Shown here piece by piece: positions 1 through 64,000 of a stretch of 64,000 nt of DNA (its first letter is position 1; each line of letters starts with the position of its first letter). The notes below the pieces were generated by a model, which searched no databases, was not told the DNA's origin, and saw only the letters and a list, made by a program, of their open reading frames with translations. The translations under genes and the position numbers were made by a program. The stretch lies in IMG/VR virus record IMGVR_UViG_3300013233_000856, positions 1 to 64,000 of that record; one strand, given 5' to 3'. The stretch comes from a virus.

Positions 1-324
1 ATGAACGAAGACCTCCCAGAAGTTCCACCGGAAGCAGTCGCGGCCATCGGCCAGATGATGACCACGACCGGGCAGCAGACGATCGCCAAGTTGGCCCCGG
101 ACGAGGGTATAAAGAACACTCCATCACTGATCGAAGGCCTGAAGAACGGCAGGGTGCCAGGTACGGCAATAGTGGAATGGCGCGACGAGAAGGGGCCGCT
201 CCAGGTGAACGTCATTGACTTCCTCATGCAGCCCATCCTACGCGCCACGGACCCAGCAAGCGGACAGACCGTGCGCGTAAAGTCCTCAGCAGTCCCCGAC
301 GGCACATGGAGATGCCTGCATTGA
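1..324 (+). CDS. Hypothetical protein, 107 aa (start may lie upstream)
   Basis: Open from the first base, so the ATG at position 1 may or may not be the true start. A small soluble protein with no motif I recognise. It overlaps the next gene by 19 nt, which suggests one transcript with the three virion-type genes that follow. Codon use (many AGG and ATA codons) matches its neighbours. Function unknown. Confidence 0.7.
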   Translation: MNEDLPEVPPEAVAAIGQMMTTTGQQTIAKLAPDEGIKNTPSLIEGLKNGRVPGTAIVEWRDEKGPLQVNVIDFLMQPILRATDPASGQTVRVKSSAVPDGTWRCLH

Positions 325-1844
325 GGCCGCTAGACCCAAACGAAGCCCTACAGTTGGCTGCGGAGAGGTTCGAAACCGCATGCAAGCAGCATGGTCTATT
401 CTACGACCTCACCTCGGACGAGGCGAACGAACAGGGCTTCCTGCTTAAGGACAAGAACGGAGCAGAAGACGTCTACAGGGACGTCCTCGGACTCATCGAC
501 GGCCTCAACGTCCACCTGGACGTCGACCGCAACCGCAAGGATGGAGTCCTCTTCCTCTTCACTCCAGAAGCCATACAGGACGGATACTGGAAGAAGCCAA
601 GGAAGAAAATAGACTACAGTATCTTCGCCAACGATGATGACGCCAAGGCCGTAAGACAGGGACGCGCCATCGGCATGAAGAACCACCCCGCCATGAAGCA
701 CAGGTCCAGGAGGTCCAACGAAGAACTCATGGACCGCATAGACCTCGCCATGTCCGAAGGGCAGTACAAGTCCCCGACAACCAAGCACCTACGCTCCCAG
801 AGCGGGTTCCGCAGTTCCTTCGGAAAGACGAAGTCCTTCGGAGGAATGACCGAAGGCGGCCCCTATACAGGAGCCGGATCCGGCAGCTCAATACCGCCTA
901 CCATCGAAAAGACCGGCAACCCCGGAGTCTCCGGCTACGCCAGGACCAACGACTGGCTCGGCAAGGGCAACGGCGAAGGACCCATCACGAGGCCCTACAA
1001 CAAGCGTAGAAACGCCAGGAGCAACCCCAAGACAATAGGCGGGCCGACCGTCAAGGAACAGGGCCTCCTGAACGCCATAGACGCCGCCATAAACGAACGG
1101 ACCATACCCAGACAGGTCGCAACCGTCGGACGGACCAACGACCCCCGACCACGGCGCAAGGGCAGCAAGAAAGTCCCCGGACCAGCCAAGTTCGGCGGAA
1201 CAGAAGGCCCAGAAGAGCTGCTCGGCGAACCAGACAGGAATCCAAGGGCAGACAACAAGCTCGGGAAAGACCCAAAGGTCGTCCACAACGAGCCAAACCC
1301 CATGCTGACCACCAAGAGGCGGAACATGGCCAGACCACTCGGCGTGTTCGGACCGTCAGACCGCAGCAAGCCGGCCGGAGGCACCGCCTACGACCAGGAA
1401 GGAAGCAGGGGCAGCAACGTTAGGGTGCAGCACCCACCGGACAGAAGCTTCGATGCCTCATCACCAAAGATCTCCGTCGGAAAGTCCAGAAACGACCCGC
1501 CAGCCAAGGACAGCAACCTAGTCCAGCTGGGACGCCTTGAAAAGTACGACCCCGTCTACGAAAGCGTCTACCGTCCAGAGGACGGCTACGAGTTCATGCA
1601 GCTGCTGGTACGCGAACTTGGCCTTCTCACCGCCCCAAGGAAAGTCGTGCTCCCCGACTCGGAGTTCGTCAAGGCCTGCGACGGAGACGTCCGCCTGGAG
1701 TTCACGGAGGGGACCGGAGACAAGAGAAGGTCCGGAACCCTCACCGTATATAGACGTGGCCGCAGGTTGTCCACGATGGACGTCGACCTGGAGGACGGAA
1801 CGACCGTCGACGCAGCCACGAAGAAGATCCTGGAGAGACTCTAG
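306..1844 (+). CDS. Basic, largely disordered protein, 512 aa
   Basis: The first 100 residues look globular. Residues 110-400 are rich in Gly, Pro, Arg, Lys and Asn with little hydrophobic content, so probably disordered and possibly nucleic-acid or scaffold binding. The last 80 residues look folded again, with alternating hydrophobic residues. ATG at 306 and ATG at 312 are both possible starts; neither has a clear Shine-Dalgarno site. Its stop codon overlaps the next start (TAGTG), implying translational coupling. A virion or assembly role is inferred only from the neighbours. Confidence 0.8.
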   Translation: MEMPALRPLDPNEALQLAAERFETACKQHGLFYDLTSDEANEQGFLLKDKNGAEDVYRDVLGLIDGLNVHLDVDRNRKDGVLFLFTPEAIQDGYWKKPRKKIDYSIFANDDDAKAVRQGRAIGMKNHPAMKHRSRRSNEELMDRIDLAMSEGQYKSPTTKHLRSQSGFRSSFGKTKSFGGMTEGGPYTGAGSGSSIPPTIEKTGNPGVSGYARTNDWLGKGNGEGPITRPYNKRRNARSNPKTIGGPTVKEQGLLNAIDAAINERTIPRQVATVGRTNDPRPRRKGSKKVPGPAKFGGTEGPEELLGEPDRNPRADNKLGKDPKVVHNEPNPMLTTKRRNMARPLGVFGPSDRSKPAGGTAYDQEGSRGSNVRVQHPPDRSFDASSPKISVGKSRNDPPAKDSNLVQLGRLEKYDPVYESVYRPEDGYEFMQLLVRELGLLTAPRKVVLPDSEFVKACDGDVRLEFTEGTGDKRRSGTLTVYRRGRRLSTMDVDLEDGTTVDAATKKILERL

Positions 1845-2470
1845 TGGCTGTCCCCGAAAAGGACAACAGGATAAGGCTCTTCCCCACGGAGGTAGACTTC
1901 GACCAAGAGGTCGGGGTGACCGGCCAGGCGCACGACGGATTCCCTGCGCCGGGACAGCAGCCAAGGTTCGACTGGATGCGGTCGTTCCTAATAGGTCTCC
2001 TGGCGAACCAGTCCTCCGACGCGGAGCCGTTCGAACACAGGACCGGAACCCTGTGGTTCAAGCGCGCCGGCGAGGACGCCATGAAGGTCTTCGACGGCAG
2101 CACATGGAACGACCTCTCGCAGCACGTCGTCCTGGAGGACGTGGATGGAAGGAGACTGTCACTGTCGGAGTGGTTCGACGAAGCTAGTCCCGTCCTTGAC
2201 CGGATACAGCCCGAGGTGACCTTCAGCGGATCGGCAGTGCTGGCCACGACCGAGATAGCCGTTCCCGACGAGCTGACCAGCTCCATCGGACGCACCATGA
2301 GGCCCTTCGTGCACGTCAACGGGCTGCTCCTGGACCCACGAACCGTCAGCCTGTCGGGAACCGGTCCCTTCAAGGTAGTCCTGACGGAACCGATGTCCGC
2401 AGGGGACAGGTTCACGGTGATCATCGAGCCGGTGGCCGTCTTCGTCGAGGAAGACGTCATAGCCAGATAG
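1844..2470 (+). CDS. Probable virion structural protein, 208 aa, GTG start
   Basis: Starts with GTG overlapping the upstream stop. The C-terminal half alternates short beta-type stretches and turns, as in small baseplate or fibre-attachment proteins. There are no enzymatic motifs. It lies between a disordered protein and a 378-aa structural-type protein, so it probably belongs to a tail or fibre module. Family not recognised. Confidence 0.75.
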   Translation: MAVPEKDNRIRLFPTEVDFDQEVGVTGQAHDGFPAPGQQPRFDWMRSFLIGLLANQSSDAEPFEHRTGTLWFKRAGEDAMKVFDGSTWNDLSQHVVLEDVDGRRLSLSEWFDEASPVLDRIQPEVTFSGSAVLATTEIAVPDELTSSIGRTMRPFVHVNGLLLDPRTVSLSGTGPFKVVLTEPMSAGDRFTVIIEPVAVFVEEDVIAR

Positions 2471-2481
2471 GGAGGGGCAGG

Positions 2482-3618
2482 ATGAAAAGGATCACCACGC
2501 TGCAGGAAGCCTATGCGGCGTTCTTCCCACACGACGACCACCACCAGGGTGGTCCAGACAAGGGTGCACACGGCATCATCCAGTTCGTGATAAGGGACCG
2601 GAACGGCAACGTCCTGCGAAGACACTTCGAACCCAACATAGTGAAGATATTCGCCAAGGAGATGCTCGCGCACCGCCTACCCTCCAGCGAAGTCTGGGAC
2701 CCACAAGCAGACAGCGGCACTGGAAACTGGATAGCGTCCGGGATAGACCCGACAGAGGAGTTCGCCGCACGGTACGTCCTGTTCGGCGCGTCCTTCGACA
2801 CGGCAGGCCTCCCGCTTGACCAGGACGACAGCAGGTTCTACGTGGACGACCCGGTCACCGGCAAGAAGGTACCGGTCAGGCTCGGCCCCGGGGCTGAGTT
2901 CGACGGCGGACTGATCAACGCCATACCCTTCTCCGAGCCCGACAGATCCCTGAAGAAGGTTGAAGTCACCTCGTTCCAGGCCACCTTCCAGCCAGCCGGC
3001 AGCCCCCTCCAGCAGGACGACGTCCGCGGCGTCAGGAACATCGTCCAGCTGCAGACCACCCTCAGGCTGGACGAGTATAACGGCTTCGGCCTGACCGACG
3101 CCGACTTCTTCACCATCACCGAGGTCGCCCTGGCGGGCGGACGAAAGATCGGGCTGGTGGACCAGTGCGACTGCACCCCGAGGGAACTATTCCTGGAGGG
3201 CGCGGCTGGCACGGCCACCGGGACCTCACCGACCAGCACCGGTGGGACCGGCGGCAGCCTAGTCCCGATCCCGGCCACGGCCAACGGAGGCGACGTCGTC
3301 ACCCTGGACAATTCCTTCACCGACGTCGACCTGATCAAGATAGGAGATCAGGTCAGGCTGGCCGGACGCTCCGACGGACCCACCGAGGACTCATTCGGGC
3401 AGGTCACCCCCTTCTACCTGGTCATAAACAAGCTGCCTGGGGGCCGCGACGTCCAACTGGACAGGGACGTGGTCGACGGAGCGAACGACCCCATCACTGG
3501 CTCCGTGGGCCTATTCCGCGACACTCTCCGGATCTTCTCCCACAGGATCCTGTCCGTGCCGCTAAAGAAGTCCTCAGACTTCGAGATAGACGTCATCTGG
3601 TCCATAATCTTCAATTGA
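2482..3618 (+). CDS. Probable phage structural (neck/tail) protein, 378 aa
   Basis: Preceded by a strong Shine-Dalgarno site (GGGAGGGG, 4 nt before ATG). An acidic beta-rich protein with a Gly/Thr/Ser-rich linker near residues 240-265. It ends in a hydrophobic strand of the type (FEIDVIWSIIFN) seen at the C-terminus of many virion proteins. It is the last gene of this plus-strand structural cluster before the sigma factor. The exact role is not recognised. Confidence 0.8.
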   Translation: MKRITTLQEAYAAFFPHDDHHQGGPDKGAHGIIQFVIRDRNGNVLRRHFEPNIVKIFAKEMLAHRLPSSEVWDPQADSGTGNWIASGIDPTEEFAARYVLFGASFDTAGLPLDQDDSRFYVDDPVTGKKVPVRLGPGAEFDGGLINAIPFSEPDRSLKKVEVTSFQATFQPAGSPLQQDDVRGVRNIVQLQTTLRLDEYNGFGLTDADFFTITEVALAGGRKIGLVDQCDCTPRELFLEGAAGTATGTSPTSTGGTGGSLVPIPATANGGDVVTLDNSFTDVDLIKIGDQVRLAGRSDGPTEDSFGQVTPFYLVINKLPGGRDVQLDRDVVDGANDPITGSVGLFRDTLRIFSHRILSVPLKKSSDFEIDVIWSIIFN

Positions 3619-3648
3619 CGACATGGTCCATGCCGATATTGTGCAGAC

Positions 3649-4551
3649 ATGGATAGGCGCGAACGCGACCAACTAATATGGGAACATAAGTGGATCGCTG
3701 AATACCTCGTAAACAGGCTGCGTGCGCGTGGCCTGGGACGCGACATCTGGCAGGAGGCCATGCTCGGTCTCCTGATGGCTGCGGAACGGTATGACAAGAA
3801 AAGGGGTAAGTTCGTCAAGTACGCATTTCCCTACGTTCATGGGCACGTCATGAACGCCATAAACAAGACCATGACCGGACACATATGCAAGATTCCATAC
3901 GAAAGGCTATGGTACTACGTCCAGGTCAATAACTGCCGGACCATATTCGAAAGAGAAGGGCCGGAACAGCTAGCTGACTTCGACCACAGGCTACGGACCA
4001 CGATGCCGAGGAACGTCTTTATAGGATGGCTCACGTACAAGGCAATGAAGGAAGAGCTGGACGAGCATCAGCACGAGGGTCGGCATGAAGGCAGGGCCTG
4101 CGACGTACTGGAGGCCATCCTCAACGAGGAGCTCAGGGAGGCAACCAGGACAGCACTGGACGAGTTGGAGGGCAAGCATAAAGCACAGGCGCAGGTTCTA
4201 CGGATGCGGTACGGCATCGGATACGCAGAGATGTCCCTGCAGGCCATCTCCGAGAAGCTCGGATGCACCAGGCAGAACGTGCACATCCACCAAGGCAAGG
4301 CAGAAAAGGCCATGCGCCCCCTGCTCATAAAGCACCTGTCAAAGGTTTACGGGGACTGGTGGTGCGGTACTGATCCCCAGAAGGGAGGCGCGGATGACCG
4401 AAGAACAGCTAGTAGAGCACATCACAGAAGGACTCAAGGAGTCAATAAAGGAACAGGCAAGCAAAGAAGGCATATCCATACAGCACGCAAGGACGGAGCT
4501 GATGAAGGGACTACTCGAAATCTACGTTCCAAAAGGGAGCGTGCAGTCTGA
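3649..4551 (+). CDS. Sigma-70-like RNA polymerase sigma factor
   Basis: Residues 15-80 resemble sigma region 2: an RARGLGRDIWQEAMLGLLMA stretch followed by an aromatic-rich helix with FPYVHGHVMNAI. Residues 175-225 form a clear region 4 helix-turn-helix (LQAISEKLGCTRQNV then KAEKAMR). Such factors redirect host RNA polymerase to phage promoters. It is distinct from the gp55-like factor at 30367-31308. The last 52 residues are Arg/His-rich and run out of frame through the next gene, which has its own strong ribosome site. The real end may therefore be near 4390 if a frameshift is present. No clear Shine-Dalgarno site precedes ATG 3649. Confidence 0.85.
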   Translation: MDRRERDQLIWEHKWIAEYLVNRLRARGLGRDIWQEAMLGLLMAAERYDKKRGKFVKYAFPYVHGHVMNAINKTMTGHICKIPYERLWYYVQVNNCRTIFEREGPEQLADFDHRLRTTMPRNVFIGWLTYKAMKEELDEHQHEGRHEGRACDVLEAILNEELREATRTALDELEGKHKAQAQVLRMRYGIGYAEMSLQAISEKLGCTRQNVHIHQGKAEKAMRPLLIKHLSKVYGDWWCGTDPQKGGADDRRTASRAHHRRTQGVNKGTGKQRRHIHTARKDGADEGTTRNLRSKRERAV

Positions 4552-4615
4552 CAGGATCGGATATTGCGGGAAATGCGACGCTGCGATATTGGACGGTGAA
4601 TGCGGCTGCAGCTAG
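4394..4615 (+). CDS. Small zinc-binding protein, 73 aa
   Basis: Begins 6 nt after a strong Shine-Dalgarno site (AAGGGAGG). The N-terminal 50 residues are predicted helical and charged. The C-terminus carries CGKC followed nine residues later by CGC, a likely zinc knuckle. It overlaps the sigma-factor frame by 158 nt but has the better coding character in that stretch. Its stop shares the palindrome CTAG with the stop of the convergent gene. Possibly a partner or regulator of the sigma factor; this is inference. Confidence 0.75.
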   Translation: MTEEQLVEHITEGLKESIKEQASKEGISIQHARTELMKGLLEIYVPKGSVQSDRIGYCGKCDAAILDGECGCS

Positions 4616-5238
4616 CGGGCATGCTTTCTTGGCCTCGTCATGACGCCGAACGAGATGTCCGGAAAGAGCCTGGACGAGACTCCACGCTTCTTCATCTTCT
4701 CCTGCTGCCGAAGGACGTTCGACGGAACGCTCCTCACTACCCGATAGGGTTCAGGCAACCCCTCCCTGCCCGCCTCCGGTTCGCCAATGGACGACCTGCC
4801 TGCTGATATCCTCGGCACCTCCTCTAGCCGCTTGACCAGCTCAGCCTGGTTCTCCTCGCTGCCCTCTTCCTCTGGCTCCTGTATCAGGTCCGCCATCGGG
4901 AGTGCGTCGACTATTGCATCCACAAGCTCCTGCATCGTTCCTCCATGACCACGGCGCGCCGTGACCGGACTAATCCTTAGCAACGCCTGCCTCACCACCT
5001 CCGGCCCAACCTGACCACTCTGCCTAACGTCCTGCGGAATCCTCCTTACGAGATCCTGCAGGGCCCTCTGCACTATCCTACGCTGCCTTACGGTTAGCTC
5101 AAGGAGTAGACCAGAGAGGCTCTCGCACAGCCGCTCCTCAGTCACTAGGAGCCCGCAGCCGGAGAAAACCTCGGCTAGTTCGGCAAGCAGCAGGGAACGG
5201 TGCCCAAGGACCATATCAAGGTCTTCAATCAAGCTCAT
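4612..5238 (-). CDS. Hypothetical protein, 208 aa
   Basis: A mostly helical, charged protein. The middle (VRRIPQDVR...VVRQALLRI) is helical and residues 120-140 are acidic. The C-terminal tail is basic. The ATG at 5238 follows an AGGAG 14 nt upstream; a GTG at 5253 is an alternative. It overlaps the 3' end of the upstream 78-aa gene and converges on the zinc-protein gene. Family not recognised. Confidence 0.7.
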   Translation of the reverse strand: MSLIEDLDMVLGHRSLLLAELAEVFSGCGLLVTEERLCESLSGLLLELTVRQRRIVQRALQDLVRRIPQDVRQSGQVGPEVVRQALLRISPVTARRGHGGTMQELVDAIVDALPMADLIQEPEEEGSEENQAELVKRLEEVPRISAGRSSIGEPEAGREGLPEPYRVVRSVPSNVLRQQEKMKKRGVSSRLFPDISFGVMTRPRKHAR

Positions 5239-5461
5239 GCCGTATCTTTGCACTCCTGCTGCCGGACCTCACCTCGTACCTACCAGGATCTATTGAATTA
5301 CTGTCGCTGTACCTGTCGGAGCTATTCGAAAAGCCACTCCCCTGGTTCACGCGCAGGAGAACCCTCGTCGGGAACTTGAAGATCTCCATGATGGGACTGC
5401 GCAGCCTAGATAGATACACGGTCACAGCTCCCTCGCATAGGCCATAATTAGGCCTGACCAT
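5225..5461 (-). CDS. Hypothetical protein, 78 aa
   Basis: Starts with an ATG inside the last codons of the phosphatase gene (14-nt overlap), a typical coupled start. The first half has a strand-rich hydrophobic pattern and the second half is Ser/Arg-rich. Nothing recognised. Coding is supported by the tight overlaps on both sides. Confidence 0.55.
   Translation of the reverse strand: MVRPNYGLCEGAVTVYLSRLRSPIMEIFKFPTRVLLRVNQGSGFSNSSDRYSDSNSIDPGRYEVRSGSRSAKIRHELD
5240..5252 (-). promoter_or_regulatory. Possible CAAAN(A/C)TA element
   Basis: TGCAAAGATACGG on the minus strand, 2 nt before ATG 5238 and inside the end of the 78-aa gene. Matches the late-promoter element but may be chance coding sequence. 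Confidence 0.3.
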
Positions 5462-5981
5462 CGTTCCCGCGAAGATAGTCTGGCAACGATTGTCCAACAA
5501 ACTTGCGTATAAACTCCTCCTGTACTGGCATGGACAGACCATACTTCCTGGCTTCAGCGATCGCACGCTCCACATTCCAGCCCTGTGAGATCCTGTAGCA
5601 CGCCACGAACGTCCCCGTGCGCCCCCTGCCAGCCTCGCAGTGAACGAAGAAGCGTCCCGCATCATGATTGCGCAGGACCCGCAGAAACTGCCATACCTGC
5701 GACATGGTAGGAGCCGTGTTGTCGATGACCGGAATGCGCAGGTTCCCCATACTTAGTTCCCTACTAGCCTCTCGGTCAATGTCCCTCTCGGCAGCAAGGT
5801 TAATACACGTCCTGACACCCATCTTGGCCAACGCCCTGTAGTCAGCCATGTTCCTAGGCCGCGATCCACGAACTAGGTCGCTGGATACCTCGGCCACATA
5901 ATGTCTGACAGGATACCATAATCCGAGAAACTCAAGAAGCCCAATAAGCTTCCCTATAACGTTCTTGACGTAGTCAAACAT
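5448..5981 (-). CDS. Dual-specificity / tyrosine phosphatase-like protein
   Basis: Contains the cysteine phosphatase P-loop HCEAGRGRTG (CX5R) near residues 115-124. Upstream is the usual family stretch SRPRNMADYRALAKMGVRTCINLA, with the general acid Asp expected in the IPVIDN loop. The N-terminal 25 residues are hydrophobic and might be a membrane-associating helix. The family removes phosphate from Ser, Thr or Tyr, or from nucleotides and lipids. In a phage it could act on host signalling, but no substrate can be inferred. It starts after an AAGGAG site and is followed by two overlapping small genes. Confidence 0.88.
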   Translation of the reverse strand: MFDYVKNVIGKLIGLLEFLGLWYPVRHYVAEVSSDLVRGSRPRNMADYRALAKMGVRTCINLAAERDIDREASRELSMGNLRIPVIDNTAPTMSQVWQFLRVLRNHDAGRFFVHCEAGRGRTGTFVACYRISQGWNVERAIAEARKYGLSMPVQEEFIRKFVGQSLPDYLRGNDGQA

Positions 5982-6020
5982 GGTCCATTGCTCCTTAACC
6001 TGGACTGAATAGGCTAAGTC

Positions 6021-7784
6021 CTACAGGCTGATCCAGGCGTTGCCGGTGAAGAACTTCAGCAGAGTACCATCGAACCAGAAGTCACTGAACTCAGGGTTTC
6101 GCCCAAGGAGGCAGGTCAGTCTTGGAAGGATGTGCGTCTCATAGTCCATGTTGTCCGCAGAGAGGCCCTCCGCGTCCACCACTAGCTTGACGATCGGATG
6201 CACCAGGCCGCCAACATAGCCAACCGGCTCTATATGCGGATTCTCGCGCAACTCGTCCGGGAAGCCGGGCTTGGTGCGGAAGTCTATTGCATCGCCCAGG
6301 CCGTCGTCCTTCTCGGTCACGTAGCGGTTGTCGTCCGACGGATTTACCGGAACCTCGCGGCGCGCGGTGGAACCGGCCAGCGCACTGAACTGGTCCCTCG
6401 TGGGCGACCACCTCGGAGATCGGTCCACCGAGAGGAAGGACAGGATCCCGGCGTCCTGGGTGAAGGTAGCGAGCGGCGGCACGTCCAATATGGCAAGGAA
6501 GCTATTGAAGAAGTTGTCGACCTCGTCCGTGGTAGCTCCCCACAGGCTGCTCAGGACGACGTGACCCGACCCGAAGCCCTGCATGAACGACTCAGACTCG
6601 GTCCCTACGCGCCCAAGAAGATCGTCCGACGGCACTATGTCTACGACCGTGCCCGGTGCCATGCTCCGTTCCAGGGTGAGGGTTCCGAACTCCACGTCCT
6701 TCGGAACTCCTGCTGGATCTATCGAGTGGGTAGAGAAAGTGATCTTCAGGCTGCTGGCAAGGTCATCCAGCCGCTCTATGCTGGAGAGCCAGACCGGGAA
6801 GTTCTGCCTGGTATCGTCGTCGCTCGCCTCATCCCTCTCGGGAGCGGTGATGCTCATCTCTGTGAAGAGGATCTTCGGAACGGTTATGCCGTTGACTGCC
6901 GTCCTGCTGGCCCCGATCCGGAACGGGAAGTTAGTAGCCTCCAGCCACGAGTTGACGTTGGCGTTCTGGTCCGGGATGGCGTTCCAGGCACTGTCCACCA
7001 GAATTCCGGTCCCATGATCGAGGGCGGCCTCGAGGAAGTCATCCGGCGTGGTGATGCCACCAGGACCAGTGCCTACCATCTCGTACACAGCCGGAACGTC
7101 GAAGATGCCGTCGCTGTCGCTGTCGGTGGCCCCGTCGGGCGGTGCGAGCTTCTTGAAGAAGTCCTGGACCGCAGCGTCCGCGAGGTTCTGCGTGCGGAAG
7201 GTGACGAAACCGTCCACGGTGGTCGCCTCGCCCGGATCGATCGGGTTCGGCTCCTCTGCAGAGTCGGCTATCGTGATGCGATTGAGCTGATAGGTGAACA
7301 CGCTGTCGATGAGGTAGTCGACGAAGAACATCGCCACCTCGGAGGCGGACCCCTTCTGTTGGGCGCTGAAGACAAGCCTGAGCTTTCCGGTTATCGCGTC
7401 CCCGGCACTGCCGCCAATGTTGGTCCCGCTGATGCGCTTGATCTTCATGAGACGCAGCAGCTCCCACTTCGCGGGGAGGCTGACGTGCATGTCCCATATC
7501 CACGAGAGGGGCAGGACGGTCTCCTCCGTGCCGGTCTTCACCTTTGGAGTGACCAGGAACGGGAAGAGGGACTGATGGCTGAGCCTCAGCTCGATCTGGT
7601 CGACCGCCTTGGCGAGGATCAGCTGCCGGACCACGATGTCGACGTCGGGCCTGTTCAGGACTTCGAAGAACACTGGGTCGAGCGCCGTGAGCCACCGTAT
7701 ATTCAGCGAGGCGTCCGTCGTGAACCTGTCGAAGAGGTTGCCTGGAGTTATCGTCGGTATCAGGCTGGCGTTTACGGTAGGCAT
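6021..7784 (-). CDS. Probable virion protein, 587 aa
   Basis: A large acidic protein with many beta-type segments and a Ca-binding-like run DSDSDGIFD near residue 225. No enzymatic motif. The candidate late promoter GGTCAAACCTAA lies about 30 nt upstream of the ATG, as for the capsid and tail genes, which supports late expression. The role (baseplate, fibre or decoration) is not recognised. Confidence 0.75.
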   Translation of the reverse strand: MPTVNASLIPTITPGNLFDRFTTDASLNIRWLTALDPVFFEVLNRPDVDIVVRQLILAKAVDQIELRLSHQSLFPFLVTPKVKTGTEETVLPLSWIWDMHVSLPAKWELLRLMKIKRISGTNIGGSAGDAITGKLRLVFSAQQKGSASEVAMFFVDYLIDSVFTYQLNRITIADSAEEPNPIDPGEATTVDGFVTFRTQNLADAAVQDFFKKLAPPDGATDSDSDGIFDVPAVYEMVGTGPGGITTPDDFLEAALDHGTGILVDSAWNAIPDQNANVNSWLEATNFPFRIGASRTAVNGITVPKILFTEMSITAPERDEASDDDTRQNFPVWLSSIERLDDLASSLKITFSTHSIDPAGVPKDVEFGTLTLERSMAPGTVVDIVPSDDLLGRVGTESESFMQGFGSGHVVLSSLWGATTDEVDNFFNSFLAILDVPPLATFTQDAGILSFLSVDRSPRWSPTRDQFSALAGSTARREVPVNPSDDNRYVTEKDDGLGDAIDFRTKPGFPDELRENPHIEPVGYVGGLVHPIVKLVVDAEGLSADNMDYETHILPRLTCLLGRNPEFSDFWFDGTLLKFFTGNAWISL

Positions 7785-7810
7785 CTAGTGCTCTCCATGG
7801 AATGTCTCCG

Positions 7811-7822
7811 TTAGGTTTGACC
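7811..7822 (-). promoter_or_regulatory. Candidate late promoter (CAAAN(A/C)TA element)
   Basis: GGTCAAACCTAA read on the minus strand, 27 nt upstream of the 587-aa virion gene. Matches the element found before sheath, tube and neck genes. Confidence 0.5.
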
Positions 7823-7833
7823 GCGCACTCTGT

Positions 7834-8148
7834 CTAGTCAAGGTCCAGGGCACGCCTCCCAATGCCGTCCTCGGTACGCTGCTCCGCCTCGCCACGTTCT
7901 CTTCCGGCTTCCTGTTCTGCAACGTGCCCATGCCCGCGTTCGGGCAATAACTCCGAGAGCCGCTTGAGATCAGGTCGTCGTTCCTCCCTATCAGAGTTCA
8001 GACTTGGATGATCCAGATCCTCCGCACGCAGCGCATCGTTCCTCACATACATGTCGGGCAGCGCATTGTTCCTCATCACATACATGTCGGGCATCTGAGG
8101 ACCGGCATTGTCCGACGCCGTCAATCTCCAGCCAATGGCGCTGGTCAT
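7834..8148 (-). CDS. Hypothetical protein with internal MPDMYV repeat, 104 aa
   Basis: Excellent Shine-Dalgarno site (AGGAGGTGA) 4 nt before the ATG. Residues 19-45 carry two near-identical copies of (L/M)PDMYV(M)RN(N/D)AL, encoded by a 17-bp direct DNA repeat. The C-terminal half is Glu/Arg-rich and probably disordered. Nothing recognised. Confidence 0.7.
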   Translation of the reverse strand: MTSAIGWRLTASDNAGPQMPDMYVMRNNALPDMYVRNDALRAEDLDHPSLNSDREERRPDLKRLSELLPERGHGHVAEQEAGRERGEAEQRTEDGIGRRALDLD

Positions 8149-8151
8149 TGG

Positions 8152-8631
8152 TCACCTCCTGTAATGATCGCTGCACACTGGGCAGCCAGAACCATCCTTC
8201 ACGAAGACGTTCAACGCCACAAGGTCACTTGACCGTACGAACGCAAAAGGACTCCCATCACGGCCATTGTATCCAACCTCCACCCTTATCTTTCCCGACA
8301 CTATCCTCTCCTGCAGCATACAAGTCCTGATAAGGCAGAAGGAATGCAGGTCGCTGCCACCGCCATGATATCCGGCCAGAAGCATGTGAGTCAGCACCTC
8401 AGGCTCCGCTCTGATACAGGCCCACGGTATGACCATCGACGGATGTCCTAAGACCGTCGTACCGAGCCTACTGCCATGCCTGACGAAGTTCTCGTGGCTG
8501 CCGACGACGATCCCGACCGACCACCGGTGCCGGACCGAGTCCACGTCCTCGGTCATCAGCATAGCATCACCGCCGGACCTCTCTAGACCGACGAAGCCAT
8601 CTATCCTCGCCAGTGCCTCTTCAATGGTCAT
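8152..8631 (-). CDS. Hypothetical protein, 159 aa
   Basis: Starts within the last codons of the LexA-like gene (11-nt overlap) after a GAGGTG site. It has a compact alpha/beta pattern and ends with a CPVC pair. Nothing recognised. The overlap suggests co-translation with the regulator. Confidence 0.7.
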   Translation of the reverse strand: MTIEEALARIDGFVGLERSGGDAMLMTEDVDSVRHRWSVGIVVGSHENFVRHGSRLGTTVLGHPSMVIPWACIRAEPEVLTHMLLAGYHGGGSDLHSFCLIRTCMLQERIVSGKIRVEVGYNGRDGSPFAFVRSSDLVALNVFVKDGSGCPVCSDHYRR

Positions 8632-9550
8632 ACAGCACCTCGGACGGATTGAGCAACACAGGACTAGTTACCAGGACGGGGCCGAAAGACCTGACCACCC
8701 CCATACACGAACCGACTATCTCTGTGCTATCCGGATCCATCGTCCCGCCGTCGCCGGACATGACAAGCGTCACTGCGCCCCCGCGCATCTGTACAGTAGC
8801 GACGCCCGCGCGACCCTCAGACTGCACAAGGATAGGCCGTCCAGACCTGACGTCATTGGGTTCGTCCAGCAGCAGCAGGTCTCCCCGCCTGACTCCGCGG
8901 TCAGGATCCACGTCGCTGCCCTCCACGCGCAGGGCGAACGGATCCAGCCCGCCAAGGTCCGCGTCCAGCCTGGTCATCCTAGCCCCTGGAGGCTCCCAGA
9001 ATAAGCCCCCGGATGACACGGACCCACGAACCAGGAGCTTCCTGCGCTCGCCGTGCAGGAAGCTCCTGTCCGCTATGACGTACACCTGTCCTCTATTCGA
9101 CCTCGGAGTCCTGGACAGCACTCCTGCGGACACCATCTCCTCCATCTCCTCGGCAACCTGCTTGTTGGACGAGCGCATCAGCAAAGCCACTGCTGAAGCC
9201 GTCGGTGCTACACCGTCCCTGCGGATGCAATCCCACACGATGTTCAGAATAACCGTCTGCCGGCCCGTCAGCACGGCCCCGCGCCTGAGATGCCGGTTGG
9301 GCATTGACCCCTTCAGCGCATCCAGGACCTCTCCTGCAGCAACGCCCAGGATGGACGCTATCTGAACGACCGGAATACCGTCCGAGGCCAGGCGCGAGAC
9401 CACCACGTCAAGACCTGGACCCTCCTCAATAAGGCCCGCCATGGAGAGATGATATTCTATCACCTCCCTGCGCATACAGAGGCGGGACATTATTGTGCCG
9501 ACCGGCATGCCGTCCCGGTGCATTGAGGCGATGGTGTCAGTCAGGTCCAT
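8621..9550 (-). CDS. LexA-like regulator with inactive S24 domain
   Basis: Two helix-turn-helix-like segments occupy residues 1-85. A LexA-type winged helix follows (LTGRQTVILNIVWDCIRRDG, then VAPTASAVALLMR). The C-terminal third has the peptidase S24 layout: FALRVEGSDVDPDRGVRRGD, then an SGRPILVQSEG strand, ending in VGSCMGVVRSF. LexA and cI-type repressors cleave themselves with a Ser (GDSM) and a Lys (TVKR). Here the positions read GSDV and ATVQM, so both appear lost and RecA-stimulated cleavage is unlikely. It probably binds DNA as a fixed repressor or activator. ATG 9550 was chosen; TTG 9562 after GGAGCG is an alternative. Confidence 0.75.
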   Translation of the reverse strand: MDLTDTIASMHRDGMPVGTIMSRLCMRREVIEYHLSMAGLIEEGPGLDVVVSRLASDGIPVVQIASILGVAAGEVLDALKGSMPNRHLRRGAVLTGRQTVILNIVWDCIRRDGVAPTASAVALLMRSSNKQVAEEMEEMVSAGVLSRTPRSNRGQVYVIADRSFLHGERRKLLVRGSVSSGGLFWEPPGARMTRLDADLGGLDPFALRVEGSDVDPDRGVRRGDLLLLDEPNDVRSGRPILVQSEGRAGVATVQMRGGAVTLVMSGDGGTMDPDSTEIVGSCMGVVRSFGPVLVTSPVLLNPSEVLYDH

Positions 9551-9827
9551 ACCTAGTTTCAATCCGCGCTCCCACCGGAGCCACGACGTCCGGCTCCTCC
9601 CTCAGCACGCACAGGAAGTACCGCGCCGACAGGCGACCGCCGTCCCTGGACCACTCGGTCACGCACACCATGGACGGACAGGCCGCGCCTATAAACCCGT
9701 ACGTCATCTGGTCTACGCGACGATCTCCGTCCGTCCCAGACATGGAGCAGGTAGCCAGCTCATGTCCATGCGCACCCAGCAGCGCAGAGAATGCATCAAG
9801 GGACGTCTCTATCAGGCCATACTTCAT
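9537..9827 (-). CDS. Hypothetical protein, 96 aa
   Basis: ATG 9827 follows a good GGAGG site; a longer frame to 9974 would run into the divergent glycosyltransferase and was rejected. A small alpha/beta protein with nothing recognised. It overlaps the start of the LexA-like gene by 14 nt. Confidence 0.65.
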   Translation of the reverse strand: MKYGLIETSLDAFSALLGAHGHELATCSMSGTDGDRRVDQMTYGFIGAACPSMVCVTEWSRDGGRLSARYFLCVLREEPDVVAPVGARIETRYGPD

Positions 9828-9841
9828 ATGAACATCCTCCA

Positions 9842-9853
9842 GTCCTATGTATC
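9842..9853 (-). promoter_or_regulatory. Candidate promoter, ACATA variant
   Basis: GATACATAGGAC on the minus strand, 15 nt upstream of the 96-aa gene and just before its GGAGG site. A looser relative of the CAAAN(A/C)TA element. Confidence 0.3.
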
Positions 9854-9878
9854 GTAGATATGAAAGGAGGCCAGCACC

Positions 9879-10580
9879 ATGATCACGATAATGACCGTGA
9901 ACCACGACACTCCAAAGTTCATCGAACTGTGCATCAGGGCGGTCCACCTCCGCACGAACATACCATACCGACACCTGATCATCGACAACGGCTCCCGCCC
10001 AGCAACGAAGACCCTGCTCCGGGAGTTCAAGGGAATGGGATGGATAGACCTGTTAGAGAGAAAGGCCGCCAAGGGAAGCTGGGGGCACGCCGAAGCTCTT
10101 GACCAGGTTCTGAAGAAGGAGTTCGGCCTGGTCTGCCTACTGGACTCAGACGCCTACCCAGCGGACCCAACATGGCTCCGCTTCCTCCACGACGGACTGA
10201 TCAGGAACAAGGCCTCGGCCATAGGATTCCCGCACTTCCGGGACGCCACGCTGCTGCATCCAGCCTGTATGCTCTTCAGGCACAGCGACTTCGTCGCCGC
10301 AGGCAGGCCAAGCTTCAGGATCAAGGGCTCTCTCCGAACCAAGTTCTGGGACACCGGCATGATAGTCTGCAGGGAGATGCGCCGCAAGGGCAAGCTGGTC
10401 CCCTGCGACGAGAAGGAGCTCGGAAGGATGGTCAAACACAGATGGAGAGCAACAAGGGCCGAGGTCGCAACGCACCGCAGGCAGAACGTGCTCGACGAAA
10501 CGCCGCTCATCAAGTATGCCAGGAAAAGCAGAGACTGGTTCAAGGACCCATCCGCAATGGAAGCTCTCGACCATCATTAA
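9879..10580 (+). CDS. Family 2-type glycosyltransferase (GT-A fold)
   Basis: The N-terminus MITIMTVNHDTPKFIELC and the following IIDNGS are the nucleotide-sugar-binding start of a GT-A domain. The metal-binding DXD is seen in VCLLDSDAYP near residue 90. FWDTGM near residue 165 lies in the acceptor half. Good Shine-Dalgarno site (AAAGGAGG). The substrate cannot be read from the sequence. It is divergent from the 96-aa gene and converges with a second glycosyltransferase-like gene, overlapping it by 4 nt. Confidence 0.85.
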   Translation: MITIMTVNHDTPKFIELCIRAVHLRTNIPYRHLIIDNGSRPATKTLLREFKGMGWIDLLERKAAKGSWGHAEALDQVLKKEFGLVCLLDSDAYPADPTWLRFLHDGLIRNKASAIGFPHFRDATLLHPACMLFRHSDFVAAGRPSFRIKGSLRTKFWDTGMIVCREMRRKGKLVPCDEKELGRMVKHRWRATRAEVATHRRQNVLDETPLIKYARKSRDWFKDPSAMEALDHH

Positions 10581-11236
10581 CGCGGCAACGGACAGGGAGG
10601 CACATACAGGACCTCACCAGGAACGTCGTCCCCACCCATCACGTAGTGCCTAACTTCGCACAGGTGATAATGATAGCATTTCACCTCATGGCACGGATTT
10701 ATGACGTCATATTGTTTCGACAGCAGGAACGCTATCCTGTTGTCGCACCTCATCTTCCCCATGTAGAAGTCCGCCTTGACGTCAGGAAAGCCGCCACGCA
10801 CGATCCAGGCGTCCTGGCTGTGCTGGTTGCTACACGGCACTGGGTCCATTAGACAACCGTCCCGATAATCCCACCGTGAGAGCGCAAGACAATAGTTGCG
10901 CCAGTTCCATCCCTTAAGCAGGACCATGGACCCAGCATCCAGGACGATATCGGAATTCGCCACGGCATTTACATCGCCACCATGCTCCCTGGTCAACCTG
11001 AAGTAGTCCCTGTACGTCGGGCGGCCTTCCATGACGACAGTATGTAGCCTCGACCAGTTAGCATACCCGAACTCGCTCTTCAGATGGTCCAGGCGTTTGG
11101 CGTCCTTGCCGTTCGCCAGGACCACCACCAGGTCAAGCTCTGGATTGCACAGGTTCTCCACCAGGCAATAGTCGAGCTCGGTCTGCCGCCTGGGCTTGGC
11201 ATCCACGTAGTAGTTGATGAATAGATTGGCCTTCAT
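10577..11236 (-). CDS. Glycosyltransferase-like protein, 219 aa
   Basis: A NSDIVLD segment near residue 95 replaces the DXD of GT-A enzymes, and the GKMRCDNRIAFLL segment near residue 165 is typical of small phage and bacterial glycosyltransferase-like proteins. The N-terminus MKANLFINYYVD is a first beta strand. It probably transfers a sugar together with the neighbouring enzyme at 9879. Substrate unknown. Confidence 0.65.
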   Translation of the reverse strand: MKANLFINYYVDAKPRRQTELDYCLVENLCNPELDLVVVLANGKDAKRLDHLKSEFGYANWSRLHTVVMEGRPTYRDYFRLTREHGGDVNAVANSDIVLDAGSMVLLKGWNWRNYCLALSRWDYRDGCLMDPVPCSNQHSQDAWIVRGGFPDVKADFYMGKMRCDNRIAFLLSKQYDVINPCHEVKCYHYHLCEVRHYVMGGDDVPGEVLYVPPCPLPR

Positions 11237-11248
11237 GCGATACCCTGC

Positions 11249-11506
11249 TCACTCCGCATCAGGAGGGATGATCCCGGCGGCCTCTATGTCCTCTAGACTA
11301 TATACCTTCCTTCCACCGGCCATGCCGACCGGCTTACAACGCTTCTCGATCTCCCTGACGTACTCCCTCCAGTCCTTCGGCTTAACGTCCTCTGGGCCAT
11401 CCCACCAGTGCACGCAATGGACGCCATCCTTCCTTTCCGGGCAGGGCGTCTCCTCCAGACCGGTATAGCCACAACCACAGCATCTGCCCATGACGGGATC
11501 GCCCAT
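11249..11506 (-). CDS. Small zinc-finger protein, 85 aa
   Basis: Start ATG 11506 follows GGAG at a good distance. Residues 6-35 contain CCGCGYTG, a further PCPERK and HCVHWW, a probable zinc site. The C-terminal half is helical with a KVYSLEDIEAAGI segment. It lies directly downstream of the homing cassette. Function unknown. Confidence 0.65.
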   Translation of the reverse strand: MGDPVMGRCCGCGYTGLEETPCPERKDGVHCVHWWDGPEDVKPKDWREYVREIEKRCKPVGMAGGRKVYSLEDIEAAGIIPPDAE

Positions 11507-11523
11507 GGTTAGATCTCCAGTGT

Positions 11524-12384
11524 TCAGCGGCCAATCCTCAACCACAGCAAGAACCTGTACTTCGGAGGCTCCCTCACGCGCCTCAGACAGTTCAGTTCAG
11601 AATATTCGCGCTCCGACATGGAACACCGCCTGGCCCTGTCGTAGACCGTCTTCTTGTGCACGGACGAACCATCCACGGCGACATAATGATAGCTGGGAGA
11701 GGTCATCCCGTCGGCCAACCAGTTGGCGGCAAGATAGATCGTCCCGGAGTGTCCCTGCGCAGGATCTGCGAACGACGTCAACAGCCTGACCTCAGGATTC
11801 TCCCGACCATACCTGGAGACAGCCCTGGACAACAACCACGACGCGAAGTTCTTCCGCTGATAGTCCGGGTGAAGGCAGAACCTCACTAGCTCCCGGACCT
11901 CGGACTGCTCAAGGCCATGCCTGGACGCCATCTCCGCGCGCACCACCGGACCGACCGTCACCGCCCCGACCAGCGTTCCACCAAGGCGCGCACCGACCGT
12001 CCAGCCACGCCTGCCGGACCTACCCAGATAGTGGAAGGCCCCATAGAAGTCAAGGTACTCACTGGCCGGAACCGTCTCAAGACGGACCTCGTCGAACGAG
12101 AACTCCATCGGCGACATGGCGAGCCCGATCCTCCGCTCCAACTCACCCAGGTCGTCGCCGACCACCATGAACCTGTCCCGGTAGCGGGCGAATCCCGCCA
12201 TTATCTTCTCCCGCTCCTTCGGCTTCCTGGCAAGCCACTCGGACTTGGTCTCCACCACGAGGAACTCACCGTTCGACAACCAGATCCGGAAGTCAGGGAC
12301 GAAGTGTCTCTCCCTTCCCCCCGAACTCATACGGCACGAGGTCAAAGTCCCTCTCCAGACGGACGACACGCCCGTCGGAGTCAC
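11524..12384 (-). CDS. C-terminal part of frameshifted nuclease with Mom-like GNAT domain
   Basis: Continues the protein of 12293-13498 in another frame. Near its start it completes a PD-(D/E)XK nuclease: FVPDFRIWL, then VVETKSEW. From about residue 90 it carries the Mom-like domain: FHYLGRSG, RELVRFCLHPDYQRKNFASW, then SFADPAQGHSGTIYLAANW. It ends with the HKKTVYDRARR tail shared with three other genes here. Mom of phage Mu is a GNAT-fold enzyme that modifies adenine in DNA; that this domain does the same is inference. The annotated ATG is probably not a real start; the first 30 residues are out-of-frame sequence. Confidence 0.75.
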   Translation of the reverse strand: MTPTGVSSVWRGTLTSCRMSSGGRERHFVPDFRIWLSNGEFLVVETKSEWLARKPKEREKIMAGFARYRDRFMVVGDDLGELERRIGLAMSPMEFSFDEVRLETVPASEYLDFYGAFHYLGRSGRRGWTVGARLGGTLVGAVTVGPVVRAEMASRHGLEQSEVRELVRFCLHPDYQRKNFASWLLSRAVSRYGRENPEVRLLTSFADPAQGHSGTIYLAANWLADGMTSPSYHYVAVDGSSVHKKTVYDRARRCSMSEREYSELNCLRRVREPPKYRFLLWLRIGR

Positions 12385-13498
12385 ACGCCTCTATCAGCCG
12401 GAGCTCGTACGACGAGTCATGGTTAAGCTCGCCGAACCTCGTGGACACCGTACCGCGCCTTGACCGGACCAGTCCGCGCCTTCGCAGGTCCGAGATCAGC
12501 AGCGACTGTCTACGCCTCCTGTCCAGGTCTGACCACAGCTCCGACTGCTTCCTCCGGACGACCTCGACGTACTCCGGATGGTCCTCCCAGAACTTCCTTC
12601 CAAAGACGGCACCGACCTCGGCGCAGTACCTCCTCGTCTCCTCGACGTGCCTGCGTCCATGAAACGGATTGCCACCGCCAGAGAACATCTCGGACACAGC
12701 ATCCGGCCTCACGCCCTCCCCGACCAGGATCCGCTTGACTGCCTCGACGGTACAGCCGAACCTTGCCGCAACCCTGCTCATGGAGCCGACCGCACGATAC
12801 GCACCGAGCACGGCCCCACGGTCGAGCCGCTGGTTCCTCCTCGAGATCGAAACCTTCTCTATCCCGTACTTTCTCAATCTATAGTCGACGAAGCCCACTC
12901 CCCTGCCGATGAACGAGGCTATCGCCGGCATGCCGTATCTGCAATATGCGTTCCTGAACCACTCCTCCGTGTCCTCATATGGCGGCAGGTCGGTCGGTAC
13001 GGACTCACTGCGACGCTTGCGCACCATCCGGGGCTTCCGGACCGGCACTCCGCCCTCCACGAGGACCTTTCTCACGACATAGGTGGACACGCCATGCCTG
13101 CTGGCCACCACGTGCATGCTGTCGCCGGACCCATACTCCCTGCAGATGACCGCGCGGTCAATGCCGTCCACGGCCACCTTCACTTCATGCTTCTTGAGCA
13201 CGCGACCGACCGCAGCGACTGACCTGTCGGTATCCTCGGCTATCCTGGAGACCGTCAACCCACGCCCCCGGAGCGAGACCACCCTCCTCACGAACTCCGG
13301 ATCGAACCTAGACCTCTGAGCACCTGACCTAGATCGAGACAGGCCAAGATGTCTGAACAGCTTCCCGACCGTGCGCCGCGGAACGCCAAGCAGGACACCT
13401 ATCTCCGCCTGAGTCTTGCCCTCGCCGAACCACGCCCTCACGCGCTCCTTGTCGGACTTGGAGAACGTCTCGTGAACAGGAACCGGAACAGAACCCAT
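12293..13498 (-). CDS. N-terminal part of frameshifted HTH-nuclease-Mom-like fusion
   Basis: Residues 10-300 contain at least four helix-turn-helix units, such as TQAEIGVLLGVPRRTVGKLF and LTVSRIAEDTDRSVAAVGRV. A basic linker follows, then the first half of a PD-(D/E)XK nuclease (SSYELRLIEACDSDGR...DFDLVPYEFGG). Reading stops nine codons after a run of six G (six C at 12317-12322 on the plus strand). Removing one G would join it to 11524-12384 as one protein of about 640 residues. The ATG follows a GGGAGAAGG site overlapping the stop of the upstream methyltransferase fusion, so the two are coupled. The frameshift may be a mutation, a sequencing error or programmed. Confidence 0.8.
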   Translation of the reverse strand: MGSVPVPVHETFSKSDKERVRAWFGEGKTQAEIGVLLGVPRRTVGKLFRHLGLSRSRSGAQRSRFDPEFVRRVVSLRGRGLTVSRIAEDTDRSVAAVGRVLKKHEVKVAVDGIDRAVICREYGSGDSMHVVASRHGVSTYVVRKVLVEGGVPVRKPRMVRKRRSESVPTDLPPYEDTEEWFRNAYCRYGMPAIASFIGRGVGFVDYRLRKYGIEKVSISRRNQRLDRGAVLGAYRAVGSMSRVAARFGCTVEAVKRILVGEGVRPDAVSEMFSGGGNPFHGRRHVEETRRYCAEVGAVFGRKFWEDHPEYVEVVRRKQSELWSDLDRRRRQSLLISDLRRRGLVRSRRGTVSTRFGELNHDSSYELRLIEACDSDGRVVRLERDFDLVPYEFGGKGETLRP

Positions 13499-13501
13499 GA
13501 A

Positions 13502-15202
13502 TTACCTTCTCCCGAGCACCTCTACGAAGAACTCAACCGGAGACCTCACCCTGTTCCTGGAGCGTAGCGGCACCACCCTGGCACGGAACCGGGAACACAC
13601 GAAGTCCCTAAGCCTTCCATCAAGGTGCAGCACCGTCCTTCCGACCTCCAGGGCACGCCCTATCAGGCCCACGACGAACGACCCAGCCCACTCCTCAAAG
13701 CCACCATAATCCACGCCGTCCAGATAGTCCTCCTTGTTCCAGAACGGCGGAGAAGTGAACACGAATCCATCACCCGGCCACCCCGCATCCTCCCACCTAG
13801 AGTTCAACAGGACGGCGGAACTGCCTAGATAGTCACGGAGCCCAACGAGCCCAGGAAAGCAGATCCCCGGATCAGTGCCCCAGTAGTCCAGCCCCAGCAC
13901 GTGTGACGCAAGTAATCTGTTGCCCCAGCCGGCACAGGGATCGACCCACCGGCCCGACAGGTCTAGCGTCCTGACCGCAGCCATCACGGCAGGACACCCG
14001 AGCAGGGAAGCTCTGGACATCCCGACGAACATCATTTCCCTCAATAGCCTCCTCGGACCTATCCTCGAACCAGGGTTTAGAAATAGGCGCTCAACGCCCT
14101 TGCGCACCAGGTCAGAGCGCAGGCCAGCAACTGGCGGTTGCCCGTTCAAGGAGACCCTCCAGACGTCCGGCTGAAAGCTACAGACAACCTCGTTGCCTGC
14201 GGAGTGCAGGTTCCTTATGGACTGGCCGTCCATGAACTGCCCAAGATCAGTCCCACGCAGTCTCTCAAGGTCACCCTCCCTGTCGAACCATCCCGGAGCG
14301 GACCAGCCCTCCTCAAGTACGAGACCGGTAACGCGGTCAACGACCTCATGGACGTCGGTCCTATGCCGCACGTCGCCCTGCGGAATGCACAACTCAAAGT
14401 CATGCATCGACCTCCACCGCAGGACCTCCCTGCCCCAGAACTCGTCATATCTGGCATGCTTCCTGTCCAGGAAGACGGTTGCTCCATCATAGAGCCAATC
14501 GAGCAGGACAGCCAGTCTACTTCCACCATTCCACTTCAGCTCGTGCACGGACCCACGGCGGCGGACCGCTCCGGACAGGCCGATTGCCGAATGGACCCGC
14601 TCGTCCATGGACCGCAGCGGGCCGGCATGGCGGCAGACGATGTTGACGTACCATGAGGACGTCTTGCCGGACCACCTGGACAGGCACCCGTCACCGTCAA
14701 AATAACCACGCAGGAAATGACGGAACGAGCAGTCCGGGACATGTCCTATGATGGAAGGATCGCCATTCTCCTTGTACCGCTGCCAGCCAAGGCCGAGCAA
14801 TCTCCTGGACATGCCGGTTGAGTTGAAGACGAGCCCCTTCCTTGGGTGTTCACGGTCATCCGCGACAAGCCTGCCCCGATGTCCTATGGCGGCCTGCAGT
14901 TTCTTGAGGTGACCGCCGTCGGATTCCTTCAGGAAGACGCGCACAGCACGCCTGGTTCCTGCCGACTTGGCCAGGCATCCGTCGGCAAGCAGGAATCCGA
15001 GCCAATAGGATGGCTTTTCTGCCTCAAGGTCGCCAAAGAAGTCTTCTCGGAGCCTGAACTTCCTTGTTCCGGTAGACCTTCCCTTGAGGCCGAGCCTGCG
15101 CCAGTAACGACGCACCGTGGTTATTCCACAGCCGAGCTCTACCGCCATTCTTCTCTGCGTGAAGCCGTCTGCATGGAGCTTTATGATGACATTTTCGTCC
15201 AT
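13502..15202 (-). CDS. HTH - LAGLIDADG endonuclease - DNA methyltransferase fusion
   Basis: Residues 5-40 form a helix-turn-helix. Residues 65-240 hold two LAGLIDADG motifs (SYWLGFLLADGCL at about 65-77 and LRGYFDGDGCLS at about 164-175), the core of a single-chain homing endonuclease. Residues 335-566 match an amino-methyltransferase: a leader with CSFQPDVWRVSLNG, SAM-binding motif I VDPCAGWGNRLL (420-431), YWGTDPG, and catalytic motif IV TSPPFW (483-488), as in N6-adenine or N4-cytosine enzymes. Both halves appear complete. The candidate promoter and a 12-bp direct repeat lie upstream. It could cut a target site and mark DNA with one polypeptide; this is inference. Confidence 0.85.
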   Translation of the reverse strand: MDENVIIKLHADGFTQRRMAVELGCGITTVRRYWRRLGLKGRSTGTRKFRLREDFFGDLEAEKPSYWLGFLLADGCLAKSAGTRRAVRVFLKESDGGHLKKLQAAIGHRGRLVADDREHPRKGLVFNSTGMSRRLLGLGWQRYKENGDPSIIGHVPDCSFRHFLRGYFDGDGCLSRWSGKTSSWYVNIVCRHAGPLRSMDERVHSAIGLSGAVRRRGSVHELKWNGGSRLAVLLDWLYDGATVFLDRKHARYDEFWGREVLRWRSMHDFELCIPQGDVRHRTDVHEVVDRVTGLVLEEGWSAPGWFDREGDLERLRGTDLGQFMDGQSIRNLHSAGNEVVCSFQPDVWRVSLNGQPPVAGLRSDLVRKGVERLFLNPGSRIGPRRLLREMMFVGMSRASLLGCPAVMAAVRTLDLSGRWVDPCAGWGNRLLASHVLGLDYWGTDPGICFPGLVGLRDYLGSSAVLLNSRWEDAGWPGDGFVFTSPPFWNKEDYLDGVDYGGFEEWAGSFVVGLIGRALEVGRTVLHLDGRLRDFVCSRFRARVVPLRSRNRVRSPVEFFVEVLGRR

Positions 15203-15205
15203 TGA

Positions 15206-15230
15206 TAGAAGTATCCAGTAGAAGTATCCA
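15206..15230 (-). repeat. Tandem 12-bp direct repeat upstream of the nuclease-methyltransferase gene
   Basis: TAGAAGTATCCA occurs at 15206-15217 and 15219-15230, between the candidate promoter and the start codon. It lies where an operator or autoregulatory site would lie. Confidence 0.5.
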
Positions 15231-15231
15231 A

Positions 15232-15244
15232 CAGTATGTTTGTA
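15232..15244 (-). promoter_or_regulatory. Candidate late promoter
   Basis: TACAAACATACTG on the minus strand, 30 nt upstream of the nuclease-methyltransferase start. Nearly identical to the element before the gene at 44717-45721. Confidence 0.5.
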
Positions 15245-15313
15245 TCGGACAAGCTGTTCAAATAAACTATCTCAACACCAACTGGCGACTTAGATGAGAT
15301 GTCTTCCTATAAA

Positions 15314-15349
15314 AAGAGGCCCCGGAGGATGTGCTCTCCGGGGCCTCTT
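15314..15349 (-). terminator. Rho-independent terminator of the capsid operon
   Basis: A perfect 14-bp stem (core GAGGCCCCGGAG and its complement) with an 8-nt loop, followed on the minus strand by a T run. It lies 33 nt beyond the major capsid stop codon and ends the capsid transcript before the homing cassette. Confidence 0.88.
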
Positions 15350-15381
15350 ATGCCCGTGCCTATTATGACAAGGTGCGGAAA

Positions 15382-16932
15382 CTACAGGTTGGAGACTGTC
15401 ACAACACCGTAGTAAAGTCCGCCGTCCTCGATGAGTTTCTTGCCGTATCGGGTCATGATGCCCTTGGAAGGCGTGAAACTGTTCGGATCGAGGACCGTGG
15501 GGGTGCTCAGGAGCGGTATGTACGGCGCGTAGAAGTACCCGCTGTCGAGCACCGAGTTGCCCTTGAAGCCGAGCAGGATCTTGCAGTTGGGGAAGAGCGG
15601 ATCCTTGTAGAGCCGCAGCTTGCCCTGGATCGTTCCGGCGGAGGTGATGCCGATGTCGATCCCGTCCTGGGCGAGGGCGTCGGAACCACGGAAGTCATTC
15701 AACTGCTCGAACTTGGAGGCGATGTCGGCAGAGGTCACCATCCAGTTGGCCGGCCCGCGGAGGGTCGTCCTGTGGATGATGTTGGAGACTTCCAGCACCT
15801 TGTAGAGCAGGGCGATGTTCCGATCGGTGAAGTTGACCGAAGCTCCTGCCGCCGTTCCGAAGTTGTGGGTGGTCCTGATCGAACTGGCGATGATCAGGTC
15901 GTTGATGATTTCGCGGTCGATCTCGGCGACCATCTCGTCGGCCATGAGGTCGGTGAGGGTCCCTTCCGCGTCGATGTTGTGGACGCTCTTGAGGTCCTGG
16001 GCCGCTTCGAGGGACCAGGAGGTCTTGAGCTTCCGGGTGATCGCGCTGACCGTGTCACTGTCGATCGAGAGCGTGATCTCGGGCTGGAAGGGGTTGTTCT
16101 CCAGGTCGAACTCGTAGTCAGCCCTGGCGATCGCTCCTGCCGGGAACGAGCCGGACGAGAGGGTGATCTTGAGGCTGGCATCGGTGTGGTCGAACTTGGT
16201 CGCTCCTGGAGTGGTCGTGTCGACTGTGACCGTGGGACAGGCCGTCGAGTCGCTGACCAGGACCTGGTCCGGGTCGCCGTTCGAGTCGAAGCTGATCTGC
16301 AGGCAGGGCTCTGGCGACTCGCAATTGTCGGCATCGGAGAGGAAGACGTTGACGGTGAGGGTACCGCCGAGCACGGGCTTGTGGAGCAGGCCAGAGCTGG
16401 TGATGAGGGTACCGGCGGTGTCGATGGTGAGATCTTCGTCCTTGACGGTCTGGGAGCTGTAATAGGGGTCGAGCGCCCATCCGTTCTGCCGTGCGAACTG
16501 CTGGGCGGTGTTCTGCCTCATGATCTGGGTTCCGGCGACCGTCTGGCCCTTGCTGATGGCGTAGCGGTATCGGATGTAGAAGATGAGGCTGGCTGGGCTG
16601 CTCATGGGTTGGACGCCGACGAGGTTGTCCGCGATCAGCCGGGGGTAGGACTTCCGGATGAGGGGAAGGGCGAACCTGGTGAAGTCGGCGATGTTGCCGG
16701 TGGTGGTCGCTTCCTCGAAGAGGGGGGACCCTTTCCGGTCGCTGTGGGCGTGCTGGTTCTCGAGCATGGCGGCCATGAGGTCGAACTTGCCTGCCTTGAC
16801 CTCGGCGCATTTCTTGAGCACGGGTGCCCATTTCTTGACGAGCTTGTTGCGGCGTGCTTCCATCATGAGGTGGGCGTCGCGCCGTTTGTTGTCCTCGGTA
16901 ATGGTGCCGGCCCTGGGGGTTCCGCTTCGCAT
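15382..16932 (-). CDS. Major capsid protein, T4 gp23-like
   Basis: The stretch FALPLIRKSYPRLIADNLVG followed by VQPMSSPASLIFYIRYRY (about residues 85-125) is the hallmark of T4 gp23-type capsid proteins. The C-terminal part (SWSLEAAQDLKSVHNIDAE, later GYFYAPYIPLL and MTRYGKKL) also fits. At 516 aa it is close to gp23. It forms the capsid shell after removal of an N-terminal propeptide by the prohead protease. Start supported by CAGGAG. Downstream of protease and scaffold, followed by a strong terminator. Confidence 0.96.
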   Translation of the reverse strand: MRSGTPRAGTITEDNKRRDAHLMMEARRNKLVKKWAPVLKKCAEVKAGKFDLMAAMLENQHAHSDRKGSPLFEEATTTGNIADFTRFALPLIRKSYPRLIADNLVGVQPMSSPASLIFYIRYRYAISKGQTVAGTQIMRQNTAQQFARQNGWALDPYYSSQTVKDEDLTIDTAGTLITSSGLLHKPVLGGTLTVNVFLSDADNCESPEPCLQISFDSNGDPDQVLVSDSTACPTVTVDTTTPGATKFDHTDASLKITLSSGSFPAGAIARADYEFDLENNPFQPEITLSIDSDTVSAITRKLKTSWSLEAAQDLKSVHNIDAEGTLTDLMADEMVAEIDREIINDLIIASSIRTTHNFGTAAGASVNFTDRNIALLYKVLEVSNIIHRTTLRGPANWMVTSADIASKFEQLNDFRGSDALAQDGIDIGITSAGTIQGKLRLYKDPLFPNCKILLGFKGNSVLDSGYFYAPYIPLLSTPTVLDPNSFTPSKGIMTRYGKKLIEDGGLYYGVVTVSNL

Positions 16933-16966
16933 CTTCGTTCTCCTGTCAGTGGTTGAGATCCTTGGC

Positions 16967-17716
16967 TTAGTCGACTATGACGGCTGGCTTGCCGTCGAGC
17001 GACTCGGCGATGGCCATGACTTCGGGATGGTCGGACTTGGTCAGCTGTTCGTTGGTCCTTGCTGGCTTCCGCTCTTCGAGGGCCTTTCCACGCTTCCTGG
17101 TGGTCTTGGGGGTCGCGGCCTGTTCCTGGAGGACCTTGAGCTCCTTGACGGCGTTCTTGCCGCCGGTCCTCTTGGACTCCGTGACGGACCTTGCCCTGGG
17201 GGCCTTCTCGAGCTTGGCTTCCAGCTTGGTCTCAAGAATGCGTTGCCGTTCGATCAGCTTGCGGGCGATCTTGTTGGCGTGGCCGTTCTTGACGATCAGC
17301 TGCTGGCATCTTTCCTGTAGTTGTCCAACCTTGGCTCGAAGCTTCTTGGTCTCTTCCGCTGTCTGGAGGTCGGGCAGTTCCAAATTGACGCCTTCAAGGA
17401 GGCTCTTGACGCCTCTGAGCGTCTTGGATGCTTCGGACTCGCCAATCGCGGCCTGCTTCGATGCTTCTCGGTTGATGGTGTTCACTCTTGCTTCAAGGAA
17501 GACTTCGACGCGGCGGGCGAGGTCCTCCTTGTATCTCGTGGTCTCGGCCAGGCATGCTTGCTTGGCCTTCTGGAGGCGCTTGACGTAGTCCGCCTGGAAC
17601 TGTTCGTGGATCGCCTCCTCGGAGGCCTTCTTCCAGGCCCTCATTTCGGAGACGAACCTGTTGGCCAGCTCGTCAGTGGCACCCATCTTCTTGAGAATCT
17701 CGAGCATCTTGTTCAT
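16967..17716 (-). CDS. Prohead scaffold / core protein, gp22-like
   Basis: A 249-aa, almost wholly helical, Lys/Glu/Ala-rich coiled-coil protein. It sits between the prohead protease and the major capsid gene, exactly where T4 places scaffold gene 22. It starts after an AGGAGAGG site. Such proteins form the core around which the prohead assembles and are degraded by the protease. The identification rests on position and composition. Confidence 0.85.
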   Translation of the reverse strand: MNKMLEILKKMGATDELANRFVSEMRAWKKASEEAIHEQFQADYVKRLQKAKQACLAETTRYKEDLARRVEVFLEARVNTINREASKQAAIGESEASKTLRGVKSLLEGVNLELPDLQTAEETKKLRAKVGQLQERCQQLIVKNGHANKIARKLIERQRILETKLEAKLEKAPRARSVTESKRTGGKNAVKELKVLQEQAATPKTTRKRGKALEERKPARTNEQLTKSDHPEVMAIAESLDGKPAVIVD

Positions 17717-17750
17717 GAATCCCTCTCCTGATGGTAACTTTGCCCAGAGA

Positions 17751-18911
17751 CTATCTGGCCAACATTTCCCTGAACTGCCTGAGGAGGACTTCCTCCGTGA
17801 TCTTCTTGACGTCCCGGTGGGGCGTGCCCCTGGTCAATGACTCCATGACGCTCAGCTGTGCGGTACTGACGGAGGGCTCGGCGACTGCGTCGAAGGTCAC
17901 GATCGCGTAGCCGTCCTGGACCTCGTATACCTCGTCGCCCTCCTTGACGGTCAGGTCCATGTCTCCGACGCCCCTGCTGCTGACGCCGACCTGGATCTTC
18001 CTGTCAAGGAGGCATTCTAGCATTGCTCCGCACGGCATCCTGTCGTCGTTGATGACCTCGGCCTCGCCGTAGACGACGTCGCCCTCCATCCAGAGCTTGG
18101 TCATGAGGTGGGAGACGCGGTCCATGTGAATCTTGGCGTCACAGTTTCCAGTCCAGTACGAGTGGCCTTTGTGCTCCATGTAGAAGCTGCCATGCTCCGT
18201 GGTCAGGCAATAGATGCGGCCCTTGTGTTGCCGCTCCTCGATCTGTATGGCGTCTGGGCAAAGAGATATGCTCTCAACATCTCCACCGTCCTCGACGCTG
18301 CGTGGTATGGAATGTCCGGCGAAGTTGGCCCTGTCCTCATAGATGGTCCTAGCAGTTGCAATGACCTGGTGCATCGTTCCGCTGCGGTCAACGTCCATGA
18401 TAATCTTGTGCGGGCCAGTGAAGACATCGTCTATCCTCCTTCCAACGAAGGAGTATACTGGCCCTTCATATTCCTCATTGATCACGGACGTAACCTTCGA
18501 CTCGACCATATGCCCATCGACCCGTGAAAACACAACAGTTCCTACTGTAACATCGCTGAATGCCTTCCAGCCCTTCACGGTCAGAACGCGGAAGTCATCG
18601 TCTATCCGGCATGGATGGTCGAACTCGCCCATGACGCGGCGTTCCTTGATCGCCTTCTGCATGGACTTCACGGCGTTCTCGAGGACCTTCTTGGGGTAGA
18701 CTCTGCCGTTCTGGTTCTTCTCGTTGGCCTTCTGGAATATGCCGGTGACGCGCATGACCGGCGTGCCGCGCCTGCCTGTCGGGGAGTCCTCCTTGAGGAC
18801 TCCCTTCTTCATGTCGAGCAGCTTGAGCGGCCTGGTGTCCCTGATAAGGCTTAGGCCATCCGGGACGTGTCCCGAGATGGCCATTTCCCGTAGTTCCATG
18901 ATGGTCGGCAT
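17751..18911 (-). CDS. Prohead core protease, gp21-like, interrupted by a mini-intein
   Basis: Host protein residues 1-100 and 257-386 match T4-like prohead proteases: MRVTGIFQKANEKNQNGRVY, then GEFDHP with the catalytic His, then AKIHMDRVSHLMTKLW and the KIQVGVSSRGVG segment with the active-site Ser. It processes scaffold and capsid proteins during head maturation. A 156-residue intein lies between Pro100 and Cys257, immediately after the catalytic His. Without the intein the protein is about 230 aa, normal for the family. Confidence 0.93.
   Translation of the reverse strand: MPTIMELREMAISGHVPDGLSLIRDTRPLKLLDMKKGVLKEDSPTGRRGTPVMRVTGIFQKANEKNQNGRVYPKKVLENAVKSMQKAIKERRVMGEFDHPCRIDDDFRVLTVKGWKAFSDVTVGTVVFSRVDGHMVESKVTSVINEEYEGPVYSFVGRRIDDVFTGPHKIIMDVDRSGTMHQVIATARTIYEDRANFAGHSIPRSVEDGGDVESISLCPDAIQIEERQHKGRIYCLTTEHGSFYMEHKGHSYWTGNCDAKIHMDRVSHLMTKLWMEGDVVYGEAEVINDDRMPCGAMLECLLDRKIQVGVSSRGVGDMDLTVKEGDEVYEVQDGYAIVTFDAVAEPSVSTAQLSVMESLTRGTPHRDVKKITEEVLLRQFREMLAR
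18144..18611 (-). mobile_element. Mini-intein in the prohead protease
   Basis: Residues 101-256 of the protease. Begins with Cys, has a block-B-like GPHKII segment, and ends IYCLTTEHGSFYMEHKG...WTGN followed by Cys, the standard splice junction (Asn plus Cys). No LAGLIDADG or HNH motif is visible in its 156 residues, so it is likely a mini-intein that cannot home by itself. Confidence 0.88.
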
Positions 18912-18932
18912 CTGGTCGTTCGCTCCCAGCCT

Positions 18933-21900
18933 CTACTTGCTAGAACGTGCAGGTTTGCCCCGGGACCCAGCGAGGTCGTCCTCGGTCCACTTCGGCTTCG
19001 GCTTCATCGTTCCGCCGTCGCCGTCCTTGCGGGCAGCCTGTTCACTGTTGTAGTCGGGATCGGTCGGCTTTCCGATGTCGTTGTCCTCGGTGACGCACGT
19101 GCAGGGGTTCTTGCCACATTTCTCGCAACCGCAGTCGCACTCACCCTTTGCCTTGCCGCACGTCTTGCACTTTTCGGTCGCCTCGCCGAGCTTGCCGAGC
19201 TTGCCGAGCTTGCCGAATCCGAAATCCTCTTCCTCATCTTCGGCCTCCTCTTCCTCCTCCTCCTCGGCTGCCTCCTCGGCGTCCTCTTCAGCCTCCTCGG
19301 CGTCCTCCTCAGCCTCCTCGGCGTCCTCCTCAGCCTCCTCGGCGTCCTCCAGTTCAGAGGCCTCCTCAGCCTCCTCGGAGCCCATGCCACCCTGCTCCTC
19401 CTCGGCCTCCTCGGAGCCCATACCACCCTGCTCCTCCTCTGCCTCCTCGGAGCCCATGTAGTCCATGTCGTCCATATCGTTCATGTCAGGAGGCATCCCA
19501 CCCTCGCCACCCTCGCCACCGGACGGCAGTTCGGATGTCAGAGCCGCGATCTTGGACACGATCTCGTCATAAGGCTCGCTCGTGTCGATGTTCATGTCGA
19601 GGCTCTTGCCGTCGTCGTTCACCGAGACGTTCACGCTCGCCTCGTTGACTGCGGCACCGCCCCTCTTACGGCCTTCTTCCGTCTTGTTTATGGTGGCCCG
19701 CCCCTTGACCGGCATCGCCAACCTGCGACGCCTGGTCGGATCCTTGTACTGATCCTCGTCGGTGGTCCCAAGGTTCTTGTCGGCAACGCCGGAGCCTTCC
19801 TGCTCAGGATTGTCGCTCTTGCCGCCGCCAGCCTTGCGCCCATCGCTCGACGACGAGCTGCGCCCCGTGATGCCAGTGCCGCCCTTGGAGCCCATCTTGT
19901 CCTTGGCGCCACCGGCCGAGCGTCCATCGCTCTTGTCCAGGCTCGGCGTCAGGACTCCACCGGAGTCGCCACCGTCCCGGTCCATGCCGACCGCGCTGCC
20001 CACCTCCTCGTAGACGTCATACCCGCATCCGGGGCAGACCGCGCCCTGGTCCGTCAGGCATTCGACGATGCTCGTTCTGGTTCCGCAGTCAGGGCAGACT
20101 ATCGAGTCCGCGAGCATTCCCTTCCGGCTTCCCTTGAGGACCGCACCGGGATGCCCGTCCGGGCTGACGTTCATGTTCTCCGGGCTGGACTGACTGCCCA
20201 TGGCCTTGCCGCGGGACCTTGCCTGGTCCTTGCCGCCCTCCTGTCCGCCAGGCTTGACCTGCTTCATCTTCTCGGGCCAGGTGGTGTGGTCCTCCTCGAT
20301 TCCATAGTCCTTGTTGATCCGGACCTCGCAGCTCACGTCATAGGCGTATGGTTCGGTCTGCACGCCTTCGAGGTTGACCTTGGAGTTCTCGGCGATGATG
20401 CCGGCGAACGCCCTGGCAAGGACGTCGTCCCTGAGCTGACGCGCCCTATCCCGCAGTGCCCCGAGCACCATCCGCGCCGTGCCTGGATCGTCCGCGAAGG
20501 CAGTCGCAGACTCCCTCTTCCAGGCCTTCAATTCCTTCCGTAGGAGGTTCCTGTCGAGCCTGGAGACGTCCTCACGGAGTCTCCGGACAAGGGATTCGGT
20601 CGGGCCGTAGCCGCATTCGCAGACGTCACCCTCCATCATGGCTCCGCAGTCGGGACACTTACCCTTCTTGCCTGCATCCTCCATGGCGTAGCCACACTCG
20701 CACATGTCGCCTTCCATCATGGCTCCGCACTTGGGGCACTTGCCCTTCTTGCCTGCATCCTCCATGGCGTAGCCACACTCGCACATGTCGCCTTCCATCA
20801 TGGCTCCGCACTTGGGGCACTTGCCCTTCTTGCCTTCCCTGATGGTACGTCCGCGACGGCTTCGCGACTCGAGGGCCGAAAGGAGGTCGTTGCCTTCCTC
20901 TTCGCCCCCTTCGCCCCCTTCTTCTTCGCCGAACGGGAGGGCACCTTCCTCTCCTTCACCCTCCTCTTCACCCTCTCCCTCTTCGCCGCCGAGGTCCTGA
21001 TCGCCGAAGGGCTCTGGTTCCTCGAGTTCCGGAATGCGGTCGTAGTCGGCGAGGCTGTCGATGTCGTTCAGGAGGTTCTCGGAAGTCGAGGCGACCAGTT
21101 CCTCAACCTCCATGAGGGTCGCGTCGTCGACGTCGTCCTTGGTGCCCTCGAGGCGGACGATGTATTCGTCTAGGGCGTCGGTGAGGTCCTTGTCGTTGCT
21201 GCCGGAGACTACGTCCCGCATGTTCTTGAGGGCGGTGAGGTACATCCTGGCCTTGGCGGACTTGGTGCTGACGTCCTCGGTGAAGACGACGTCAAGGAAC
21301 CTGTCGTAGGCATCCTCGAAGTCCTTCGCCTCGTCCAGGAGCCGCACGTTCTCAACGAGCGGTGCGTGCTCTGCCATCCGGGCGACCTTCTTCCACTCGT
21401 TGACGATCACGTCCCGGTTGACGAAGCAGTTCGTCCTATACACGACCTTGGACACGTCCTCGATGAGCCTATCGTTGAAGCACAGCTTGGTGGCCAGGAC
21501 GTTCTTGACGAGCTCTCTGGTAGAGTGCCTGTCAAGCAGGGAGAACTCCTGCTCCTCGGAAAGGAAGGCCGCAAGGTTCTTGACGGCGTCCTCTACCTTG
21601 CCCTCGCTGATCAGCGCGGCAACGTGCCCGAGACGCTTCTGGAAGCCGTCGGCCAGGTAGGCCTTCTCTGCGATCCTACACATGCTGCGGGCCACGACCC
21701 TGCGCCTGGTCAGCTCGCTCACTGGCAGCAGGAAGGGCTTGTCGTTGAAGGTCGCCTCGACGATGCGCCCGCGCTGCACCTTGACGGTATCGGACAGTGC
21801 ATCGACGACGCGGCGGACGATATCTCGCCTGGAGTCCTCGGAGACGATCGACTCCTCCACGGGCACACGCCGGGTGACGCCGTCCCTGGTGGTCACCAAA

Positions 21901-22331
21901 CCGTTCGGCGGAACCACTCGGGACCTGAACCGGTGCCGGGTTATCTTGCTGAAGCAGGAGTCGGCCTTGCGGACGTCCTCATCCTGGACGGCCTCGACCA
22001 GGTCCAGGACGTCCTCGTGGAAGTTGTGTGGCTTCTCGGACTCTACGATGCGGATGCGCCTCGGATCGGAGATCCTGACGCGGCCCTTGCCGAGGTGCTT
22101 AACGCCGGCAACGTAGTAGTTGCCGTCGTCCTGGTCCTCGAAGACGACCGAGCTCCTGTCGAGCGATGCGAGCCGCCAGCGGCGGTTGACCTTCTCGCCC
22201 ATCTGCTGGATGCGTTCGCTGAATAGGGCCGTCTGGCTCTGAGCACCGGAGTTTATGGTCCTCAGAAACTTGCGGGCGTCCATCGTGACGACGTGCTCCG
22301 CACCATTCCTGCTCTTCGTGGATTGCCTCAT
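18933..22331 (-). CDS. Giant acidic zinc-ribbon prohead core protein, 1132 aa
   Basis: The first 430 residues are helical. Residues about 440-490 are Glu/Gly-rich. Then come three tandem 26-residue zinc ribbons (CPKCGAMMEGDMCECGYAME type), a helical segment, another ribbon (CPDCG...CPGCG), a low-complexity Gly/Ser part, and a very acidic block of EEAEEDA repeats. The end carries a Cys cluster (CKTCGKAKGECDCGCEKCG). It lies between portal and protease, where T4 has the small acidic core proteins gp67 and gp68. A role as internal core protein is inferred from position and charge. A candidate late promoter precedes it. MDARKF at 22283 is an alternative start. Confidence 0.8.
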   Translation of the reverse strand: MRQSTKSRNGAEHVVTMDARKFLRTINSGAQSQTALFSERIQQMGEKVNRRWRLASLDRSSVVFEDQDDGNYYVAGVKHLGKGRVRISDPRRIRIVESEKPHNFHEDVLDLVEAVQDEDVRKADSCFSKITRHRFRSRVVPPNGLVTTRDGVTRRVPVEESIVSEDSRRDIVRRVVDALSDTVKVQRGRIVEATFNDKPFLLPVSELTRRRVVARSMCRIAEKAYLADGFQKRLGHVAALISEGKVEDAVKNLAAFLSEEQEFSLLDRHSTRELVKNVLATKLCFNDRLIEDVSKVVYRTNCFVNRDVIVNEWKKVARMAEHAPLVENVRLLDEAKDFEDAYDRFLDVVFTEDVSTKSAKARMYLTALKNMRDVVSGSNDKDLTDALDEYIVRLEGTKDDVDDATLMEVEELVASTSENLLNDIDSLADYDRIPELEEPEPFGDQDLGGEEGEGEEEGEGEEGALPFGEEEGGEGGEEEGNDLLSALESRSRRGRTIREGKKGKCPKCGAMMEGDMCECGYAMEDAGKKGKCPKCGAMMEGDMCECGYAMEDAGKKGKCPDCGAMMEGDVCECGYGPTESLVRRLREDVSRLDRNLLRKELKAWKRESATAFADDPGTARMVLGALRDRARQLRDDVLARAFAGIIAENSKVNLEGVQTEPYAYDVSCEVRINKDYGIEEDHTTWPEKMKQVKPGGQEGGKDQARSRGKAMGSQSSPENMNVSPDGHPGAVLKGSRKGMLADSIVCPDCGTRTSIVECLTDQGAVCPGCGYDVYEEVGSAVGMDRDGGDSGGVLTPSLDKSDGRSAGGAKDKMGSKGGTGITGRSSSSSDGRKAGGGKSDNPEQEGSGVADKNLGTTDEDQYKDPTRRRRLAMPVKGRATINKTEEGRKRGGAAVNEASVNVSVNDDGKSLDMNIDTSEPYDEIVSKIAALTSELPSGGEGGEGGMPPDMNDMDDMDYMGSEEAEEEQGGMGSEEAEEEQGGMGSEEAEEASELEDAEEAEEDAEEAEEDAEEAEEDAEEAAEEEEEEEAEDEEEDFGFGKLGKLGKLGEATEKCKTCGKAKGECDCGCEKCGKNPCTCVTEDNDIGKPTDPDYNSEQAARKDGDGGTMKPKPKWTEDDLAGSRGKPARSSK
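19250..19465 (-). repeat. Acidic coding repeat (EEAEEDA type)
   Basis: Short tandem repeats of Glu/Ala/Asp codons within the giant core protein, including three copies of a GGMGSEEAEEEQ unit. Low-complexity coding sequence prone to length change. Confidence 0.8.
20600..20845 (-). repeat. Three tandem 78-bp repeats encoding zinc ribbons
   Basis: The 78-bp unit encodes 26 residues with CPKCG and CECGY pairs; two copies are almost identical at DNA level and one has diverged. This indicates recent tandem duplication within the core protein gene. Confidence 0.85.
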
Positions 22332-22373
22332 GTCAGGGCCGCTCCAATGACGGGTACCGGATTACCAATCGAA

Positions 22374-22385
22374 CCTATTTTTGCC
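22374..22385 (-). promoter_or_regulatory. Candidate late promoter before the core protein gene
   Basis: GGCAAAAATAGG on the minus strand, 43 nt upstream of the 1132-aa gene, in the gap after the portal gene. Good match to CAAAN(A/C)TA. Confidence 0.55.
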
Positions 22386-22418
22386 GACGGTGCACCGTTC
22401 TCGATGGCGGACGCCGGG

Positions 22419-24098
22419 CTAGTCTGGCATGGACTCCGCCGCCTCGCTGACGTACTCGGGCATCTCCTCGTCGACCGCCTCCAGAAGGACCTTAGTCTTC
22501 CTCTTGGATTCGTTCGTCAGGTCGCTGTCCACCACGCTCTCGAGGACATCACTCCCTACCTTCAGTCCATACAGCTCGTTCGAGTTCACGTAATGCTTCA
22601 GGGGCGGAGTGATCCTCTTCGAGTCGTCGTACTGTCCGAGCAGGGAGTCCGTGCTACTGGTCCTGCTGAAGTCCTCGATCAGGAGCCTGTCCTCGTCGTC
22701 CACGGCGTCCTCGGTGCTCAGTTTGGCGTTCCTACGGTCCTTCATCATGCGGATCTCGTCCGGAGTCATGTCCGTAAAGCGCTCCACTATCCACTCCTCT
22801 GGGAAGAAGCCAAGATCCTTGAGGTTGCCCATGATCTCCGTACGGGTGTTCCACGTCTCGATACGGTACAGCTCATCTATCGCGGAGGAGGCAGTCATCG
22901 ACAGATCGAACTTACTGATCTCGGAGACCGGATAGTTCCGCATGGCAAGGTGCACTATCACCAGCTTCTTCAGGCCCGCCACGACCTCCCTCTGGATCCA
23001 CTGGATCGCCTTGGCGAACTCTGGAGAAACTGAGGCCAGGGACTTTCCGTCCATGTCCGCAGCCTCTCCGATGCCGACCCGGTTGAACGGAATCTTGAGC
23101 CCGGTAACCATCTTCTTCTTGAAGTACTCTATGTCCGCTATCTGGTCCAGGTTCTCGGCGCCAGGCAGGGTGTCAATCGTCGGGCCGGTGCCGTCCGCGC
23201 GCTTCGGAAGGAAGAAGTCGTCCTCCTGTATGAGCGGGTTCCAGCGCTCATTGACCTTACCGGTGGCCGGGTCGACGAACTTGTGCTTCTTCATCTGCCT
23301 GGCGATGAGCTCCATGTACTGCGGAACCTCCTTCGGAGGGATGTTCCCCACCGGGATCGAGAAGATCCTCTTCTCCGGAGCCCTCGTGATCCTGTAGACC
23401 AGTGCAGCGTCCTCCATCAAGCGCAGGCGCTTATAGTCCTTGCGGCCACCGTCCAGAATGGACCGACCATAGGGAGCATAGACCGTCTCGAACGACGAGA
23501 GCCGCAGGTGCATGACCTGCCAGGGATGCAGGAACCTGGGCTCGCTGCCGAAGGCATCCTGGAAGTAGAAGCCGACGAGGTCCCCGAACTTGGTCTGGAC
23601 CCGCGTCACGTTGTACACGTTCAGGAACTTGAAGTCAGCCACCCCGTCGCGGGACTGCGTCGGAACGATCTCCGAAAGGAAATCCCCATACTTGCACAGG
23701 TACCTGATCAGAGGCCTAACCCGGCTGTCGATCAGTACCGTGTCGTATAGGAAGTCCTCGATCGCCTTCTGGAGAGGCCTGGACGCGGCCCGGACGATGA
23801 CCGTGTGCTTGCGCTCGGAGTCTATCAGTGACGACTCGTCGCTGTAGATGTCGAGGGCAGCGGAGACCTCACCCACCTCGTCCATCATGTCATAGTCCTT
23901 GTAGCGTTCCAGGCGGTTTATCTGCAGGTTCGTCTGCTCAAGCAGGGCGGACTGCTTGGCGAAGTTCAGGAACTGCCCACCCTGCGTGATCCTCGACAGG
24001 TCACTCTGGTCCTGATAGAGCGAATCGGAACGGTACAGGTTGGCCCTGCGCATATAGGCCCGGACCCTGTCCCATAGCTGCCACTTAGGTAAGGCCAT
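22419..24098 (-). CDS. Portal protein, T4 gp20-like
   Basis: 559 residues with the gp20 pattern: YDMMDEVGEVSAALDIYSDE (about 70-90), the middle WNPLIQEDDFFLPKR and GTGPTIDTLPGAENLDQIAD, then IEYFKKKM and LKIPFNRVG. The portal dodecamer replaces one capsid vertex, docks terminase and later the neck. ATG 24098 has GGAGG at 7 nt. It is separated from terminase by a homing-type gene. Confidence 0.96.
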   Translation of the reverse strand: MALPKWQLWDRVRAYMRRANLYRSDSLYQDQSDLSRITQGGQFLNFAKQSALLEQTNLQINRLERYKDYDMMDEVGEVSAALDIYSDESSLIDSERKHTVIVRAASRPLQKAIEDFLYDTVLIDSRVRPLIRYLCKYGDFLSEIVPTQSRDGVADFKFLNVYNVTRVQTKFGDLVGFYFQDAFGSEPRFLHPWQVMHLRLSSFETVYAPYGRSILDGGRKDYKRLRLMEDAALVYRITRAPEKRIFSIPVGNIPPKEVPQYMELIARQMKKHKFVDPATGKVNERWNPLIQEDDFFLPKRADGTGPTIDTLPGAENLDQIADIEYFKKKMVTGLKIPFNRVGIGEAADMDGKSLASVSPEFAKAIQWIQREVVAGLKKLVIVHLAMRNYPVSEISKFDLSMTASSAIDELYRIETWNTRTEIMGNLKDLGFFPEEWIVERFTDMTPDEIRMMKDRRNAKLSTEDAVDDEDRLLIEDFSRTSSTDSLLGQYDDSKRITPPLKHYVNSNELYGLKVGSDVLESVVDSDLTNESKRKTKVLLEAVDEEMPEYVSEAAESMPD

Positions 24099-24118
24099 CC
24101 GCACACCTCCAGACAGGG

Positions 24119-25417
24119 TCAGTCTCTCACGAAGATATATTTTTTGAGAGGCGGCAGACGCACCTTCCTATAGCCGAACCTCCGCGCAAACTGCGCCTCG
24201 GTCATGTGGCTGGACCTAGCCCGGTTATAGAGCGTCTTCTTGTGCAGCTTCCACCCGTCCTCCCCCACGTAGAAGTAAGTCCCTGCAGTCTCGCCCATAA
24301 AGGACCAGTTTGAGGCGAGATATATCGTGCCGAGATGACCGTCCCCCGGACTGGCGTAGCTTATGACCGCACGGCACTTCTCCGGCAGCATCCTGACGAA
24401 CCTCGACAGGGCACGGCTTGGCAGGTTGCGGCAGGACACCCCGCTCGATATGCAGAACCTAGTCAGCTCAAGGACCTCCCCATGTCCGAAACCGGTGCCC
24501 AGGCACGACTCGTTCCTGGTCGGATGGGCGAACACCGCTCCGCAGACCAGCTCGTCCCCGACGAACCCGCCAAGCTGCACACCGGCACGCCCCATCGAGC
24601 CGAGATAATGGTTCGAGGACATGAACGCACGCATGGCACCGAGGTCGACCACGCCGAACCGGACGTCGCGCAGCCTGACCTTCCTGACCGTCGAACCAAG
24701 GCCAAGCCACCTCTCCACGGCACTCCTCACCCTTGCCGGATCATAGAGCTGATGCTCCCACACCACCCTAAGCTCGTAGCCCGGAAGGCCGGCTACGTAG
24801 GACGCCTTCGCCTCGTCCCTGCGGATCACGTACGGACGCGTGTGCCAGTAGTTGCCGTGCACCTCTATCAGGACGGTCTTCTCTCCACGGTCGACGGCCA
24901 CGTCGAACGAGTACGGCCCCACGGCGACCTCCGTGCGGTACTCGACCCCCATCGACCCCAGTACGTCATGAAAGCGGACCTCCGTACCGGATACCCTTCC
25001 AGACTGCTGTGACCTGGCGACGGCATGGGCCCGGCGGTACTCCTCGCTCCTCCAGGCCCTGGCTGCAGCCTCCGAACACTTCCTGCGGCTAGACTGGTCG
25101 GACACGGCTATGGCATGTCGTCTGCGGTACTCCGGATCGGACCAGAGCCTGGTCGAGGCGTCCTTTCTATGTCTGCGGTATTCTGTATCGGCCCATCGCC
25201 TCGAGGCGGCCGTGGACAGACGCTGCCTGGTGCCGGAGCCTCTCGATGCGCACGATGGGCACCACCAGTCCATCTGTCCATCCCTTATCCTGGACTTGAC
25301 GCGCACGGTGATGGCCCTGATCGTTCCACAGCCGTCGCAGCGGACCATGACCCTGGGCCTGTATGTTGACATGTCGGTGCCACCGAGTTCTCTTGCGGTC
25401 AGGTCCCAGTCTATCAT
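24119..25417 (-). CDS. EDxHD (Vsr-like) homing-type nuclease fused to Mom-like domain
   Basis: Residues 27-57 form a zinc ribbon (CDGCG...CPSC). Residues 70-140 hold about four short helical modules of the type RLWSDPEYRRR. Residues 145-225 are a Vsr-like nuclease with the EDxHD residues E146, D172, H192 (HGNYWH) and D201. Residues 250-400 are the Mom-like domain: NHYLGSMG, VLELTRFCIS, then SYASPGDGHLGTIYLASNW and LHKKTLYNRAR. In this copy the Asp of the usual (Y/F)AD triplet is Ser. It stands between terminase and portal, a classic place for a free-standing homing gene. The Shine-Dalgarno site is weak. Confidence 0.85.
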   Translation of the reverse strand: MIDWDLTARELGGTDMSTYRPRVMVRCDGCGTIRAITVRVKSRIRDGQMDWWCPSCASRGSGTRQRLSTAASRRWADTEYRRHRKDASTRLWSDPEYRRRHAIAVSDQSSRRKCSEAAARAWRSEEYRRAHAVARSQQSGRVSGTEVRFHDVLGSMGVEYRTEVAVGPYSFDVAVDRGEKTVLIEVHGNYWHTRPYVIRRDEAKASYVAGLPGYELRVVWEHQLYDPARVRSAVERWLGLGSTVRKVRLRDVRFGVVDLGAMRAFMSSNHYLGSMGRAGVQLGGFVGDELVCGAVFAHPTRNESCLGTGFGHGEVLELTRFCISSGVSCRNLPSRALSRFVRMLPEKCRAVISYASPGDGHLGTIYLASNWSFMGETAGTYFYVGEDGWKLHKKTLYNRARSSHMTEAQFARRFGYRKVRLPPLKKYIFVRD

Positions 25418-25424
25418 GGCATAT

Positions 25425-28400
25425 CTACCGCGATGGACGCCTAATGACCGGCCGGACGGCCTGGTCGAACTTGACCTGCTTGGCCTTTCTCTGCAGGAAG
25501 GGAACCTGCTCGGAGCTCATCGTGATGCCGCCCATGGACGCCGCGAACCTGCGCAGCTCGTCGCCTGGCATTGCGGTCTCGGCTCCTCCTCCGGGAATGA
25601 GCGGAAGCATCGCCTGCGCTCCGCCGGCCTGCAGCATCCTGCCCATGCGCGCAGTATCCCCTGCCGTAAGGAGGGGCTCGTCCTCTGACTTGTTTGCCTG
25701 CATCGGAACCAGCGACGATGGGTCGGCGATGGAGGCGTTCTTGATTCCGACGCAGGCGAGGGCCAGCGCGATGGTCAGGTCGTCGTGATTACCAGGACCC
25801 TCTACGCACCCGGTGCGCTTCGATCCCAGATGGACATAGATGTGGAGCTGCTCCACGATCCGCTTACTCAAGACCGTCACTCCGTCCTCGCCGAGATAGT
25901 CCATTAGGGCCTTGTTTAACATGGGCTTGTGGACCGGACTGGTCGGGAAGCCAACTTTCCTGCTCGGCCGTCCGCTCGGCATAGGCATACGGAAGATGTT
26001 GGAGTAGGCGAAGTCGTTGTACAGGGAGGTGCAGATGGGCTGCCCTATGCCCGTGCGCTCGGGGACGCAGAAGGAGTTGTTGTACCACCTACCGATGTAG
26101 TCGATCATCATGACGAGGGTGGTCGGCAGGACGCGTATGAGCATCTCGGCCACCTGTTCCAAGGTGTTGCAGTCAACTACCACGATCGCCGAGTAGTCAG
26201 ACGCCTCTCCGCTGGAGATGTCGACTCCGACAGAATAAGCGTGCCCGGAGGCTCCCGGCCTGATGATCCGACCGTTCTCCATGACGTCTGGCTCTGGCTT
26301 GACCGGCGGCTTCCATATGCGGAGCTGCCTCTGGAAGTCCAGAATGTGCCTGGCCCCGGTAGTCGGGTGGATATAGGGAACGGGCTCGGCGATGAAGTAT
26401 TTGTCGCTGACTGCCGTGTCCAGGTGAACGAGCACGTCCCGGGGAACGACCGTCTGCCCGGTTCCTATGAACTCTGCGAGGACTTCCTGCCTAAACTTGT
26501 GGGACTCGCCCTTCTGTTGGAGGGCCCGGTACTGCTCCTCTAGCCATGGGCTCCAGTATGGACCCCATTTCTCCCTTTCTCCCTTGGTGACGCATTCCCT
26601 TATTCCGTCAGTGGGACAGATCCTGTTCACCTCTCCGGTAAAGTCGTCTCGGTACTCGATCGCCCAGTCCATGTCCCACCACATGATCTCGATTGGGTTG
26701 AACTCGTTGCTCTTGCTTGCAGCATCCTCCCAGGTGGTGTGGTACCAGTTTCCCACGCCGTTGACGGTGGAGATGACCACGACGGAGCCGCCGTGGATCA
26801 AGGTATTGTGGCTCACGAAGCCGTTTGCAATATAGGTGTTGTTCGTCGGCACGCTTAGGTCTGCCGTAAGCGTGCTATCGTTCTCTATGCTGACGATCTT
26901 GTCGAACACCAGGCCCTTATCCAGCAACCGCCCCAGCTTGGTAGTGCCGTCGCTTATCTCCAGTGCTCTTTGATAGGGGATCCGGCACGTCCTCCTATAG
27001 CCATAGATCCTCGCCCTCTGCTTCTTGTCCGTCGTTGTCCTCAATGCCGCGTCGCAAAGCTCTTCGACGACAGGATGTTCTATGCAGAGCCCATTTTCCT
27101 GTTTCGGATCCTGAAGTACGACACTGTTCTTTCCGTTGGACAGGAAACCGATCTTGTTCTGGAATCTCTGACAGTTCCGCCTGTCCAGGACGCCTATAAC
27201 ATAGCCCCCAGAGCTACCTTCAAAGCCGCCAGATCTGGTCACAGAAGTATGTGTTAGAATTCCCAATGACAACAGGGAAGTGCGCACCTGATCGGCCAAC
27301 GTTGCAGATGACGTTGACAGGGAAATCCTGCCTCCCGTAATAGTGCCGTCGGCTTCGAACAACCCACGCAGGAAAGCACAGAGGATCTGGGGACCGCTCG
27401 CAAGGACTGGTGCCGGTATCTGTGCGTCGAAGGCATTCGTCTTGCTGTTCAGCCCCTGTCGGACGAGCCAGTCGACGAAGCTCGCGTTATTGACCCTTAC
27501 CTCCAGCGTGTCATGTCCTGGCTCTATATAGGAGGAGACACCAACCTTGGCATACCTGTCGACCAGCTTCCTCGGTAGGTCCCCATAGCCGGGATCGCAG
27601 CTTAACTTGATCCTCTTTGGTCTCTTCTCAGACAACCAGCCATCGCCGACATAGTAGCCCAGAATCTCTGCTAGTTCCTCGGTCATCCTTTCAGGAGGAA
27701 CGAAGTCACCGTGATGCGCGCAAGAAGGACAGACATAATGTCCGGAATCGTCTCTAAAGCGTCGAAGCGAGACAACCCTTCTGGTGAAGGATTTGTGACA
27801 TCTCTTACAGGAGACGTCTATCTGGTCCTTGTCGCTGCATCCATCAAGACAGACAAGGGCCGGTTCCGGATCTGCAAGGCTGACTGGCTCACCCACGCAG
27901 GTGTTCAACATTAGACACGCCAGGTTACCGTTCTGAACGCAGCTCAGCCTCTTCCAGGCATAGTCCTCGTCCAAGACTTTGATCCGATGTCTTGAAGTAG
28001 CCTCGAACTCGTATCCGAGAGAAGTCCTGATCCTGATGGTCCTGCAGTATCCGTTGTTCCAGATCGCATTGCTCGACTGTGGCCCTGCATCGGTCGGAAG
28101 CACTATGTCCTGAGGGGCGTACGTCTTTGCGCCCGGGCTGCCTGCTTCCTCGAGCATCTTGTCGATGCGCTTCAGGCCGCGGCCGGTCGACACTACCGTG
28201 CCGTAGGCGCAGCAGGGCTGGGCGCCGGCCCACATGTCGTCCATGCTGGGCATGAAGGCGGCCTCGTCGATGATGTTCAGGGAGGCCGACTCGGACCGCA
28301 TGGTGTCCTTGCTGGAGGTCAGGGACTTTATGACGGAGCCGTTAGAGAAGCCGACGGAGTGCTCGTTATAGAGATCCGGCGGATCGCCGTAGATGTCCTT

Positions 28401-29162
28401 GTATAGCCTTGGCAGGTGGTCGTAGACGAACTTGACGTTCTTCTTCAGGAACTCCTTGGCGTCCTCGTCGCGCTTGGAGACAATGAGCACCTTCTTGTTG
28501 GAGAAGAACATGGCGTACCATAGCGCGAACGCGCCGGTCAGGGTCGATATCCCGCAGTTATGCACAACTGCGCCGTCCACGATATAGTTGTGCGAGGACG
28601 GAACGTTAAGGTCAAATACCCTGTCCGTGCGGTCCAGCGGACGCACCGACTTCACGGCACCCTTGACGAACGAGAGCGTCTCCCTGGAGACTTCGACGAG
28701 CACGTCGTCCCGGACAAGCCCAGAGACACTCTTCCAGTCGCCCTCTGTCAGGAACTCGTGATCGGCGGTACAGACCGATCTGTGGCCGGTCTCCGTGCAC
28801 ACCTCCATGAGGTCATCCGCCAGCCCGTTGTCATAGACCTCCTTTACCGGAGCGGTCGTCACTCGACCTTCCGTCACCGTATAAACCAAGTCTCCCGGCT
28901 GTAGAGTCTCGATTGCCTTTGGTCCACTTGGCGTCCACACCATGGTGCCGGCCACGAAGCATTGACGGCACTTCCTGTAGATGTTGTAGCGGTTCTTGAG
29001 GTACATCTGCAGGGATCTGCGCTGATAATTGAACAGGTTAAACGGGATAATTCCGGCCTTTGGATGCTTGACCTTGCAGAAGTTGCTGACGAAGAATATT
29101 GGACTCTTCTGACAGCGCTTGAGGAGCCTGGGTACGAGAGCACCACCAGTCTTCCTGCTCAA
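25425..29162 (-). CDS. Terminase large subunit, T4 gp17-like, with two inteins
   Basis: The spliced host protein would be about 640 aa. The ATPase P-loop region reads CRQ, intein 1, then CGISTLTGAFALWYAMF. Walker B is LNIIDEAAFMP, followed by intein 2, then TLIHGGSVVVISTVNGVGNW (coupling motif). The C-terminal nuclease begins near GVDISSGEASDYSAIVVVD. It packages DNA into the prohead and cuts it. TTG start overlapping the upstream stop (TTGA). Residues 68-202 and 317-786 are the inteins, each flanked by Cys at one end and Asn at the other. Confidence 0.95.
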   Translation of the reverse strand: MSRKTGGALVPRLLKRCQKSPIFFVSNFCKVKHPKAGIIPFNLFNYQRRSLQMYLKNRYNIYRKCRQCFVAGTMVWTPSGPKAIETLQPGDLVYTVTEGRVTTAPVKEVYDNGLADDLMEVCTETGHRSVCTADHEFLTEGDWKSVSGLVRDDVLVEVSRETLSFVKGAVKSVRPLDRTDRVFDLNVPSSHNYIVDGAVVHNCGISTLTGAFALWYAMFFSNKKVLIVSKRDEDAKEFLKKNVKFVYDHLPRLYKDIYGDPPDLYNEHSVGFSNGSVIKSLTSSKDTMRSESASLNIIDEAAFMPSMDDMWAGAQPCCAYGTVVSTGRGLKRIDKMLEEAGSPGAKTYAPQDIVLPTDAGPQSSNAIWNNGYCRTIRIRTSLGYEFEATSRHRIKVLDEDYAWKRLSCVQNGNLACLMLNTCVGEPVSLADPEPALVCLDGCSDKDQIDVSCKRCHKSFTRRVVSLRRFRDDSGHYVCPSCAHHGDFVPPERMTEELAEILGYYVGDGWLSEKRPKRIKLSCDPGYGDLPRKLVDRYAKVGVSSYIEPGHDTLEVRVNNASFVDWLVRQGLNSKTNAFDAQIPAPVLASGPQILCAFLRGLFEADGTITGGRISLSTSSATLADQVRTSLLSLGILTHTSVTRSGGFEGSSGGYVIGVLDRRNCQRFQNKIGFLSNGKNSVVLQDPKQENGLCIEHPVVEELCDAALRTTTDKKQRARIYGYRRTCRIPYQRALEISDGTTKLGRLLDKGLVFDKIVSIENDSTLTADLSVPTNNTYIANGFVSHNTLIHGGSVVVISTVNGVGNWYHTTWEDAASKSNEFNPIEIMWWDMDWAIEYRDDFTGEVNRICPTDGIRECVTKGEREKWGPYWSPWLEEQYRALQQKGESHKFRQEVLAEFIGTGQTVVPRDVLVHLDTAVSDKYFIAEPVPYIHPTTGARHILDFQRQLRIWKPPVKPEPDVMENGRIIRPGASGHAYSVGVDISSGEASDYSAIVVVDCNTLEQVAEMLIRVLPTTLVMMIDYIGRWYNNSFCVPERTGIGQPICTSLYNDFAYSNIFRMPMPSGRPSRKVGFPTSPVHKPMLNKALMDYLGEDGVTVLSKRIVEQLHIYVHLGSKRTGCVEGPGNHDDLTIALALACVGIKNASIADPSSLVPMQANKSEDEPLLTAGDTARMGRMLQAGGAQAMLPLIPGGGAETAMPGDELRRFAASMGGITMSSEQVPFLQRKAKQVKFDQAVRPVIRRPSR
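26805..28214 (-). mobile_element. Intein 2 in terminase, with LAGLIDADG endonuclease
   Basis: About 470 residues between Pro316 and Thr787. Starts CCAYGTVVSTGRGLKRI and ends NTYIANGFVSHN before Thr. Inside are a zinc ribbon (CKRCH...CPSC) and two LAGLIDADG-type motifs (LGYYVGDGWL and LRGLFEADGTI). It looks like a complete, homing-competent intein inserted just after Walker B. Confidence 0.92.
28557..28961 (-). mobile_element. Intein 1 (mini-intein) in terminase
   Basis: 135 residues. Starts CFVAGTMVWTPSGPKAIETL, has CTADHEFLT as block B and ends SHNYIVDGAVVHN before Cys203. No endonuclease domain. It splits the P-loop of the packaging ATPase. Confidence 0.93.
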
Positions 29163-29788
29163 GTCTCGTCCTCCGCCGGCGGCTGCCTCAACAGGGCCTC
29201 AAGGTCGAGACCATCCAGGGACGGGCCGCTGCTGTTGAGCGACAATATCACGTCGTTGGACTTGCTCGCAGACAGCAGCTTGGCTATGGAGTCAAGAGCA
29301 CGCGAGGAGTTGCTGTTTATGTCTGCCTTGGTCTGTAGAAGCCTGGCCAGCGCATCCAGGAAGGGTCCCATTCCGCGGACCTCTCCGCCCTGCAGGCGCT
29401 GCCTGACATAATCGCCAAGCAAGGTAGCCATCGAGGACACCTCGCGGCGGTCCTCGGCCTGGTTGTGTACGATCTGCTCCACCGAACCGCTGAAGAGAGA
29501 CAGCAAGTTCTTGACCCTTCTGGACATCTCGGCGTCGTCGCCGTCGCCGTCCATCAGCCTGGCAGGCTCCATGTCGTCCTGGGGTGCCGCTAGGTCGGGA
29601 TCAGGCACCAGGGCCTGGGCAGTCTCCTCTGCAGGAGCTGAGTCCACCCTGCTGGCAGTGCTCGGAAGGATGCCGAGGGCCTCGCTGGCGTTCCTTGGAC
29701 CGATCACTGCAGGGACGCCCTCCGTGGGGGCTTCGGCCGGCCCTCCCCTGAGCATGTGGATTATGTCTGCGTCATTCTCTGCGGTCAT
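29159..29788 (-). CDS. Hypothetical protein upstream of terminase, 209 aa
   Basis: The first 90 residues are Pro/Ala/Asp-rich and probably disordered; the rest is helical. Its stop overlaps the terminase TTG start, so the two are likely co-translated. Position suggests a small terminase subunit or packaging factor, but no motif supports this. Confidence 0.7.
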   Translation of the reverse strand: MTAENDADIIHMLRGGPAEAPTEGVPAVIGPRNASEALGILPSTASRVDSAPAEETAQALVPDPDLAAPQDDMEPARLMDGDGDDAEMSRRVKNLLSLFSGSVEQIVHNQAEDRREVSSMATLLGDYVRQRLQGGEVRGMGPFLDALARLLQTKADINSNSSRALDSIAKLLSASKSNDVILSLNSSGPSLDGLDLEALLRQPPAEDET

Positions 29789-30392
29789 CGATCATGCTCC
29801 TGACCTCCAGGAACCAGTCCAGGTCGAACGGTGCCCTCTGTCCAGAATATCTGCTTACAAGCCGGTCCTCCTGAAGCGACCAATGTGCCGGAGAGGCCGT
29901 TCTTCCGGATTCGTTGACGAACTCGCCGCCGCGTTCACGCCAGCCTCCGAGCCGCACCGCTACGACGTGCGACACTAGGCTGTGGAGGCCGTCTAGGTCC
30001 CTTACTACGTCCAGGGCCTCTGACAGTCCAGCCCCGGACTTGCCTAGATTGTCGCGGACGAACTCGACAGCCTCCGTGGCATTTGCTTTATCCATGTGCG
30101 TCCGGTTCCCGGTCCTGCCTGGATCGTTGTTGGCGTTCTTCCTTGGCATTATCCGCCCGAGCATGAAGCGGTTCTTGACTCGCTTCTTTCTCGGGCGCAC
30201 GGTCCTGTGGACGCGCTCCAGGGCTGACTTCGGCATCGACTCGTCTATGTCCTTGTCCTTCTGCATGACGGAGTCGTACAACTTCTTCATGGTCTCGTCC
30301 TTCAGGAGATCGTCCAGGTCCGTGCCAGTGGCGGACATATAGGACCATAGGATGTGCCGTAGAAGGTCAGTCGCTTCGTCCGGTATCGTCAT
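29772..30392 (-). CDS. Hypothetical protein, 206 aa
   Basis: A helical N-terminus, a basic middle (RPRKKRVKNRF) and a helical C-terminus. It overlaps the sigma-factor gene upstream (26 nt) and the next gene downstream (17 nt), indicating one tightly packed transcript. Not recognised. Confidence 0.65.
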   Translation of the reverse strand: MTIPDEATDLLRHILWSYMSATGTDLDDLLKDETMKKLYDSVMQKDKDIDESMPKSALERVHRTVRPRKKRVKNRFMLGRIMPRKNANNDPGRTGNRTHMDKANATEAVEFVRDNLGKSGAGLSEALDVVRDLDGLHSLVSHVVAVRLGGWRERGGEFVNESGRTASPAHWSLQEDRLVSRYSGQRAPFDLDWFLEVRSMIDDRRE

Positions 30393-31308
30393 CGGCCCGC
30401 ATCCTGTGCCCGATGGTCTCGTGTTTCTCGTTCAATGGGGAGTCGGTGAACTCGTGACTCCTGAGCCTGATCATGCCGAGCACGGAGTTGACGACGTGCC
30501 TTGGCAGGCCAGAACGCTCGACCAGCTTGCCAATGAATCCTTCGTGTGGCTTGTCGTCCTCTCTATAGAGCTCCTCCATTGCGTCCAGCACGCGGACGTG
30601 CTCCCTGTTATGTTTGAAGATGTCCCTGGCCTCCGAGACGAACCTCGAGAACACGTCCTGGCGGCCCGTGACGCGGTTGCCGACGTGCTCCTTGAGCATC
30701 GGTCCGTTCTTGCGGTCGCGGTTCTCCTTCTTGATGTGAGCCAATATGACCGTACGTGCGATCTGGGACCATAGGTTGAACAGCTTGGACTTCCCGCGGT
30801 AGTATATGTTGCCCGCCTCCACCACCTCGCCGGAGTCGTCGTACTCCGGCTTGACCAGCTTCACGCCACAGTGCGGACATGATCTTGTCCCGCTGATGAG
30901 TTCGCCCGCGAACAGGAAGTCGCTACAGAGCATGGAGTCTCCGGGACGTAGCTGGTTATAGCAGGACGCGCAATGGGGCCTGGCCTCGTACTTGTACAGC
31001 GCGCTCTCTATCTGTATCCACGCAACCTGGAACAGGTCTCCTATGGAGGATTCGTCCTTGCCTGGATAGATCTGGCCGAGGTTGTGCGCCCTGATTATCT
31101 GCCGGATCAGCTCGGACGCATGGACCATGATCTGGTCGCGCAGTGTCACGGAGGTGCAGGCCCCGGCCACGTAGCGATATAGGAGACGCTCGACTATCTC
31201 ATTGTCGAAGTAGTAGTTCGGCCTATACTCTTCGTGACGATGTCCCTTGGAAAGGGATGCGGAACCTGGACTTGATGAACTCCTTGCCGCCAATCTCTGC
31301 TCCACCAA
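30367..31308 (-). CDS. Late sigma factor, T4 gp55-like, with zinc-ribbon insertion
   Basis: SELIRQIIRAHNLGQIYPGK and SIGDLFQVAWIQIESALYKY (about residues 65-105) match sigma region 2.1-2.2. KLFNLWSQIARTVILAHIKK (about 175-195) matches the 2.3-2.4 DNA-melting helix. Between them lies a zinc ribbon (CASC...CPHC), absent from T4 gp55 as I know it. No region 4 is visible, as in gp55. In T4 this factor directs RNA polymerase to late promoters made of a -10 element only. The true start is unclear: the frame opens at GTG 31308 inside the helicase gene and no ribosome site is evident. Confidence 0.8.
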   Translation of the reverse strand: MVEQRLAARSSSSPGSASLSKGHRHEEYRPNYYFDNEIVERLLYRYVAGACTSVTLRDQIMVHASELIRQIIRAHNLGQIYPGKDESSIGDLFQVAWIQIESALYKYEARPHCASCYNQLRPGDSMLCSDFLFAGELISGTRSCPHCGVKLVKPEYDDSGEVVEAGNIYYRGKSKLFNLWSQIARTVILAHIKKENRDRKNGPMLKEHVGNRVTGRQDVFSRFVSEARDIFKHNREHVRVLDAMEELYREDDKPHEGFIGKLVERSGLPRHVVNSVLGMIRLRSHEFTDSPLNEKHETIGHRMRADDDTGRSD

Positions 31309-32935
31309 TCACGACCCTAGTGTCATACCCCATGGAGACGATTGCCTTGAGGTTTTCCCTAGAATGCTTGTAGAGGTATTTATTGCCGAGCATGAAGAAG
31401 GAAAATATCCTGGCCCAACCCCTGGTATTCCTGCGCAGCGCCCGGCCCACCTTCTGCTCGAACTCGGACCACAGGCCGCCGCCTCCGATCAGGACGAGGT
31501 TCTCTGTGCCGCCAGACAGGTCGAGGCCCCTACGCAGTATCTTGCTGCCGATGAGGCACGTCATCTCCCTCTTCTCGAACTTCTCTACGATGCTGCGCCT
31601 AGCCCTGCGGCTCGTCTTGCCATACACGAACCTGGAGCCCGGAATCATCTGCTCAAGGGCCAGGCCAAGCGGGGCTATAGGAGCCGTGTCAACAAGGATC
31701 AGGGTTCCCTCGCCGGGAAAGGCTGCAGGGATGGTGGCCACCAAGCGATGAAAGGCCTCGTTCTCTATTATCTCCTCACTGACGGCTATGTCGAAGGCCC
31801 GTGAGTCCTTCCTACCCTCCGGATCTCCGAAGCCTATCATCACGCACTTCACCGGAACTATGCGTCCTGCAGCCTGCACCTCCCTGCGGGACACCTCGTA
31901 AATGATGTTCCCCAGCTGCTCCCTAAGGAAGAGATTCTGGACTGGCTTCTTGCGGTCGAAGGGCGTACCACTGAAGCCATATTTGCGCCTCCCGTGAAAG
32001 TGCTTGACGAACATCTCCTGATATTGCTTGGATGTGGCTAGATCGGCCTCGTCGACGAGCAGAAGGTCGCACCGCCCGACCATCTCCTGTATCTTCCTGG
32101 CATTCTCTAGCCTCGTCGCATAGGCAGCCTTGATCCTCTTCTCCTTGACCAGGCTGCAGTACAGGCGGATGCGCTCGAGCCGACCGGGCTCCAGTTCGTC
32201 AACAAGGTCCGGACACACGGCGAACCTGTCCGCCTCGCCTGGAAAGATCCTGTCGAGACACTCCTCACCAGCCGTAGCCCATCTGCGGAAGGTCTTGACG
32301 GCCTCTTCGGTGTTCACTCTCCATGACGACTGGGTTGGTCTTGATGGCGTAGTCATGGACTGGATGTTGCCGACGATCACCAGTTCGCCTTCCGGCAGGT
32401 GTCCCTGACAGAACATACCAACGCCGCCACGGACTACCCCGCGTAGCTGCAGCCTCTCCACTATCTGGTCGAGGACTACAAGCTGTTCCGTCACTATGAC
32501 GGTAGGGCAGCGGTACATCTTAACGAGCCCGCAGATTATCTCGGTCTTTCCCGCGCCGGTAGTAGCGGACACGAGTCCGATGTCCTTGTCGCAACACCGC
32601 CTGAGGCACTCGACCTGGTACTTCTCTAGTATTATGCCGTTCAGGAAGGTCTTGGTTATGTGCTCGGGTTTCGGTGCCGGATATTCAGGCGCGGGGCGGT
32701 CGTCCACCACTTCAAGGGGAATGTGGTTCCTCCTGCAGCACTCCTGCAGGTCGTCCAGGAACCCGACCGAGAGCCTCTGCGTCCGTACGTTGAAGCGCCG
32801 GTACCAGCCGTCCCATGGCCCACTCAGATAGCGTGCCCTTGGTGTCCTTGCGCTGAACTCCCGGACCAGGATGTCCTCTGCACCGACTATCTGCTCGAGG
32901 AGCATGTTGTGGCTGTCGACTATACGGGCGAGCAT
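31223..32935 (-). CDS. uvsW: UvsW-like SF2 DNA helicase
   Basis: 570 aa with the superfamily 2 motifs in order: Q-region EKYQVECLRRC, Walker A ATTGAGKTE, DEAD-type LLLVDEADLA, motif III GFSGTPF, motif V SKILRRGLDLSG and motif VI QKVGRALRR. T4 UvsW unwinds branched recombination and replication intermediates and R-loops, moving replication from origin to recombination mode. The gene symbol is given by family resemblance. It overlaps the sigma gene by 86 nt. Confidence 0.85.
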   Translation of the reverse strand: MLARIVDSHNMLLEQIVGAEDILVREFSARTPRARYLSGPWDGWYRRFNVRTQRLSVGFLDDLQECCRRNHIPLEVVDDRPAPEYPAPKPEHITKTFLNGIILEKYQVECLRRCCDKDIGLVSATTGAGKTEIICGLVKMYRCPTVIVTEQLVVLDQIVERLQLRGVVRGGVGMFCQGHLPEGELVIVGNIQSMTTPSRPTQSSWRVNTEEAVKTFRRWATAGEECLDRIFPGEADRFAVCPDLVDELEPGRLERIRLYCSLVKEKRIKAAYATRLENARKIQEMVGRCDLLLVDEADLATSKQYQEMFVKHFHGRRKYGFSGTPFDRKKPVQNLFLREQLGNIIYEVSRREVQAAGRIVPVKCVMIGFGDPEGRKDSRAFDIAVSEEIIENEAFHRLVATIPAAFPGEGTLILVDTAPIAPLGLALEQMIPGSRFVYGKTSRRARRSIVEKFEKREMTCLIGSKILRRGLDLSGGTENLVLIGGGGLWSEFEQKVGRALRRNTRGWARIFSFFMLGNKYLYKHSRENLKAIVSMGYDTRVVIGGAEIGGKEFIKSRFRIPFQGTSSRRV

Positions 32936-32970
32936 ACTCTTTAAATACTACAGGCCAATTCGGACCGTGT

Positions 32971-33297
32971 TTATCGCCTATTGGTCTTGCCGGACCCTGT
33001 CTTGCCGGACTTGCTGGACTTTGTCTTGCTGTGCTTGCCCTCCACCGGCTTCTGCAGGACGAGTCTCGTCGTGACGAGCATCATAGCGGCCGATCCAGGA
33101 ATCTGAACCTTGTTCATCTTATCAAGGATGAACGAGACGTGCTCGTCCGACAGTTCAAGGAGCGGATAACCGTCCTTGTCGTTCAACCTCGAAGCGATCT
33201 CCAGAACCGTGGTCGCCTCGCTGCCCGATATAGTGACCATCGTCAGGATACTTCCTATTCTGCTGCGGGCGTCCGAATCAAGCTCAAACTTTGGCAT
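32971..33297 (-). CDS. Hypothetical protein with basic tail, 108 aa
   Basis: Residues 1-80 are a helical, mixed-charge domain; the last 25 residues are Lys/Ser/Gly-rich. An ACATATG-type element lies about 25 nt upstream. Not recognised. Confidence 0.65.
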   Translation of the reverse strand: MPKFELDSDARSRIGSILTMVTISGSEATTVLEIASRLNDKDGYPLLELSDEHVSFILDKMNKVQIPGSAAMMLVTTRLVLQKPVEGKHSKTKSSKSGKTGSGKTNRR

Positions 33298-33321
33298 CTG
33301 CTGGTCTCCGTCCGTGTTCCT

Positions 33322-33332
33322 GCATATGTACT
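33322..33332 (-). promoter_or_regulatory. Candidate promoter, TACATATG variant
   Basis: AGTACATATGC on the minus strand upstream of the 108-aa gene. The same 8-mer TACATATG precedes the genes at 36378 and 42175. Confidence 0.35.
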
Positions 33333-34000
33333 CATTGACCGAGCAGTCTAGCTATCTGCGCAAAGGCATCGGCCAGCTTCTTCTTGTCCGCAAGCTGGCC
33401 GGAATCCTCTAGCTCCTTTCTAGTCGGAAATTCCTTCTTGAGCTGATCCACCTCCTTCTTGAACTTCTTTCCCTTCTCCTTCTCGGCAGCCGCACGGCCC
33501 ACTCTATCCACGTCAGTGTCCGCTCCCTTTCCCTCTGGTTCCTCCTTCAGCCTGCCTTCCGGCTGTGGGCTCTGCAGTTCAGTCGGCCTTGCGGGCTTCG
33601 GTGCCTCCGGCGGCTTCCTCTCCTCTGGTTGCAGATCCTTGTTCGTCTCAGGGACTTCCTTCGTACTTTTCCCATCTGCCTCCTGCGTCTCCTCGGCCCC
33701 CTTCCTGTCTTCCATCTCCTTGAAGGCCTTCTCGACCATCTTCTGAACCATTTCCTTGTCGATCGTCTGGGGCAAACCGTCCTTTGGCATCTCGCCCCGG
33801 ACATCGTCTCCAGTGACCGTAACGGACCCTGGATCGCCTGTTGCCTCGCCCAGGGGAGTACGGACGATAAGCTCGGTGCCGTCCGTCATCACCAGGCAGT
33901 CCTCCCCCACGATCAGGCTCTCCGACAGTTCCGGCGCCACCATGCGGAGGTTCCGCAAGAACTTCCTTAAGCCGCGCCTGCCAAGCTGCCTCTTCTCCAT
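33332..34000 (-). CDS. Hypothetical Lys/Glu/Pro-rich protein, 222 aa
   Basis: A folded N-terminus (residues 1-70) is followed by a long charged Pro/Glu/Lys segment, probably disordered, and a short helical end. ATG 34000 overlaps the upstream stop (TGATG). It lies in the neck/tail gene string. Not recognised. Confidence 0.7.
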   Translation of the reverse strand: MEKRQLGRRGLRKFLRNLRMVAPELSESLIVGEDCLVMTDGTELIVRTPLGEATGDPGSVTVTGDDVRGEMPKDGLPQTIDKEMVQKMVEKAFKEMEDRKGAEETQEADGKSTKEVPETNKDLQPEERKPPEAPKPARPTELQSPQPEGRLKEEPEGKGADTDVDRVGRAAAEKEKGKKFKKEVDQLKKEFPTRKELEDSGQLADKKKLADAFAQIARLLGQ

Positions 34001-34497
34001 CACGTCCCCCGCCTGGCGTAGAACTCTATGGGCCGCTTCCGCTCCCTACCGTCTAGGCAGATCTCCACAATCGAATCTGGAGGCACCTGGCCCAAGCCCT
34101 CCATTACCGTTTCGCCGCCCTGATAGAAGACCCTCGACATCCTTCCATCGTCCACTCTTCGCACCATCACGCCCGGCCGTACCATTCCGGCCATGAGAAA
34201 CATCCTGGAGCCAGTGAACGCGGTCCTCGGCAGGAGGTGCCAGTGAGAGACCCGGATCACGTCGTCGTATCCTATCGGCTGCACAGTGTATTGGACGCGC
34301 TCGTCCAGCCCGTGACCACCGACGTCATGGACCTCTACGACCTGGACAGCCGATCCACTGCCGGGATAATAGGTGGTCAGAAAGCCAGACAGGTCCGGTA
34401 CGCATGCCTCGGCAATGTCTCCTGGCTCCATAGCGAGATAGGTCGGCAGTGCTTCCTTATCGCACCGCCAGAAGCTCTCGGAGATCGTCTGCATCAT
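34000..34497 (-). CDS. Hypothetical protein, 165 aa
   Basis: A beta-rich small protein, overlapping the next gene upstream by 4 nt and the next downstream at TGATG. Position between structural-type genes suggests a virion or assembly role. No motif recognised. Confidence 0.7.
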   Translation of the reverse strand: MMQTISESFWRCDKEALPTYLAMEPGDIAEACVPDLSGFLTTYYPGSGSAVQVVEVHDVGGHGLDERVQYTVQPIGYDDVIRVSHWHLLPRTAFTGSRMFLMAGMVRPGVMVRRVDDGRMSRVFYQGGETVMEGLGQVPPDSIVEICLDGRERKRPIEFYARRGT

Positions 34498-35342
34498 GAC
34501 ACCTGTAGTATGAAGTCTGGACTAACCCTGGTCTCTCCGTTCGGCAGGCAGACCCGTATCCTGTACTGGTAGCTCCCTACAAGCGGAATCCTGGTCGTGT
34601 CCAATAGGTACTGTAGGACAAAGGGATTGCTCCTGAACGTACCCTGGCGAAGCCCTATCTTCATGGGCTCGTCGTCTATTATGGTCTCGCAGTTATGCGT
34701 CTTGACCGTTACGAATGCACGTAGTTGAGGTATTATCGGAGCGATCCTGTTGTAGTCGAAGTCGTACAGGGGCTGGGGCATGAGGCCGACCTCGATCGTC
34801 CGTATCTCCGGCTTGTGGAGCTTCAGGTCCAGCGGCTCGAAGCTGAACCTGATCGTGCTCAGGCCGGAGTCACACTCGAAGCCGTCCGGGAAGAGCCAGA
34901 ATTCGTTGCAGCATCTTCTCCAGAGAGACTCGTCGTCAAGGATGGAGGTCCCTGTCACGCTGGTCACGCCGGTCACGCCTGTCGATCCGGCAGTGCCGGT
35001 CGGATCGGTCGGAAGGAAACTCCAGACGTCGAAGAAAATGTCTGGGACCACTATCCCGCTGGTCGGAACGTCCCAGAACAGATGGAAAACGCCAGGCTTT
35101 ATGCCTCCGGAACCGTCATCCTCGCGCTCCAGTGGAGCCGGATATCCGGTGTCGAACGGCGAGAGTATGGGGAACTCGGCGACTAGGTTCTCCGGCTGAA
35201 CTGCTGACTTGTAGATCTGTATTAATCTAACAGCAAAGGGATCCTCCGGAACACCGTTCCTGAAGAAGGTATTGTTCAGGTCTATGGTCCGCCCGAGACG
35301 GCCACTGATCCTGGACATCACGTCAGGTATGGTGCCGGACAT
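34494..35342 (-). CDS. Probable virion protein (neck/tail), 282 aa
   Basis: Beta-rich, with a Thr/Gly/Val repeat near residue 118-132 (GTAGSTGVTGVTSVTG) and the C-terminal strand pattern YQYRIRVCLPNGETRVSPDF. It resembles small phage baseplate or neck proteins in composition. ATGA overlap with the following gene. Confidence 0.7.
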   Translation of the reverse strand: MSGTIPDVMSRISGRLGRTIDLNNTFFRNGVPEDPFAVRLIQIYKSAVQPENLVAEFPILSPFDTGYPAPLEREDDGSGGIKPGVFHLFWDVPTSGIVVPDIFFDVWSFLPTDPTGTAGSTGVTGVTSVTGTSILDDESLWRRCCNEFWLFPDGFECDSGLSTIRFSFEPLDLKLHKPEIRTIEVGLMPQPLYDFDYNRIAPIIPQLRAFVTVKTHNCETIIDDEPMKIGLRQGTFRSNPFVLQYLLDTTRIPLVGSYQYRIRVCLPNGETRVSPDFILQVS

Positions 35343-35345
35343 TCC

Positions 35346-35564
35346 CTACTCCTCGACCGCATGCGGTCTGGCAGGCTTTGCGGGTCTGCGCCCGCGCCCG
35401 CGCCTAGACTTAGCCCTGGTCCCACCCCCGCTTCCGTCATCCTCCGCGCTACCCGTAGCTGGCTTCGTGTCGGACCCCTGAGTAGCACCCTTCGTGGAAC
35501 CCTTACTGACTCCTTCCGGAAAGAGGGCTTCGTCCAGGACTTCCTCGAACGTCCTGTGGCCCAT
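35346..35564 (-). CDS. Small Gly/Lys/Arg-rich protein, 72 aa
   Basis: Good GGAGGG site 5 nt before the ATG. The first 18 residues look helical; the rest is disordered, with a basic SRRGRGRRPAKPARP tail that could bind nucleic acid. It sits 3 nt before the next structural gene. Confidence 0.6.
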   Translation of the reverse strand: MGHRTFEEVLDEALFPEGVSKGSTKGATQGSDTKPATGSAEDDGSGGGTRAKSRRGRGRRPAKPARPHAVEE

Positions 35565-35580
35565 GACGGCCCTCCATATG

Positions 35581-35985
35581 CTAGACGACCATTCCGCGGA
35601 CCTGGAAGTCGCTCGTCACGAACAGTCCCTCAGCAGTGGTAAAGACGAACTGCGAATAGGGACGGAAGATCATGGGAACCCCGACCTCCTTTGACATGCC
35701 CGGATTCAGGACCCATGCTGGCTGGTATATCAGATTGCCGGACAATGCCAATCTCTTAACGAGCCGAACGGTGTTCTGTGGGAGGCGAGACCTCGACCTG
35801 GTAAGATGAACTAGGGCTATGCGGTATGCCGGGATGACGAGCCTGCCGTCGATGCAATGCAGGACGAGCTGCTGGTCCTCGAACCACTTGGGCAGGGAGG
35901 CAGCCTGTGGGTCGCCGGGACCGTAGATCCTTACCTTCTCGTAGACCACGTCGCCGGACAGGGCGACCCTTTCAGCCTTGATCAT
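35581..35985 (-). CDS. Hypothetical protein, 134 aa
   Basis: Beta-type protein with two similar halves (RVALSGDVVYEKVRIYGPGD and RLALSGNLIYQPAWVLNPGM), suggesting an internal duplication. Begins 3 nt after the stop of a 56-aa gene, with no clear ribosome site. Located in the neck/tail string; function unknown. Confidence 0.68.
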   Translation of the reverse strand: MIKAERVALSGDVVYEKVRIYGPGDPQAASLPKWFEDQQLVLHCIDGRLVIPAYRIALVHLTRSRSRLPQNTVRLVKRLALSGNLIYQPAWVLNPGMSKEVGVPMIFRPYSQFVFTTAEGLFVTSDFQVRGMVV

Positions 35986-35988
35986 AGG

Positions 35989-36159
35989 TTATTTTTGTTT
36001 GCCGAGCATGTCCATGACCATGTCGTTGATCCGCTTCACCTCGTCCGAGAGCCTCTTCTCCAGCCACTGATCGGCCTCGGCCTGGTCCTCCTCCGCCCGC
36101 CTGCGGTATTCGTCGGATATCTCGCGCGCCCTTGACAGGTAATATTTCTTCTGTATCAT
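35989..36159 (-). CDS. Small helical protein, 56 aa
   Basis: Starts at ATG 36159. Sequence is charged and helical (SDEYRRRAEEDQAEADQWLE), ending MLGKQK before TAA. Codon use matches its neighbours and it fits the gap between two genes with 3 and 22 nt spacing. Possibly a small tail assembly factor; not recognised. Confidence 0.65.
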   Translation of the reverse strand: MIQKKYYLSRAREISDEYRRRAEEDQAEADQWLEKRLSDEVKRINDMVMDMLGKQK

Positions 36160-36181
36160 CTAGATCATCCCCTAGCCAAGC

Positions 36182-36370
36182 TTAGCCAAGCCTGCCGGCA
36201 CCAGGAGCCGGCAAGGCCCCCTTGGCTGCAGTGCCCGTGGACTCTTCCCTTTCCCTCTTGCGTTCCTTGATTATCCTGTTGAGCCACCAGCTACGCTCCT
36301 CGCCGGTCATGTGCTCTACCTCAGTAAGACTGAATCCGCCGTGGTACTTAAGTAGGAAGGACTGTTCCAT
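36182..36370 (-). CDS. Tail-chaperone-like C-terminal ORF, probably made by frameshift
   Basis: 62 aa from its first ATG, but the frame stays open upstream and reads coherently (HQELENEYEHLMEQSFLLKY) back into the end of the preceding gene. No ribosome site precedes the ATG. The LLKYHGGFSLTEVEHMTG and RSWWLNRIIKERKRE segments look like those of short tail-assembly proteins. Contractile and siphoviral tail chaperones are often expressed as a frameshifted fusion; here a T6 run at the end of the upstream gene could allow +1 or -2 slippage. Confidence 0.7.
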   Translation of the reverse strand: MEQSFLLKYHGGFSLTEVEHMTGEERSWWLNRIIKERKREREESTGTAAKGALPAPGAGRLG

Positions 36371-36377
36371 CAGGTGT

Positions 36378-37385
36378 TCATACTCGTTCTCTAGTTCCTG
36401 GTGACTCCTTTGGACGAAAAAAGTTTTCGGTAATCGGCAAGTCTATCTTGATCTGTTGCTCGCAGTGAGGGCACCTGATCTCGATGTCCGTGTCTATGCC
36501 GGGAGCATCGATGTTGATCGTGTCGCGGACGATGGCGATGTCCTTCGAATGCATACGGGCGACCACGGCGGATATCTTCATCTGGTCCGTAACGCCATTG
36601 ACGCTCACGATGGCCATGTTGAGGTTCTCCTCGATCGTGGAGTCGAGGGACTGGTCGACACCAGGAACTGCAGCCCGCCGGATCTTCATCTTCTTCTCTA
36701 TCCTGGTAATATCGCGCTGACGGAGAAACTTTACGTCCGCCCAGACGTCACGGCCGAGTAGCTTGGAGAAGTACGGCAGATCTACCCTAATCGGCTCCCT
36801 CTGGTACTTCGACGAGCGGACCTTGCCCCACAGCTTGTTCAGATCATATGACTGTGCACTCTGCTGCTTGCAAGCTTCATTACTGCAGGTGACCACGAAC
36901 TCATAATCGTTGCCGTGCGTTATCCCGCGCAGATAGAACAGGAGGAACGCACGATCGCCGACCAACAGGTCCATGTGATCAAAGCCGTTCGGAAGCCTTA
37001 CACAATGCTCGTACATCTTCTCCAGGGCCTGACCAGTCTGTGCAAGCCTGGAGGTGGCCATGATCTTGTCTACCTCCAGCGTCATCGGTCGTACCCTGAC
37101 CTTGCCTTCAGGAATCTTGCCGTCGTAGAATATTCCCTTGCTAGGCAGGATGCAATCCTCCCACGGCACGATCTCGTTCTGCGGTTTGCTGATGAGAAAG
37201 TCAACGACGTCTGTAGCAGACGCCCCCTTTGGGAGCTGCTCGTTCAACGGCATATCCTTCTTCGCCGGAGCCTCACTGGCCTTGGCCGGCCCTTCTGCCT
37301 TCGCTTGCTTGCCTTTCGGCGGCGCAGGGGCACGGGATGCACTGCCACCCGTCACCGAACCAAGACTGATCTCGCGTTCTGCCAT
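36378..37385 (-). CDS. Baseplate hub / tail assembly chaperone-like protein
   Basis: 335 aa from ATG 37385 (GGAG at 6 nt). The N-terminal 60 residues are Ala/Lys/Pro-rich. The core has LPSKGIFYDGKIPEGKVRVR and the end has two Cys pairs (CSNEAC and CPHC), a likely zinc site. This layout resembles the T4 gp26-type baseplate family. It sits between the tube gene and a short ORF in the shifted frame, the usual place of a tail assembly chaperone. Either role is possible. Confidence 0.7.
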   Translation of the reverse strand: MAEREISLGSVTGGSASRAPAPPKGKQAKAEGPAKASEAPAKKDMPLNEQLPKGASATDVVDFLISKPQNEIVPWEDCILPSKGIFYDGKIPEGKVRVRPMTLEVDKIMATSRLAQTGQALEKMYEHCVRLPNGFDHMDLLVGDRAFLLFYLRGITHGNDYEFVVTCSNEACKQQSAQSYDLNKLWGKVRSSKYQREPIRVDLPYFSKLLGRDVWADVKFLRQRDITRIEKKMKIRRAAVPGVDQSLDSTIEENLNMAIVSVNGVTDQMKISAVVARMHSKDIAIVRDTINIDAPGIDTDIEIRCPHCEQQIKIDLPITENFFRPKESPGTRERV

Positions 37386-37422
37386 GTCGTTCTCCATAGA
37401 AGGTTCAGGACAACCTGCATGA

Positions 37423-37433
37423 CCATATGTACT
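37423..37433 (-). promoter_or_regulatory. Candidate promoter, TACATATG variant
   Basis: AGTACATATGG on the minus strand, about 38 nt upstream of the chaperone-like gene. Confidence 0.35.
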
Positions 37434-37442
37434 CTCGAAGAA

Positions 37443-38096
37443 CTACCGGTCTTCGGGTTCCACGGTGAATGCGGCCGGCTTCGGAACTGGAGTAGGGCCA
37501 CCGCCACCGCCACCGCCACCGCCACCGCCACCGCCACCGCCACCGCCACATCCGGCAGGCTTGCTCTTGTCGCCCATAGGCGGATCTATCTTGGCAAAGT
37601 CGTACGCCACTGAGACCCTAAGGAGCTTGATCTCCGAACTCGTATAGGTGACATCCGCCTCGTCTATCTCCTCCGGCCACGCGCCATGCAGCTCTATCCT
37701 ACGTAGTGAGCCGCCACGTCCATCAAGGAGCTCCAGCTTGACGAGACCCTTGTATCCACCTCCCTCGGACGTAGAAAACTTATGGCCGGAAATGCCCTTG
37801 GATAGAGTATAGACCTTGTCCGACCAGGTCCGGATCTGGTCTCCAAGCTTCACCGTGTCATAGAACGCAATGGTCACGTTGTCCCACCGGACCGACTTGG
37901 CGAACTTGTACCACAGCAGCCCACCGAGAATCTCCTGGAACTCCATCCTCTGTTTAGGCAGGGTAACGTCGCGCGCCCAGAAGTCCTTGTTCAAGGGACC
38001 TGCAGCAGTTATCCGCCACCTATGCTGGAACAGCGGCTCCAGCGTGTTGGACGGAGTGTTCTTGGCGCCCTTTCCGCCTATCATGAAACCCGGCAT
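37443..38096 (-). CDS. Tail tube-like protein 1, gp19 type, with poly-Gly linker
   Basis: Starts MPGFMIGGKG after AGGAGG. The body follows the T4 gp19 pattern: RHRW-type N-terminus (LFQHRWRITAAGPL), then VKLELLDGRG and RIELHGAWPEEIDEADVTYT with ...LLRVSVAYDFAKI. After the tube domain comes a run of about 17 Gly, then a Pro-rich 20-residue tail. Tube proteins form the hexameric rings of the inner tail tube. The paralogue at 38366 has no Gly run, so this one may be a specialised tube or baseplate tube ring. Confidence 0.85.
   Translation of the reverse strand: MPGFMIGGKGAKNTPSNTLEPLFQHRWRITAAGPLNKDFWARDVTLPKQRMEFQEILGGLLWYKFAKSVRWDNVTIAFYDTVKLGDQIRTWSDKVYTLSKGISGHKFSTSEGGGYKGLVKLELLDGRGGSLRRIELHGAWPEEIDEADVTYTSSEIKLLRVSVAYDFAKIDPPMGDKSKPAGCGGGGGGGGGGGGGGGGGPTPVPKPAAFTVEPEDR
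37498..37550 (-). repeat. Hexanucleotide microsatellite (CCGCCA)n encoding poly-Gly
   Basis: Eight perfect copies of CCGCCA at 37501-37548 with flanking partial units. In frame in the tube gene as Gly codons. Each gain or loss of a unit changes the linker by two residues without a frameshift. Confidence 0.9.
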
Positions 38097-38107
38097 GGAT
38101 GCCTCCT

Positions 38108-38120
38108 GAATATCTTTGGA
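38108..38120 (-). promoter_or_regulatory. Candidate late promoter of tube gene 1
   Basis: TCCAAAGATATTC on the minus strand, 11 nt before the tube start and directly next to its AGGAGG. It forms one arm of a near-perfect palindrome with the divergent element. Confidence 0.6.
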
Positions 38121-38130
38121 CAAAGATAGG
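38119..38130 (+). promoter_or_regulatory. Candidate divergent late promoter
   Basis: GACAAAGATAGG on the plus strand, 2 nt before the ATG of the 78-aa gene. The arms TATCTTTG and CAAAGATA are separated by 2 nt, so two promoters overlap head to head. The plus-strand transcript would be almost leaderless. Confidence 0.5.
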
Positions 38131-38132
38131 TC

Positions 38133-38369
38133 ATGACCATAGACCAGCTACAGAACGAAGTCCTCAACCTAGCGCACCACATTGAGGACGTCAAGAAGGC
38201 AGTCAACAAAATAAAACCACGGGACAAGGAGCAATATGCAGACATCAAGCTGGCGATGTCCGGCATAGACGACATCATAGAGGGCATCGGCAGGATCAAG
38301 GACATGCTGCCCACAAAGCAAGCCTCTGAAATTGACAGAATAGCCGGTGAAATCGAAGAACAGCCCTAA
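38133..38369 (+). CDS. Small helical protein, 78 aa
   Basis: Helical, charged, with heptad-like pattern (IDQLQNEVLNLAHHIEDVKK). No Shine-Dalgarno site; the candidate promoter is next to the ATG. It converges on the second tube gene (4-nt overlap). Codon use is coding-like; a minus-strand frame here is Met/Ser-rich and implausible. Function unknown. Confidence 0.7.
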   Translation: MTIDQLQNEVLNLAHHIEDVKKAVNKIKPRDKEQYADIKLAMSGIDDIIEGIGRIKDMLPTKQASEIDRIAGEIEEQP

Positions 38370-38893
38370 GCCGCCCTGTTCGCCCTATCGTACCTCATCG
38401 AAACCTCGATCGTCATGATCTCGGTGTCCGTATAGTCCAATTCCTTCCAGTTAACATCCTTTGGCCAGACCCCAAACAGCTCCCAGGACTCGGAGGTTGC
38501 ACCAGTGCCATTCAGCATCTGAAGCTTGGCGTTTTTCTTGTACTTATTTGGCGCGCTCACCGGAATATTGCCGGTATGGACCCCGACCACGCCGTTCAAC
38601 CAGTCCCACATTGCCTTCGAAACATCAGGATTCTGCTCTCCATCGTACCACACCAGGCTGATCGGCTCCCAGCCGTGCTTGCCGGCGAAGTAAGCCTTTT
38701 CCTGATTGTGGTGCATCTCCGGCTCTTCGAACGAAAATTGCGGTCGACTGGCCTCTCGAAGTATCAAGAGAACGTTCGAAGCCAACGTGCCACCGGCCGT
38801 ACCGATCGTCTCGAACGTCCAACGATGCTTTCTGCGGGTCTCGGTCAGGTTGCTCGGACCATCACCAACTCCGCCAATCGTAAAGCCAGGCAT
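38366..38893 (-). CDS. Tail tube protein 2, T4 gp19-like
   Basis: 176 aa from MPGFTIGGVGDGPSN after AAGGAGG. The C-terminal WELFGVWPKDVNWKELDYTD and IMTIEVSMRYDRA are textbook gp19-type tube features, as is the KHRWTFETIG start. It is the best candidate for the main tail tube subunit. A paralogue lies next to it at 37443. Confidence 0.92.
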   Translation of the reverse strand: MPGFTIGGVGDGPSNLTETRRKHRWTFETIGTAGGTLASNVLLILREASRPQFSFEEPEMHHNQEKAYFAGKHGWEPISLVWYDGEQNPDVSKAMWDWLNGVVGVHTGNIPVSAPNKYKKNAKLQMLNGTGATSESWELFGVWPKDVNWKELDYTDTEIMTIEVSMRYDRANRAA

Positions 38894-38916
38894 GTCAACG
38901 TCCTCCTTAGTCCACG

Positions 38917-38927
38917 GATATCTTTGA
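38917..38927 (-). promoter_or_regulatory. Candidate late promoter of tube gene 2
   Basis: TCAAAGATATC on the minus strand, 23 nt upstream of the tube start. A second, partial copy (GTCAAATA) lies 4 nt further up. Confidence 0.6.
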
Positions 38928-38943
38928 CCGTATTTGACGGAAC

Positions 38944-39726
38944 ATGAAAGACTGGAAGAAAGTCCCGCGAAAACAGGCCAGACAGATAGACGAGAAATGG
39001 AACGAACTAAAGGCGTTCGATTGGGACACCGACAAGCTAAAGCCACCGCCGCAGCCGACACCGGACGAATACCTCACCGTGCACGACGCGGCAAGGGAGC
39101 ACCCAAAAGGAGAACCGGCCAAGGAGCGCGTCAGGAGAATGCTGTGCCAGCTGCGCAGGACGACGCTAGCATGCAGCATGTGCCACCTGGGGCGCAGGCT
39201 ACACCAGCGCGACCATTACCTGTTCGATCCGCATGTCTTCCACGGAGGCCAGCCCGCCAGATGGGTTGTCGTCGGACAGAATCCAGGACTGGATGAGTGT
39301 CTACAGCACGAACCGTTCGTCGGACCATCCGGCAAGTTCTTCAACGAACAGATCGAGAGACATGGCCTGTCAAGGAATAACTTCTACATCACCAACGCGG
39401 TCAAGTGCTGCACGAGGGATAACGCAACCCCGTCCGCCGAGAACATCGCAAGGTGCGCCCCCATACTGCAGATGGAACTTACCATATTGAACCCGATACT
39501 GGTCATAACCCTAGGGGCGATTGCGCTGAAGGTTCTTTGCCCTGGAGCCAGGCTGGACACAGACCTTGGCAGGATAATTGAGTCTGAACGGTTCGGGGTC
39601 AAGGTTTTCTCAACCTACCACCCATCACCAAGGAACATGGTAATAGAGTCCAGGAAACAGGCATTCGTGCGGAACATAAGAACCATATGCAGGATATATA
39701 GGGCCATGGCCAGTGAAGACCAATGA
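38944..39726 (+). CDS. Family 4-type uracil-DNA glycosylase (4Fe-4S)
   Basis: The catalytic-loop segment WVVVGQNPGLDECLQHEPFV and the following GPSGKFFNEQIERHGLSRNN are characteristic of family 4/5 uracil-DNA glycosylases. Four Cys (CSMC near residue 78, C for CCTRDN and C for ARCAP) can bind the iron-sulfur cluster. TYHPSP near residue 220 is the second catalytic motif. It removes uracil from DNA. The N-terminal 65 residues are extra and charged. Start without a strong ribosome site. Confidence 0.9.
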   Translation: MKDWKKVPRKQARQIDEKWNELKAFDWDTDKLKPPPQPTPDEYLTVHDAAREHPKGEPAKERVRRMLCQLRRTTLACSMCHLGRRLHQRDHYLFDPHVFHGGQPARWVVVGQNPGLDECLQHEPFVGPSGKFFNEQIERHGLSRNNFYITNAVKCCTRDNATPSAENIARCAPILQMELTILNPILVITLGAIALKVLCPGARLDTDLGRIIESERFGVKVFSTYHPSPRNMVIESRKQAFVRNIRTICRIYRAMASEDQ

Positions 39727-39864
39727 AGGCCATGGCTCGATCTCGAGCCTGCCCCAGCTGATGAGGCCGGGTGGCCGTCATAAAGCTTCCAAAGAGAACT
39801 TGGATAGAGAACATCAATATTAAACTGCGGCTGCATAGCCTCCCGTGGTTCGCGACCATAGGTG

Positions 39865-40242
39865 CTATCGATACTTCGGCTTGACCACCGCCTCCATGAC
39901 CGGACGCGGACTGCGGATCACGCCGTCGGAGGCAACCTTGCCCTTGCCCTTGCGCGGAGAAGGGACTCTGGAGCCCTTGGCCTTCAGGCCCTTTTTGTGG
40001 CCCTTCATGAGGTTCACCCTCGCCACACGCTTCTTCTTCTCGGCTGGACCCTTGGCGGCGTCGATGTAGCTCTGCAACTCAGCCTCTGTTGCGCTCATGG
40101 CAGGCTTGCCGAGGTCAGCATCGAGCTTGCCCTGCTTCTCGGTGACCTTCTTCCCGCCGATCGTGCTTGTCTTCGTATCGTACTTCTCGGTGATACCGAA
40201 GCCGGCAAAGCCCTGCCCAAAGACGACTCGTGGAGCCTTCAT
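39865..40242 (-). CDS. Basic protein, 125 aa
   Basis: Starts after AAGGGAGGAAG. The second half is rich in Lys, Arg and Gly (KGHKKGLKAKGSRVPSPRKG), suggesting nucleic-acid binding or a capsid-internal protein. It has its own candidate late promoter. Not recognised. Confidence 0.72.
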   Translation of the reverse strand: MKAPRVVFGQGFAGFGITEKYDTKTSTIGGKKVTEKQGKLDADLGKPAMSATEAELQSYIDAAKGPAEKKKRVARVNLMKGHKKGLKAKGSRVPSPRKGKGKVASDGVIRSPRPVMEAVVKPKYR

Positions 40243-40276
40243 CTCTCTTCCTCCCTTGTGCCAGTAAACCTACCGG

Positions 40277-40287
40277 CCTATATTTGA
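40277..40287 (-). promoter_or_regulatory. Candidate late promoter overlapping the DUF488 stop codon
   Basis: TCAAATATAGG on the minus strand. Its TAG is the stop codon of the DUF488 gene. It lies 35 nt upstream of the basic 125-aa gene and is identical to the element before the sheath gene. Confidence 0.6.
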
Positions 40288-40931
40288 CGACGGGAGCCAA
40301 CAGGCACTCTGCACGCCTCCTGACGGTCCCCGCCCGGAGACCACTCCCTCCAGGACCGGAGAACGTCCGGATGATAGCGCTCGATCCTATTGCCCACGGC
40401 CCTCGAATGCTTGGTCAGCTTAGGCTGAAGATGGACCGAATCGATCCCACGGAAATGAAGACAGTCGGCGATCATGGACCTATGACACTTCCACCACAGG
40501 ACCTCACAACACATGATCCCGACGTTCCTGGTCCGCCCGGCCTCCACAAGCTCATCCACACCACCGAGAAACTCCGGCAGCGTCATGAACCACTGAAAAT
40601 CCCACAGGCCCTGACTATACCAGCTCGGCGACGCAGGATCCGCCTCCTTCTTCCCAGCAATCCGTTGCTTCGGAAACCTCCGCCCGGCATAAGCCTCGAG
40701 GTCGACCTCACGGTCCCTGAACTGTTCCTTGAGCGGCAGATGCTTCTCACGCCAGCCGCCAAGCTCAGGAACCCACCGATAGGAAGGGAGCCAGTTCTCG
40801 AGGAACTCCTTGTTGAACTGCGGCCACTTCGAACCCGGATGCGACCGGACGTCCCACACCTCGTCAATGTTCGCTATCAGCGACTCGAACGACTCCTGGT
40901 CAAGCTTCGAATGCCCTATCGTAAAGATCAT
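40278..40931 (-). CDS. DUF488 family protein
   Basis: 217 aa from MIFTIGHSKLDQESFESLI (AAAGGAG before the ATG). Then DEVWDVRSHPGSKWPQFN, LGGWREKHLP, and near the end MCCEVLWWKCHRSMIADCLH, the conserved (C/E)...CHR segment of DUF488. The biochemical role of the family is not known to me; it is widespread in bacteria and phages. Confidence 0.88.
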   Translation of the reverse strand: MIFTIGHSKLDQESFESLIANIDEVWDVRSHPGSKWPQFNKEFLENWLPSYRWVPELGGWREKHLPLKEQFRDREVDLEAYAGRRFPKQRIAGKKEADPASPSWYSQGLWDFQWFMTLPEFLGGVDELVEAGRTRNVGIMCCEVLWWKCHRSMIADCLHFRGIDSVHLQPKLTKHSRAVGNRIERYHPDVLRSWREWSPGGDRQEACRVPVGSRRQI

Positions 40932-40990
40932 GAATCCTCTCCTTTCGACCACTCCATATCGCAGCACCGGCCATGTGCAAGTCCATAAAG

Positions 40991-41063
40991 CGTCCTCGCC
41001 AGGACTCGAACCTGGAACCTGCGGATTAGGAATCCACCGCTCTATCCATTGAGCTACGAGGAC
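40991..41063 (-). tRNA. tRNA-Arg (anticodon CCU)
   Basis: A full cloverleaf on the minus strand: acceptor GTCCTCG/CGAGGAC, D-arm TAGCTCAATGGATAGAG, anticodon loop TTCCTAA with CCT, T-arm GGTTCGAGTCC. The discriminator base is G and CCA is not encoded. It reads AGG, a common Arg codon in this phage's genes. The aminotransferase stop codon lies inside its 5' part. Confidence 0.95.
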
Positions 41064-42175
41064 ACTGAACCCACCATAGCAGCCCGCCTACGCACTACCG
41101 AACACACGTGAGCCACCTGCTCATCGGTCAACCTGGGCGAAGACGGTAACACCACACACTCCCTGTTCAACCTAGAACTGTTGGCCTCCCCCAGGGGATT
41201 GACGAACTTCAGAAGATGAGCATGCGCCGACATTGGATAGAACATCGGACGTACCTCAATCCCGGCCTCCGAATAGTACCGCTCCGCAGACACAAAGTCA
41301 TCCCCCAGCACTCTGATGCCTACAAGCCAGCACAAAGAATGCAAGGACCGTTCCTGCATGGCCACGCCAGGGATCCCGGTCAGGCCCCTACGATATCCAT
41401 CATAGACCCTCTTCTTAGCGGCAAGGATCCCGTCAAGCCTCCCAAGCTGGGAATAGAGAAGCGCAGCGTGCAGGTTCGACATCCGATAGTTGTAGCCCAG
41501 GCAGCCGTGCACGAACCTAAGCGGTGACTGGGCCTGGGCGTGCAACAGGTAGAGATGCAGCATCAGCTCAGGGTCTCCCGACAGCACAGCCCCACCCTCC
41601 CCGCACGTGACTGTCTTGTTGCCATAGAAGGACACCGAAGACGCCAGACACGCTGTCCCAGTGAGACCGCCATGGGGACCATAACGTCCGAGGAAGCCCT
41701 CGCAGTTGTCCTCCACTATGACGTAGCCCGGCAGCCTAGACGCCAGAGCCGGCACGTCCACCGGATTGCCGAGGGCGTGGACGACGAGGACCGCAGCCTC
41801 CTCTGGGCCAAGTCCTGAAGCAACCTGGACGACCTCGTCAAGGTCGAAGTTCCAGGTGTCCAGGTCAGAACGCACAGGGATCAGGTCGAACTCCGGACCA
41901 TACCTGAAGGCGTTGTATGCCGCAACGTACGCATTGTCCGGCACGATCATCTTCCGGACGGACGGTCTAGCCCACGCCACTGCGTGTGCGAGAAGATGCG
42001 TCGCCGCAGTGCCGGAGCTGACAAGCAGGACATTCCTCACGGAGCTACGGGCACGCAGACGCTCTGCTGCCAGCTCCTTGTAGGCACCGAGCGAGGATAC
42101 CCATCCGGACCTGACGGCGTCCGTTACCGCCAGGACATCCTCTTCAGTGACGTCTGGTTCGTAGACCGGTATCAT
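41054..42175 (-). CDS. DegT/DnrJ/EryC1/StrS-type sugar aminotransferase
   Basis: 373 aa of the PLP-dependent sugar aminotransferase family: MIPVYEPDVTEEDVLAVTDA start, SSGTAATHLL for cofactor phosphate, IVEDNCEGFLG with the pyridine-binding Asp, SFYGNKTVTCGEGG with the Schiff-base Lys near residue 184, and YNYRMSNLHAAL. It converts a nucleotide-linked keto sugar to an amino sugar. The adjacent formyltransferase suggests an N-formylated amino sugar as product. Its stop TAG lies within tRNA-Arg; its start overlaps the upstream stop (TGATG). Confidence 0.93.
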   Translation of the reverse strand: MIPVYEPDVTEEDVLAVTDAVRSGWVSSLGAYKELAAERLRARSSVRNVLLVSSGTAATHLLAHAVAWARPSVRKMIVPDNAYVAAYNAFRYGPEFDLIPVRSDLDTWNFDLDEVVQVASGLGPEEAAVLVVHALGNPVDVPALASRLPGYVIVEDNCEGFLGRYGPHGGLTGTACLASSVSFYGNKTVTCGEGGAVLSGDPELMLHLYLLHAQAQSPLRFVHGCLGYNYRMSNLHAALLYSQLGRLDGILAAKKRVYDGYRRGLTGIPGVAMQERSLHSLCWLVGIRVLGDDFVSAERYYSEAGIEVRPMFYPMSAHAHLLKFVNPLGEANSSRLNRECVVLPSSPRLTDEQVAHVCSVVRRRAAMVGSVSS

Positions 42176-42480
42176 CAGTATGTCTTGTGCTTCCTCTGAA
42201 CGTGCCGTCCGTCGTCCAGGTCCCGCCCAGCCACCGCGTCCCGGACGATCTCGAGCACCTTCTCGTCCAGCTCGTCGATCAGGGCACTGCGCTGGACGTT
42301 CAGGTCACAGCACTTCTTTACGCTCTCATAGAGGTCACGCAGCCCGTCACTGCTGCCGAACCTATTCCTGAACTCGTCGAACGACATCCTGCGGACCTCG
42401 TATAGGAACTCCTGGTTGTTCCACATCTTCATGTCGACGGTCACCAGCTTGTCGACCAGACCGCCAAGCGTGTCGGCCAT
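42175..42480 (-). CDS. Small protein of sugar-modification cluster, 101 aa
   Basis: Strong AGGAGGTGA site before the ATG. Helical, starting with GGLVDKLVTVDMKMWNNQEF and then RRMSFDEFRNRFGS, with a CC pair near residue 60. I have an impression of similar small proteins in glycan clusters but cannot name a family. It is coupled to the aminotransferase start. Confidence 0.7.
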   Translation of the reverse strand: MADTLGGLVDKLVTVDMKMWNNQEFLYEVRRMSFDEFRNRFGSSDGLRDLYESVKKCCDLNVQRSALIDELDEKVLEIVRDAVAGRDLDDGRHVQRKHKTY

Positions 42481-42494
42481 TCTTCACCTCCTAA

Positions 42495-42505
42495 GCATAT
42501 GTACA
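42495..42505 (-). promoter_or_regulatory. Candidate promoter, TACATATG variant
   Basis: TGTACATATGC on the minus strand, 14 nt upstream of the 101-aa gene and adjacent to its AGGAGG. Confidence 0.35.
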
Positions 42506-42515
42506 TCGCAGGAGA

Positions 42516-43181
42516 TCAGGACAGGTCCTGAAGAATGTCACTGCTCACCAGGGTAAACTGCCTGCTCCCAAGCTCCACATAGGCCCCGCCATGCGGCGGG
42601 CACCAGAACGCACGCACCTTCCTCTCGACCAGCTCCACTGAATCGCCAGGAGCCACGCGACGGTGCTCCTCCATCGCCCTCCGACCGTAGTATCTTCCCC
42701 TGGCCTGCGGCCGACACGGCAGGCGTCCACCGGGACGCTCCATAGCCATGCCCATCACGCCAGCCAGGAGCGAAGGTAGGTGCCCGCGCGCAAGGTCGCG
42801 CAACCCCTTTGCGGTGATCCTCTCCGGATCCGGGACGTCGAACCTCCTCGTCATTATCACCGGCCCAGTGTCGAATCCCTCGTCCACATAGTGAGCCGTG
42901 CAGCCCCATCGCGTCTCTCCGTTCAGGATGCCGAAGTTATAGACCGCGAGCCCACGGTATTCGGGGAGCGGTGCGGGGTGAAGGTTAACCGTGCCCATGG
43001 GCAGTTCAATGAACTGCTCCGGAATACGCCGGTGATAGCAATAGGACACGGCCACGTCGCCCTCCGGTCTCTCGGGCAGCACGTCGTCCTCGGTCACCGC
43101 CTGCACCGAGTAGCCCAGGGACTCCAGGACGTCCGAGGCCTCACTGGCCAGTCTCCCCGGAGCAAGCAGAGTCACCATCAT
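42516..43181 (-). CDS. Sugar N-formyltransferase-like protein
   Basis: 221 aa. GTVNLHPAPLPEYRG (about residues 75-90) holds the catalytic Asn and His of the formyl-tetrahydrofolate transferase fold, and HYVDEGFDTGPVI holds the catalytic Asp. Similar enzymes act on methionyl-tRNA or on nucleotide-linked amino sugars; the adjacent sugar aminotransferase favours the latter. ATG 43181 has CAGGAG at 8 nt. Confidence 0.87.
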   Translation of the reverse strand: MMVTLLAPGRLASEASDVLESLGYSVQAVTEDDVLPERPEGDVAVSYCYHRRIPEQFIELPMGTVNLHPAPLPEYRGLAVYNFGILNGETRWGCTAHYVDEGFDTGPVIMTRRFDVPDPERITAKGLRDLARGHLPSLLAGVMGMAMERPGGRLPCRPQARGRYYGRRAMEEHRRVAPGDSVELVERKVRAFWCPPHGGAYVELGSRQFTLVSSDILQDLS

Positions 43182-43274
43182 GGAGCCATCTCCTGCGCGC
43201 GTCAGCTGCCTATGTATCCACAGCATTTACCTCGGCACCATTTCCGATATGGCAGGACCGAAAGGAGAACGACG

Positions 43275-44177
43275 ATGCCGGTCACCGTCAAGGCTTCCCG
43301 CAGCAAGCTCATAGTACCGTCCGGGTTCAACAACTATGACCTGTGCCTCAACCCATACGTCGGGTGCGGATTCGGATGCACCTACTGCTACGTCAGGTTC
43401 TTCGTCAAGGACAAGAACCACGGCTGGGGAGGATTCGTCCGGACCAGGGACCACGTCCACGACAAGCTCGAAAAGGAGCTCACCAAGGCCAACGGACACG
43501 AAGGCAAGAGGATCGTCATCGGAACCATGACCGACCCCTACCAGCCGCAGGAACGCCGCTCCAGGCTCACACGGTCGGCCCTCAAGACGATCCTGGAGCA
43601 CGGACGCTTCTCCAAGGTCGGCATCTTCACGAGGTCACCCATAGTCCTGGACGACATCGACCTGATCGCCCGCCTCCCAAAGGCCAGAGTCCACTACACC
43701 ATCACCCCCTTCCGGAACGACGTGCTGAGGCTGCTTGAACCGGTGCCCATACGCACCGAAAGACGGTTCGACGCCGTCAAGAAGCTCATCGACGCCGGAA
43801 TCAGGGTACACCTGAACGTGAGCCCGATCCTTCCAACGTGGAGCGAACCATTTATCGTCCCGTTCACCATGAAGATCTCCGGACTGGGCGTCTCGGAGTT
43901 CTTCGTCGACCCAATGCAGCCATACAGGGAAAGCTTCAACGCGGTATTCGACGCAGTAAGCCACCTAGAGGAATGGCCGACCATACGGGACTTGATGCTG
44001 GACAAGGACCGGTACAACGAATGGAAGGACGGACAGGGACGGGCCTGGACGGACGCATGGCGGCGTCACGGTGACGAGGACACCCTGGCCATATGGTGCG
44101 ACCACCAGCGCAAGATCTGGCGCAACATGTCGACCGGCCAGCAGATGGACCACAGGCTATATGGGGACGACCTCTAA
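43275..44177 (+). CDS. Radical SAM protein, SPL-like
   Basis: 300 aa with NPYVGCGFGCTYCYVRF near residue 25-40, where CX3CX2C binds the 4Fe-4S cluster. TDPYQPQERRSRLTR and LNVSPILPTWSEP follow, as in proteins annotated as spore photoproduct lyase-like radical SAM enzymes. True photoproduct lyases repair UV thymine dimers; members in non-sporulating hosts are of unknown function. Start after AAAGGAG. No partner genes are evident nearby. Confidence 0.85.
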   Translation: MPVTVKASRSKLIVPSGFNNYDLCLNPYVGCGFGCTYCYVRFFVKDKNHGWGGFVRTRDHVHDKLEKELTKANGHEGKRIVIGTMTDPYQPQERRSRLTRSALKTILEHGRFSKVGIFTRSPIVLDDIDLIARLPKARVHYTITPFRNDVLRLLEPVPIRTERRFDAVKKLIDAGIRVHLNVSPILPTWSEPFIVPFTMKISGLGVSEFFVDPMQPYRESFNAVFDAVSHLEEWPTIRDLMLDKDRYNEWKDGQGRAWTDAWRRHGDEDTLAIWCDHQRKIWRNMSTGQQMDHRLYGDDL

Positions 44178-44267
44178 CGCCTGAAACGTACATAGATCCG
44201 GAAACGATTACGGACTGAAACAAAACTAAGACAGATCTCCTCCCTGCCCAAACCCCCCACGGGCAGA

Positions 44268-44297
44268 GCGCCGGGCGGCCTTGCGACCGCCCGGCGC
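44268..44297. terminator. Strong GC hairpin after the radical SAM gene
   Basis: Perfect 11-bp stem (GCGCCGGGCGG and its complement) with an 8-nt loop, 90 nt beyond the stop. It lacks a T run, so it may be an attenuating or RNA-stabilising hairpin and not a classic terminator. Confidence 0.5.
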
Positions 44298-44333
44298 AGA
44301 TATGTTGCCGACCCGCCACGCGAAACGACACAG

Positions 44334-44453
44334 ATGCCAGGAAGACACGAAGAGATAGAAGGAGACGCCACCAAGCCGGACCGCTACGACCCCGGTGCCA
44401 TGGTCATCCTCCCGCACGTATGCAACGACGAATGTCGCTGCTGGACGGTCTGA
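44334..44453 (+). CDS. Possible 39-aa Cys-containing protein
   Basis: An ATG-to-TGA frame whose codon choice resembles the phage's genes, ending VCNDECRCWTV with a possible metal site. No ribosome site. Could be chance. Confidence 0.3.
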   Translation: MPGRHEEIEGDATKPDRYDPGAMVILPHVCNDECRCWTV

Positions 44454-44716
44454 GCCCAGCACTATGTTCTGCGATGGTGCGGGGAAGGAGCGAGGCCTTC
44501 TCCGCCTATTGCATGATATGGAGACCGGACCTGATCAAGGACGTGGACGTGCCACGGAGATACGCTGACCAAGCACCGGCGAGAGACGGTGCGTTAAGGA
44601 ACGTTCCTCCCCTGGTTGAGCTCTTCCATAGGGAGACGTCCGAACATCTGCACCAAACGGCGACACGATGGTCTGGAACGCTTGATACACGTCACTTCCA
44701 GAGGACCCCTCGTACG

Positions 44717-45721
44717 TCAAAGGCCATAACCAATGCCGATAGTCTTGAACGCAACAAACGTGTTACTGCTATTAGAGGACATCGCCTCGAACTGACCATC
44801 TGCGCCGATCCTCACGACTCCAAAGTTCCACCCCGCAGTAGCCCCCGCACGCGTGATCCTCAAGTCCCATGCTCCAGACCCATTTGGAGCCACCACCGCA
44901 TTGTTCACGTCGCCTACGTTTCCGGTTATCCTACATGTCGCCATGAAGGCAGTCTCCCACGGCTTCCTGCCTGCATTGACGTCCCACGGGGTTGTATGCG
45001 CAGCACCATTCGTGCTGACCGTACGGACCGTCGCGACCGTGTTAAAGTCAGCAGTGCTGTTGTTTGTTCCAACGTTCCCGAACGCAGTCATGGACGGCCT
45101 CGCCACGAAAGACAGCCTTCGCAACGCCGAATCAGTAGGAACGGCCATCGGGCGCGACAGAAAATAGTCGACCCCGCTCCCGGACATCTCCATACCGATG
45201 CTGAATTGCGTCGCGTCCAAAGGAATGGACCTGGACACGATCAGCCGCTCCCAGTTGGTATTCGCTTCATGATCCAGACTGCTGGTTGTGCCTCCGCCAG
45301 TCCCATTGCTCGTTATGAACAGCCTCACGGCATTCGATGCCACAATGGACATCTTAACCTCAGCAGAGAAAGTGAGCGTCAGACCAAGCGTTCCAAACAG
45401 CATGGAGTCAATCGTGCTCGACTCACCCTTGACGTATGGAATCTCCACGATAGGATCACTGGACCCGACACTGATCACGGACACCTTCAACGACATCCCG
45501 GCTCCACCCGGAACCGTAGTCGAATCCCCGGACACGAGAATGTTCGGAGACCCAGGCCCGACCGTAGACCGCCACCCCACGACCTCATGATTCTTTGAGG
45601 ACGAAGCGACGTTGTTCCGCTGGATCGTGGTCGTATGCGTGCCCATGAGCACGCCTAGTCCAGGATTTATGACAATATTGCTCTGAGGCCTAACGGCGCC
45701 CTGTCCAAACACTATAGCCAT
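44717..45721 (-). CDS. Fibre- or virion-surface-like protein, 334 aa
   Basis: Thr/Ser/Gly/Asn/Val-rich, beta-structured and without Cys-rich or catalytic motifs. A stretch STNGAAHTTPWDVNAGRKPW with AWDLRITRAGATAGWNF further on is typical of phage surface proteins. It has its own candidate late promoter. Base composition is less GC-rich than its neighbours, which may indicate recent acquisition. Confidence 0.72.
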   Translation of the reverse strand: MAIVFGQGAVRPQSNIVINPGLGVLMGTHTTTIQRNNVASSSKNHEVVGWRSTVGPGSPNILVSGDSTTVPGGAGMSLKVSVISVGSSDPIVEIPYVKGESSTIDSMLFGTLGLTLTFSAEVKMSIVASNAVRLFITSNGTGGGTTSSLDHEANTNWERLIVSRSIPLDATQFSIGMEMSGSGVDYFLSRPMAVPTDSALRRLSFVARPSMTAFGNVGTNNSTADFNTVATVRTVSTNGAAHTTPWDVNAGRKPWETAFMATCRITGNVGDVNNAVVAPNGSGAWDLRITRAGATAGWNFGVVRIGADGQFEAMSSNSSNTFVAFKTIGIGYGL

Positions 45722-45722
45722 A

Positions 45723-45735
45723 CAGTATGTTTGAT
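45723..45735 (-). promoter_or_regulatory. Candidate late promoter of the fibre-like gene
   Basis: ATCAAACATACTG on the minus strand, immediately upstream of ATG 45721. Nearly identical to the element at 15232-15244. Confidence 0.5.
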
Positions 45736-45736
45736 A

Positions 45737-48700
45737 TTACAGGTCCAACAGGAACCTCCTCTTCCGACCGCCAAACACCCTCCGGAAACCACCGGCCTCC
45801 GCATACTCCCGCTCAGTCAACGACATCTTCCTGGCATGCTGATACAGCGTCTTCTTATGCAGAACATAGCCCTCACCATCCACATACCAATAGTCCGGCT
45901 GCACGAACCCATCCAAGCGCCAGTTCGAAGCAGAATAGATCGTCCCCACATGATTATACGTCTCATCGCTGAACGAAACAAGACGCCGCACCACAGGACG
46001 CAGCTCACGGACCAGCCGCACCGCCCTAGACAGGAACCACGAAGCAAGGTTCTTCCTACGGAACGCAGGACGGATACAGAACCTAGAAAGCTCAAGCACC
46101 TCCCGCACCGACATCCCCATCCTCGAAGCAACCTCCCTACGGACCACTGGCGCAAACACCGCAACCGCAGCCAAGTCCCCGCCACGGAAACACCCCACCT
46201 TCACCCCACCCCGCCCGATGCACCCAGCATAGTGATGCCTCGCCACGAACGCAGAAGCCTCCACCATCCCGATCTCCCGCACCGACAGCTCATCGAACGA
46301 AAAGTCAACCGCATCCTCCACGGCAAGGCCCGTCCAATACCGCACCAGGTCAAGGACCCTACCGCGAGCATGGAACTCATGCTCCCACACATGCTTCACC
46401 CGATACTGCGGAAAGTACCTCGCCACGTACGTCGCCTTCGCACGGTCCCTCGCGGCCACCGAGCGCAGACCATGCCAATAGTCGCCCTGAACCTCCACCA
46501 GAAGACCATGCTCCGGCAGGAAAAAGTCGAACACATAGAACCCCACGCGAAACTGCTGAACATACTCGATCCCCAGCTCATCCAGGAACGAAGAAAAGAG
46601 CACCTCCACGCTCGACATCCTACCGGACTGCGAAGAACGGATCACCGCCATCCGCTCCCGGAACTCAGGATCAGCCCATGCCCTCCTCGATATGGCTGAC
46701 ATCTTCGCCCGGAACTCGTCCGAGGAGAAGACCTCCATCATCCGCTCCCGGAATTCAGGATCCTCCCACGCCCTACGGGCAGACTCCGAAGCCTTCGCCC
46801 GGAACTCATCCGAAGAGAAGACCTCCATCATGCGCCTACGGAATTCAGGATCCGCCCACATCTCCCTGGAAGATTCAGCACACTTCGCACGAAACTCATC
46901 CGAGGAGAAGACCTCCATCATCTTAGAACGGAACTCAGGGTCTTCCCACCTCCTCCTGATTGCTTCTGTCATCCGCTCACGGGATTCTGGATTGACCCAT
47001 TTCTGTCTAGCGACCTCAATCATCCTGGAACGGAACTCGGGATCCGTCCACTTCTCGCCGACCAGCCCTGACATCTTCTCCCGAAACTCGTCAGAGGAGA
47101 AGACCTCTGCCATCCGCCTGCGGAATTCAGGATCCGCCCATCTCCCTCTGACCAGCCCGGACATCTTCTCCCGAAACTCATCCGACGAGAAGACCTCCAT
47201 CATCCTAGAACGGAACCCTGGATCCTCCCACATCTCCCTAGAAGATTCAGCACACTTCGCACGAAACTCATCCGAGGAGAAGACCTCCATCATCTTAGAA
47301 CGGAACTCAGGGTCTTCCCACCTCCTCCTGATTGCTTCTGTCATCCGCTCACGGGATTCAAGATCCTCCCACGCCCTACGGGCAGACTCCGAAGCCTTCG
47401 CCCGGAACTCGTCCGAAGAGAAGACCTCCATCATCCGCTCCCGGAATTCAGGATCCGCCCACGCCCTACGGGCAGACTCCGAAGCCTTCGCCCGGAACTC
47501 ATCCGAAGAGAAGACCTCCATCATCCGCTCCCGGAATTCAGGATCCGCCCACCTCTCCCTGGAAGATTCAGCACACTTCGCACGAAACTCGTCAGAGGAA
47601 AAGACTTCCACCATCTTAGAACGGAACTCAGGGTCTTCCCACCTCTCCCTGACGAGTCCAGACATCTTCTCCCTAAACTCGTCAGAGGAAAAGACCTCCA
47701 CCATCCTAGAACGGAACTCAGGGTCCTCCCACCTCTCCTTGGAAGCTGCGGACGCCGCCTTTCTCCGAACAGGATCGTCCCATGTCCTTGCTGAAGCCCT
47801 GCCTACGGACTGCCTGTATTCCTCGGAAGCGAAGATCTCGAGCATCCTGGACCTGAAACCATCGTCCGCCCACAGCCGCCTAGATGTCTCCGACATCCTG
47901 CGCACGACCTCAGGATCGGAATAACGGGCAGCAAGCGAACTTACTACCCTCTCGCGGAACCCATCCTCCCTCCAGAGGTTCCTGATGGTCTCGGACATCC
48001 GGGCCCTCCTGTCCGGATCTGACCAGACATCACGGGACACCAGCCGCATCCTCTCCCTGAACGCCTCCGACGAGAAGACAGCCATCATCTTCTCCCGAAA
48101 CTCCGGATCCGCCCACCTCTCCCTAGAGATCCTAGACATCTTCTCCCGGAACTCGTCCGATGAGAAGACCTCCATCATCCTAGAACGGAACTCAGGATCC
48201 TCCCACAGGTTCCTTGACCTTTCAGACATCATCCTGCGGAACTCATCCGAGGAAAAGACCTCCATCATCTTAGAACGGAACTCAGGGTCTTCCCATCTCT
48301 TCCTGACCAGCTCAGACATTTTCGCCCTGTTCGCAGGATCAGACCAATGCCTAGAGACTGCACTCGACACCCGTTCACGGTATCCAGGATCCTTCCAAGC
48401 ATTGCTTGCCGCCGAAGACAGTCTCCTACGACGCTCTGGGTCCGCCCACAGCTGCTCCATTCTGTCACGAAAGGCAACGGTCCACGCACGACGACCGAAT
48501 TCGGACATTAGGCTCCTATGCTCGTCGCTGGCCATCCGCTTCTCGGCAGCAGCACGGCGCTCCGGGGTCCACGCACACCGCCCGCACTCGGCCATTCGCC
48601 GCCTGAATTCCTCTGAGCTGCGCAATTCAGAGACACGCTCACGGAACTCAGAATCCCTCCACATCTCCACCGAACGCGCCGACGCCCTCCTGATATACTC

Positions 48701-49555
48701 CGGATCATGCCACAGCTCTGCCATCCGCTCCCGGAACTCAGGAGTCCACGCACGCCGCCCATCCTCCGCAGCACGGGCCGTCTTCATCTCCCTGAACCCA
48801 GGCTTCAACCACGCCTCCCGACCAGCCGCAGACGCCTTCTCCCTGAACTCAGAAGAATCCCACACCGCACGCATCCGCTCACGGAACGCAGGATCCGCCC
48901 ACATCCTCCTGGAACGCTCTGACATCCTCCCAAGGAACCCAGGATCCCCCCACAGCTCCGCCATCCGCTCCCGAAACTCAGGAGTCCACGCGCGCTTCCC
49001 GAACTCGCTCATCCGACGCCTGAACTCATCATCCACCATCCGCTCGCGCCACCACCCCCTAGCCTCGCGCCAGAACTCCTCCGAAGCAGACCTAAGCTGC
49101 CTCCGGAACTCGTCGGTATAGATCCCGTCGAACTTCCCGTCACGATGAGCATGTGAAAGGCCACAGGCATTGCAGCGGAACCTTCCATCGTTCCTGCGGC
49201 GGTTCGCACGCACGTTCCTCAGCCTGGCCCGCACCTCCTTGCCGCAGAAGTCGCACTTCTCCGACACCATCGAACTGGACGGAGTCCCATGCCTCTCACG
49301 GGCCCTGGCACGGATCTTCTCCCGGTACTCGTCCGTATGCACATACCCGTTCACCACGCACCGCCGGCACACAAACTGACCATCGTTCCTCTTCTGGTTG
49401 TTCAGATAGGAACCATACTTGACCTCCTGCTCCACACCACACCGGTCACAGGAGACCATCACCCTGTCGGAACGCCTATGCTTGCCCTTAGTCAAGACCA
49501 TGACAAAGCCCCACAACAGCCCTCGATTACATATCCGACACGGCAACATTGACAA
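45737..49555 (-). CDS. Giant modular DNA-binding array - EDxHD nuclease - Mom-like fusion
   Basis: 1272 aa. Residues 20-130 hold two zinc ribbons (CDRCG...CRRC and CDFCG...CNAC). From about residue 145 to 975 run some 50 helical modules of 14-16 residues, alternating RWEDPEFRSKMMEV and FSSDEFRAKASESARR types. Residues about 980-1065 are the Vsr-like nuclease (VEVLFSSFLDELGI, FDFFLPEHG, VQGDYWH, RDRAK: E, D, H, D all present). Residues about 1085-1265 are the Mom-like domain (RHHYAGCIG, VLELSRFCIRPAFRRKNLAS, SFSDETYNHVGTIYSASNW, LHKKTLYQHAR). The modules recall the NUMOD-type helices of homing endonucleases but no such long array is known to me. Start uncertain: the frame opens at 49555, and ATG 49501 is another option. 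Confidence 0.85.
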   Translation of the reverse strand: MSMLPCRICNRGLLWGFVMVLTKGKHRRSDRVMVSCDRCGVEQEVKYGSYLNNQKRNDGQFVCRRCVVNGYVHTDEYREKIRARARERHGTPSSSMVSEKCDFCGKEVRARLRNVRANRRRNDGRFRCNACGLSHAHRDGKFDGIYTDEFRRQLRSASEEFWREARGWWRERMVDDEFRRRMSEFGKRAWTPEFRERMAELWGDPGFLGRMSERSRRMWADPAFRERMRAVWDSSEFREKASAAGREAWLKPGFREMKTARAAEDGRRAWTPEFRERMAELWHDPEYIRRASARSVEMWRDSEFRERVSELRSSEEFRRRMAECGRCAWTPERRAAAEKRMASDEHRSLMSEFGRRAWTVAFRDRMEQLWADPERRRRLSSAASNAWKDPGYRERVSSAVSRHWSDPANRAKMSELVRKRWEDPEFRSKMMEVFSSDEFRRMMSERSRNLWEDPEFRSRMMEVFSSDEFREKMSRISRERWADPEFREKMMAVFSSEAFRERMRLVSRDVWSDPDRRARMSETIRNLWREDGFRERVVSSLAARYSDPEVVRRMSETSRRLWADDGFRSRMLEIFASEEYRQSVGRASARTWDDPVRRKAASAASKERWEDPEFRSRMVEVFSSDEFREKMSGLVRERWEDPEFRSKMVEVFSSDEFRAKCAESSRERWADPEFRERMMEVFSSDEFRAKASESARRAWADPEFRERMMEVFSSDEFRAKASESARRAWEDLESRERMTEAIRRRWEDPEFRSKMMEVFSSDEFRAKCAESSREMWEDPGFRSRMMEVFSSDEFREKMSGLVRGRWADPEFRRRMAEVFSSDEFREKMSGLVGEKWTDPEFRSRMIEVARQKWVNPESRERMTEAIRRRWEDPEFRSKMMEVFSSDEFRAKCAESSREMWADPEFRRRMMEVFSSDEFRAKASESARRAWEDPEFRERMMEVFSSDEFRAKMSAISRRAWADPEFRERMAVIRSSQSGRMSSVEVLFSSFLDELGIEYVQQFRVGFYVFDFFLPEHGLLVEVQGDYWHGLRSVAARDRAKATYVARYFPQYRVKHVWEHEFHARGRVLDLVRYWTGLAVEDAVDFSFDELSVREIGMVEASAFVARHHYAGCIGRGGVKVGCFRGGDLAAVAVFAPVVRREVASRMGMSVREVLELSRFCIRPAFRRKNLASWFLSRAVRLVRELRPVVRRLVSFSDETYNHVGTIYSASNWRLDGFVQPDYWYVDGEGYVLHKKTLYQHARKMSLTEREYAEAGGFRRVFGGRKRRFLLDL
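46640..49120 (-). repeat. Tandem coding repeat array, 90-bp higher-order unit
   Basis: About 50 half-units of 42-48 bp make 90-bp pairs. Units between about 46660 and 48330 are so similar that whole blocks recur (the blocks near 46900-46980 and 47260-47350 are almost identical). The array stays in one frame throughout. This indicates repeated duplication and gene conversion. Confidence 0.9.
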
Positions 49556-49569
49556 CCAAGTACAGATAC

Positions 49570-49603
49570 GCAGATGGCCCAGGATTACTCCTGGGCCATC
49601 TGC
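49570..49603. terminator. Perfect 15-bp hairpin after the sheath gene
   Basis: GCAGATGGCCCAGGA and its exact complement around a 4-nt loop, 24 nt beyond the sheath stop (minus strand). No T run follows on either strand. Probably marks the 3' end of the sheath transcript. Confidence 0.7.
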
Positions 49604-49626
49604 ACTGAACCATCGATGGTCAAGTC

Positions 49627-52494
49627 CTACTGGACAGTACTGGTGACTACACCGCCAGCCTGCAGAACCTCATCCGAGGAGAACGAAGCGTCAGTCCTGA
49701 GAACAACCAGATTGAGCTGTATGAACTCCGCTGTCCTTGTGGGCTTCAGGAAGAAAGCAACGTGAAGCTCATTCCGATCGATGCGCTCAGGCGTATTGTT
49801 CCGTTCGTCGCTCACCACCAGGAATCCGTTCAGCCCTCTCCTGGCCTGTATGTCGGCAAGGAAGGATTCGCTGACGTTCACCACGCGTGCCCGGGTGATC
49901 TCGTCGTTTGGCTCGAAGACGAACTGCCGGAGGAAGTTGATCGCGTTCTTCTTGATGAAGATCAGGAGCATCCTGACGTTCACCCGGTCTAGGGCAGACT
50001 GCTTGCGCTGGAGCGTCCGCTGTCCAAAGACCGTTATCCCGTCCTGTGGGAAGTTGACGATCGGATTGACCGCGTTCCCAAAGCCGTACATCAGGTCGCG
50101 CTCGCCCTGGGTGAGGTCGACCTCAGTGTCGAGCGGGGTGAGGAGCCTGCCCCTGGTGGTGCCGGCTGGGGCGAACCAGATCTCTGCATCGCGCTCGGTC
50201 CTAGCATAGACGCTACTGACCTGCCCACTGGGCGGGACGAAGATGGTCTCGCCGCTGAACTGGTCGAAGATCTTGAGCCAGGGATGGTAGAGTGCTCCGT
50301 AGCTGGAGTCGATGGAGTTGGCCAGGTCGCTGAAGAGTATGCCATTGTGCCAGTCGACGACCTGCTGGGCGCGGAGTCCGAATGGGCTGTCGACGATGAA
50401 GAGGCAGTCTCCGCGCCGTTCACACATCTGGAGGGCCTGCCCGATGACGGCTCCGGAGGTGACTCCGGGGATGACCAGGAGGGTGATGTCGAAGACCTCG
50501 GGATTCTGGAAGGCGAAGATTCCGGTCTCGAGGTTGGGGTTGCCTATGATGGCCCTGTCCAGCTCCGAAGAGAAAGCGGGGTCGGTTGGGATGCCGTTGG
50601 CCGCGCCGGTGAAGCCGCTCCTGTTGAACTCTCCGGGCACTCGGACCTCGAAGGAGGCGAGGTCGTTGACCGGGTCGTTGGCGAGGAAGGCTGGTCTCGG
50701 GATCCATTGGATGAAGGCGTTGCCGTTGGGGCCTCCGAACCTGGATCCGGCGTTGATCACGTTGCCGACGTAGCGTTCCTCTCTGGGGTCGAAGGAGACA
50801 TCGTCCACGGCGTCGACGGTGAGGTTGTTCTTGTCCTCGATGACGATGCGGAACCTTCCCGCAGCGTCGGTGCCGCCTCCTGTCTGGGTGAAGACCTGGA
50901 GGGTGACCTTGAAGTCGTCGATCCAGGTGCCTGCGCTCTTCGAGACGAACCAGCCCACTACGTTTTCATAGTAGATCGAGTCGGCGAGGCATTCGTCGCT
51001 GGAGGGGTCGACCTCGCAGGAGAGTGGCGAGGAGGGAGTGATGGTTCCGGACTCCGGGAGCAGGACGCGGGGGTCGTTGAAGACCTGGAACTCCCTGGTG
51101 TAGGGGAAGAGGATACCGAGCTCCTCGGCGAAACGGAGTGTCTTGAAGTGGGATCCGTCGGCCTGCATCTTGATGCGGTCGAAGCGGTTGTCGGAGGTGG
51201 TCTCGATGACGATCTGGACTTCGCCACCGGGGATGATGACGGTGAAGGCGTTCCAGAACCTGGTTCCGCCGTCGATTCCACCAAGGTGTATGGCGGAGGC
51301 TATCGCGGTGGAGGACTGGGCGAGCCCGACGGGGACGCTGAACTCGATCTCGGTGGTAGACTGCTGCCCGATGACCTCGACGTTGACCCTGTTGTTGCTG
51401 GTGGTGATGTCGTAGGGGCCTGCGGTGGTGGTGAGCAGGTGGCTGCGGGGGATGTCGAAGGCCCACAGAACCTGTCCGACCTCGAGAGCGAAGGCCTCGG
51501 TCCCGGTCAACTGGATGCTCTCTCCGGCGATCCTCGTGGTGAAGCAGACGGTCCCGTCCGCTTCTGCGACGGCGAGGTATGGGTCGGAGTCCGGGACGAG
51601 GGCGTTGACCGCGTCTGCGAAGGTGGTCGCGTCGGTGAAGGAGGACCCGTCGGCGAGGGAGTAGGTGGTTGCTCCTGCTCCGGCGACGAGGTCTGCCTCG
51701 ACGGCGAACGAGAGGTTGTCCGGTCGTACGGTGAAGGTGAAGGTGTCGTTGGCGGCGATGGGGACGGTCCCCGTGACGACGACCTTGAACAGGAGCCCCT
51801 GTCCGGCGTCGATCACTTCAGACTCGCCTGGGGTGGCGGACTCGACTAGGACGTCGGTGAGGACGGTGGCTCCGTCGGAGTTGCGGATGACGTCGAAGGT
51901 GGCTCCGTCAAGGAGGGAGCCGCCGGTGGTGGGGACGTCGCTGGTGATCAGGACGGTGAAGCTGTCGTCAATCGGTCCGGTGTAGCCGGCGAGGTCCACG
52001 AAGGTGAGGGTGGCTGAGGCCGGTCCGTCGGTTGGGGTGATCTCGACGTCGTTGTAGTCGATGTCGGTGACGAGGGCGGCGTGGAACTCGAGGGGATCGT
52101 CTGCGGTGATTACCCTGGTGCAGATCTTGCCGTTGTCGATGCCGGAGAAGACGGCTATACGCCCCCAGCCCTTGCCGCGGGCTCCGCTGTTGTCGATGCA
52201 GACGCTGGAGAGTTCCTCTGGCTGTCCGTCCTCGCACTCTACGCCGACCCGCATGATCCAGGCGCGGTTTCCCTCCTCGAAGTAGGAGAGGGCGGCGTAT
52301 CCGAGGAAGGACTCGGGAAAGGGTTCGCCGAAGACGTCGATGTACTGCTGGGCGTTGCTGACGAAGGTCGGCTCCTGAACCGGACCCTTCTTTGCAGTGC
52401 CGATGAAGGCCGGTGTGAGCGCTCCGGTGGCCGCTGGGACGATGCTGAGGTCGATCTCGCGGGGGAACACTCCGGGCGAAAGGAAGACGGGCAT
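49627..52494 (-). CDS. Tail sheath protein, T4 gp18-like
   Basis: 955 aa from MPVFLSPGVFPREIDLS (GAGGAG before the ATG). The N-terminus and the C-terminal domain (ITVFGQRTLQRKQSALDRVN, LLIFIKKNAINFLRQFVFEP, ELHVAFFLKPTRTAEFIQLN) are diagnostic of contractile sheath proteins. T4 gp18 is about 660 aa, so this one carries some 300 extra residues in the middle, beta-rich and acidic, likely surface-exposed. Sheath contraction drives the tube into the host. A candidate late promoter lies about 58 nt upstream. Confidence 0.95.
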   Translation of the reverse strand: MPVFLSPGVFPREIDLSIVPAATGALTPAFIGTAKKGPVQEPTFVSNAQQYIDVFGEPFPESFLGYAALSYFEEGNRAWIMRVGVECEDGQPEELSSVCIDNSGARGKGWGRIAVFSGIDNGKICTRVITADDPLEFHAALVTDIDYNDVEITPTDGPASATLTFVDLAGYTGPIDDSFTVLITSDVPTTGGSLLDGATFDVIRNSDGATVLTDVLVESATPGESEVIDAGQGLLFKVVVTGTVPIAANDTFTFTVRPDNLSFAVEADLVAGAGATTYSLADGSSFTDATTFADAVNALVPDSDPYLAVAEADGTVCFTTRIAGESIQLTGTEAFALEVGQVLWAFDIPRSHLLTTTAGPYDITTSNNRVNVEVIGQQSTTEIEFSVPVGLAQSSTAIASAIHLGGIDGGTRFWNAFTVIIPGGEVQIVIETTSDNRFDRIKMQADGSHFKTLRFAEELGILFPYTREFQVFNDPRVLLPESGTITPSSPLSCEVDPSSDECLADSIYYENVVGWFVSKSAGTWIDDFKVTLQVFTQTGGGTDAAGRFRIVIEDKNNLTVDAVDDVSFDPREERYVGNVINAGSRFGGPNGNAFIQWIPRPAFLANDPVNDLASFEVRVPGEFNRSGFTGAANGIPTDPAFSSELDRAIIGNPNLETGIFAFQNPEVFDITLLVIPGVTSGAVIGQALQMCERRGDCLFIVDSPFGLRAQQVVDWHNGILFSDLANSIDSSYGALYHPWLKIFDQFSGETIFVPPSGQVSSVYARTERDAEIWFAPAGTTRGRLLTPLDTEVDLTQGERDLMYGFGNAVNPIVNFPQDGITVFGQRTLQRKQSALDRVNVRMLLIFIKKNAINFLRQFVFEPNDEITRARVVNVSESFLADIQARRGLNGFLVVSDERNNTPERIDRNELHVAFFLKPTRTAEFIQLNLVVLRTDASFSSDEVLQAGGVVTSTVQ

Positions 52495-52551
52495 TTGTTT
52501 ATCTCCTCGTTCCGGCATTTGGCATTCAGCGTCTGCTGTCCGCCGAGACAT

Positions 52552-52562
52552 CCTATATTTGA
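52552..52562 (-). promoter_or_regulatory. Candidate late promoter of the sheath gene
   Basis: TCAAATATAGG on the minus strand, in the gap between the sheath start and the 96-aa gene. Identical to the element at 40277. Confidence 0.6.
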
Positions 52563-52657
52563 CGCGGCGGGCGCGCCACGGAACGGGAGAACGGACACCT
52601 CGGAGCGTGCCCTAAGGTGCCAATGTCTGGTACGGAAGGATTGTCCGTGGAGACCGT

Positions 52658-52948
52658 CTATTCCTGCTTGCTCCTGCCTACTATACGTATGCGCCCCTGC
52701 TTCTGGAGCCTGGTGATCTGGGAGCTCCAGATCCTGTCGGCGTCGAACAGATGATCCTGGCCGGGGCCAAGCCGGACGTCCTGTGCTCCGACGTAGAAGT
52801 CGGTGCGGTCGCCGTCCTGCTTCCTGGGCGGCTTGAGGTGAATGGGGACCAGCTGCTTGGAGACGTTCAGTATGCGAATCGTCTCCTTCTTCCTCGGTGC
52901 TCTGCGGGCCTTGATCTCGTCGACGGTCGGCGGTCTCTTCCTGGCCAT
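52658..52948 (-). CDS. Hypothetical protein, 96 aa
   Basis: Basic N-terminus (MARKRPPTVDEIKARRAPRK), then a compact beta/alpha domain. It lies upstream of the sheath in the tail module and just after a structural-type gene. Not recognised; a virion assembly role is likely by position. Confidence 0.68.
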   Translation of the reverse strand: MARKRPPTVDEIKARRAPRKKETIRILNVSKQLVPIHLKPPRKQDGDRTDFYVGAQDVRLGPGQDHLFDADRIWSSQITRLQKQGRIRIVGRSKQE

Positions 52949-52951
52949 CCT

Positions 52952-53830
52952 CTAGGCTCCTGTCCTCACGGAGACGACTGGAAGGTCGGACCTACCGGAG
53001 ACGGTCTCCAGCAGCGCACCCGAGGTCTCCTTCAGACTAGTTACTGTTCCGAGGATCGAGGGAACGACCTTCTCGGGCAGGGGCAGCCAGGCCTCCATCG
53101 AGACGCTGAAGTCCATGCGCTTGTTGGCGCGCTGGTCCGCCGGCACCTCGTCGTCCACGGCGACCGTCTCGCCGTTATACTTGAGGAAGACCGAGCCGCG
53201 AAGGTGCTCGTCCTCCACCATGAACTCAGCGGCGGGATGGAACCTCCGGCGGACCTGATAGTTGACGTACTCGAGGTCCCTCTTGTGCTCGCCCCATACG
53301 GACAGGGTATAGTTCACCAGGGCGGCCACCGGCCTGAAGGCCAGGGCGATCCTGCTGCAGTCGGAGTCGAGGAACCTCCTGGACATCCAGTGGAAGTGGG
53401 CAGGGCTGAACTTCTCCGGGTTGTGTGCGTCGTCGACCCTCTTTATGGACATGACGGGCAGGGTCACCCTTCCTAACCTGAGGTCCTGCGCCCAGACCAG
53501 GTATGGCCTATCCCCACCGGCAACCCGTACCTGCATGATCCTGGTCCCGTCCCTGGTGGGGACGGGCATTCCGGCGAAGTAGTTCTTGAGCCCCCTGTCC
53601 ATGGTCCGGTAGCCGACCGGCAGAATCTCCCGGACCTCCTGGGAGACGTCCACGTTCTGACGCTCGAACCATATGTCGTCCCTGGGGAGGGCCTCCTTGC
53701 CCAGGTCTCCGCGCTGCAGGATGGCTGGCCTCTGCTCCGGCCTTTCCTTTCCGTCGCGGGGGTCGAGGCGCTGGTCGGTCTCCCTCTGTGGGGTTCCGTT
53801 GTGCTGGAAGTTGAAGTCGTGTATGGGCAT
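52952..53830 (-). CDS. Probable tail completion / neck structural protein, 292 aa
   Basis: Residues 1-60 are polar; the rest is beta-rich with MDFSVSMEAWLPLPEKVVPS near the end, a pattern I associate with T4-like tail completion and sheath-stabilising proteins. Its N-terminus (MPIHDFNFQ) resembles that of the gene at 54150 (MPLHDFDYR). It precedes the sheath gene, as expected for such proteins. The exact role is uncertain. Confidence 0.72.
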   Translation of the reverse strand: MPIHDFNFQHNGTPQRETDQRLDPRDGKERPEQRPAILQRGDLGKEALPRDDIWFERQNVDVSQEVREILPVGYRTMDRGLKNYFAGMPVPTRDGTRIMQVRVAGGDRPYLVWAQDLRLGRVTLPVMSIKRVDDAHNPEKFSPAHFHWMSRRFLDSDCSRIALAFRPVAALVNYTLSVWGEHKRDLEYVNYQVRRRFHPAAEFMVEDEHLRGSVFLKYNGETVAVDDEVPADQRANKRMDFSVSMEAWLPLPEKVVPSILGTVTSLKETSGALLETVSGRSDLPVVSVRTGA

Positions 53831-53832
53831 TC

Positions 53833-54150
53833 CTACTCGCTTCCGCCGATGATCAGGTCGACCACGTGCTCAGGGTCGGACACCTTGGCGACTGCCTTCT
53901 CGACGGCGTGCGTCTCGTCCTCTATCTGCCTGGCGAGCGCGCCGTCCGGATCGTCCTGGGTCAGGGGGACCCCTGCAACGAATCCGTTCGGGCGGTAGGC
54001 CGTCCGTACGGGGAGCCTGTTGCCGGACTCCTTGACGACCTCGGAGGCGAACTCATCGGCTACCCCAGTGATGATGGCCCTCTTGAGGCGGCGGATATGC
54101 TCCCTGCCGAGGTCGAACATCTGCTGGGCGTTGTTGAGCTCGATGGCCAT
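53833..54150 (-). CDS. Hypothetical protein, 105 aa
   Basis: Helical N-terminus (QQMFDLGREHIRRLKRAI) and a mixed C-terminal half. Its ATG overlaps the stop of the neck gene upstream, and 2 nt separate it from the following gene. Not recognised. Confidence 0.68.
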   Translation of the reverse strand: MAIELNNAQQMFDLGREHIRRLKRAIITGVADEFASEVVKESGNRLPVRTAYRPNGFVAGVPLTQDDPDGALARQIEDETHAVEKAVAKVSDPEHVVDLIIGGSE

Positions 54151-54764
54151 CAGCTGTTCTCCTTGCGGAACTCGACGTCGACGGTGAGGTCTCCGGTCAG
54201 GTTCTCGACGACGCAGGACCAGTACAGCCAGCGGTACTTGAAGCTACCCGTGTCCGAGGGCCTGAGGACCCGGTACCGGTCGATCCTGTTCGACGGACCC
54301 TCGCGGAGGTCGGTCTCCTGCACGGCGAGGAGAGTATTGTGCGGGACTATCAGGACGTCTCCCTCGGAGACCATCCTCTTTCCGAAGGTGCGGAACACGA
54401 GCGACCTGGAGAAGTGGACTATGGTCTGGTTTGGTGTGTCCAGGCCCCACTTGGTGAGCTGGGACTCAGCGGGCTTGGGCACGAAGTAGCCCTTGATCTT
54501 GACGCCGTTCTCGTAGGTCGGGTCGGCGTCCTCGTCCCAGACCTCGTCGGCGTTGCCGCGGTTGCGCGTCCTGCGGTAGACGGTAATCATGGCACCGGAG
54601 ATGTTGCAGATCTCCTCCGAAAGGAGCTCGGCGTAGGCCAGCTCCGGCTGTCCATGGTCGAAGACGGACAGCGGTGTGAAGACCTGCTCGGCCTCGGTGC
54701 GCAGGTCGTCCCCGGCCTGGGCGGACACGAACTTCTGTCTGTAGTCGAAGTCGTGCAGGGGCAT
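54150..54764 (-). CDS. Probable neck/tail completion protein, 204 aa
   Basis: Begins MPLHDFDYRQKFVSAQAGDD. Beta-rich with YWSCVVENLTGDLTVDVEFR at the end. The frame is open much further upstream (to 55280), but that part runs antisense through other genes and was rejected. The candidate late promoter CTCAAACCTACA lies 32 nt upstream. Confidence 0.75.
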   Translation of the reverse strand: MPLHDFDYRQKFVSAQAGDDLRTEAEQVFTPLSVFDHGQPELAYAELLSEEICNISGAMITVYRRTRNRGNADEVWDEDADPTYENGVKIKGYFVPKPAESQLTKWGLDTPNQTIVHFSRSLVFRTFGKRMVSEGDVLIVPHNTLLAVQETDLREGPSNRIDRYRVLRPSDTGSFKYRWLYWSCVVENLTGDLTVDVEFRKENS

Positions 54765-54795
54765 CTCGTTCAAGCGTCTCCAGTCTGCTACCCAT

Positions 54796-54807
54796 GTAGG
54801 TTTGAGG
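54796..54807 (-). promoter_or_regulatory. Candidate late promoter of neck/tail gene
   Basis: CCTCAAACCTAC on the minus strand, 32 nt upstream of the 204-aa gene. Confidence 0.5.
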
Positions 54808-54880
54808 CCGCACGGAACGGACCATCGCGCTCCGGGCAGCCGGGTCGACCAGAAACCGTCCTTGGCGGACATCAGCGACA

Positions 54881-55423
54881 TCACTTGCTCAAGTACGCAC
54901 GGACACTGACCATGGCGTCCTGAAGCCGTTTCTCCCGCCCGTACTGGAACGTCCCGTCCGGTCGCCGGGAGGACCACAGGACGGTGCGTTCCTTGAACTC
55001 CAGTCTGAACTCTCGCCCGTCCGGTGCGCTCCACCACAGATGCACCGACCCGTCCCCGCATGGGCTCATGAACGGGAAGGGGAGCCCCAGCCTGCGGCTC
55101 TCGTTGCACAGGCTCCATGCACGTTGCCATTCGAAGGGCGGGATGGCCACTCCGCCTTCGTCGTCCCAATTGTCCCGCTGCGTATCGCGGGCAAGGTGCC
55201 GTAGACGGTTCCCTACGGCAAGGAATCCATGACCATCCCAACTCCCTGCGCTTCCATCCACCTGGAAGGAGCAAAGCCACTTGGACGACACCGCGACAGT
55301 GAAGTGCAGCATTCCACGCGCTTGACCCCTTCTATAGAAAAAGGTGGTAGCCGTCTGAGCGTGGTCTCTGCAAACGTCCTCTTCCGTGGCCACCTGTAGA
55401 TGACGTGCCAAGCTCCCGTTCAT
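54881..55423 (-). CDS. Hypothetical protein, 180 aa
   Basis: ATG 55423 follows AAAGGAGATGG. The second half (DNWDDEGGVAIPPFEWQRAW, later GDGSVHLWW and GREFRLEF) has the pattern of a widespread bacterial domain of unknown function found near toxin and mobile genes. It is divergent from the gene at 55524. Confidence 0.7.
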   Translation of the reverse strand: MNGSLARHLQVATEEDVCRDHAQTATTFFYRRGQARGMLHFTVAVSSKWLCSFQVDGSAGSWDGHGFLAVGNRLRHLARDTQRDNWDDEGGVAIPPFEWQRAWSLCNESRRLGLPFPFMSPCGDGSVHLWWSAPDGREFRLEFKERTVLWSSRRPDGTFQYGREKRLQDAMVSVRAYLSK

Positions 55424-55523
55424 GCCATCTCCTTTCAGCGACTGTGCCGTAAAGCCATGCGGGACAAACCATCTTTCCGGAACCCGGCGTACGATATCGT
55501 TGGGCCGGACTGAGAAAAGGAAA

Positions 55524-56153
55524 ATGAGCATCGTCCGTGACAGCCTATACTTCAGGAGGCTCAGGCGCGAGCTGGAGCATGCCGGTGCGGACGAGATCAG
55601 GCAACTGGTCGATGACCTGGCCGGCCTGCACGGCACGGAGAATCTGAGCAGCAAGCCCGTCCTCACCGGCCCGGAACAGTTCCTGCGGGCCTTCATTGAC
55701 GGCTGGTTGCCTAGGGCAGGTCCAAGGATCGCCAGGGTCAAGTCTGGAATCCTGCTCCGCATGGCGATCATGGACTGCATATCCACGACGTCCTGGTTGT
55801 TCTGGGAACACTGGAACGGAAAGGGCATCCTGTCAAGGAAGAACGTCGCGTTCTCCATGCTCGTCGACGGCCAGTGCCTGCACAAGGTACCCCGCAGACT
55901 GCGGGACGAGGACATCGAGGCCCTGGCTAGGATGTCGTCCATGCTGAAGACCTGGAAGGTACTAGTGCGCACTGCACGGACTCATGGCAAGTGGGAGGAG
56001 TGCGTCTGCATGGTGCCCTTCGACTGCGAGAAGGCATTATGGATCCTATCTAGCCACGAGATGTTCAGGAAGCAGTCTGGAGGTGATACGCCCGGACCAT
56101 GGCCCGTGTGCGTCGATCCAGTACAGGGAACGGCATCATGGGGTTATTCATAG
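55524..56153 (+). CDS. Hypothetical protein, 209 aa
   Basis: Start after GAGAAAAGG. Helical N-terminal 70 residues; the rest is mixed, with several Trp and Cys. It converges on the sulfotransferase gene, overlapping 10 nt. Not recognised. The 100-nt divergent gap upstream probably contains promoters for both sides. Confidence 0.68.
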   Translation: MSIVRDSLYFRRLRRELEHAGADEIRQLVDDLAGLHGTENLSSKPVLTGPEQFLRAFIDGWLPRAGPRIARVKSGILLRMAIMDCISTTSWLFWEHWNGKGILSRKNVAFSMLVDGQCLHKVPRRLRDEDIEALARMSSMLKTWKVLVRTARTHGKWEECVCMVPFDCEKALWILSSHEMFRKQSGGDTPGPWPVCVDPVQGTASWGYS

Positions 56154-57016
56154 AAGAGCTTCATCGTATCGGACGTGCCGGACAGGATCCTGCCGATCTC
56201 GGCGTCCGTCAGCCTACGCTTCCAGCAGTCGACGACCTCGCGGCTATTGCGGACGAACTCGTTCCTGCCGTCCGGCTCCGCCGGATTGTGCGGACCAGAC
56301 GTCTCGAGGATGCGCGCCTCCACCGCTGGCGTGAACTCTAGCTTGATACGACCATATATCTTCCTGTACTCCTCGACAGGGTTCAGGGAAAGATCCTCGT
56401 GCCTGACGAACGTCCACTCAGGATGCTTCCTCCTGTATCCGTCTACCACGTGATAGATGCAGTTGTACAGCAATATGCCCTGCGAGACTATGTCCTGCTT
56501 GCTGGAAGCGTGCCTCCTTATGTCGTCCTCGAACTTCTTCAGGAGGTGTTCCATCAGCAGCGGTTGCCTGATGAAGCCTGTAAAGTCATGCTGCCAGCCC
56601 TTCACCTTCAAGCTAGAGCAGAACGCCGCAGGGTGCCTGATCATGACCAGCACGTCCATCCCGAACGTCCTGGACAGCCAATCAGCCGAGAATATGGCTA
56701 TGGGATCCTTCATGATGGGCGTGAGGCCCCTTGCCATGACCGGAGCCAGGGTCCTACGGATGAACTCCTTGTACTTGTGCTCGTTGTCCCTGCAGACGTA
56801 CTGGAACCAGTTCTCGAAGGGGTTCATGACGGCACTTGGTCGGCGGCCTGGCCGGTGGGTCCTCGCCCGTGACCGCCTATCCGACATGCCGAGCTTGAAC
56901 GGCTCCTGAACATAGGACGTCCCAGGAGCGACTGCCAGCATCCTGCCTGCCCACGTGGTGCCAGACCTGTGTGCACCGGTGACCAGGATAGGTCTTGTGC
57001 CTCTCACCGACGCCAT
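56144..57016 (-). CDS. Sulfotransferase family protein
   Basis: 290 aa. The N-terminal ILVTGAHRSGTTWAGRML is the PAPS 5'-phosphosulfate loop, and VLVMIRHPAAFCSSLK near residue 125 is the 3'-phosphate-binding motif of carbohydrate and tyrosyl sulfotransferases. KDPIAIFSADWL and the WTFVRHEDL segment also fit. It would transfer sulfate from PAPS to a glycan or protein. With the window's glycosyltransferases it suggests a sulfated surface glycan, but the acceptor is unknown. Confidence 0.87.
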   Translation of the reverse strand: MASVRGTRPILVTGAHRSGTTWAGRMLAVAPGTSYVQEPFKLGMSDRRSRARTHRPGRRPSAVMNPFENWFQYVCRDNEHKYKEFIRRTLAPVMARGLTPIMKDPIAIFSADWLSRTFGMDVLVMIRHPAAFCSSLKVKGWQHDFTGFIRQPLLMEHLLKKFEDDIRRHASSKQDIVSQGILLYNCIYHVVDGYRRKHPEWTFVRHEDLSLNPVEEYRKIYGRIKLEFTPAVEARILETSGPHNPAEPDGRNEFVRNSREVVDCWKRRLTDAEIGRILSGTSDTMKLFYE

Positions 57017-57023
57017 AGGAATG

Positions 57024-57548
57024 TCAATCCAGGACCGGTGCCTCGTTGAATACCGTATCTATCGTGCGCCGCCCACGGACGTCCAATATCTCCAGGGCGT
57101 CCCCGTTCGGACGCAGGGAGGGGTCCTTGGTCGTATGGAACTCGTCACGCTGCGTCACGCACCCCGAGAAATCGAAGCCGGAACAGACGTCGCCGTCCGA
57201 GAACCCGCTGCGATCGTTCTGGGGCCTGGTCCTCGCGTTATCCTTCATGATGCGGTAGAAGTCAGCAATGCTGCTCCCAGGGCACTTGTCGCCGTCCGGT
57301 GGAGGACCGGCCGGCAGCTCCAGGAACCTACCCGTGCCGTTCGTCCCGGCAGGGAAGAAGGCCCGGACGACCCTGGCCCCGGGAATAAGGCGTAGGACGT
57401 CCTCGACCGGAATGACGGAGGACTTGCAGTCGATGTTCTGGAGCAGGGTAGTACCGGTGAGCGAGCTTATTGGCTCACAACCAGGCACTGACACTACGTT
57501 CCCCAGCCTGATCTCTAGCTTGTTTCCGACGTGTATCGCGGGACCCAA
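57024..57548 (-). CDS. Hypothetical neck-region protein, 174 aa, TTG start
   Basis: TTG 57548 was chosen because AGGAGGAACGAGG precedes it and the upstream stop is only 12 nt away. Beta-rich N-terminal half, then a Cys-containing segment (GDVCSGFDFSGCVTQRDEFH). It directly follows the neck C-terminal domain, where T4-like phages have another neck protein. Not recognised. Confidence 0.65.
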   Translation of the reverse strand: MGPAIHVGNKLEIRLGNVVSVPGCEPISSLTGTTLLQNIDCKSSVIPVEDVLRLIPGARVVRAFFPAGTNGTGRFLELPAGPPPDGDKCPGSSIADFYRIMKDNARTRPQNDRSGFSDGDVCSGFDFSGCVTQRDEFHTTKDPSLRPNGDALEILDVRGRRTIDTVFNEAPVLD

Positions 57549-57559
57549 CCTCGTTCCTC

Positions 57560-58228
57560 CTACCAGAGGTGAACTCCGAGGGGCTCGCCGAGCAGGATGG
57601 CGTCCTGGGCGGCCTTCTCCTTCTCGGTCTGTCCCTCCGTGCGGAGGGCGTCTCCGTTCAGGCTGAGATTGCCTCCGTCCGGAGCCGGGATGTTGCCGTA
57701 CTTGCTTCGGATGTTGCCGAGCATGATCTTGGCCTCGGCGACCAGGGCGCGCTTGAGGATCTCCCTGGCGGAGGGAGAGCGGAACCTCTGGACTGTCGGG
57801 ATGTACTCGATCACCACTGGGAAGCTGCCACGCGGGGTTGGGAACAGGCGGATCTTGTTGTCTCCCTTGACCTCCCACTGCCCCTCGGTCCCAAGGATGC
57901 GCTGGCTGAACTTCCGATAGTGTTGCAGCAAATGGAAGTCGGTGAGTATGTATTGTATACCGGTGACGTTCCCCACATTAAAAGATATATTGTGAACAAC
58001 GGAGATGTTTCCTACGTCCAGGCCAGCATACTCCTGCACTCCACCAAGGGCCCGGCATGCCCTGCGCCAAGCGGGACCATGCGTCACGTCGCCGGAGACG
58101 AGGTGCGCGAGCTCGTGCCGCAGGACGCCCACGAGACGGTCCAGGCCAAGCCTGGCGGACATGAAGACCGTCCAGTCACGCATGTCCGCCATGCCATGGG
58201 AATTCAGGTCAGTCAGGACGATACGCAT
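57560..58228 (-). CDS. SprT-like zinc protease domain fused to C-terminal half of a neck protein
   Basis: 222 aa. Residues 30-65 read LVGVLRHELAHLVSGDVTHG then PAWRRACRALGG, an HExxH...H zinc metalloprotease of SprT type. From about residue 82 the sequence changes to a T4-like neck (head-tail connector) pattern: NVGNVTGIQYILTDFHLLQH, YRKFSQRILGTEG, RLFPTPRGSFPVVIEYIP and PDGGNLSLNGDALRTEGQ. The matching N-terminal half lies 5 kb away at 63195-63899. Good AGGAGG site and a candidate late promoter precede the start. Confidence 0.75.
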   Translation of the reverse strand: MRIVLTDLNSHGMADMRDWTVFMSARLGLDRLVGVLRHELAHLVSGDVTHGPAWRRACRALGGVQEYAGLDVGNISVVHNISFNVGNVTGIQYILTDFHLLQHYRKFSQRILGTEGQWEVKGDNKIRLFPTPRGSFPVVIEYIPTVQRFRSPSAREILKRALVAEAKIMLGNIRSKYGNIPAPDGGNLSLNGDALRTEGQTEKEKAAQDAILLGEPLGVHLW

Positions 58229-58244
58229 GCCAACATCCTCCTGA

Positions 58245-58256
58245 ATAGGTTTGTCC
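58245..58256 (-). promoter_or_regulatory. Candidate late promoter of the protease-neck fusion
   Basis: GGACAAACCTAT on the minus strand, 16 nt upstream of the start and next to AGGAGG. Confidence 0.5.
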
Positions 58257-58271
58257 GGAAGGAGAGCACAG

Positions 58272-60077
58272 ATGGCCAGGCAGATTGTGCAGATCGACCT
58301 AGACGAACTACGGAACGACTACCTGTCCGGAGCATCCATGCGCAGCCTCGCCAGGAAGCACCGGACCACCAGGCCGACCATAGCCAAGAAGCTGCGCAGC
58401 ATGGGCGTCAAGATCCTATCGTCAAGGGAACGGGTGACCTCCGACCCAGAGGCACACAGAAGGGCGTCCGCAAGGAGGGGGCATAAAAGCACGACGGCCA
58501 TGCCCGTAAAGGAACGGCTCGCAGCAACGACGAACGAATGGGACAAACAAGGATTGCTTAGGAAGCTCTATGTCGACGAGAAAAGGAGTTGCGCGGAGAT
58601 AGCGAAGAGATTAGGGTGCCACCGGGAGACGATCAGGTCCCGCCTCCACCGGCACGGTATACCTGTTAGAAGCATCGGCGAGGCAAGCCGCACTGCAGCT
58701 GCAAGGCCAGACACCAGGGCCAGGAGATCAAGGGCGTCCTCGTCCAACTGGCTCGACGAGGACTACAGGAAGAGGGTGTCCGGTAAGCTGCGTGGTAAGA
58801 GCGTCAAGATGCCTCCGGAGCACTCGAACAACGTCTCTGCGGCAATGACTAGGCACTTCTCGGACCCAGACAACGTGCGCAGGCATGCAGAGAAGATAAG
58901 GAGGTCATGGAATAAGCCGACTGAAGCAATGCTGAAGCACCTGGGGAACCTGCACGACGGACTCCGCAACGATGGCGAGATGCGCAGAAAGCTGCTAAGG
59001 ACGCAGTCTGACAGGTTCCGTGAAGAGAAGCGCGAGCAGGCCTTCAAGCACTGGGCAGACGAAGATTTCCTTAAGAAAGGCCTGCCGACGATGAAGAGAA
59101 AGTGCTCCGAGGCCGCGCGGAGGGCGTGGAAGGACCAGGTCTACCGCAGAAAGGTCCTAGACAGCATCTCAAGGAACTCCACCAGCCGCCTGGAGAGGGT
59201 GACAACTGGAATCCTGGACGACCTTGGGATCGCCCATTGCAAGAGACGATTCGGCCGCCAGATGTTCGAGTTCGACGTGTGCATAGGAGCCGACGAGCTT
59301 CGTCAGGACCGCGGTCTACTGATAGAGGTCAACGGCCTCTACGTCCACAGCCGGAGCAAGCAGATAGAGCGGGACACAAGGAGACATCGGTTCTGGGAAA
59401 AGCATCTCTCCGACGAGTGGAGGTTCGAAACCGTCTGGGAGCACGACATGAGCGCATACAGGGTCTTTTTCAACAGGATGGTCTCCATGCTCGGAATCAG
59501 GCCGGAACGAAGGAGCGTAAGACTTAGGGATCTTGAGTTGACGCAGATCGAGCACGGGGAGGCGTCGTCCTTCTATGACAAGTATCACTACCTCGGTCGA
59601 CACAGGCGCGGCGTCCACCTCGGTGCCATGCTCGACGGGTCGCTGGTGGCCTGCTGCGCCTTCGCCGCGCCAACGAGGATGGAGACTGCAGCCCGCCTTG
59701 GTCTGGAGTATGGCGAGGTCCGTGAGCTGTCCAGGTTCTGCATCTCTCCCCTGGTCCATGATCCAAACATGGCATCGTTCGTCCTGTCTAGGTGCAGGAA
59801 ACTGTATTCGTCCGGACATCCAGAGGTGCGGGCCTTCGTAACGTTCGCAGACGGCGAGATGGGGCACCTCGGGACGATGTACCTGGCCTCGAACTGGAAG
59901 CTGGACGGGACCACGGCCCCGTCCTATTTCTACGAGATGGATAGCCTGCGATGGCACAAGAAGACCGTCTGGGACCATGCCAGGAGCGTCGGGGCCAGCG
60001 AGAGGGAGTTCGCCGAGGCAGTCGGGATGACCAGGGTGCAGACCGGCAGAAAGAGGAGGTTCGTCCTGTTCACATGA
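58272..60077 (+). CDS. HTH - EDxHD nuclease - Mom-like fusion, 601 aa
   Basis: ATG 58272 follows GGAAGGAG. Two helix-turn-helix units lie near residues 10-45 (ASMRSLARKHRTTRPTIAKK) and 105-135 (CAEIAKRLGCHRETIRSRLH). Helical modules like HFSDPDNVRRHAEKIRRSW follow. The Vsr-like nuclease has RLERVTTGILDDLGI, FEFDVCIG, IEVNGLYVH and IERDTRRH (E, D, H, D). The Mom-like end has YHYLGRHRRG, VRELSRFCISPLVHDPNMAS, TFADGEMGHLGTMYLASNW and WHKKTVWDHAR. It lies between the two halves of the neck gene and is coupled by ATGA to a glycosyltransferase. Confidence 0.87.
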   Translation: MARQIVQIDLDELRNDYLSGASMRSLARKHRTTRPTIAKKLRSMGVKILSSRERVTSDPEAHRRASARRGHKSTTAMPVKERLAATTNEWDKQGLLRKLYVDEKRSCAEIAKRLGCHRETIRSRLHRHGIPVRSIGEASRTAAARPDTRARRSRASSSNWLDEDYRKRVSGKLRGKSVKMPPEHSNNVSAAMTRHFSDPDNVRRHAEKIRRSWNKPTEAMLKHLGNLHDGLRNDGEMRRKLLRTQSDRFREEKREQAFKHWADEDFLKKGLPTMKRKCSEAARRAWKDQVYRRKVLDSISRNSTSRLERVTTGILDDLGIAHCKRRFGRQMFEFDVCIGADELRQDRGLLIEVNGLYVHSRSKQIERDTRRHRFWEKHLSDEWRFETVWEHDMSAYRVFFNRMVSMLGIRPERRSVRLRDLELTQIEHGEASSFYDKYHYLGRHRRGVHLGAMLDGSLVACCAFAAPTRMETAARLGLEYGEVRELSRFCISPLVHDPNMASFVLSRCRKLYSSGHPEVRAFVTFADGEMGHLGTMYLASNWKLDGTTAPSYFYEMDSLRWHKKTVWDHARSVGASEREFAEAVGMTRVQTGRKRRFVLFT

Positions 60078-60841
60078 GCGAGGTGAGCCCGGAGAGAATC
60101 AGACGGTTCCTGGCCGAGAAGAGGACTCCGGTCGACGTCGGCCGGCTCGGCGCGGACTCCCTGTGCATAGTGGTGCCGGTCTATGGCCACGCCAGGTTCA
60201 TCGGCAGGGCCATCGAGAGCATATCCCGGCAGAGCGTTCCTCCGGACGAGGTGATCTTCGTAGATGACCGCTCGGGCGACGGATCACGTAGGGTAATCAC
60301 TAGGAGCGTCTCGGGGCTGCGCAGCAGGCATCGGACCATCGTGAACGCGAGAAACATGGGCCAGGCAGCCAGCCTAAACGCGGGGATCGGAGCTTCGGAC
60401 AGCGACCTGGTCATGGTTCTGAACGATGACGATTATCTGTTCCCGTATGCGGTCGAGGCCATGCTGGAGCTGTTCGCGCGCCATCCGAGGGTCGCATTGA
60501 TGGGGGCGACGTGCCGTCCGTTCAGGAACGACGCCGTTCTCCGGTCGGCGGAGAGGACGGTGGACCTGGACCGCCTGCGCCTGACGTTCAGGAGCCCGGT
60601 GGACGCGAGTGGATACAGGCGGTACAACGATGTCAGCATGACCCACTCCGGAAGCACCTTCTACAGGGCGGCGTGGAGGTCGGTTGGAGGATATAGGCCA
60701 CGCAGGGGGAGAATAGTTCCGTTCTCGGACCGTGACTTTCAGATCCGGGTGAACCTCCTGTACGAGGTGGCGGTGTCGTACGGCGTGCCGTTCTCGTTCT
60801 GGCGCACGGACAGCAGCGTGGACAGGGGCCTCAACTCGTGA
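60074..60841 (+). CDS. Family 2-type glycosyltransferase
   Basis: 255 aa, start overlapping the upstream stop (ATGA). SLCIVVPVYGHARFIGRAIE and VIFVDDRSGDGS mark the GT-A nucleotide-binding half; MVLNDDDYL is the metal-binding DXD region; FSDRDFQIRVNLL the acceptor half. It would transfer a sugar from a nucleotide donor. Coupling to a homing-type gene suggests the pair moved together. Confidence 0.88.
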   Translation: MSEVSPERIRRFLAEKRTPVDVGRLGADSLCIVVPVYGHARFIGRAIESISRQSVPPDEVIFVDDRSGDGSRRVITRSVSGLRSRHRTIVNARNMGQAASLNAGIGASDSDLVMVLNDDDYLFPYAVEAMLELFARHPRVALMGATCRPFRNDAVLRSAERTVDLDRLRLTFRSPVDASGYRRYNDVSMTHSGSTFYRAAWRSVGGYRPRRGRIVPFSDRDFQIRVNLLYEVAVSYGVPFSFWRTDSSVDRGLNS

Positions 60842-60842
60842 G

Positions 60843-61103
60843 TCACCGACGCATCTGCCTCTTTATGAAGTCTATTATGACGTCTTCCGGAACGGTCATC
60901 TTGACGGAATCCATCGCGTGCCGGACGACCCGCCAGCGCAGACCTTCGTCCAATATCTTCGGGGCAGCCAGGAGCAGTGCCTTGTCTTTGAGTAGGTCGT
61001 TCAGGGCCTCCGTGGGCTCCATGTCCGGCCTTCTGCGTGCCCTGCGGTAGGCGTTGATGAGGTCGTTCAGCTCTTCAGCGTTGAGCCTGGCCAGGATGGA
61101 CAT
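60843..61103 (-). CDS. Hypothetical protein, 86 aa
   Basis: Helical and basic (LNDLINAYRRARRRPDMEPT). It overlaps the upstream gene by 29 nt. No clear ribosome site. Not recognised. Confidence 0.6.
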   Translation of the reverse strand: MSILARLNAEELNDLINAYRRARRRPDMEPTEALNDLLKDKALLLAAPKILDEGLRWRVVRHAMDSVKMTVPEDVIIDFIKRQMRR

Positions 61104-61458
61104 CGATTAGCTCCTTGGACAGGACACCCAGGAGACGCGCAAAGTTGAACCCGGCACGCTCTAGCTCGTCATGCCATGCCTGGGTCTCGGAGAAGGTACA
61201 GTCCTGCTGGTCCGCAAACGATTCCACCACCGTCCTTAGGCACTGCAAGGCATGGTCATCCTTCAGGGCGGGATCGCTCAGAGCTAGGAGTAGTGCTCCC
61301 ATGAACTTCCTGGCTGGTGTCTTCATCTCCTTGCGGCGACGATAGGCGCGCCCCCAGTGATTGCCAGCCTCCTGTATAGCATCTTCCCTACATTCACAAT
61401 GGAGTGCAACGTCAAGCTGTTCCGCCATTTTCCGCAGGTGACCGGCCATGGTATCCAC
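61075..61458 (-). CDS. Hypothetical helical protein, 127 aa, GTG start
   Basis: GTG 61458 has GGAGGAG at 6 nt; ATG 61449 is an alternative. All-helical with scattered Cys (ALHCECRED). It starts inside the end of a 65-aa gene. Function unknown. Confidence 0.6.
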   Translation of the reverse strand: MDTMAGHLRKMAEQLDVALHCECREDAIQEAGNHWGRAYRRRKEMKTPARKFMGALLLALSDPALKDDHALQCLRTVVESFADQQDCTFSETQAWHDELERAGFNFARLLGVLSKELIDVHPGQAQR

Positions 61459-61609
61459 GTTGTCTCCTCCCGTCCCAGCTGCAGGATCTGGGCCCCCTAC
61501 ACCCCTGCCGGCGTCGCCAGAGCATTCTGCGCACTTCCTTTGTACGACGCGCCTCCGCAAATGCGCTCTCTAGAAGCTTTCGTTCCAGATCAACGAGTTC
61601 AGCGTTCAT
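61412..61609 (-). CDS. Hypothetical basic protein, 65 aa
   Basis: ATG 61609 after AGGAG. Helical N-terminus (LVDLERKLLESAFAEARRTK), then an Arg/Gly-rich tail that overlaps the next gene by 47 nt. The real product may be shorter if a frameshift is present. Not recognised. Confidence 0.5.
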   Translation of the reverse strand: MNAELVDLERKLLESAFAEARRTKEVRRMLWRRRQGCRGPRSCSWDGRRQRGYHGRSPAENGGTA

Positions 61610-61835
61610 GTGCTTCTCCTGTCGTCCATGTTCCGTCGCCTTCATAATCAGCCAACAAGCCTGGGTCGACCGGTATGCGCCCCTTAGCCTGTGGTCTCCG
61701 GATCCGCTTCAACTTCCTGGAGCTGCTCTGCGCAATCCCTATGATCATCTCCAGGGCCAGCACGAGATCGTCCCTGTGTTCCCTGGGCAGCTTGTGCAGG
61801 AGCCGCAGGGCGTGGCGGTCATGACCTTCTTTCAT
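61599..61835 (-). CDS. Hypothetical protein, 78 aa
   Basis: ATG 61835 preceded by AGAGAGG. Helical, charged (REHRDDLVLALEMIIGIAQS), then a polar tail. Short overlap with the following gene. Not recognised. Confidence 0.6.
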   Translation of the reverse strand: MKEGHDRHALRLLHKLPREHRDDLVLALEMIIGIAQSSSRKLKRIRRPQAKGRIPVDPGLLADYEGDGTWTTGEAHER

Positions 61836-61904
61836 AGCGAAACCTCTCTTGGATCGGATGATTACATTGGAGCCGTATCCAGAGAATGCCCGCCGTAAAT
61901 GGTA

Positions 61905-62387
61905 TCAGTCGCCGACCTCCATAACCTCCTCGGCACCCTCCACCGCGATATGGAACAGCTCGTTTGTCACCGTCGGAGGCCATGGCAGCTCGGCCACGAT
62001 CTCCTCGTAGAACAGCAACGAAAACCTGGCCTGCCTATCTCCGAACGACTCCACAAGCGGCATAAGCGTGAGCCTGGTCGGAAGGTTAATGCCTGCCCGG
62101 ACCGCAGCAGACCGCACACAGGACCTTATAGCTTCGTCCGTGAACCCGATGTGGTGTCTGTTCGCGACGGCATTCATCCTGTCCAGGACCTTCGCGAACC
62201 ACATGGGTGTGGCCAGGAAGGATCCTGCCTCGCATCCCGCCTTGTCATAGCACTCGTCGCAGAACGGCCCCTCGCCGTCCACGAACAATGAATCGTCCCT
62301 GCGTCCGATCCTTCCGGTCGGGCTTCCACAGCGACAGCAGACCTCGACGTTGGCGCGTCCAATCCTCTTCATCCCATGATCCTCCAT
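61905..62387 (-). CDS. Zinc-ribbon protein, 160 aa
   Basis: Start at ATG 62387, overlapping the upstream stop (TGATG); ATG 62372 after GGAGG is an alternative. Residues 14-50 hold CCRCGSPTGR and FCDECYDKAGC, a zinc site. The C-terminal half is helical and ends acidic. Possibly a DNA- or protein-binding adaptor; unknown. Confidence 0.68.
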   Translation of the reverse strand: MEDHGMKRIGRANVEVCCRCGSPTGRIGRRDDSLFVDGEGPFCDECYDKAGCEAGSFLATPMWFAKVLDRMNAVANRHHIGFTDEAIRSCVRSAAVRAGINLPTRLTLMPLVESFGDRQARFSLLFYEEIVAELPWPPTVTNELFHIAVEGAEEVMEVGD

Positions 62388-63178
62388 CAGAAGGCCCTCA
62401 CCACCTGCGGGCGCGGAACGTTCCTGGACCACACCAGCTTGGTCGCGCGCCTGATCTCGGTGGCACCTCCCTTCCTGGACCACAGGACGACGTAGGAGCC
62501 ATTGTCCAGGGCGTTCCTTACGGCCCCGTCCGACACGCCCAGCCTGCCCGCTATCTGATACTGGGACAAACCATCCTTCACTAGCGGCAGAACCTGCTCG
62601 GCAGTCACCCTAGGTCTTCGCTTCCGCGTCCTTACTCCCTTCTTCTCCAGGACGGTCCTCCTGATCCGGCCATGCAGCAGCTGCCGGTCCCTCACGACGT
62701 GTCCATCCGGCGGCCTGACCTTCTCGTCGACCGTCCAGACGACCTGTCTGAAGGCCTTTGGGTCGATGGACCATATCGAGCAGACCCTAGTAACGTCGAG
62801 GTTTCTGATACAGTCCTCTGCGCAGGTTATCTCGTCGGCGCGGATGAATCTCCAGTTCGGAACGACGTTCCTTGCATAGAGGTACTTGTCCTCATGGGTC
62901 TGCAGGTGGAGCGGCTGGACCTCGACGTGCTCCACGGCTCCGACCGCGTACTCGCGCTCGCCGTCGAACTCGATGCTGTCGTCAAGTATCACCCGGAACT
63001 CGCATAGATATCTGCGTGTCCTCCCCGTGAACCCGTCCTGGTAGTTCGTCCACATGGCGCGGTGTTCCCACCGCTTTACGGAGGGCTTGCTGTCCAGGTA
63101 GAGGGCATATCCTAGCTTCAATAAGGACCGGAACCTGACCAGCCTTGGGTGCTTCACGGGCCTGTAGGTCAGAATCAT
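62387..63178 (-). CDS. HTH protein with degenerate PD-(D/E)XK-like domain, 263 aa
   Basis: Residues 25-100 (YLDSKPSVKRWEHRAMWTNY, RRYLCEFRVILDD, AVEHVEVQPLHL) follow the pattern of TnsA-like and phage PD-(D/E)XK nucleases. The usual catalytic Asp and Lys are replaced (CEFRV and EVQPL). Residues 215-245 form a helix-turn-helix (LSQYQIAGRLGVSDGAVRNA). It may be a decayed homing nuclease turned DNA-binding protein. The start lies 17 nt after the neck-Hint gene. Confidence 0.6.
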   Translation of the reverse strand: MILTYRPVKHPRLVRFRSLLKLGYALYLDSKPSVKRWEHRAMWTNYQDGFTGRTRRYLCEFRVILDDSIEFDGEREYAVGAVEHVEVQPLHLQTHEDKYLYARNVVPNWRFIRADEITCAEDCIRNLDVTRVCSIWSIDPKAFRQVVWTVDEKVRPPDGHVVRDRQLLHGRIRRTVLEKKGVRTRKRRPRVTAEQVLPLVKDGLSQYQIAGRLGVSDGAVRNALDNGSYVVLWSRKGGATEIRRATKLVWSRNVPRPQVVRAF

Positions 63179-63194
63179 GGTCTGGTCCGCCGGT

Positions 63195-63899
63195 CTAGTG
63201 AGAGAGGTAGAACTCCTTGCCCTTTGCGCCTATGTACATGCTGCCTGTGCGGTTCTGGATCGACCATGTGCCAGACGTCTGCACCTGTTCCTTGCCGATG
63301 ATCTCGCGCAGCTTGTCCCTGGAGCTCAACAGCTTACCGCCCAGCTGGCACTCGGACGCGGGCACGAACTCGCCGTCGCAGCTGACCGGATGGTTCGGGG
63401 AACAGGGCAGGAAGTCATACTCAGTCTGCAGGACAGTTACAGGCTGACTGCGGTCGTTCCACCTCATTCTTGGCCTGGTGGGACGGAAGGGCGTGACTAT
63501 CTTCTTGCTGGACCCATAGAGGTCCTCTGCAGTGACTGGCCCGTCCACGGACAGTATCTGCGTCCCACCGGGATAGCAGAACAGGAACGACTCGGCGCCG
63601 AAGATGTCACCGATCCTCGTCGTGGCCGGATCCCACTTTACGTCCTTGACCCAATAGGCGTCCGCCGGAAGGGGATAGGTGCTGACCAGTGGTTGCGTGT
63701 TGAAGAAGGCGTAGCGCTCCTCGAGCGGGAAATATTGCGCCACGAAGTCGCCAGTGGTCCTAATCGCCTGCTCAAGCTGGGCTTCGGTCAACTCGACTCT
63801 GACAACCGGGTGGCCAAGCATAGATAGGACTTCAAACTTCATTGGGTCGCTTCGCAGCTTGAGGACCACCGGCAGTTGTTCTGGCCCAATGATAGCCAT
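63195..63899 (-). CDS. N-terminal half of neck protein ending in a Hint (intein) domain
   Basis: Residues 1-107 match the start of T4-like neck proteins (KFEVLSMLGHPVVRVELTEA, STYPLPADAYWVKDVKWDPA, IGDIFGAESFLF). From Cys108 the protein is a Hint domain: CYPGGTQILSVDGPVTAEDL, a block-B-like CSPNHPVSCDG, and a C-terminal block TWSIQNRTGSMYIGAKGKEF. It ends YLSH and a TAG stop, where an intein would have Asn and the C-extein. The C-terminal neck half is encoded at 57560-58228. Candidate late promoter and GGAGG precede the ATG. Confidence 0.82.
   Translation of the reverse strand: MAIIGPEQLPVVLKLRSDPMKFEVLSMLGHPVVRVELTEAQLEQAIRTTGDFVAQYFPLEERYAFFNTQPLVSTYPLPADAYWVKDVKWDPATTRIGDIFGAESFLFCYPGGTQILSVDGPVTAEDLYGSSKKIVTPFRPTRPRMRWNDRSQPVTVLQTEYDFLPCSPNHPVSCDGEFVPASECQLGGKLLSSRDKLREIIGKEQVQTSGTWSIQNRTGSMYIGAKGKEFYLSH
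63198..63578 (-). mobile_element. Truncated intein / terminal Hint domain in neck gene
   Basis: 127 codons from Cys108 to the last residue. Its last 23 residues align without gaps to the end of the protease mini-intein (GS(M/F)Y and KG in register). The terminal Asn and +1 nucleophile are absent, so protein splicing in cis is not possible; N-terminal cleavage might be. Confidence 0.7.
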
Positions 63900-63913
63900 A
63901 GCTATCCTCCAGA

Positions 63914-63925
63914 CCTATCTTTGCA
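63914..63925 (-). promoter_or_regulatory. Candidate late promoter of the neck gene
   Basis: TGCAAAGATAGG on the minus strand, 14 nt upstream of the neck ATG, followed by GGAGG. Confidence 0.55.
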
Positions 63926-63949
63926 GACGAAACCTGCGGGGAAGAAGAG

Positions 63950-64000
63950 ATGACGAAGCTCGACGATCCAGAATGGTTGCACGACGCCTACGTCGCCAAG
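63950..64000 (+). CDS. Start of a plus-strand gene, cut by the window end
   Basis: ATG after GGGGAAGAAGAG; 17 codons read MTKLDDPEWLHDAYVAK. This kind of N-terminus (DPEWL...YV) often opens helix-turn-helix proteins of the homing type, but too little is visible to decide. Confidence 0.55.
   Translation, partial: MTKLDDPEWLHDAYVAK

What the first reader, a model, noticed from the sequence alone, without database searches (positions are those of the whole stretch)
45737..49555. Array of about 50 tandem DNA-binding-type modules in one nuclease
Between zinc ribbons and the nuclease domain lie roughly 50 helical modules of 14-16 residues. They alternate between W(E/A)DPEFRxxMMEV and FSSDEFRxKxxESxRR types, giving a 30-residue period. 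Single modules of this look occur in homing endonucleases (NUMOD-type) and a few in the sister gene at 24119. An array this long resembles modular DNA-recognition proteins such as TAL effectors and might read a very long target, or be expanding without selection.
Basis: partly seen in the sequence, partly recalled or inferred. Interest (0 to 1): 0.9.

Follow-up and report, generated by a model that had tools for sequence, protein, structure and literature searches.

The report
Homing endonuclease with 52 DNA-binding-type repeats
A phage gene for a selfish DNA-cutting enzyme carries an unbroken row of 52 short helical repeats of a kind other phage homing enzymes carry 3 to 22 of; the repeats are real and kept by selection, but nothing shows that they read out a long DNA sequence letter by letter.

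Summary
ORF 45737-49555(-) encodes two zinc ribbons, an unbroken run of 52 helical modules (54 in all), a Vsr-like EDxHD nuclease (closest solved relative I-Bth0305I, 3R3P) and a C-terminal Mom-like domain (8BV8). Modules are 13 or 17 residues long (30 = 13+17), not 14-16. They are NUMOD3-like: same helix signature, and interleaved with Pfam NUMOD3 units in phage GIY-YIG enzymes; the array itself stays below the Pfam NUMOD3 model. About 80 relatives have a median of 6 modules and at most 22. Related phages carry the same gene family at the same place, just behind the tail-sheath gene, with 4-9 modules, or nothing: a homing-type presence/absence pattern. So the array probably grew here, by block duplications. 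Even the youngest copies (94% identical DNA) keep protein sequence better than chance (P 0.005), against neutral or artefactual growth. No TAL-like two-residue hypervariability, near-neutral charge (+7 over 827 residues), and same-site relatives with under 10 modules argue against a letter-by-letter reader. Best reading: a free-standing homing endonuclease whose NUMOD3-type DNA-contact array expanded to a record length. New variant of a known kind; a GerD-like structural rope is the main rival.

The parts
45737..49555 (-). Whole gene: free-standing EDxHD-type homing endonuclease with expanded module array (1272 aa from TTG; ATG at aa 19 is an alternative start)
49346..49468 (-). Zinc ribbon 1 (Cys36, 39, 63, 66)
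   Evidence: Cys pairs invariant in relatives at the same site
49151..49264 (-). Zinc ribbon 2 (Cys101, 104, 128, 131)
46628..49126 (-). Module array aa 144-976: 53 NUMOD3-like helical modules of 13 or 17 residues, 52 of them in one uninterrupted run from aa 173
   Evidence: helices predicted
46325..46627 (-). Vsr-like PD-(D/E)XK (EDxHD) nuclease domain, aa 977-1077; E984, D1010, E1021, H1028 and D1036 present
   Evidence: PDB 3r3p E 4e-13; Vsr and MTES_1575 sub-threshold Pfam hits; positions
45740..46303 (-). Mom-like GNAT-fold domain, aa 1085-1272
   Evidence: PF25680 E 2.7e-25; PDB 8bv8 E 5e-15, Foldseek E 5e-11
49571..49602 (-). 14-bp perfect hairpin (CAGATGGCCCAGGA / TCCTGGGCCATCTG) between sheath stop and the endonuclease gene, terminator-like; similar inverted repeats follow the sheath gene in most close relatives
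   Evidence: sequence read
49627..52551 (-). Tail sheath gene, upstream neighbour that marks the insertion site
   Evidence: PF17482, PF04984; 235 relatives in viral contigs
24119..25417 (-). Sister endonuclease (4 modules, same nuclease and Mom domains) between terminase and portal genes
58251..60077 (+). Paralogue with HTH domains and few modules before the same nuclease and Mom domains

Best explanation
The gene is a free-standing phage homing endonuclease of the EDxHD (I-Bth0305I, Vsr-like) type, fused to a Mom-like domain. It sits behind the tail-sheath gene and, by analogy with known homing enzymes, cuts that region in related phages that lack it so that it is copied in during repair (inferred). 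Its array is a tandem expansion of NUMOD3-type helices. In characterised phage homing enzymes such elements contact the DNA next to the cut; here they most likely add extended, mostly low-specificity contacts over a long stretch of DNA, with the zinc ribbons and a few modules giving the address (inferred). The array grew from an ancestral state of roughly 4-9 modules by repeated in-frame block duplication (shown: copies and block offsets; ancestral state inferred from same-site relatives), and purifying selection on the protein has kept the copies (shown).
For: Nuclease domain matches 3r3p at E 4e-13, with E, D, H and D of the EDxHD motif in place. Same-family genes lie directly behind the sheath gene in other phage loci (L105, L108, L110, L111, L122, L135, L138, L013, L014) and are absent there in others such as L104, L106, L107, L113, L116 and L119. 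The N-terminal two-ribbon region is alignable with L111, L122, L013 and L014, 33-41% identity. Five further family members are in the same phage, next to terminase/portal, a DNA polymerase III alpha gene and others. Modules share the NUMOD3 profile, mean score 6.5 against -14.3 shuffled, z 17, one register only, and interleave with Pfam NUMOD3 units in GIY-YIG enzymes L189, L193, L195; similar modules occur in SegE-type GIY-YIG enzymes and in isolate phages SP-15, phiA8-29 and FLC6. Relatives: median 6, maximum 22 modules, n = 82. Selection.
Against: No DNA-binding or cleavage is shown. Net charge of the array is +7 over 827 residues and negative in its youngest third, whereas relatives' arrays are mostly basic (median +7 per 100). 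Pfam NUMOD3 does not hit the array. Pfam and NCBIfam GerD models do. The tree leaves the exact position of this protein unresolved, although its five nearest rows are all short-array members of, or next to, the sheath-site group.
Confidence: 0.7

Rival explanations
1. The array is a structural rope or oligomerisation spacer with the geometry of the GerD core rather than a DNA-contact surface: kinked helices wind into a long superhelix, perhaps joining subunits, and DNA recognition is left to the zinc ribbons and nuclease.
For: Pfam GerD core E 1.9e-53 and NCBIfam spore_GerD over their cut-offs; the GerD fragment 4o8w shows the same 13/13/17 spacing of DPxY/F helices; it is the only PDB fold match, though weak, E 0.38; array nearly neutral with a regular hydrophobic pattern at positions 0, 5, 9 and 12. 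GerD is described as a trimeric superhelical rope (PMC11841064).
Against: The same modules are attached to different nuclease types in phages and merge with NUMOD3 units; the conserved R6 and K/R8 are not explained by a GerD-like core (the 4o8w fragment lacks them in most units); Foldseek match is not significant; relatives' arrays are mostly basic.
Confidence: 0.15
2. The array is a modular reader, one module per few base pairs, that recognises a target of 150 bp or more in the manner of TAL effectors.
For: Number and regularity of modules; module sequence under selection; some positions vary at or near the synonymous rate (position 7 in the 13-type; 9, 12 and 16 in the 17-type).
Against: Variation is spread over the helix C-terminal half with few states per site, not two hypervariable residues; many modules are identical, e.g. 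WEDPEFRSKMMEVF three times and FSSDEFRAKASESA three times, which carries little information; same-site relatives manage with 4-9 modules.
Confidence: 0.06
3. Neutral or near-neutral runaway expansion of a tandem repeat in a selfish gene, with no benefit from the extra modules.
For: Array length varies widely between relatives and between sister pairs (14 in L022, 22 in L029); block duplications at offsets of 30, 107, 124 and 231 residues; homogenised young part is charge-neutral.
Against: Amino-acid differences between copies are about half of a mutation-matched null for four block pairs (6 vs 10.7, 14 vs 26.5, 20 vs 35.1, 10 vs 18.1); frame is intact over 3.8 kb.
Confidence: 0.07
4. Assembly artefact: repeats wrongly multiplied in a metagenome contig.
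For: Virus record from metagenome assembly; longest exact repeat 119 bp.
Against: Copies differ at 6-23% of bases in the recent block pairs and far more elsewhere; assemblers collapse rather than multiply such repeats (established knowledge); frame is preserved throughout.
Confidence: 0.02

Closest known systems
I-Bth0305I (EDxHD homing endonuclease, PDB 3R3P)
   Same: Vsr-like nuclease domain (E 4e-13), motif residues, phage-type enzyme with an extended multi-domain DNA-binding part; a review reports a target of nearly 60 bp bound as a dimer (PMC3943268)
   Different: No Mom domain in the 105-residue solved domain; array here has over 50 modules; free-standing gene behind a sheath gene
NUMOD3 (PF07460), nuclease-associated modular domain of GIY-YIG and HNH homing endonucleases
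   Same: 17-residue unit; N-cap S/D, then E, R/K, K, hydrophobic, S in the same register; mixed arrays of both kinds exist in L189, L193, L195
   Different: G-K-K linker of NUMOD3 replaced by W-x or F-S; Pfam model does not score the array; 13-residue short form
Phage Mu Mom (PDB 8BV8, PF25680)
   Same: Sequence and fold of the C-terminal 190 residues
   Different: Fused to a nuclease; no evidence that it modifies DNA
GerD central core (PF17898, PDB 4O8W)
   Same: 13/17-residue spacing of DPxF/Y helices; model scores above cut-off
   Different: Spore lipoprotein of Bacillus, short, no nuclease; weak fold match
T5orf172 phage homing genes with repeated zinc-finger domains (PMC10448857)
   Same: Repeated DNA-binding domains with intragenic recombination between repeats
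   Different: Other nuclease, other repeat, far fewer copies

Membership tests
EDxHD homing endonuclease | Nuclease domain homologous to I-Bth0305I catalytic domain | tested here: met
   3r3p E 6.9e-9 and 4.2e-13
EDxHD homing endonuclease | Conserved E, D, H, D active-site residues | tested here: met
   E984, D1010, H1028, D1036 present; D, H and last D invariant in the 54 aligned sequences; 3r3p itself shows Ala at the aligned D and H positions, probably an inactivated construct (inference)
EDxHD homing endonuclease | Mobile: present and absent alleles at one site in related phages | tested here: met
EDxHD homing endonuclease | Cuts the empty allele | not testable with these tools
   needs an assay
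NUMOD3 | Scores above the Pfam gathering threshold | tested here: not met
   no hit in the ORF; one sub-threshold hit elsewhere in the genome
NUMOD3 | Shares the helix signature and register with NUMOD3 units | tested here: met
   z 17 against shuffles, single register (units picked by hand from Pfam-hit proteins); natural mixed arrays
TAL effector | 33-35-residue repeats with two hypervariable residues | tested here: not met
   13/17-residue units; variability spread
TAL effector | TAL superhelix fold | tested here: not met
   Foldseek of the array model finds no TAL structure; pTM of the model only 0.42
GerD | Core model above cut-off | tested here: met
GerD | Short protein (174 model positions in NCBIfam) without other domains | tested here: not met
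   1272 aa with zinc ribbons, nuclease and Mom domains
Mom | Mom family profile and fold | tested here: met
Mom | DNA adenine modification activity | not testable with these tools
   needs an assay

The most novel reading that the evidence does not exclude
A natural, very long modular DNA-contact array in which each helix reads or spans a few base pairs, so that one protein engages 150-300 bp beside its cut site, coupled to a nuclease and a DNA-modifying Mom domain in one chain.
Probability: 0.1. Interest if true: 0.9.

Novelty: new variant of a known kind. Interest (0 to 1): 0.52.

Why it matters
It is the longest array of NUMOD3-like modules found here, at least twice that of any of 82 relatives, at a site where related enzymes have 4-9. 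That contrast makes a clean test of what these widespread but hardly studied modules do: affinity, reach, specificity or only spacing. The family also joins a homing nuclease to a Mom-like domain, an arrangement for which no description turned up in the papers searched. For annotation, the array is wrongly caught by the GerD models of Pfam and NCBIfam.

Tried and rejected
A first relative search with the full protein found one distant locus only, because its patterns fell mostly in the array; the profile of the C-terminal part gave 79 loci. Direct PDB sequence search with the array gave only chance-like nitrile hydratase and GerD hits. tblastn against phages, and against plasmids with the array alone, gave only partial or no matches. 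Near-identical phages with a different array length were sought by a pattern scan and not found. The gene downstream (44717-45721) has no family and no counterpart in the sheath loci, so the far side of the insertion could not be fixed. My first family profile had absorbed one Mom-domain motif and overcounted by one in most proteins (and the labels of the tree); corrected. A multiple alignment of whole arrays is unreliable in register, so no per-module orthology between phages was attempted. Coordinates of the AlphaFold2 models were not available, so no surface charge map or DNA docking could be made.

Full report
OBSERVATION. The open frame 45737-49555 on the minus strand encodes 1272 residues. 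Its layout is: two zinc ribbons (Cys36/39/63/66 and Cys101/104/128/131, invariant in relatives at the same site), a helical module array from about residue 144 to 976, a Vsr-like nuclease, and a Mom-like C-terminal domain. A position profile with dynamic parsing finds 50 modules with a profile trained on this protein alone and 54 with a family profile, 52 of them without a break; 200 shuffles of the same sequence give 1.3 on average and 6 at most. Spacing is 17 (27 times), 13 (20 times) or 16 (3 times); the 30-residue period is 13+17, with 40% identity at lag 30 against 10% expected. In relatives the commonest spacings are 17, 13 and 21, i.e. steps of four residues, about one helical turn.

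WHAT A MODULE IS. AlphaFold2 gives one helix of 12 or 16 residues per module, with a single-residue break at the conserved D/S that caps the next helix (mean pLDDT 92 in both models; pTM 0.63 and 0.42). The consensus is W/F-x-D/S-P/D-E-F/Y-R-x-K/R-M-S-E: positions 0, 5, 9 and 12 are hydrophobic, 6 and 8 basic. This is the signature of NUMOD3 without its G-K-K linker. NUMOD3 units taken by hand from Pfam-hit proteins score 6.5 on the profile of the W-type modules and -14.3 after shuffling (z 17), in one register only. In the GIY-YIG proteins at L189, L193 and L195 both unit types alternate within one array. The Pfam NUMOD3 model itself does not hit the array, so the modules are NUMOD3-like and are not filed as Pfam NUMOD3.

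WHAT THE PROTEIN IS. The nuclease part matches the catalytic domain of I-Bth0305I (3r3p) at E 4e-13 and keeps the EDxHD residues. The C-terminal part matches phage Mu Mom by profile (E 2.7e-25), by solved-structure sequence (8bv8, E 5e-15) and by fold (E 5e-11). PHROGs already hold families spanning both domains under 'homing endonuclease' and 'HNH endonuclease'. The same phage record (140.5 kb) has five more members: at 24119 between terminase and portal, at 58251, at 64 kb, behind a DNA polymerase III alpha gene near 105 kb (named from its sequence, not by a family search), and a split copy at 11.5-13.5 kb. Such a spread next to conserved genes is typical of free-standing homing enzymes.

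THE INSERTION SITE. Eighty loci with a related tail-sheath gene were compared. A gene of this family lies directly behind the sheath gene in L105, L108, L110, L111, L122, L135/L136/L138, L013 and L014; none is there in L104 (75% identical sheath, as close as L105), L106, L107, L113, L116 or L119. The gene starts shortly after a terminator-like hairpin that also follows the sheath gene in most close relatives. Four of the occupied loci share the two-ribbon N-terminus (33-41% identity). All same-site members have 4-9 modules; the 4 of L108 comes from an incomplete copy at a contig end. In the tree the window protein has an unresolved position, but its five nearest rows are the short-array L009, L008, L014, L013 and L105. 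The parsimonious reading is growth of the array in this lineage; loss in all the others is less likely but not excluded.

HOW IT GREW, AND WHETHER SELECTION ACTS. DNA self-comparison shows block copies at offsets of 30, 107, 124, 201, 231 and 325 residues with 77-94% identity. dN/dS between modules of one class is 0.25-0.50. For four block pairs the number of amino-acid differences was compared with a null that places the same base changes at random: 6 against 10.7 (P 0.005), 14 against 26.5, 20 against 35.1 and 10 against 18.1 (none of 4000 draws as low in the last three). The copies have therefore been kept as protein. The longest exact repeat is 119 bp, so a false multiplication by assembly is unlikely.

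WHAT THE ARRAY DOES. Shown: it is a helical repeat shared by phage homing enzymes with different nuclease domains (EDxHD, SegE-type GIY-YIG) and by isolate phages SP-15, phiA8-29 and FLC6; the array model also matches predicted structures of phage homing enzymes, mostly weakly. Inferred: like other NUMOD elements it contacts DNA, as summarised for phage homing enzymes in PMC3943268. Against a base-by-base reader: no pair of hypervariable residues, many identical units, and same-site relatives with under 10 modules. Against strong DNA affinity per module: net charge +7 over 827 residues, and below zero in aa 616-969, while relatives' arrays have a median of +7 per 100 residues. The serious rival is a GerD-like rope: GerD models score above cut-off and the GerD fragment 4o8w has the same 13/13/17 spacing, but its fold match is weak (E 0.38), and GerD is a spore lipoprotein forming a trimer (PMC11841064).

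VERDICT. Real, selected, and the longest array of its kind found here (next: 22 modules in L029). It is a new variant of a known kind, an EDxHD homing endonuclease with NUMOD3-like modules, not a new class. The TAL-like reading is possible but poorly supported.

Noticed in passing
window 25425-29162 (-): Terminase large subunit with two intein-like insertions: two Intein_splicing stretches and one LAGLIDADG_3 domain in one gene.
   Followed up: partly
window 11524-13498 (-): A further HTH-rich relative of the endonuclease family appears split into two overlapping frames (12293-13498 and 11524-12384), by a frameshift in the middle of its nuclease domain; sequencing error, decay or programmed shift not distinguished.
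   Followed up: partly
window 45740-46303 and all paralogues: The nuclease is regularly fused to a Mom-like domain in many phage contigs; no paper describing the fusion was found. A nuclease and a modification domain in one homing enzyme suggests self-protection, untested.
   Followed up: partly
window 46628-49126, array aa 145-973: NCBIfam equivalog spore_GerD and Pfam GerD hit the array above their cut-offs, so automatic annotation would misname this phage nuclease as a spore germination lipoprotein.
   Followed up: yes
L087-L090: Contigs filed as Lokiarchaeota MAGs encode the same nuclease-Mom family, with up to 19 parsed modules in L087 (one may be a Mom-domain overcount); misbinned phage or archaeal virus not distinguished.
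   Followed up: no
window 20606-20835: 81-bp tandem repeat (2.8 copies) of a Cys-rich, zinc-ribbon-like unit inside the 1132-aa ORF 18933-22331, which has no Pfam hit.
   Followed up: no
window 13502-15202 (-): 566-aa ORF with a LAGLIDADG_3 hit, possibly another intein or homing enzyme.
   Followed up: no
window 41054-43226 (-): DegT-type aminotransferase and formyltransferase genes, as in amino-sugar synthesis, within the tail gene region.
   Followed up: no
L014 and sheath loci L109, L111, L121, L124: Some related phages have a family member on both sides of the sheath gene or just upstream of it, so the sheath gene seems a repeated target.
   Followed up: partly
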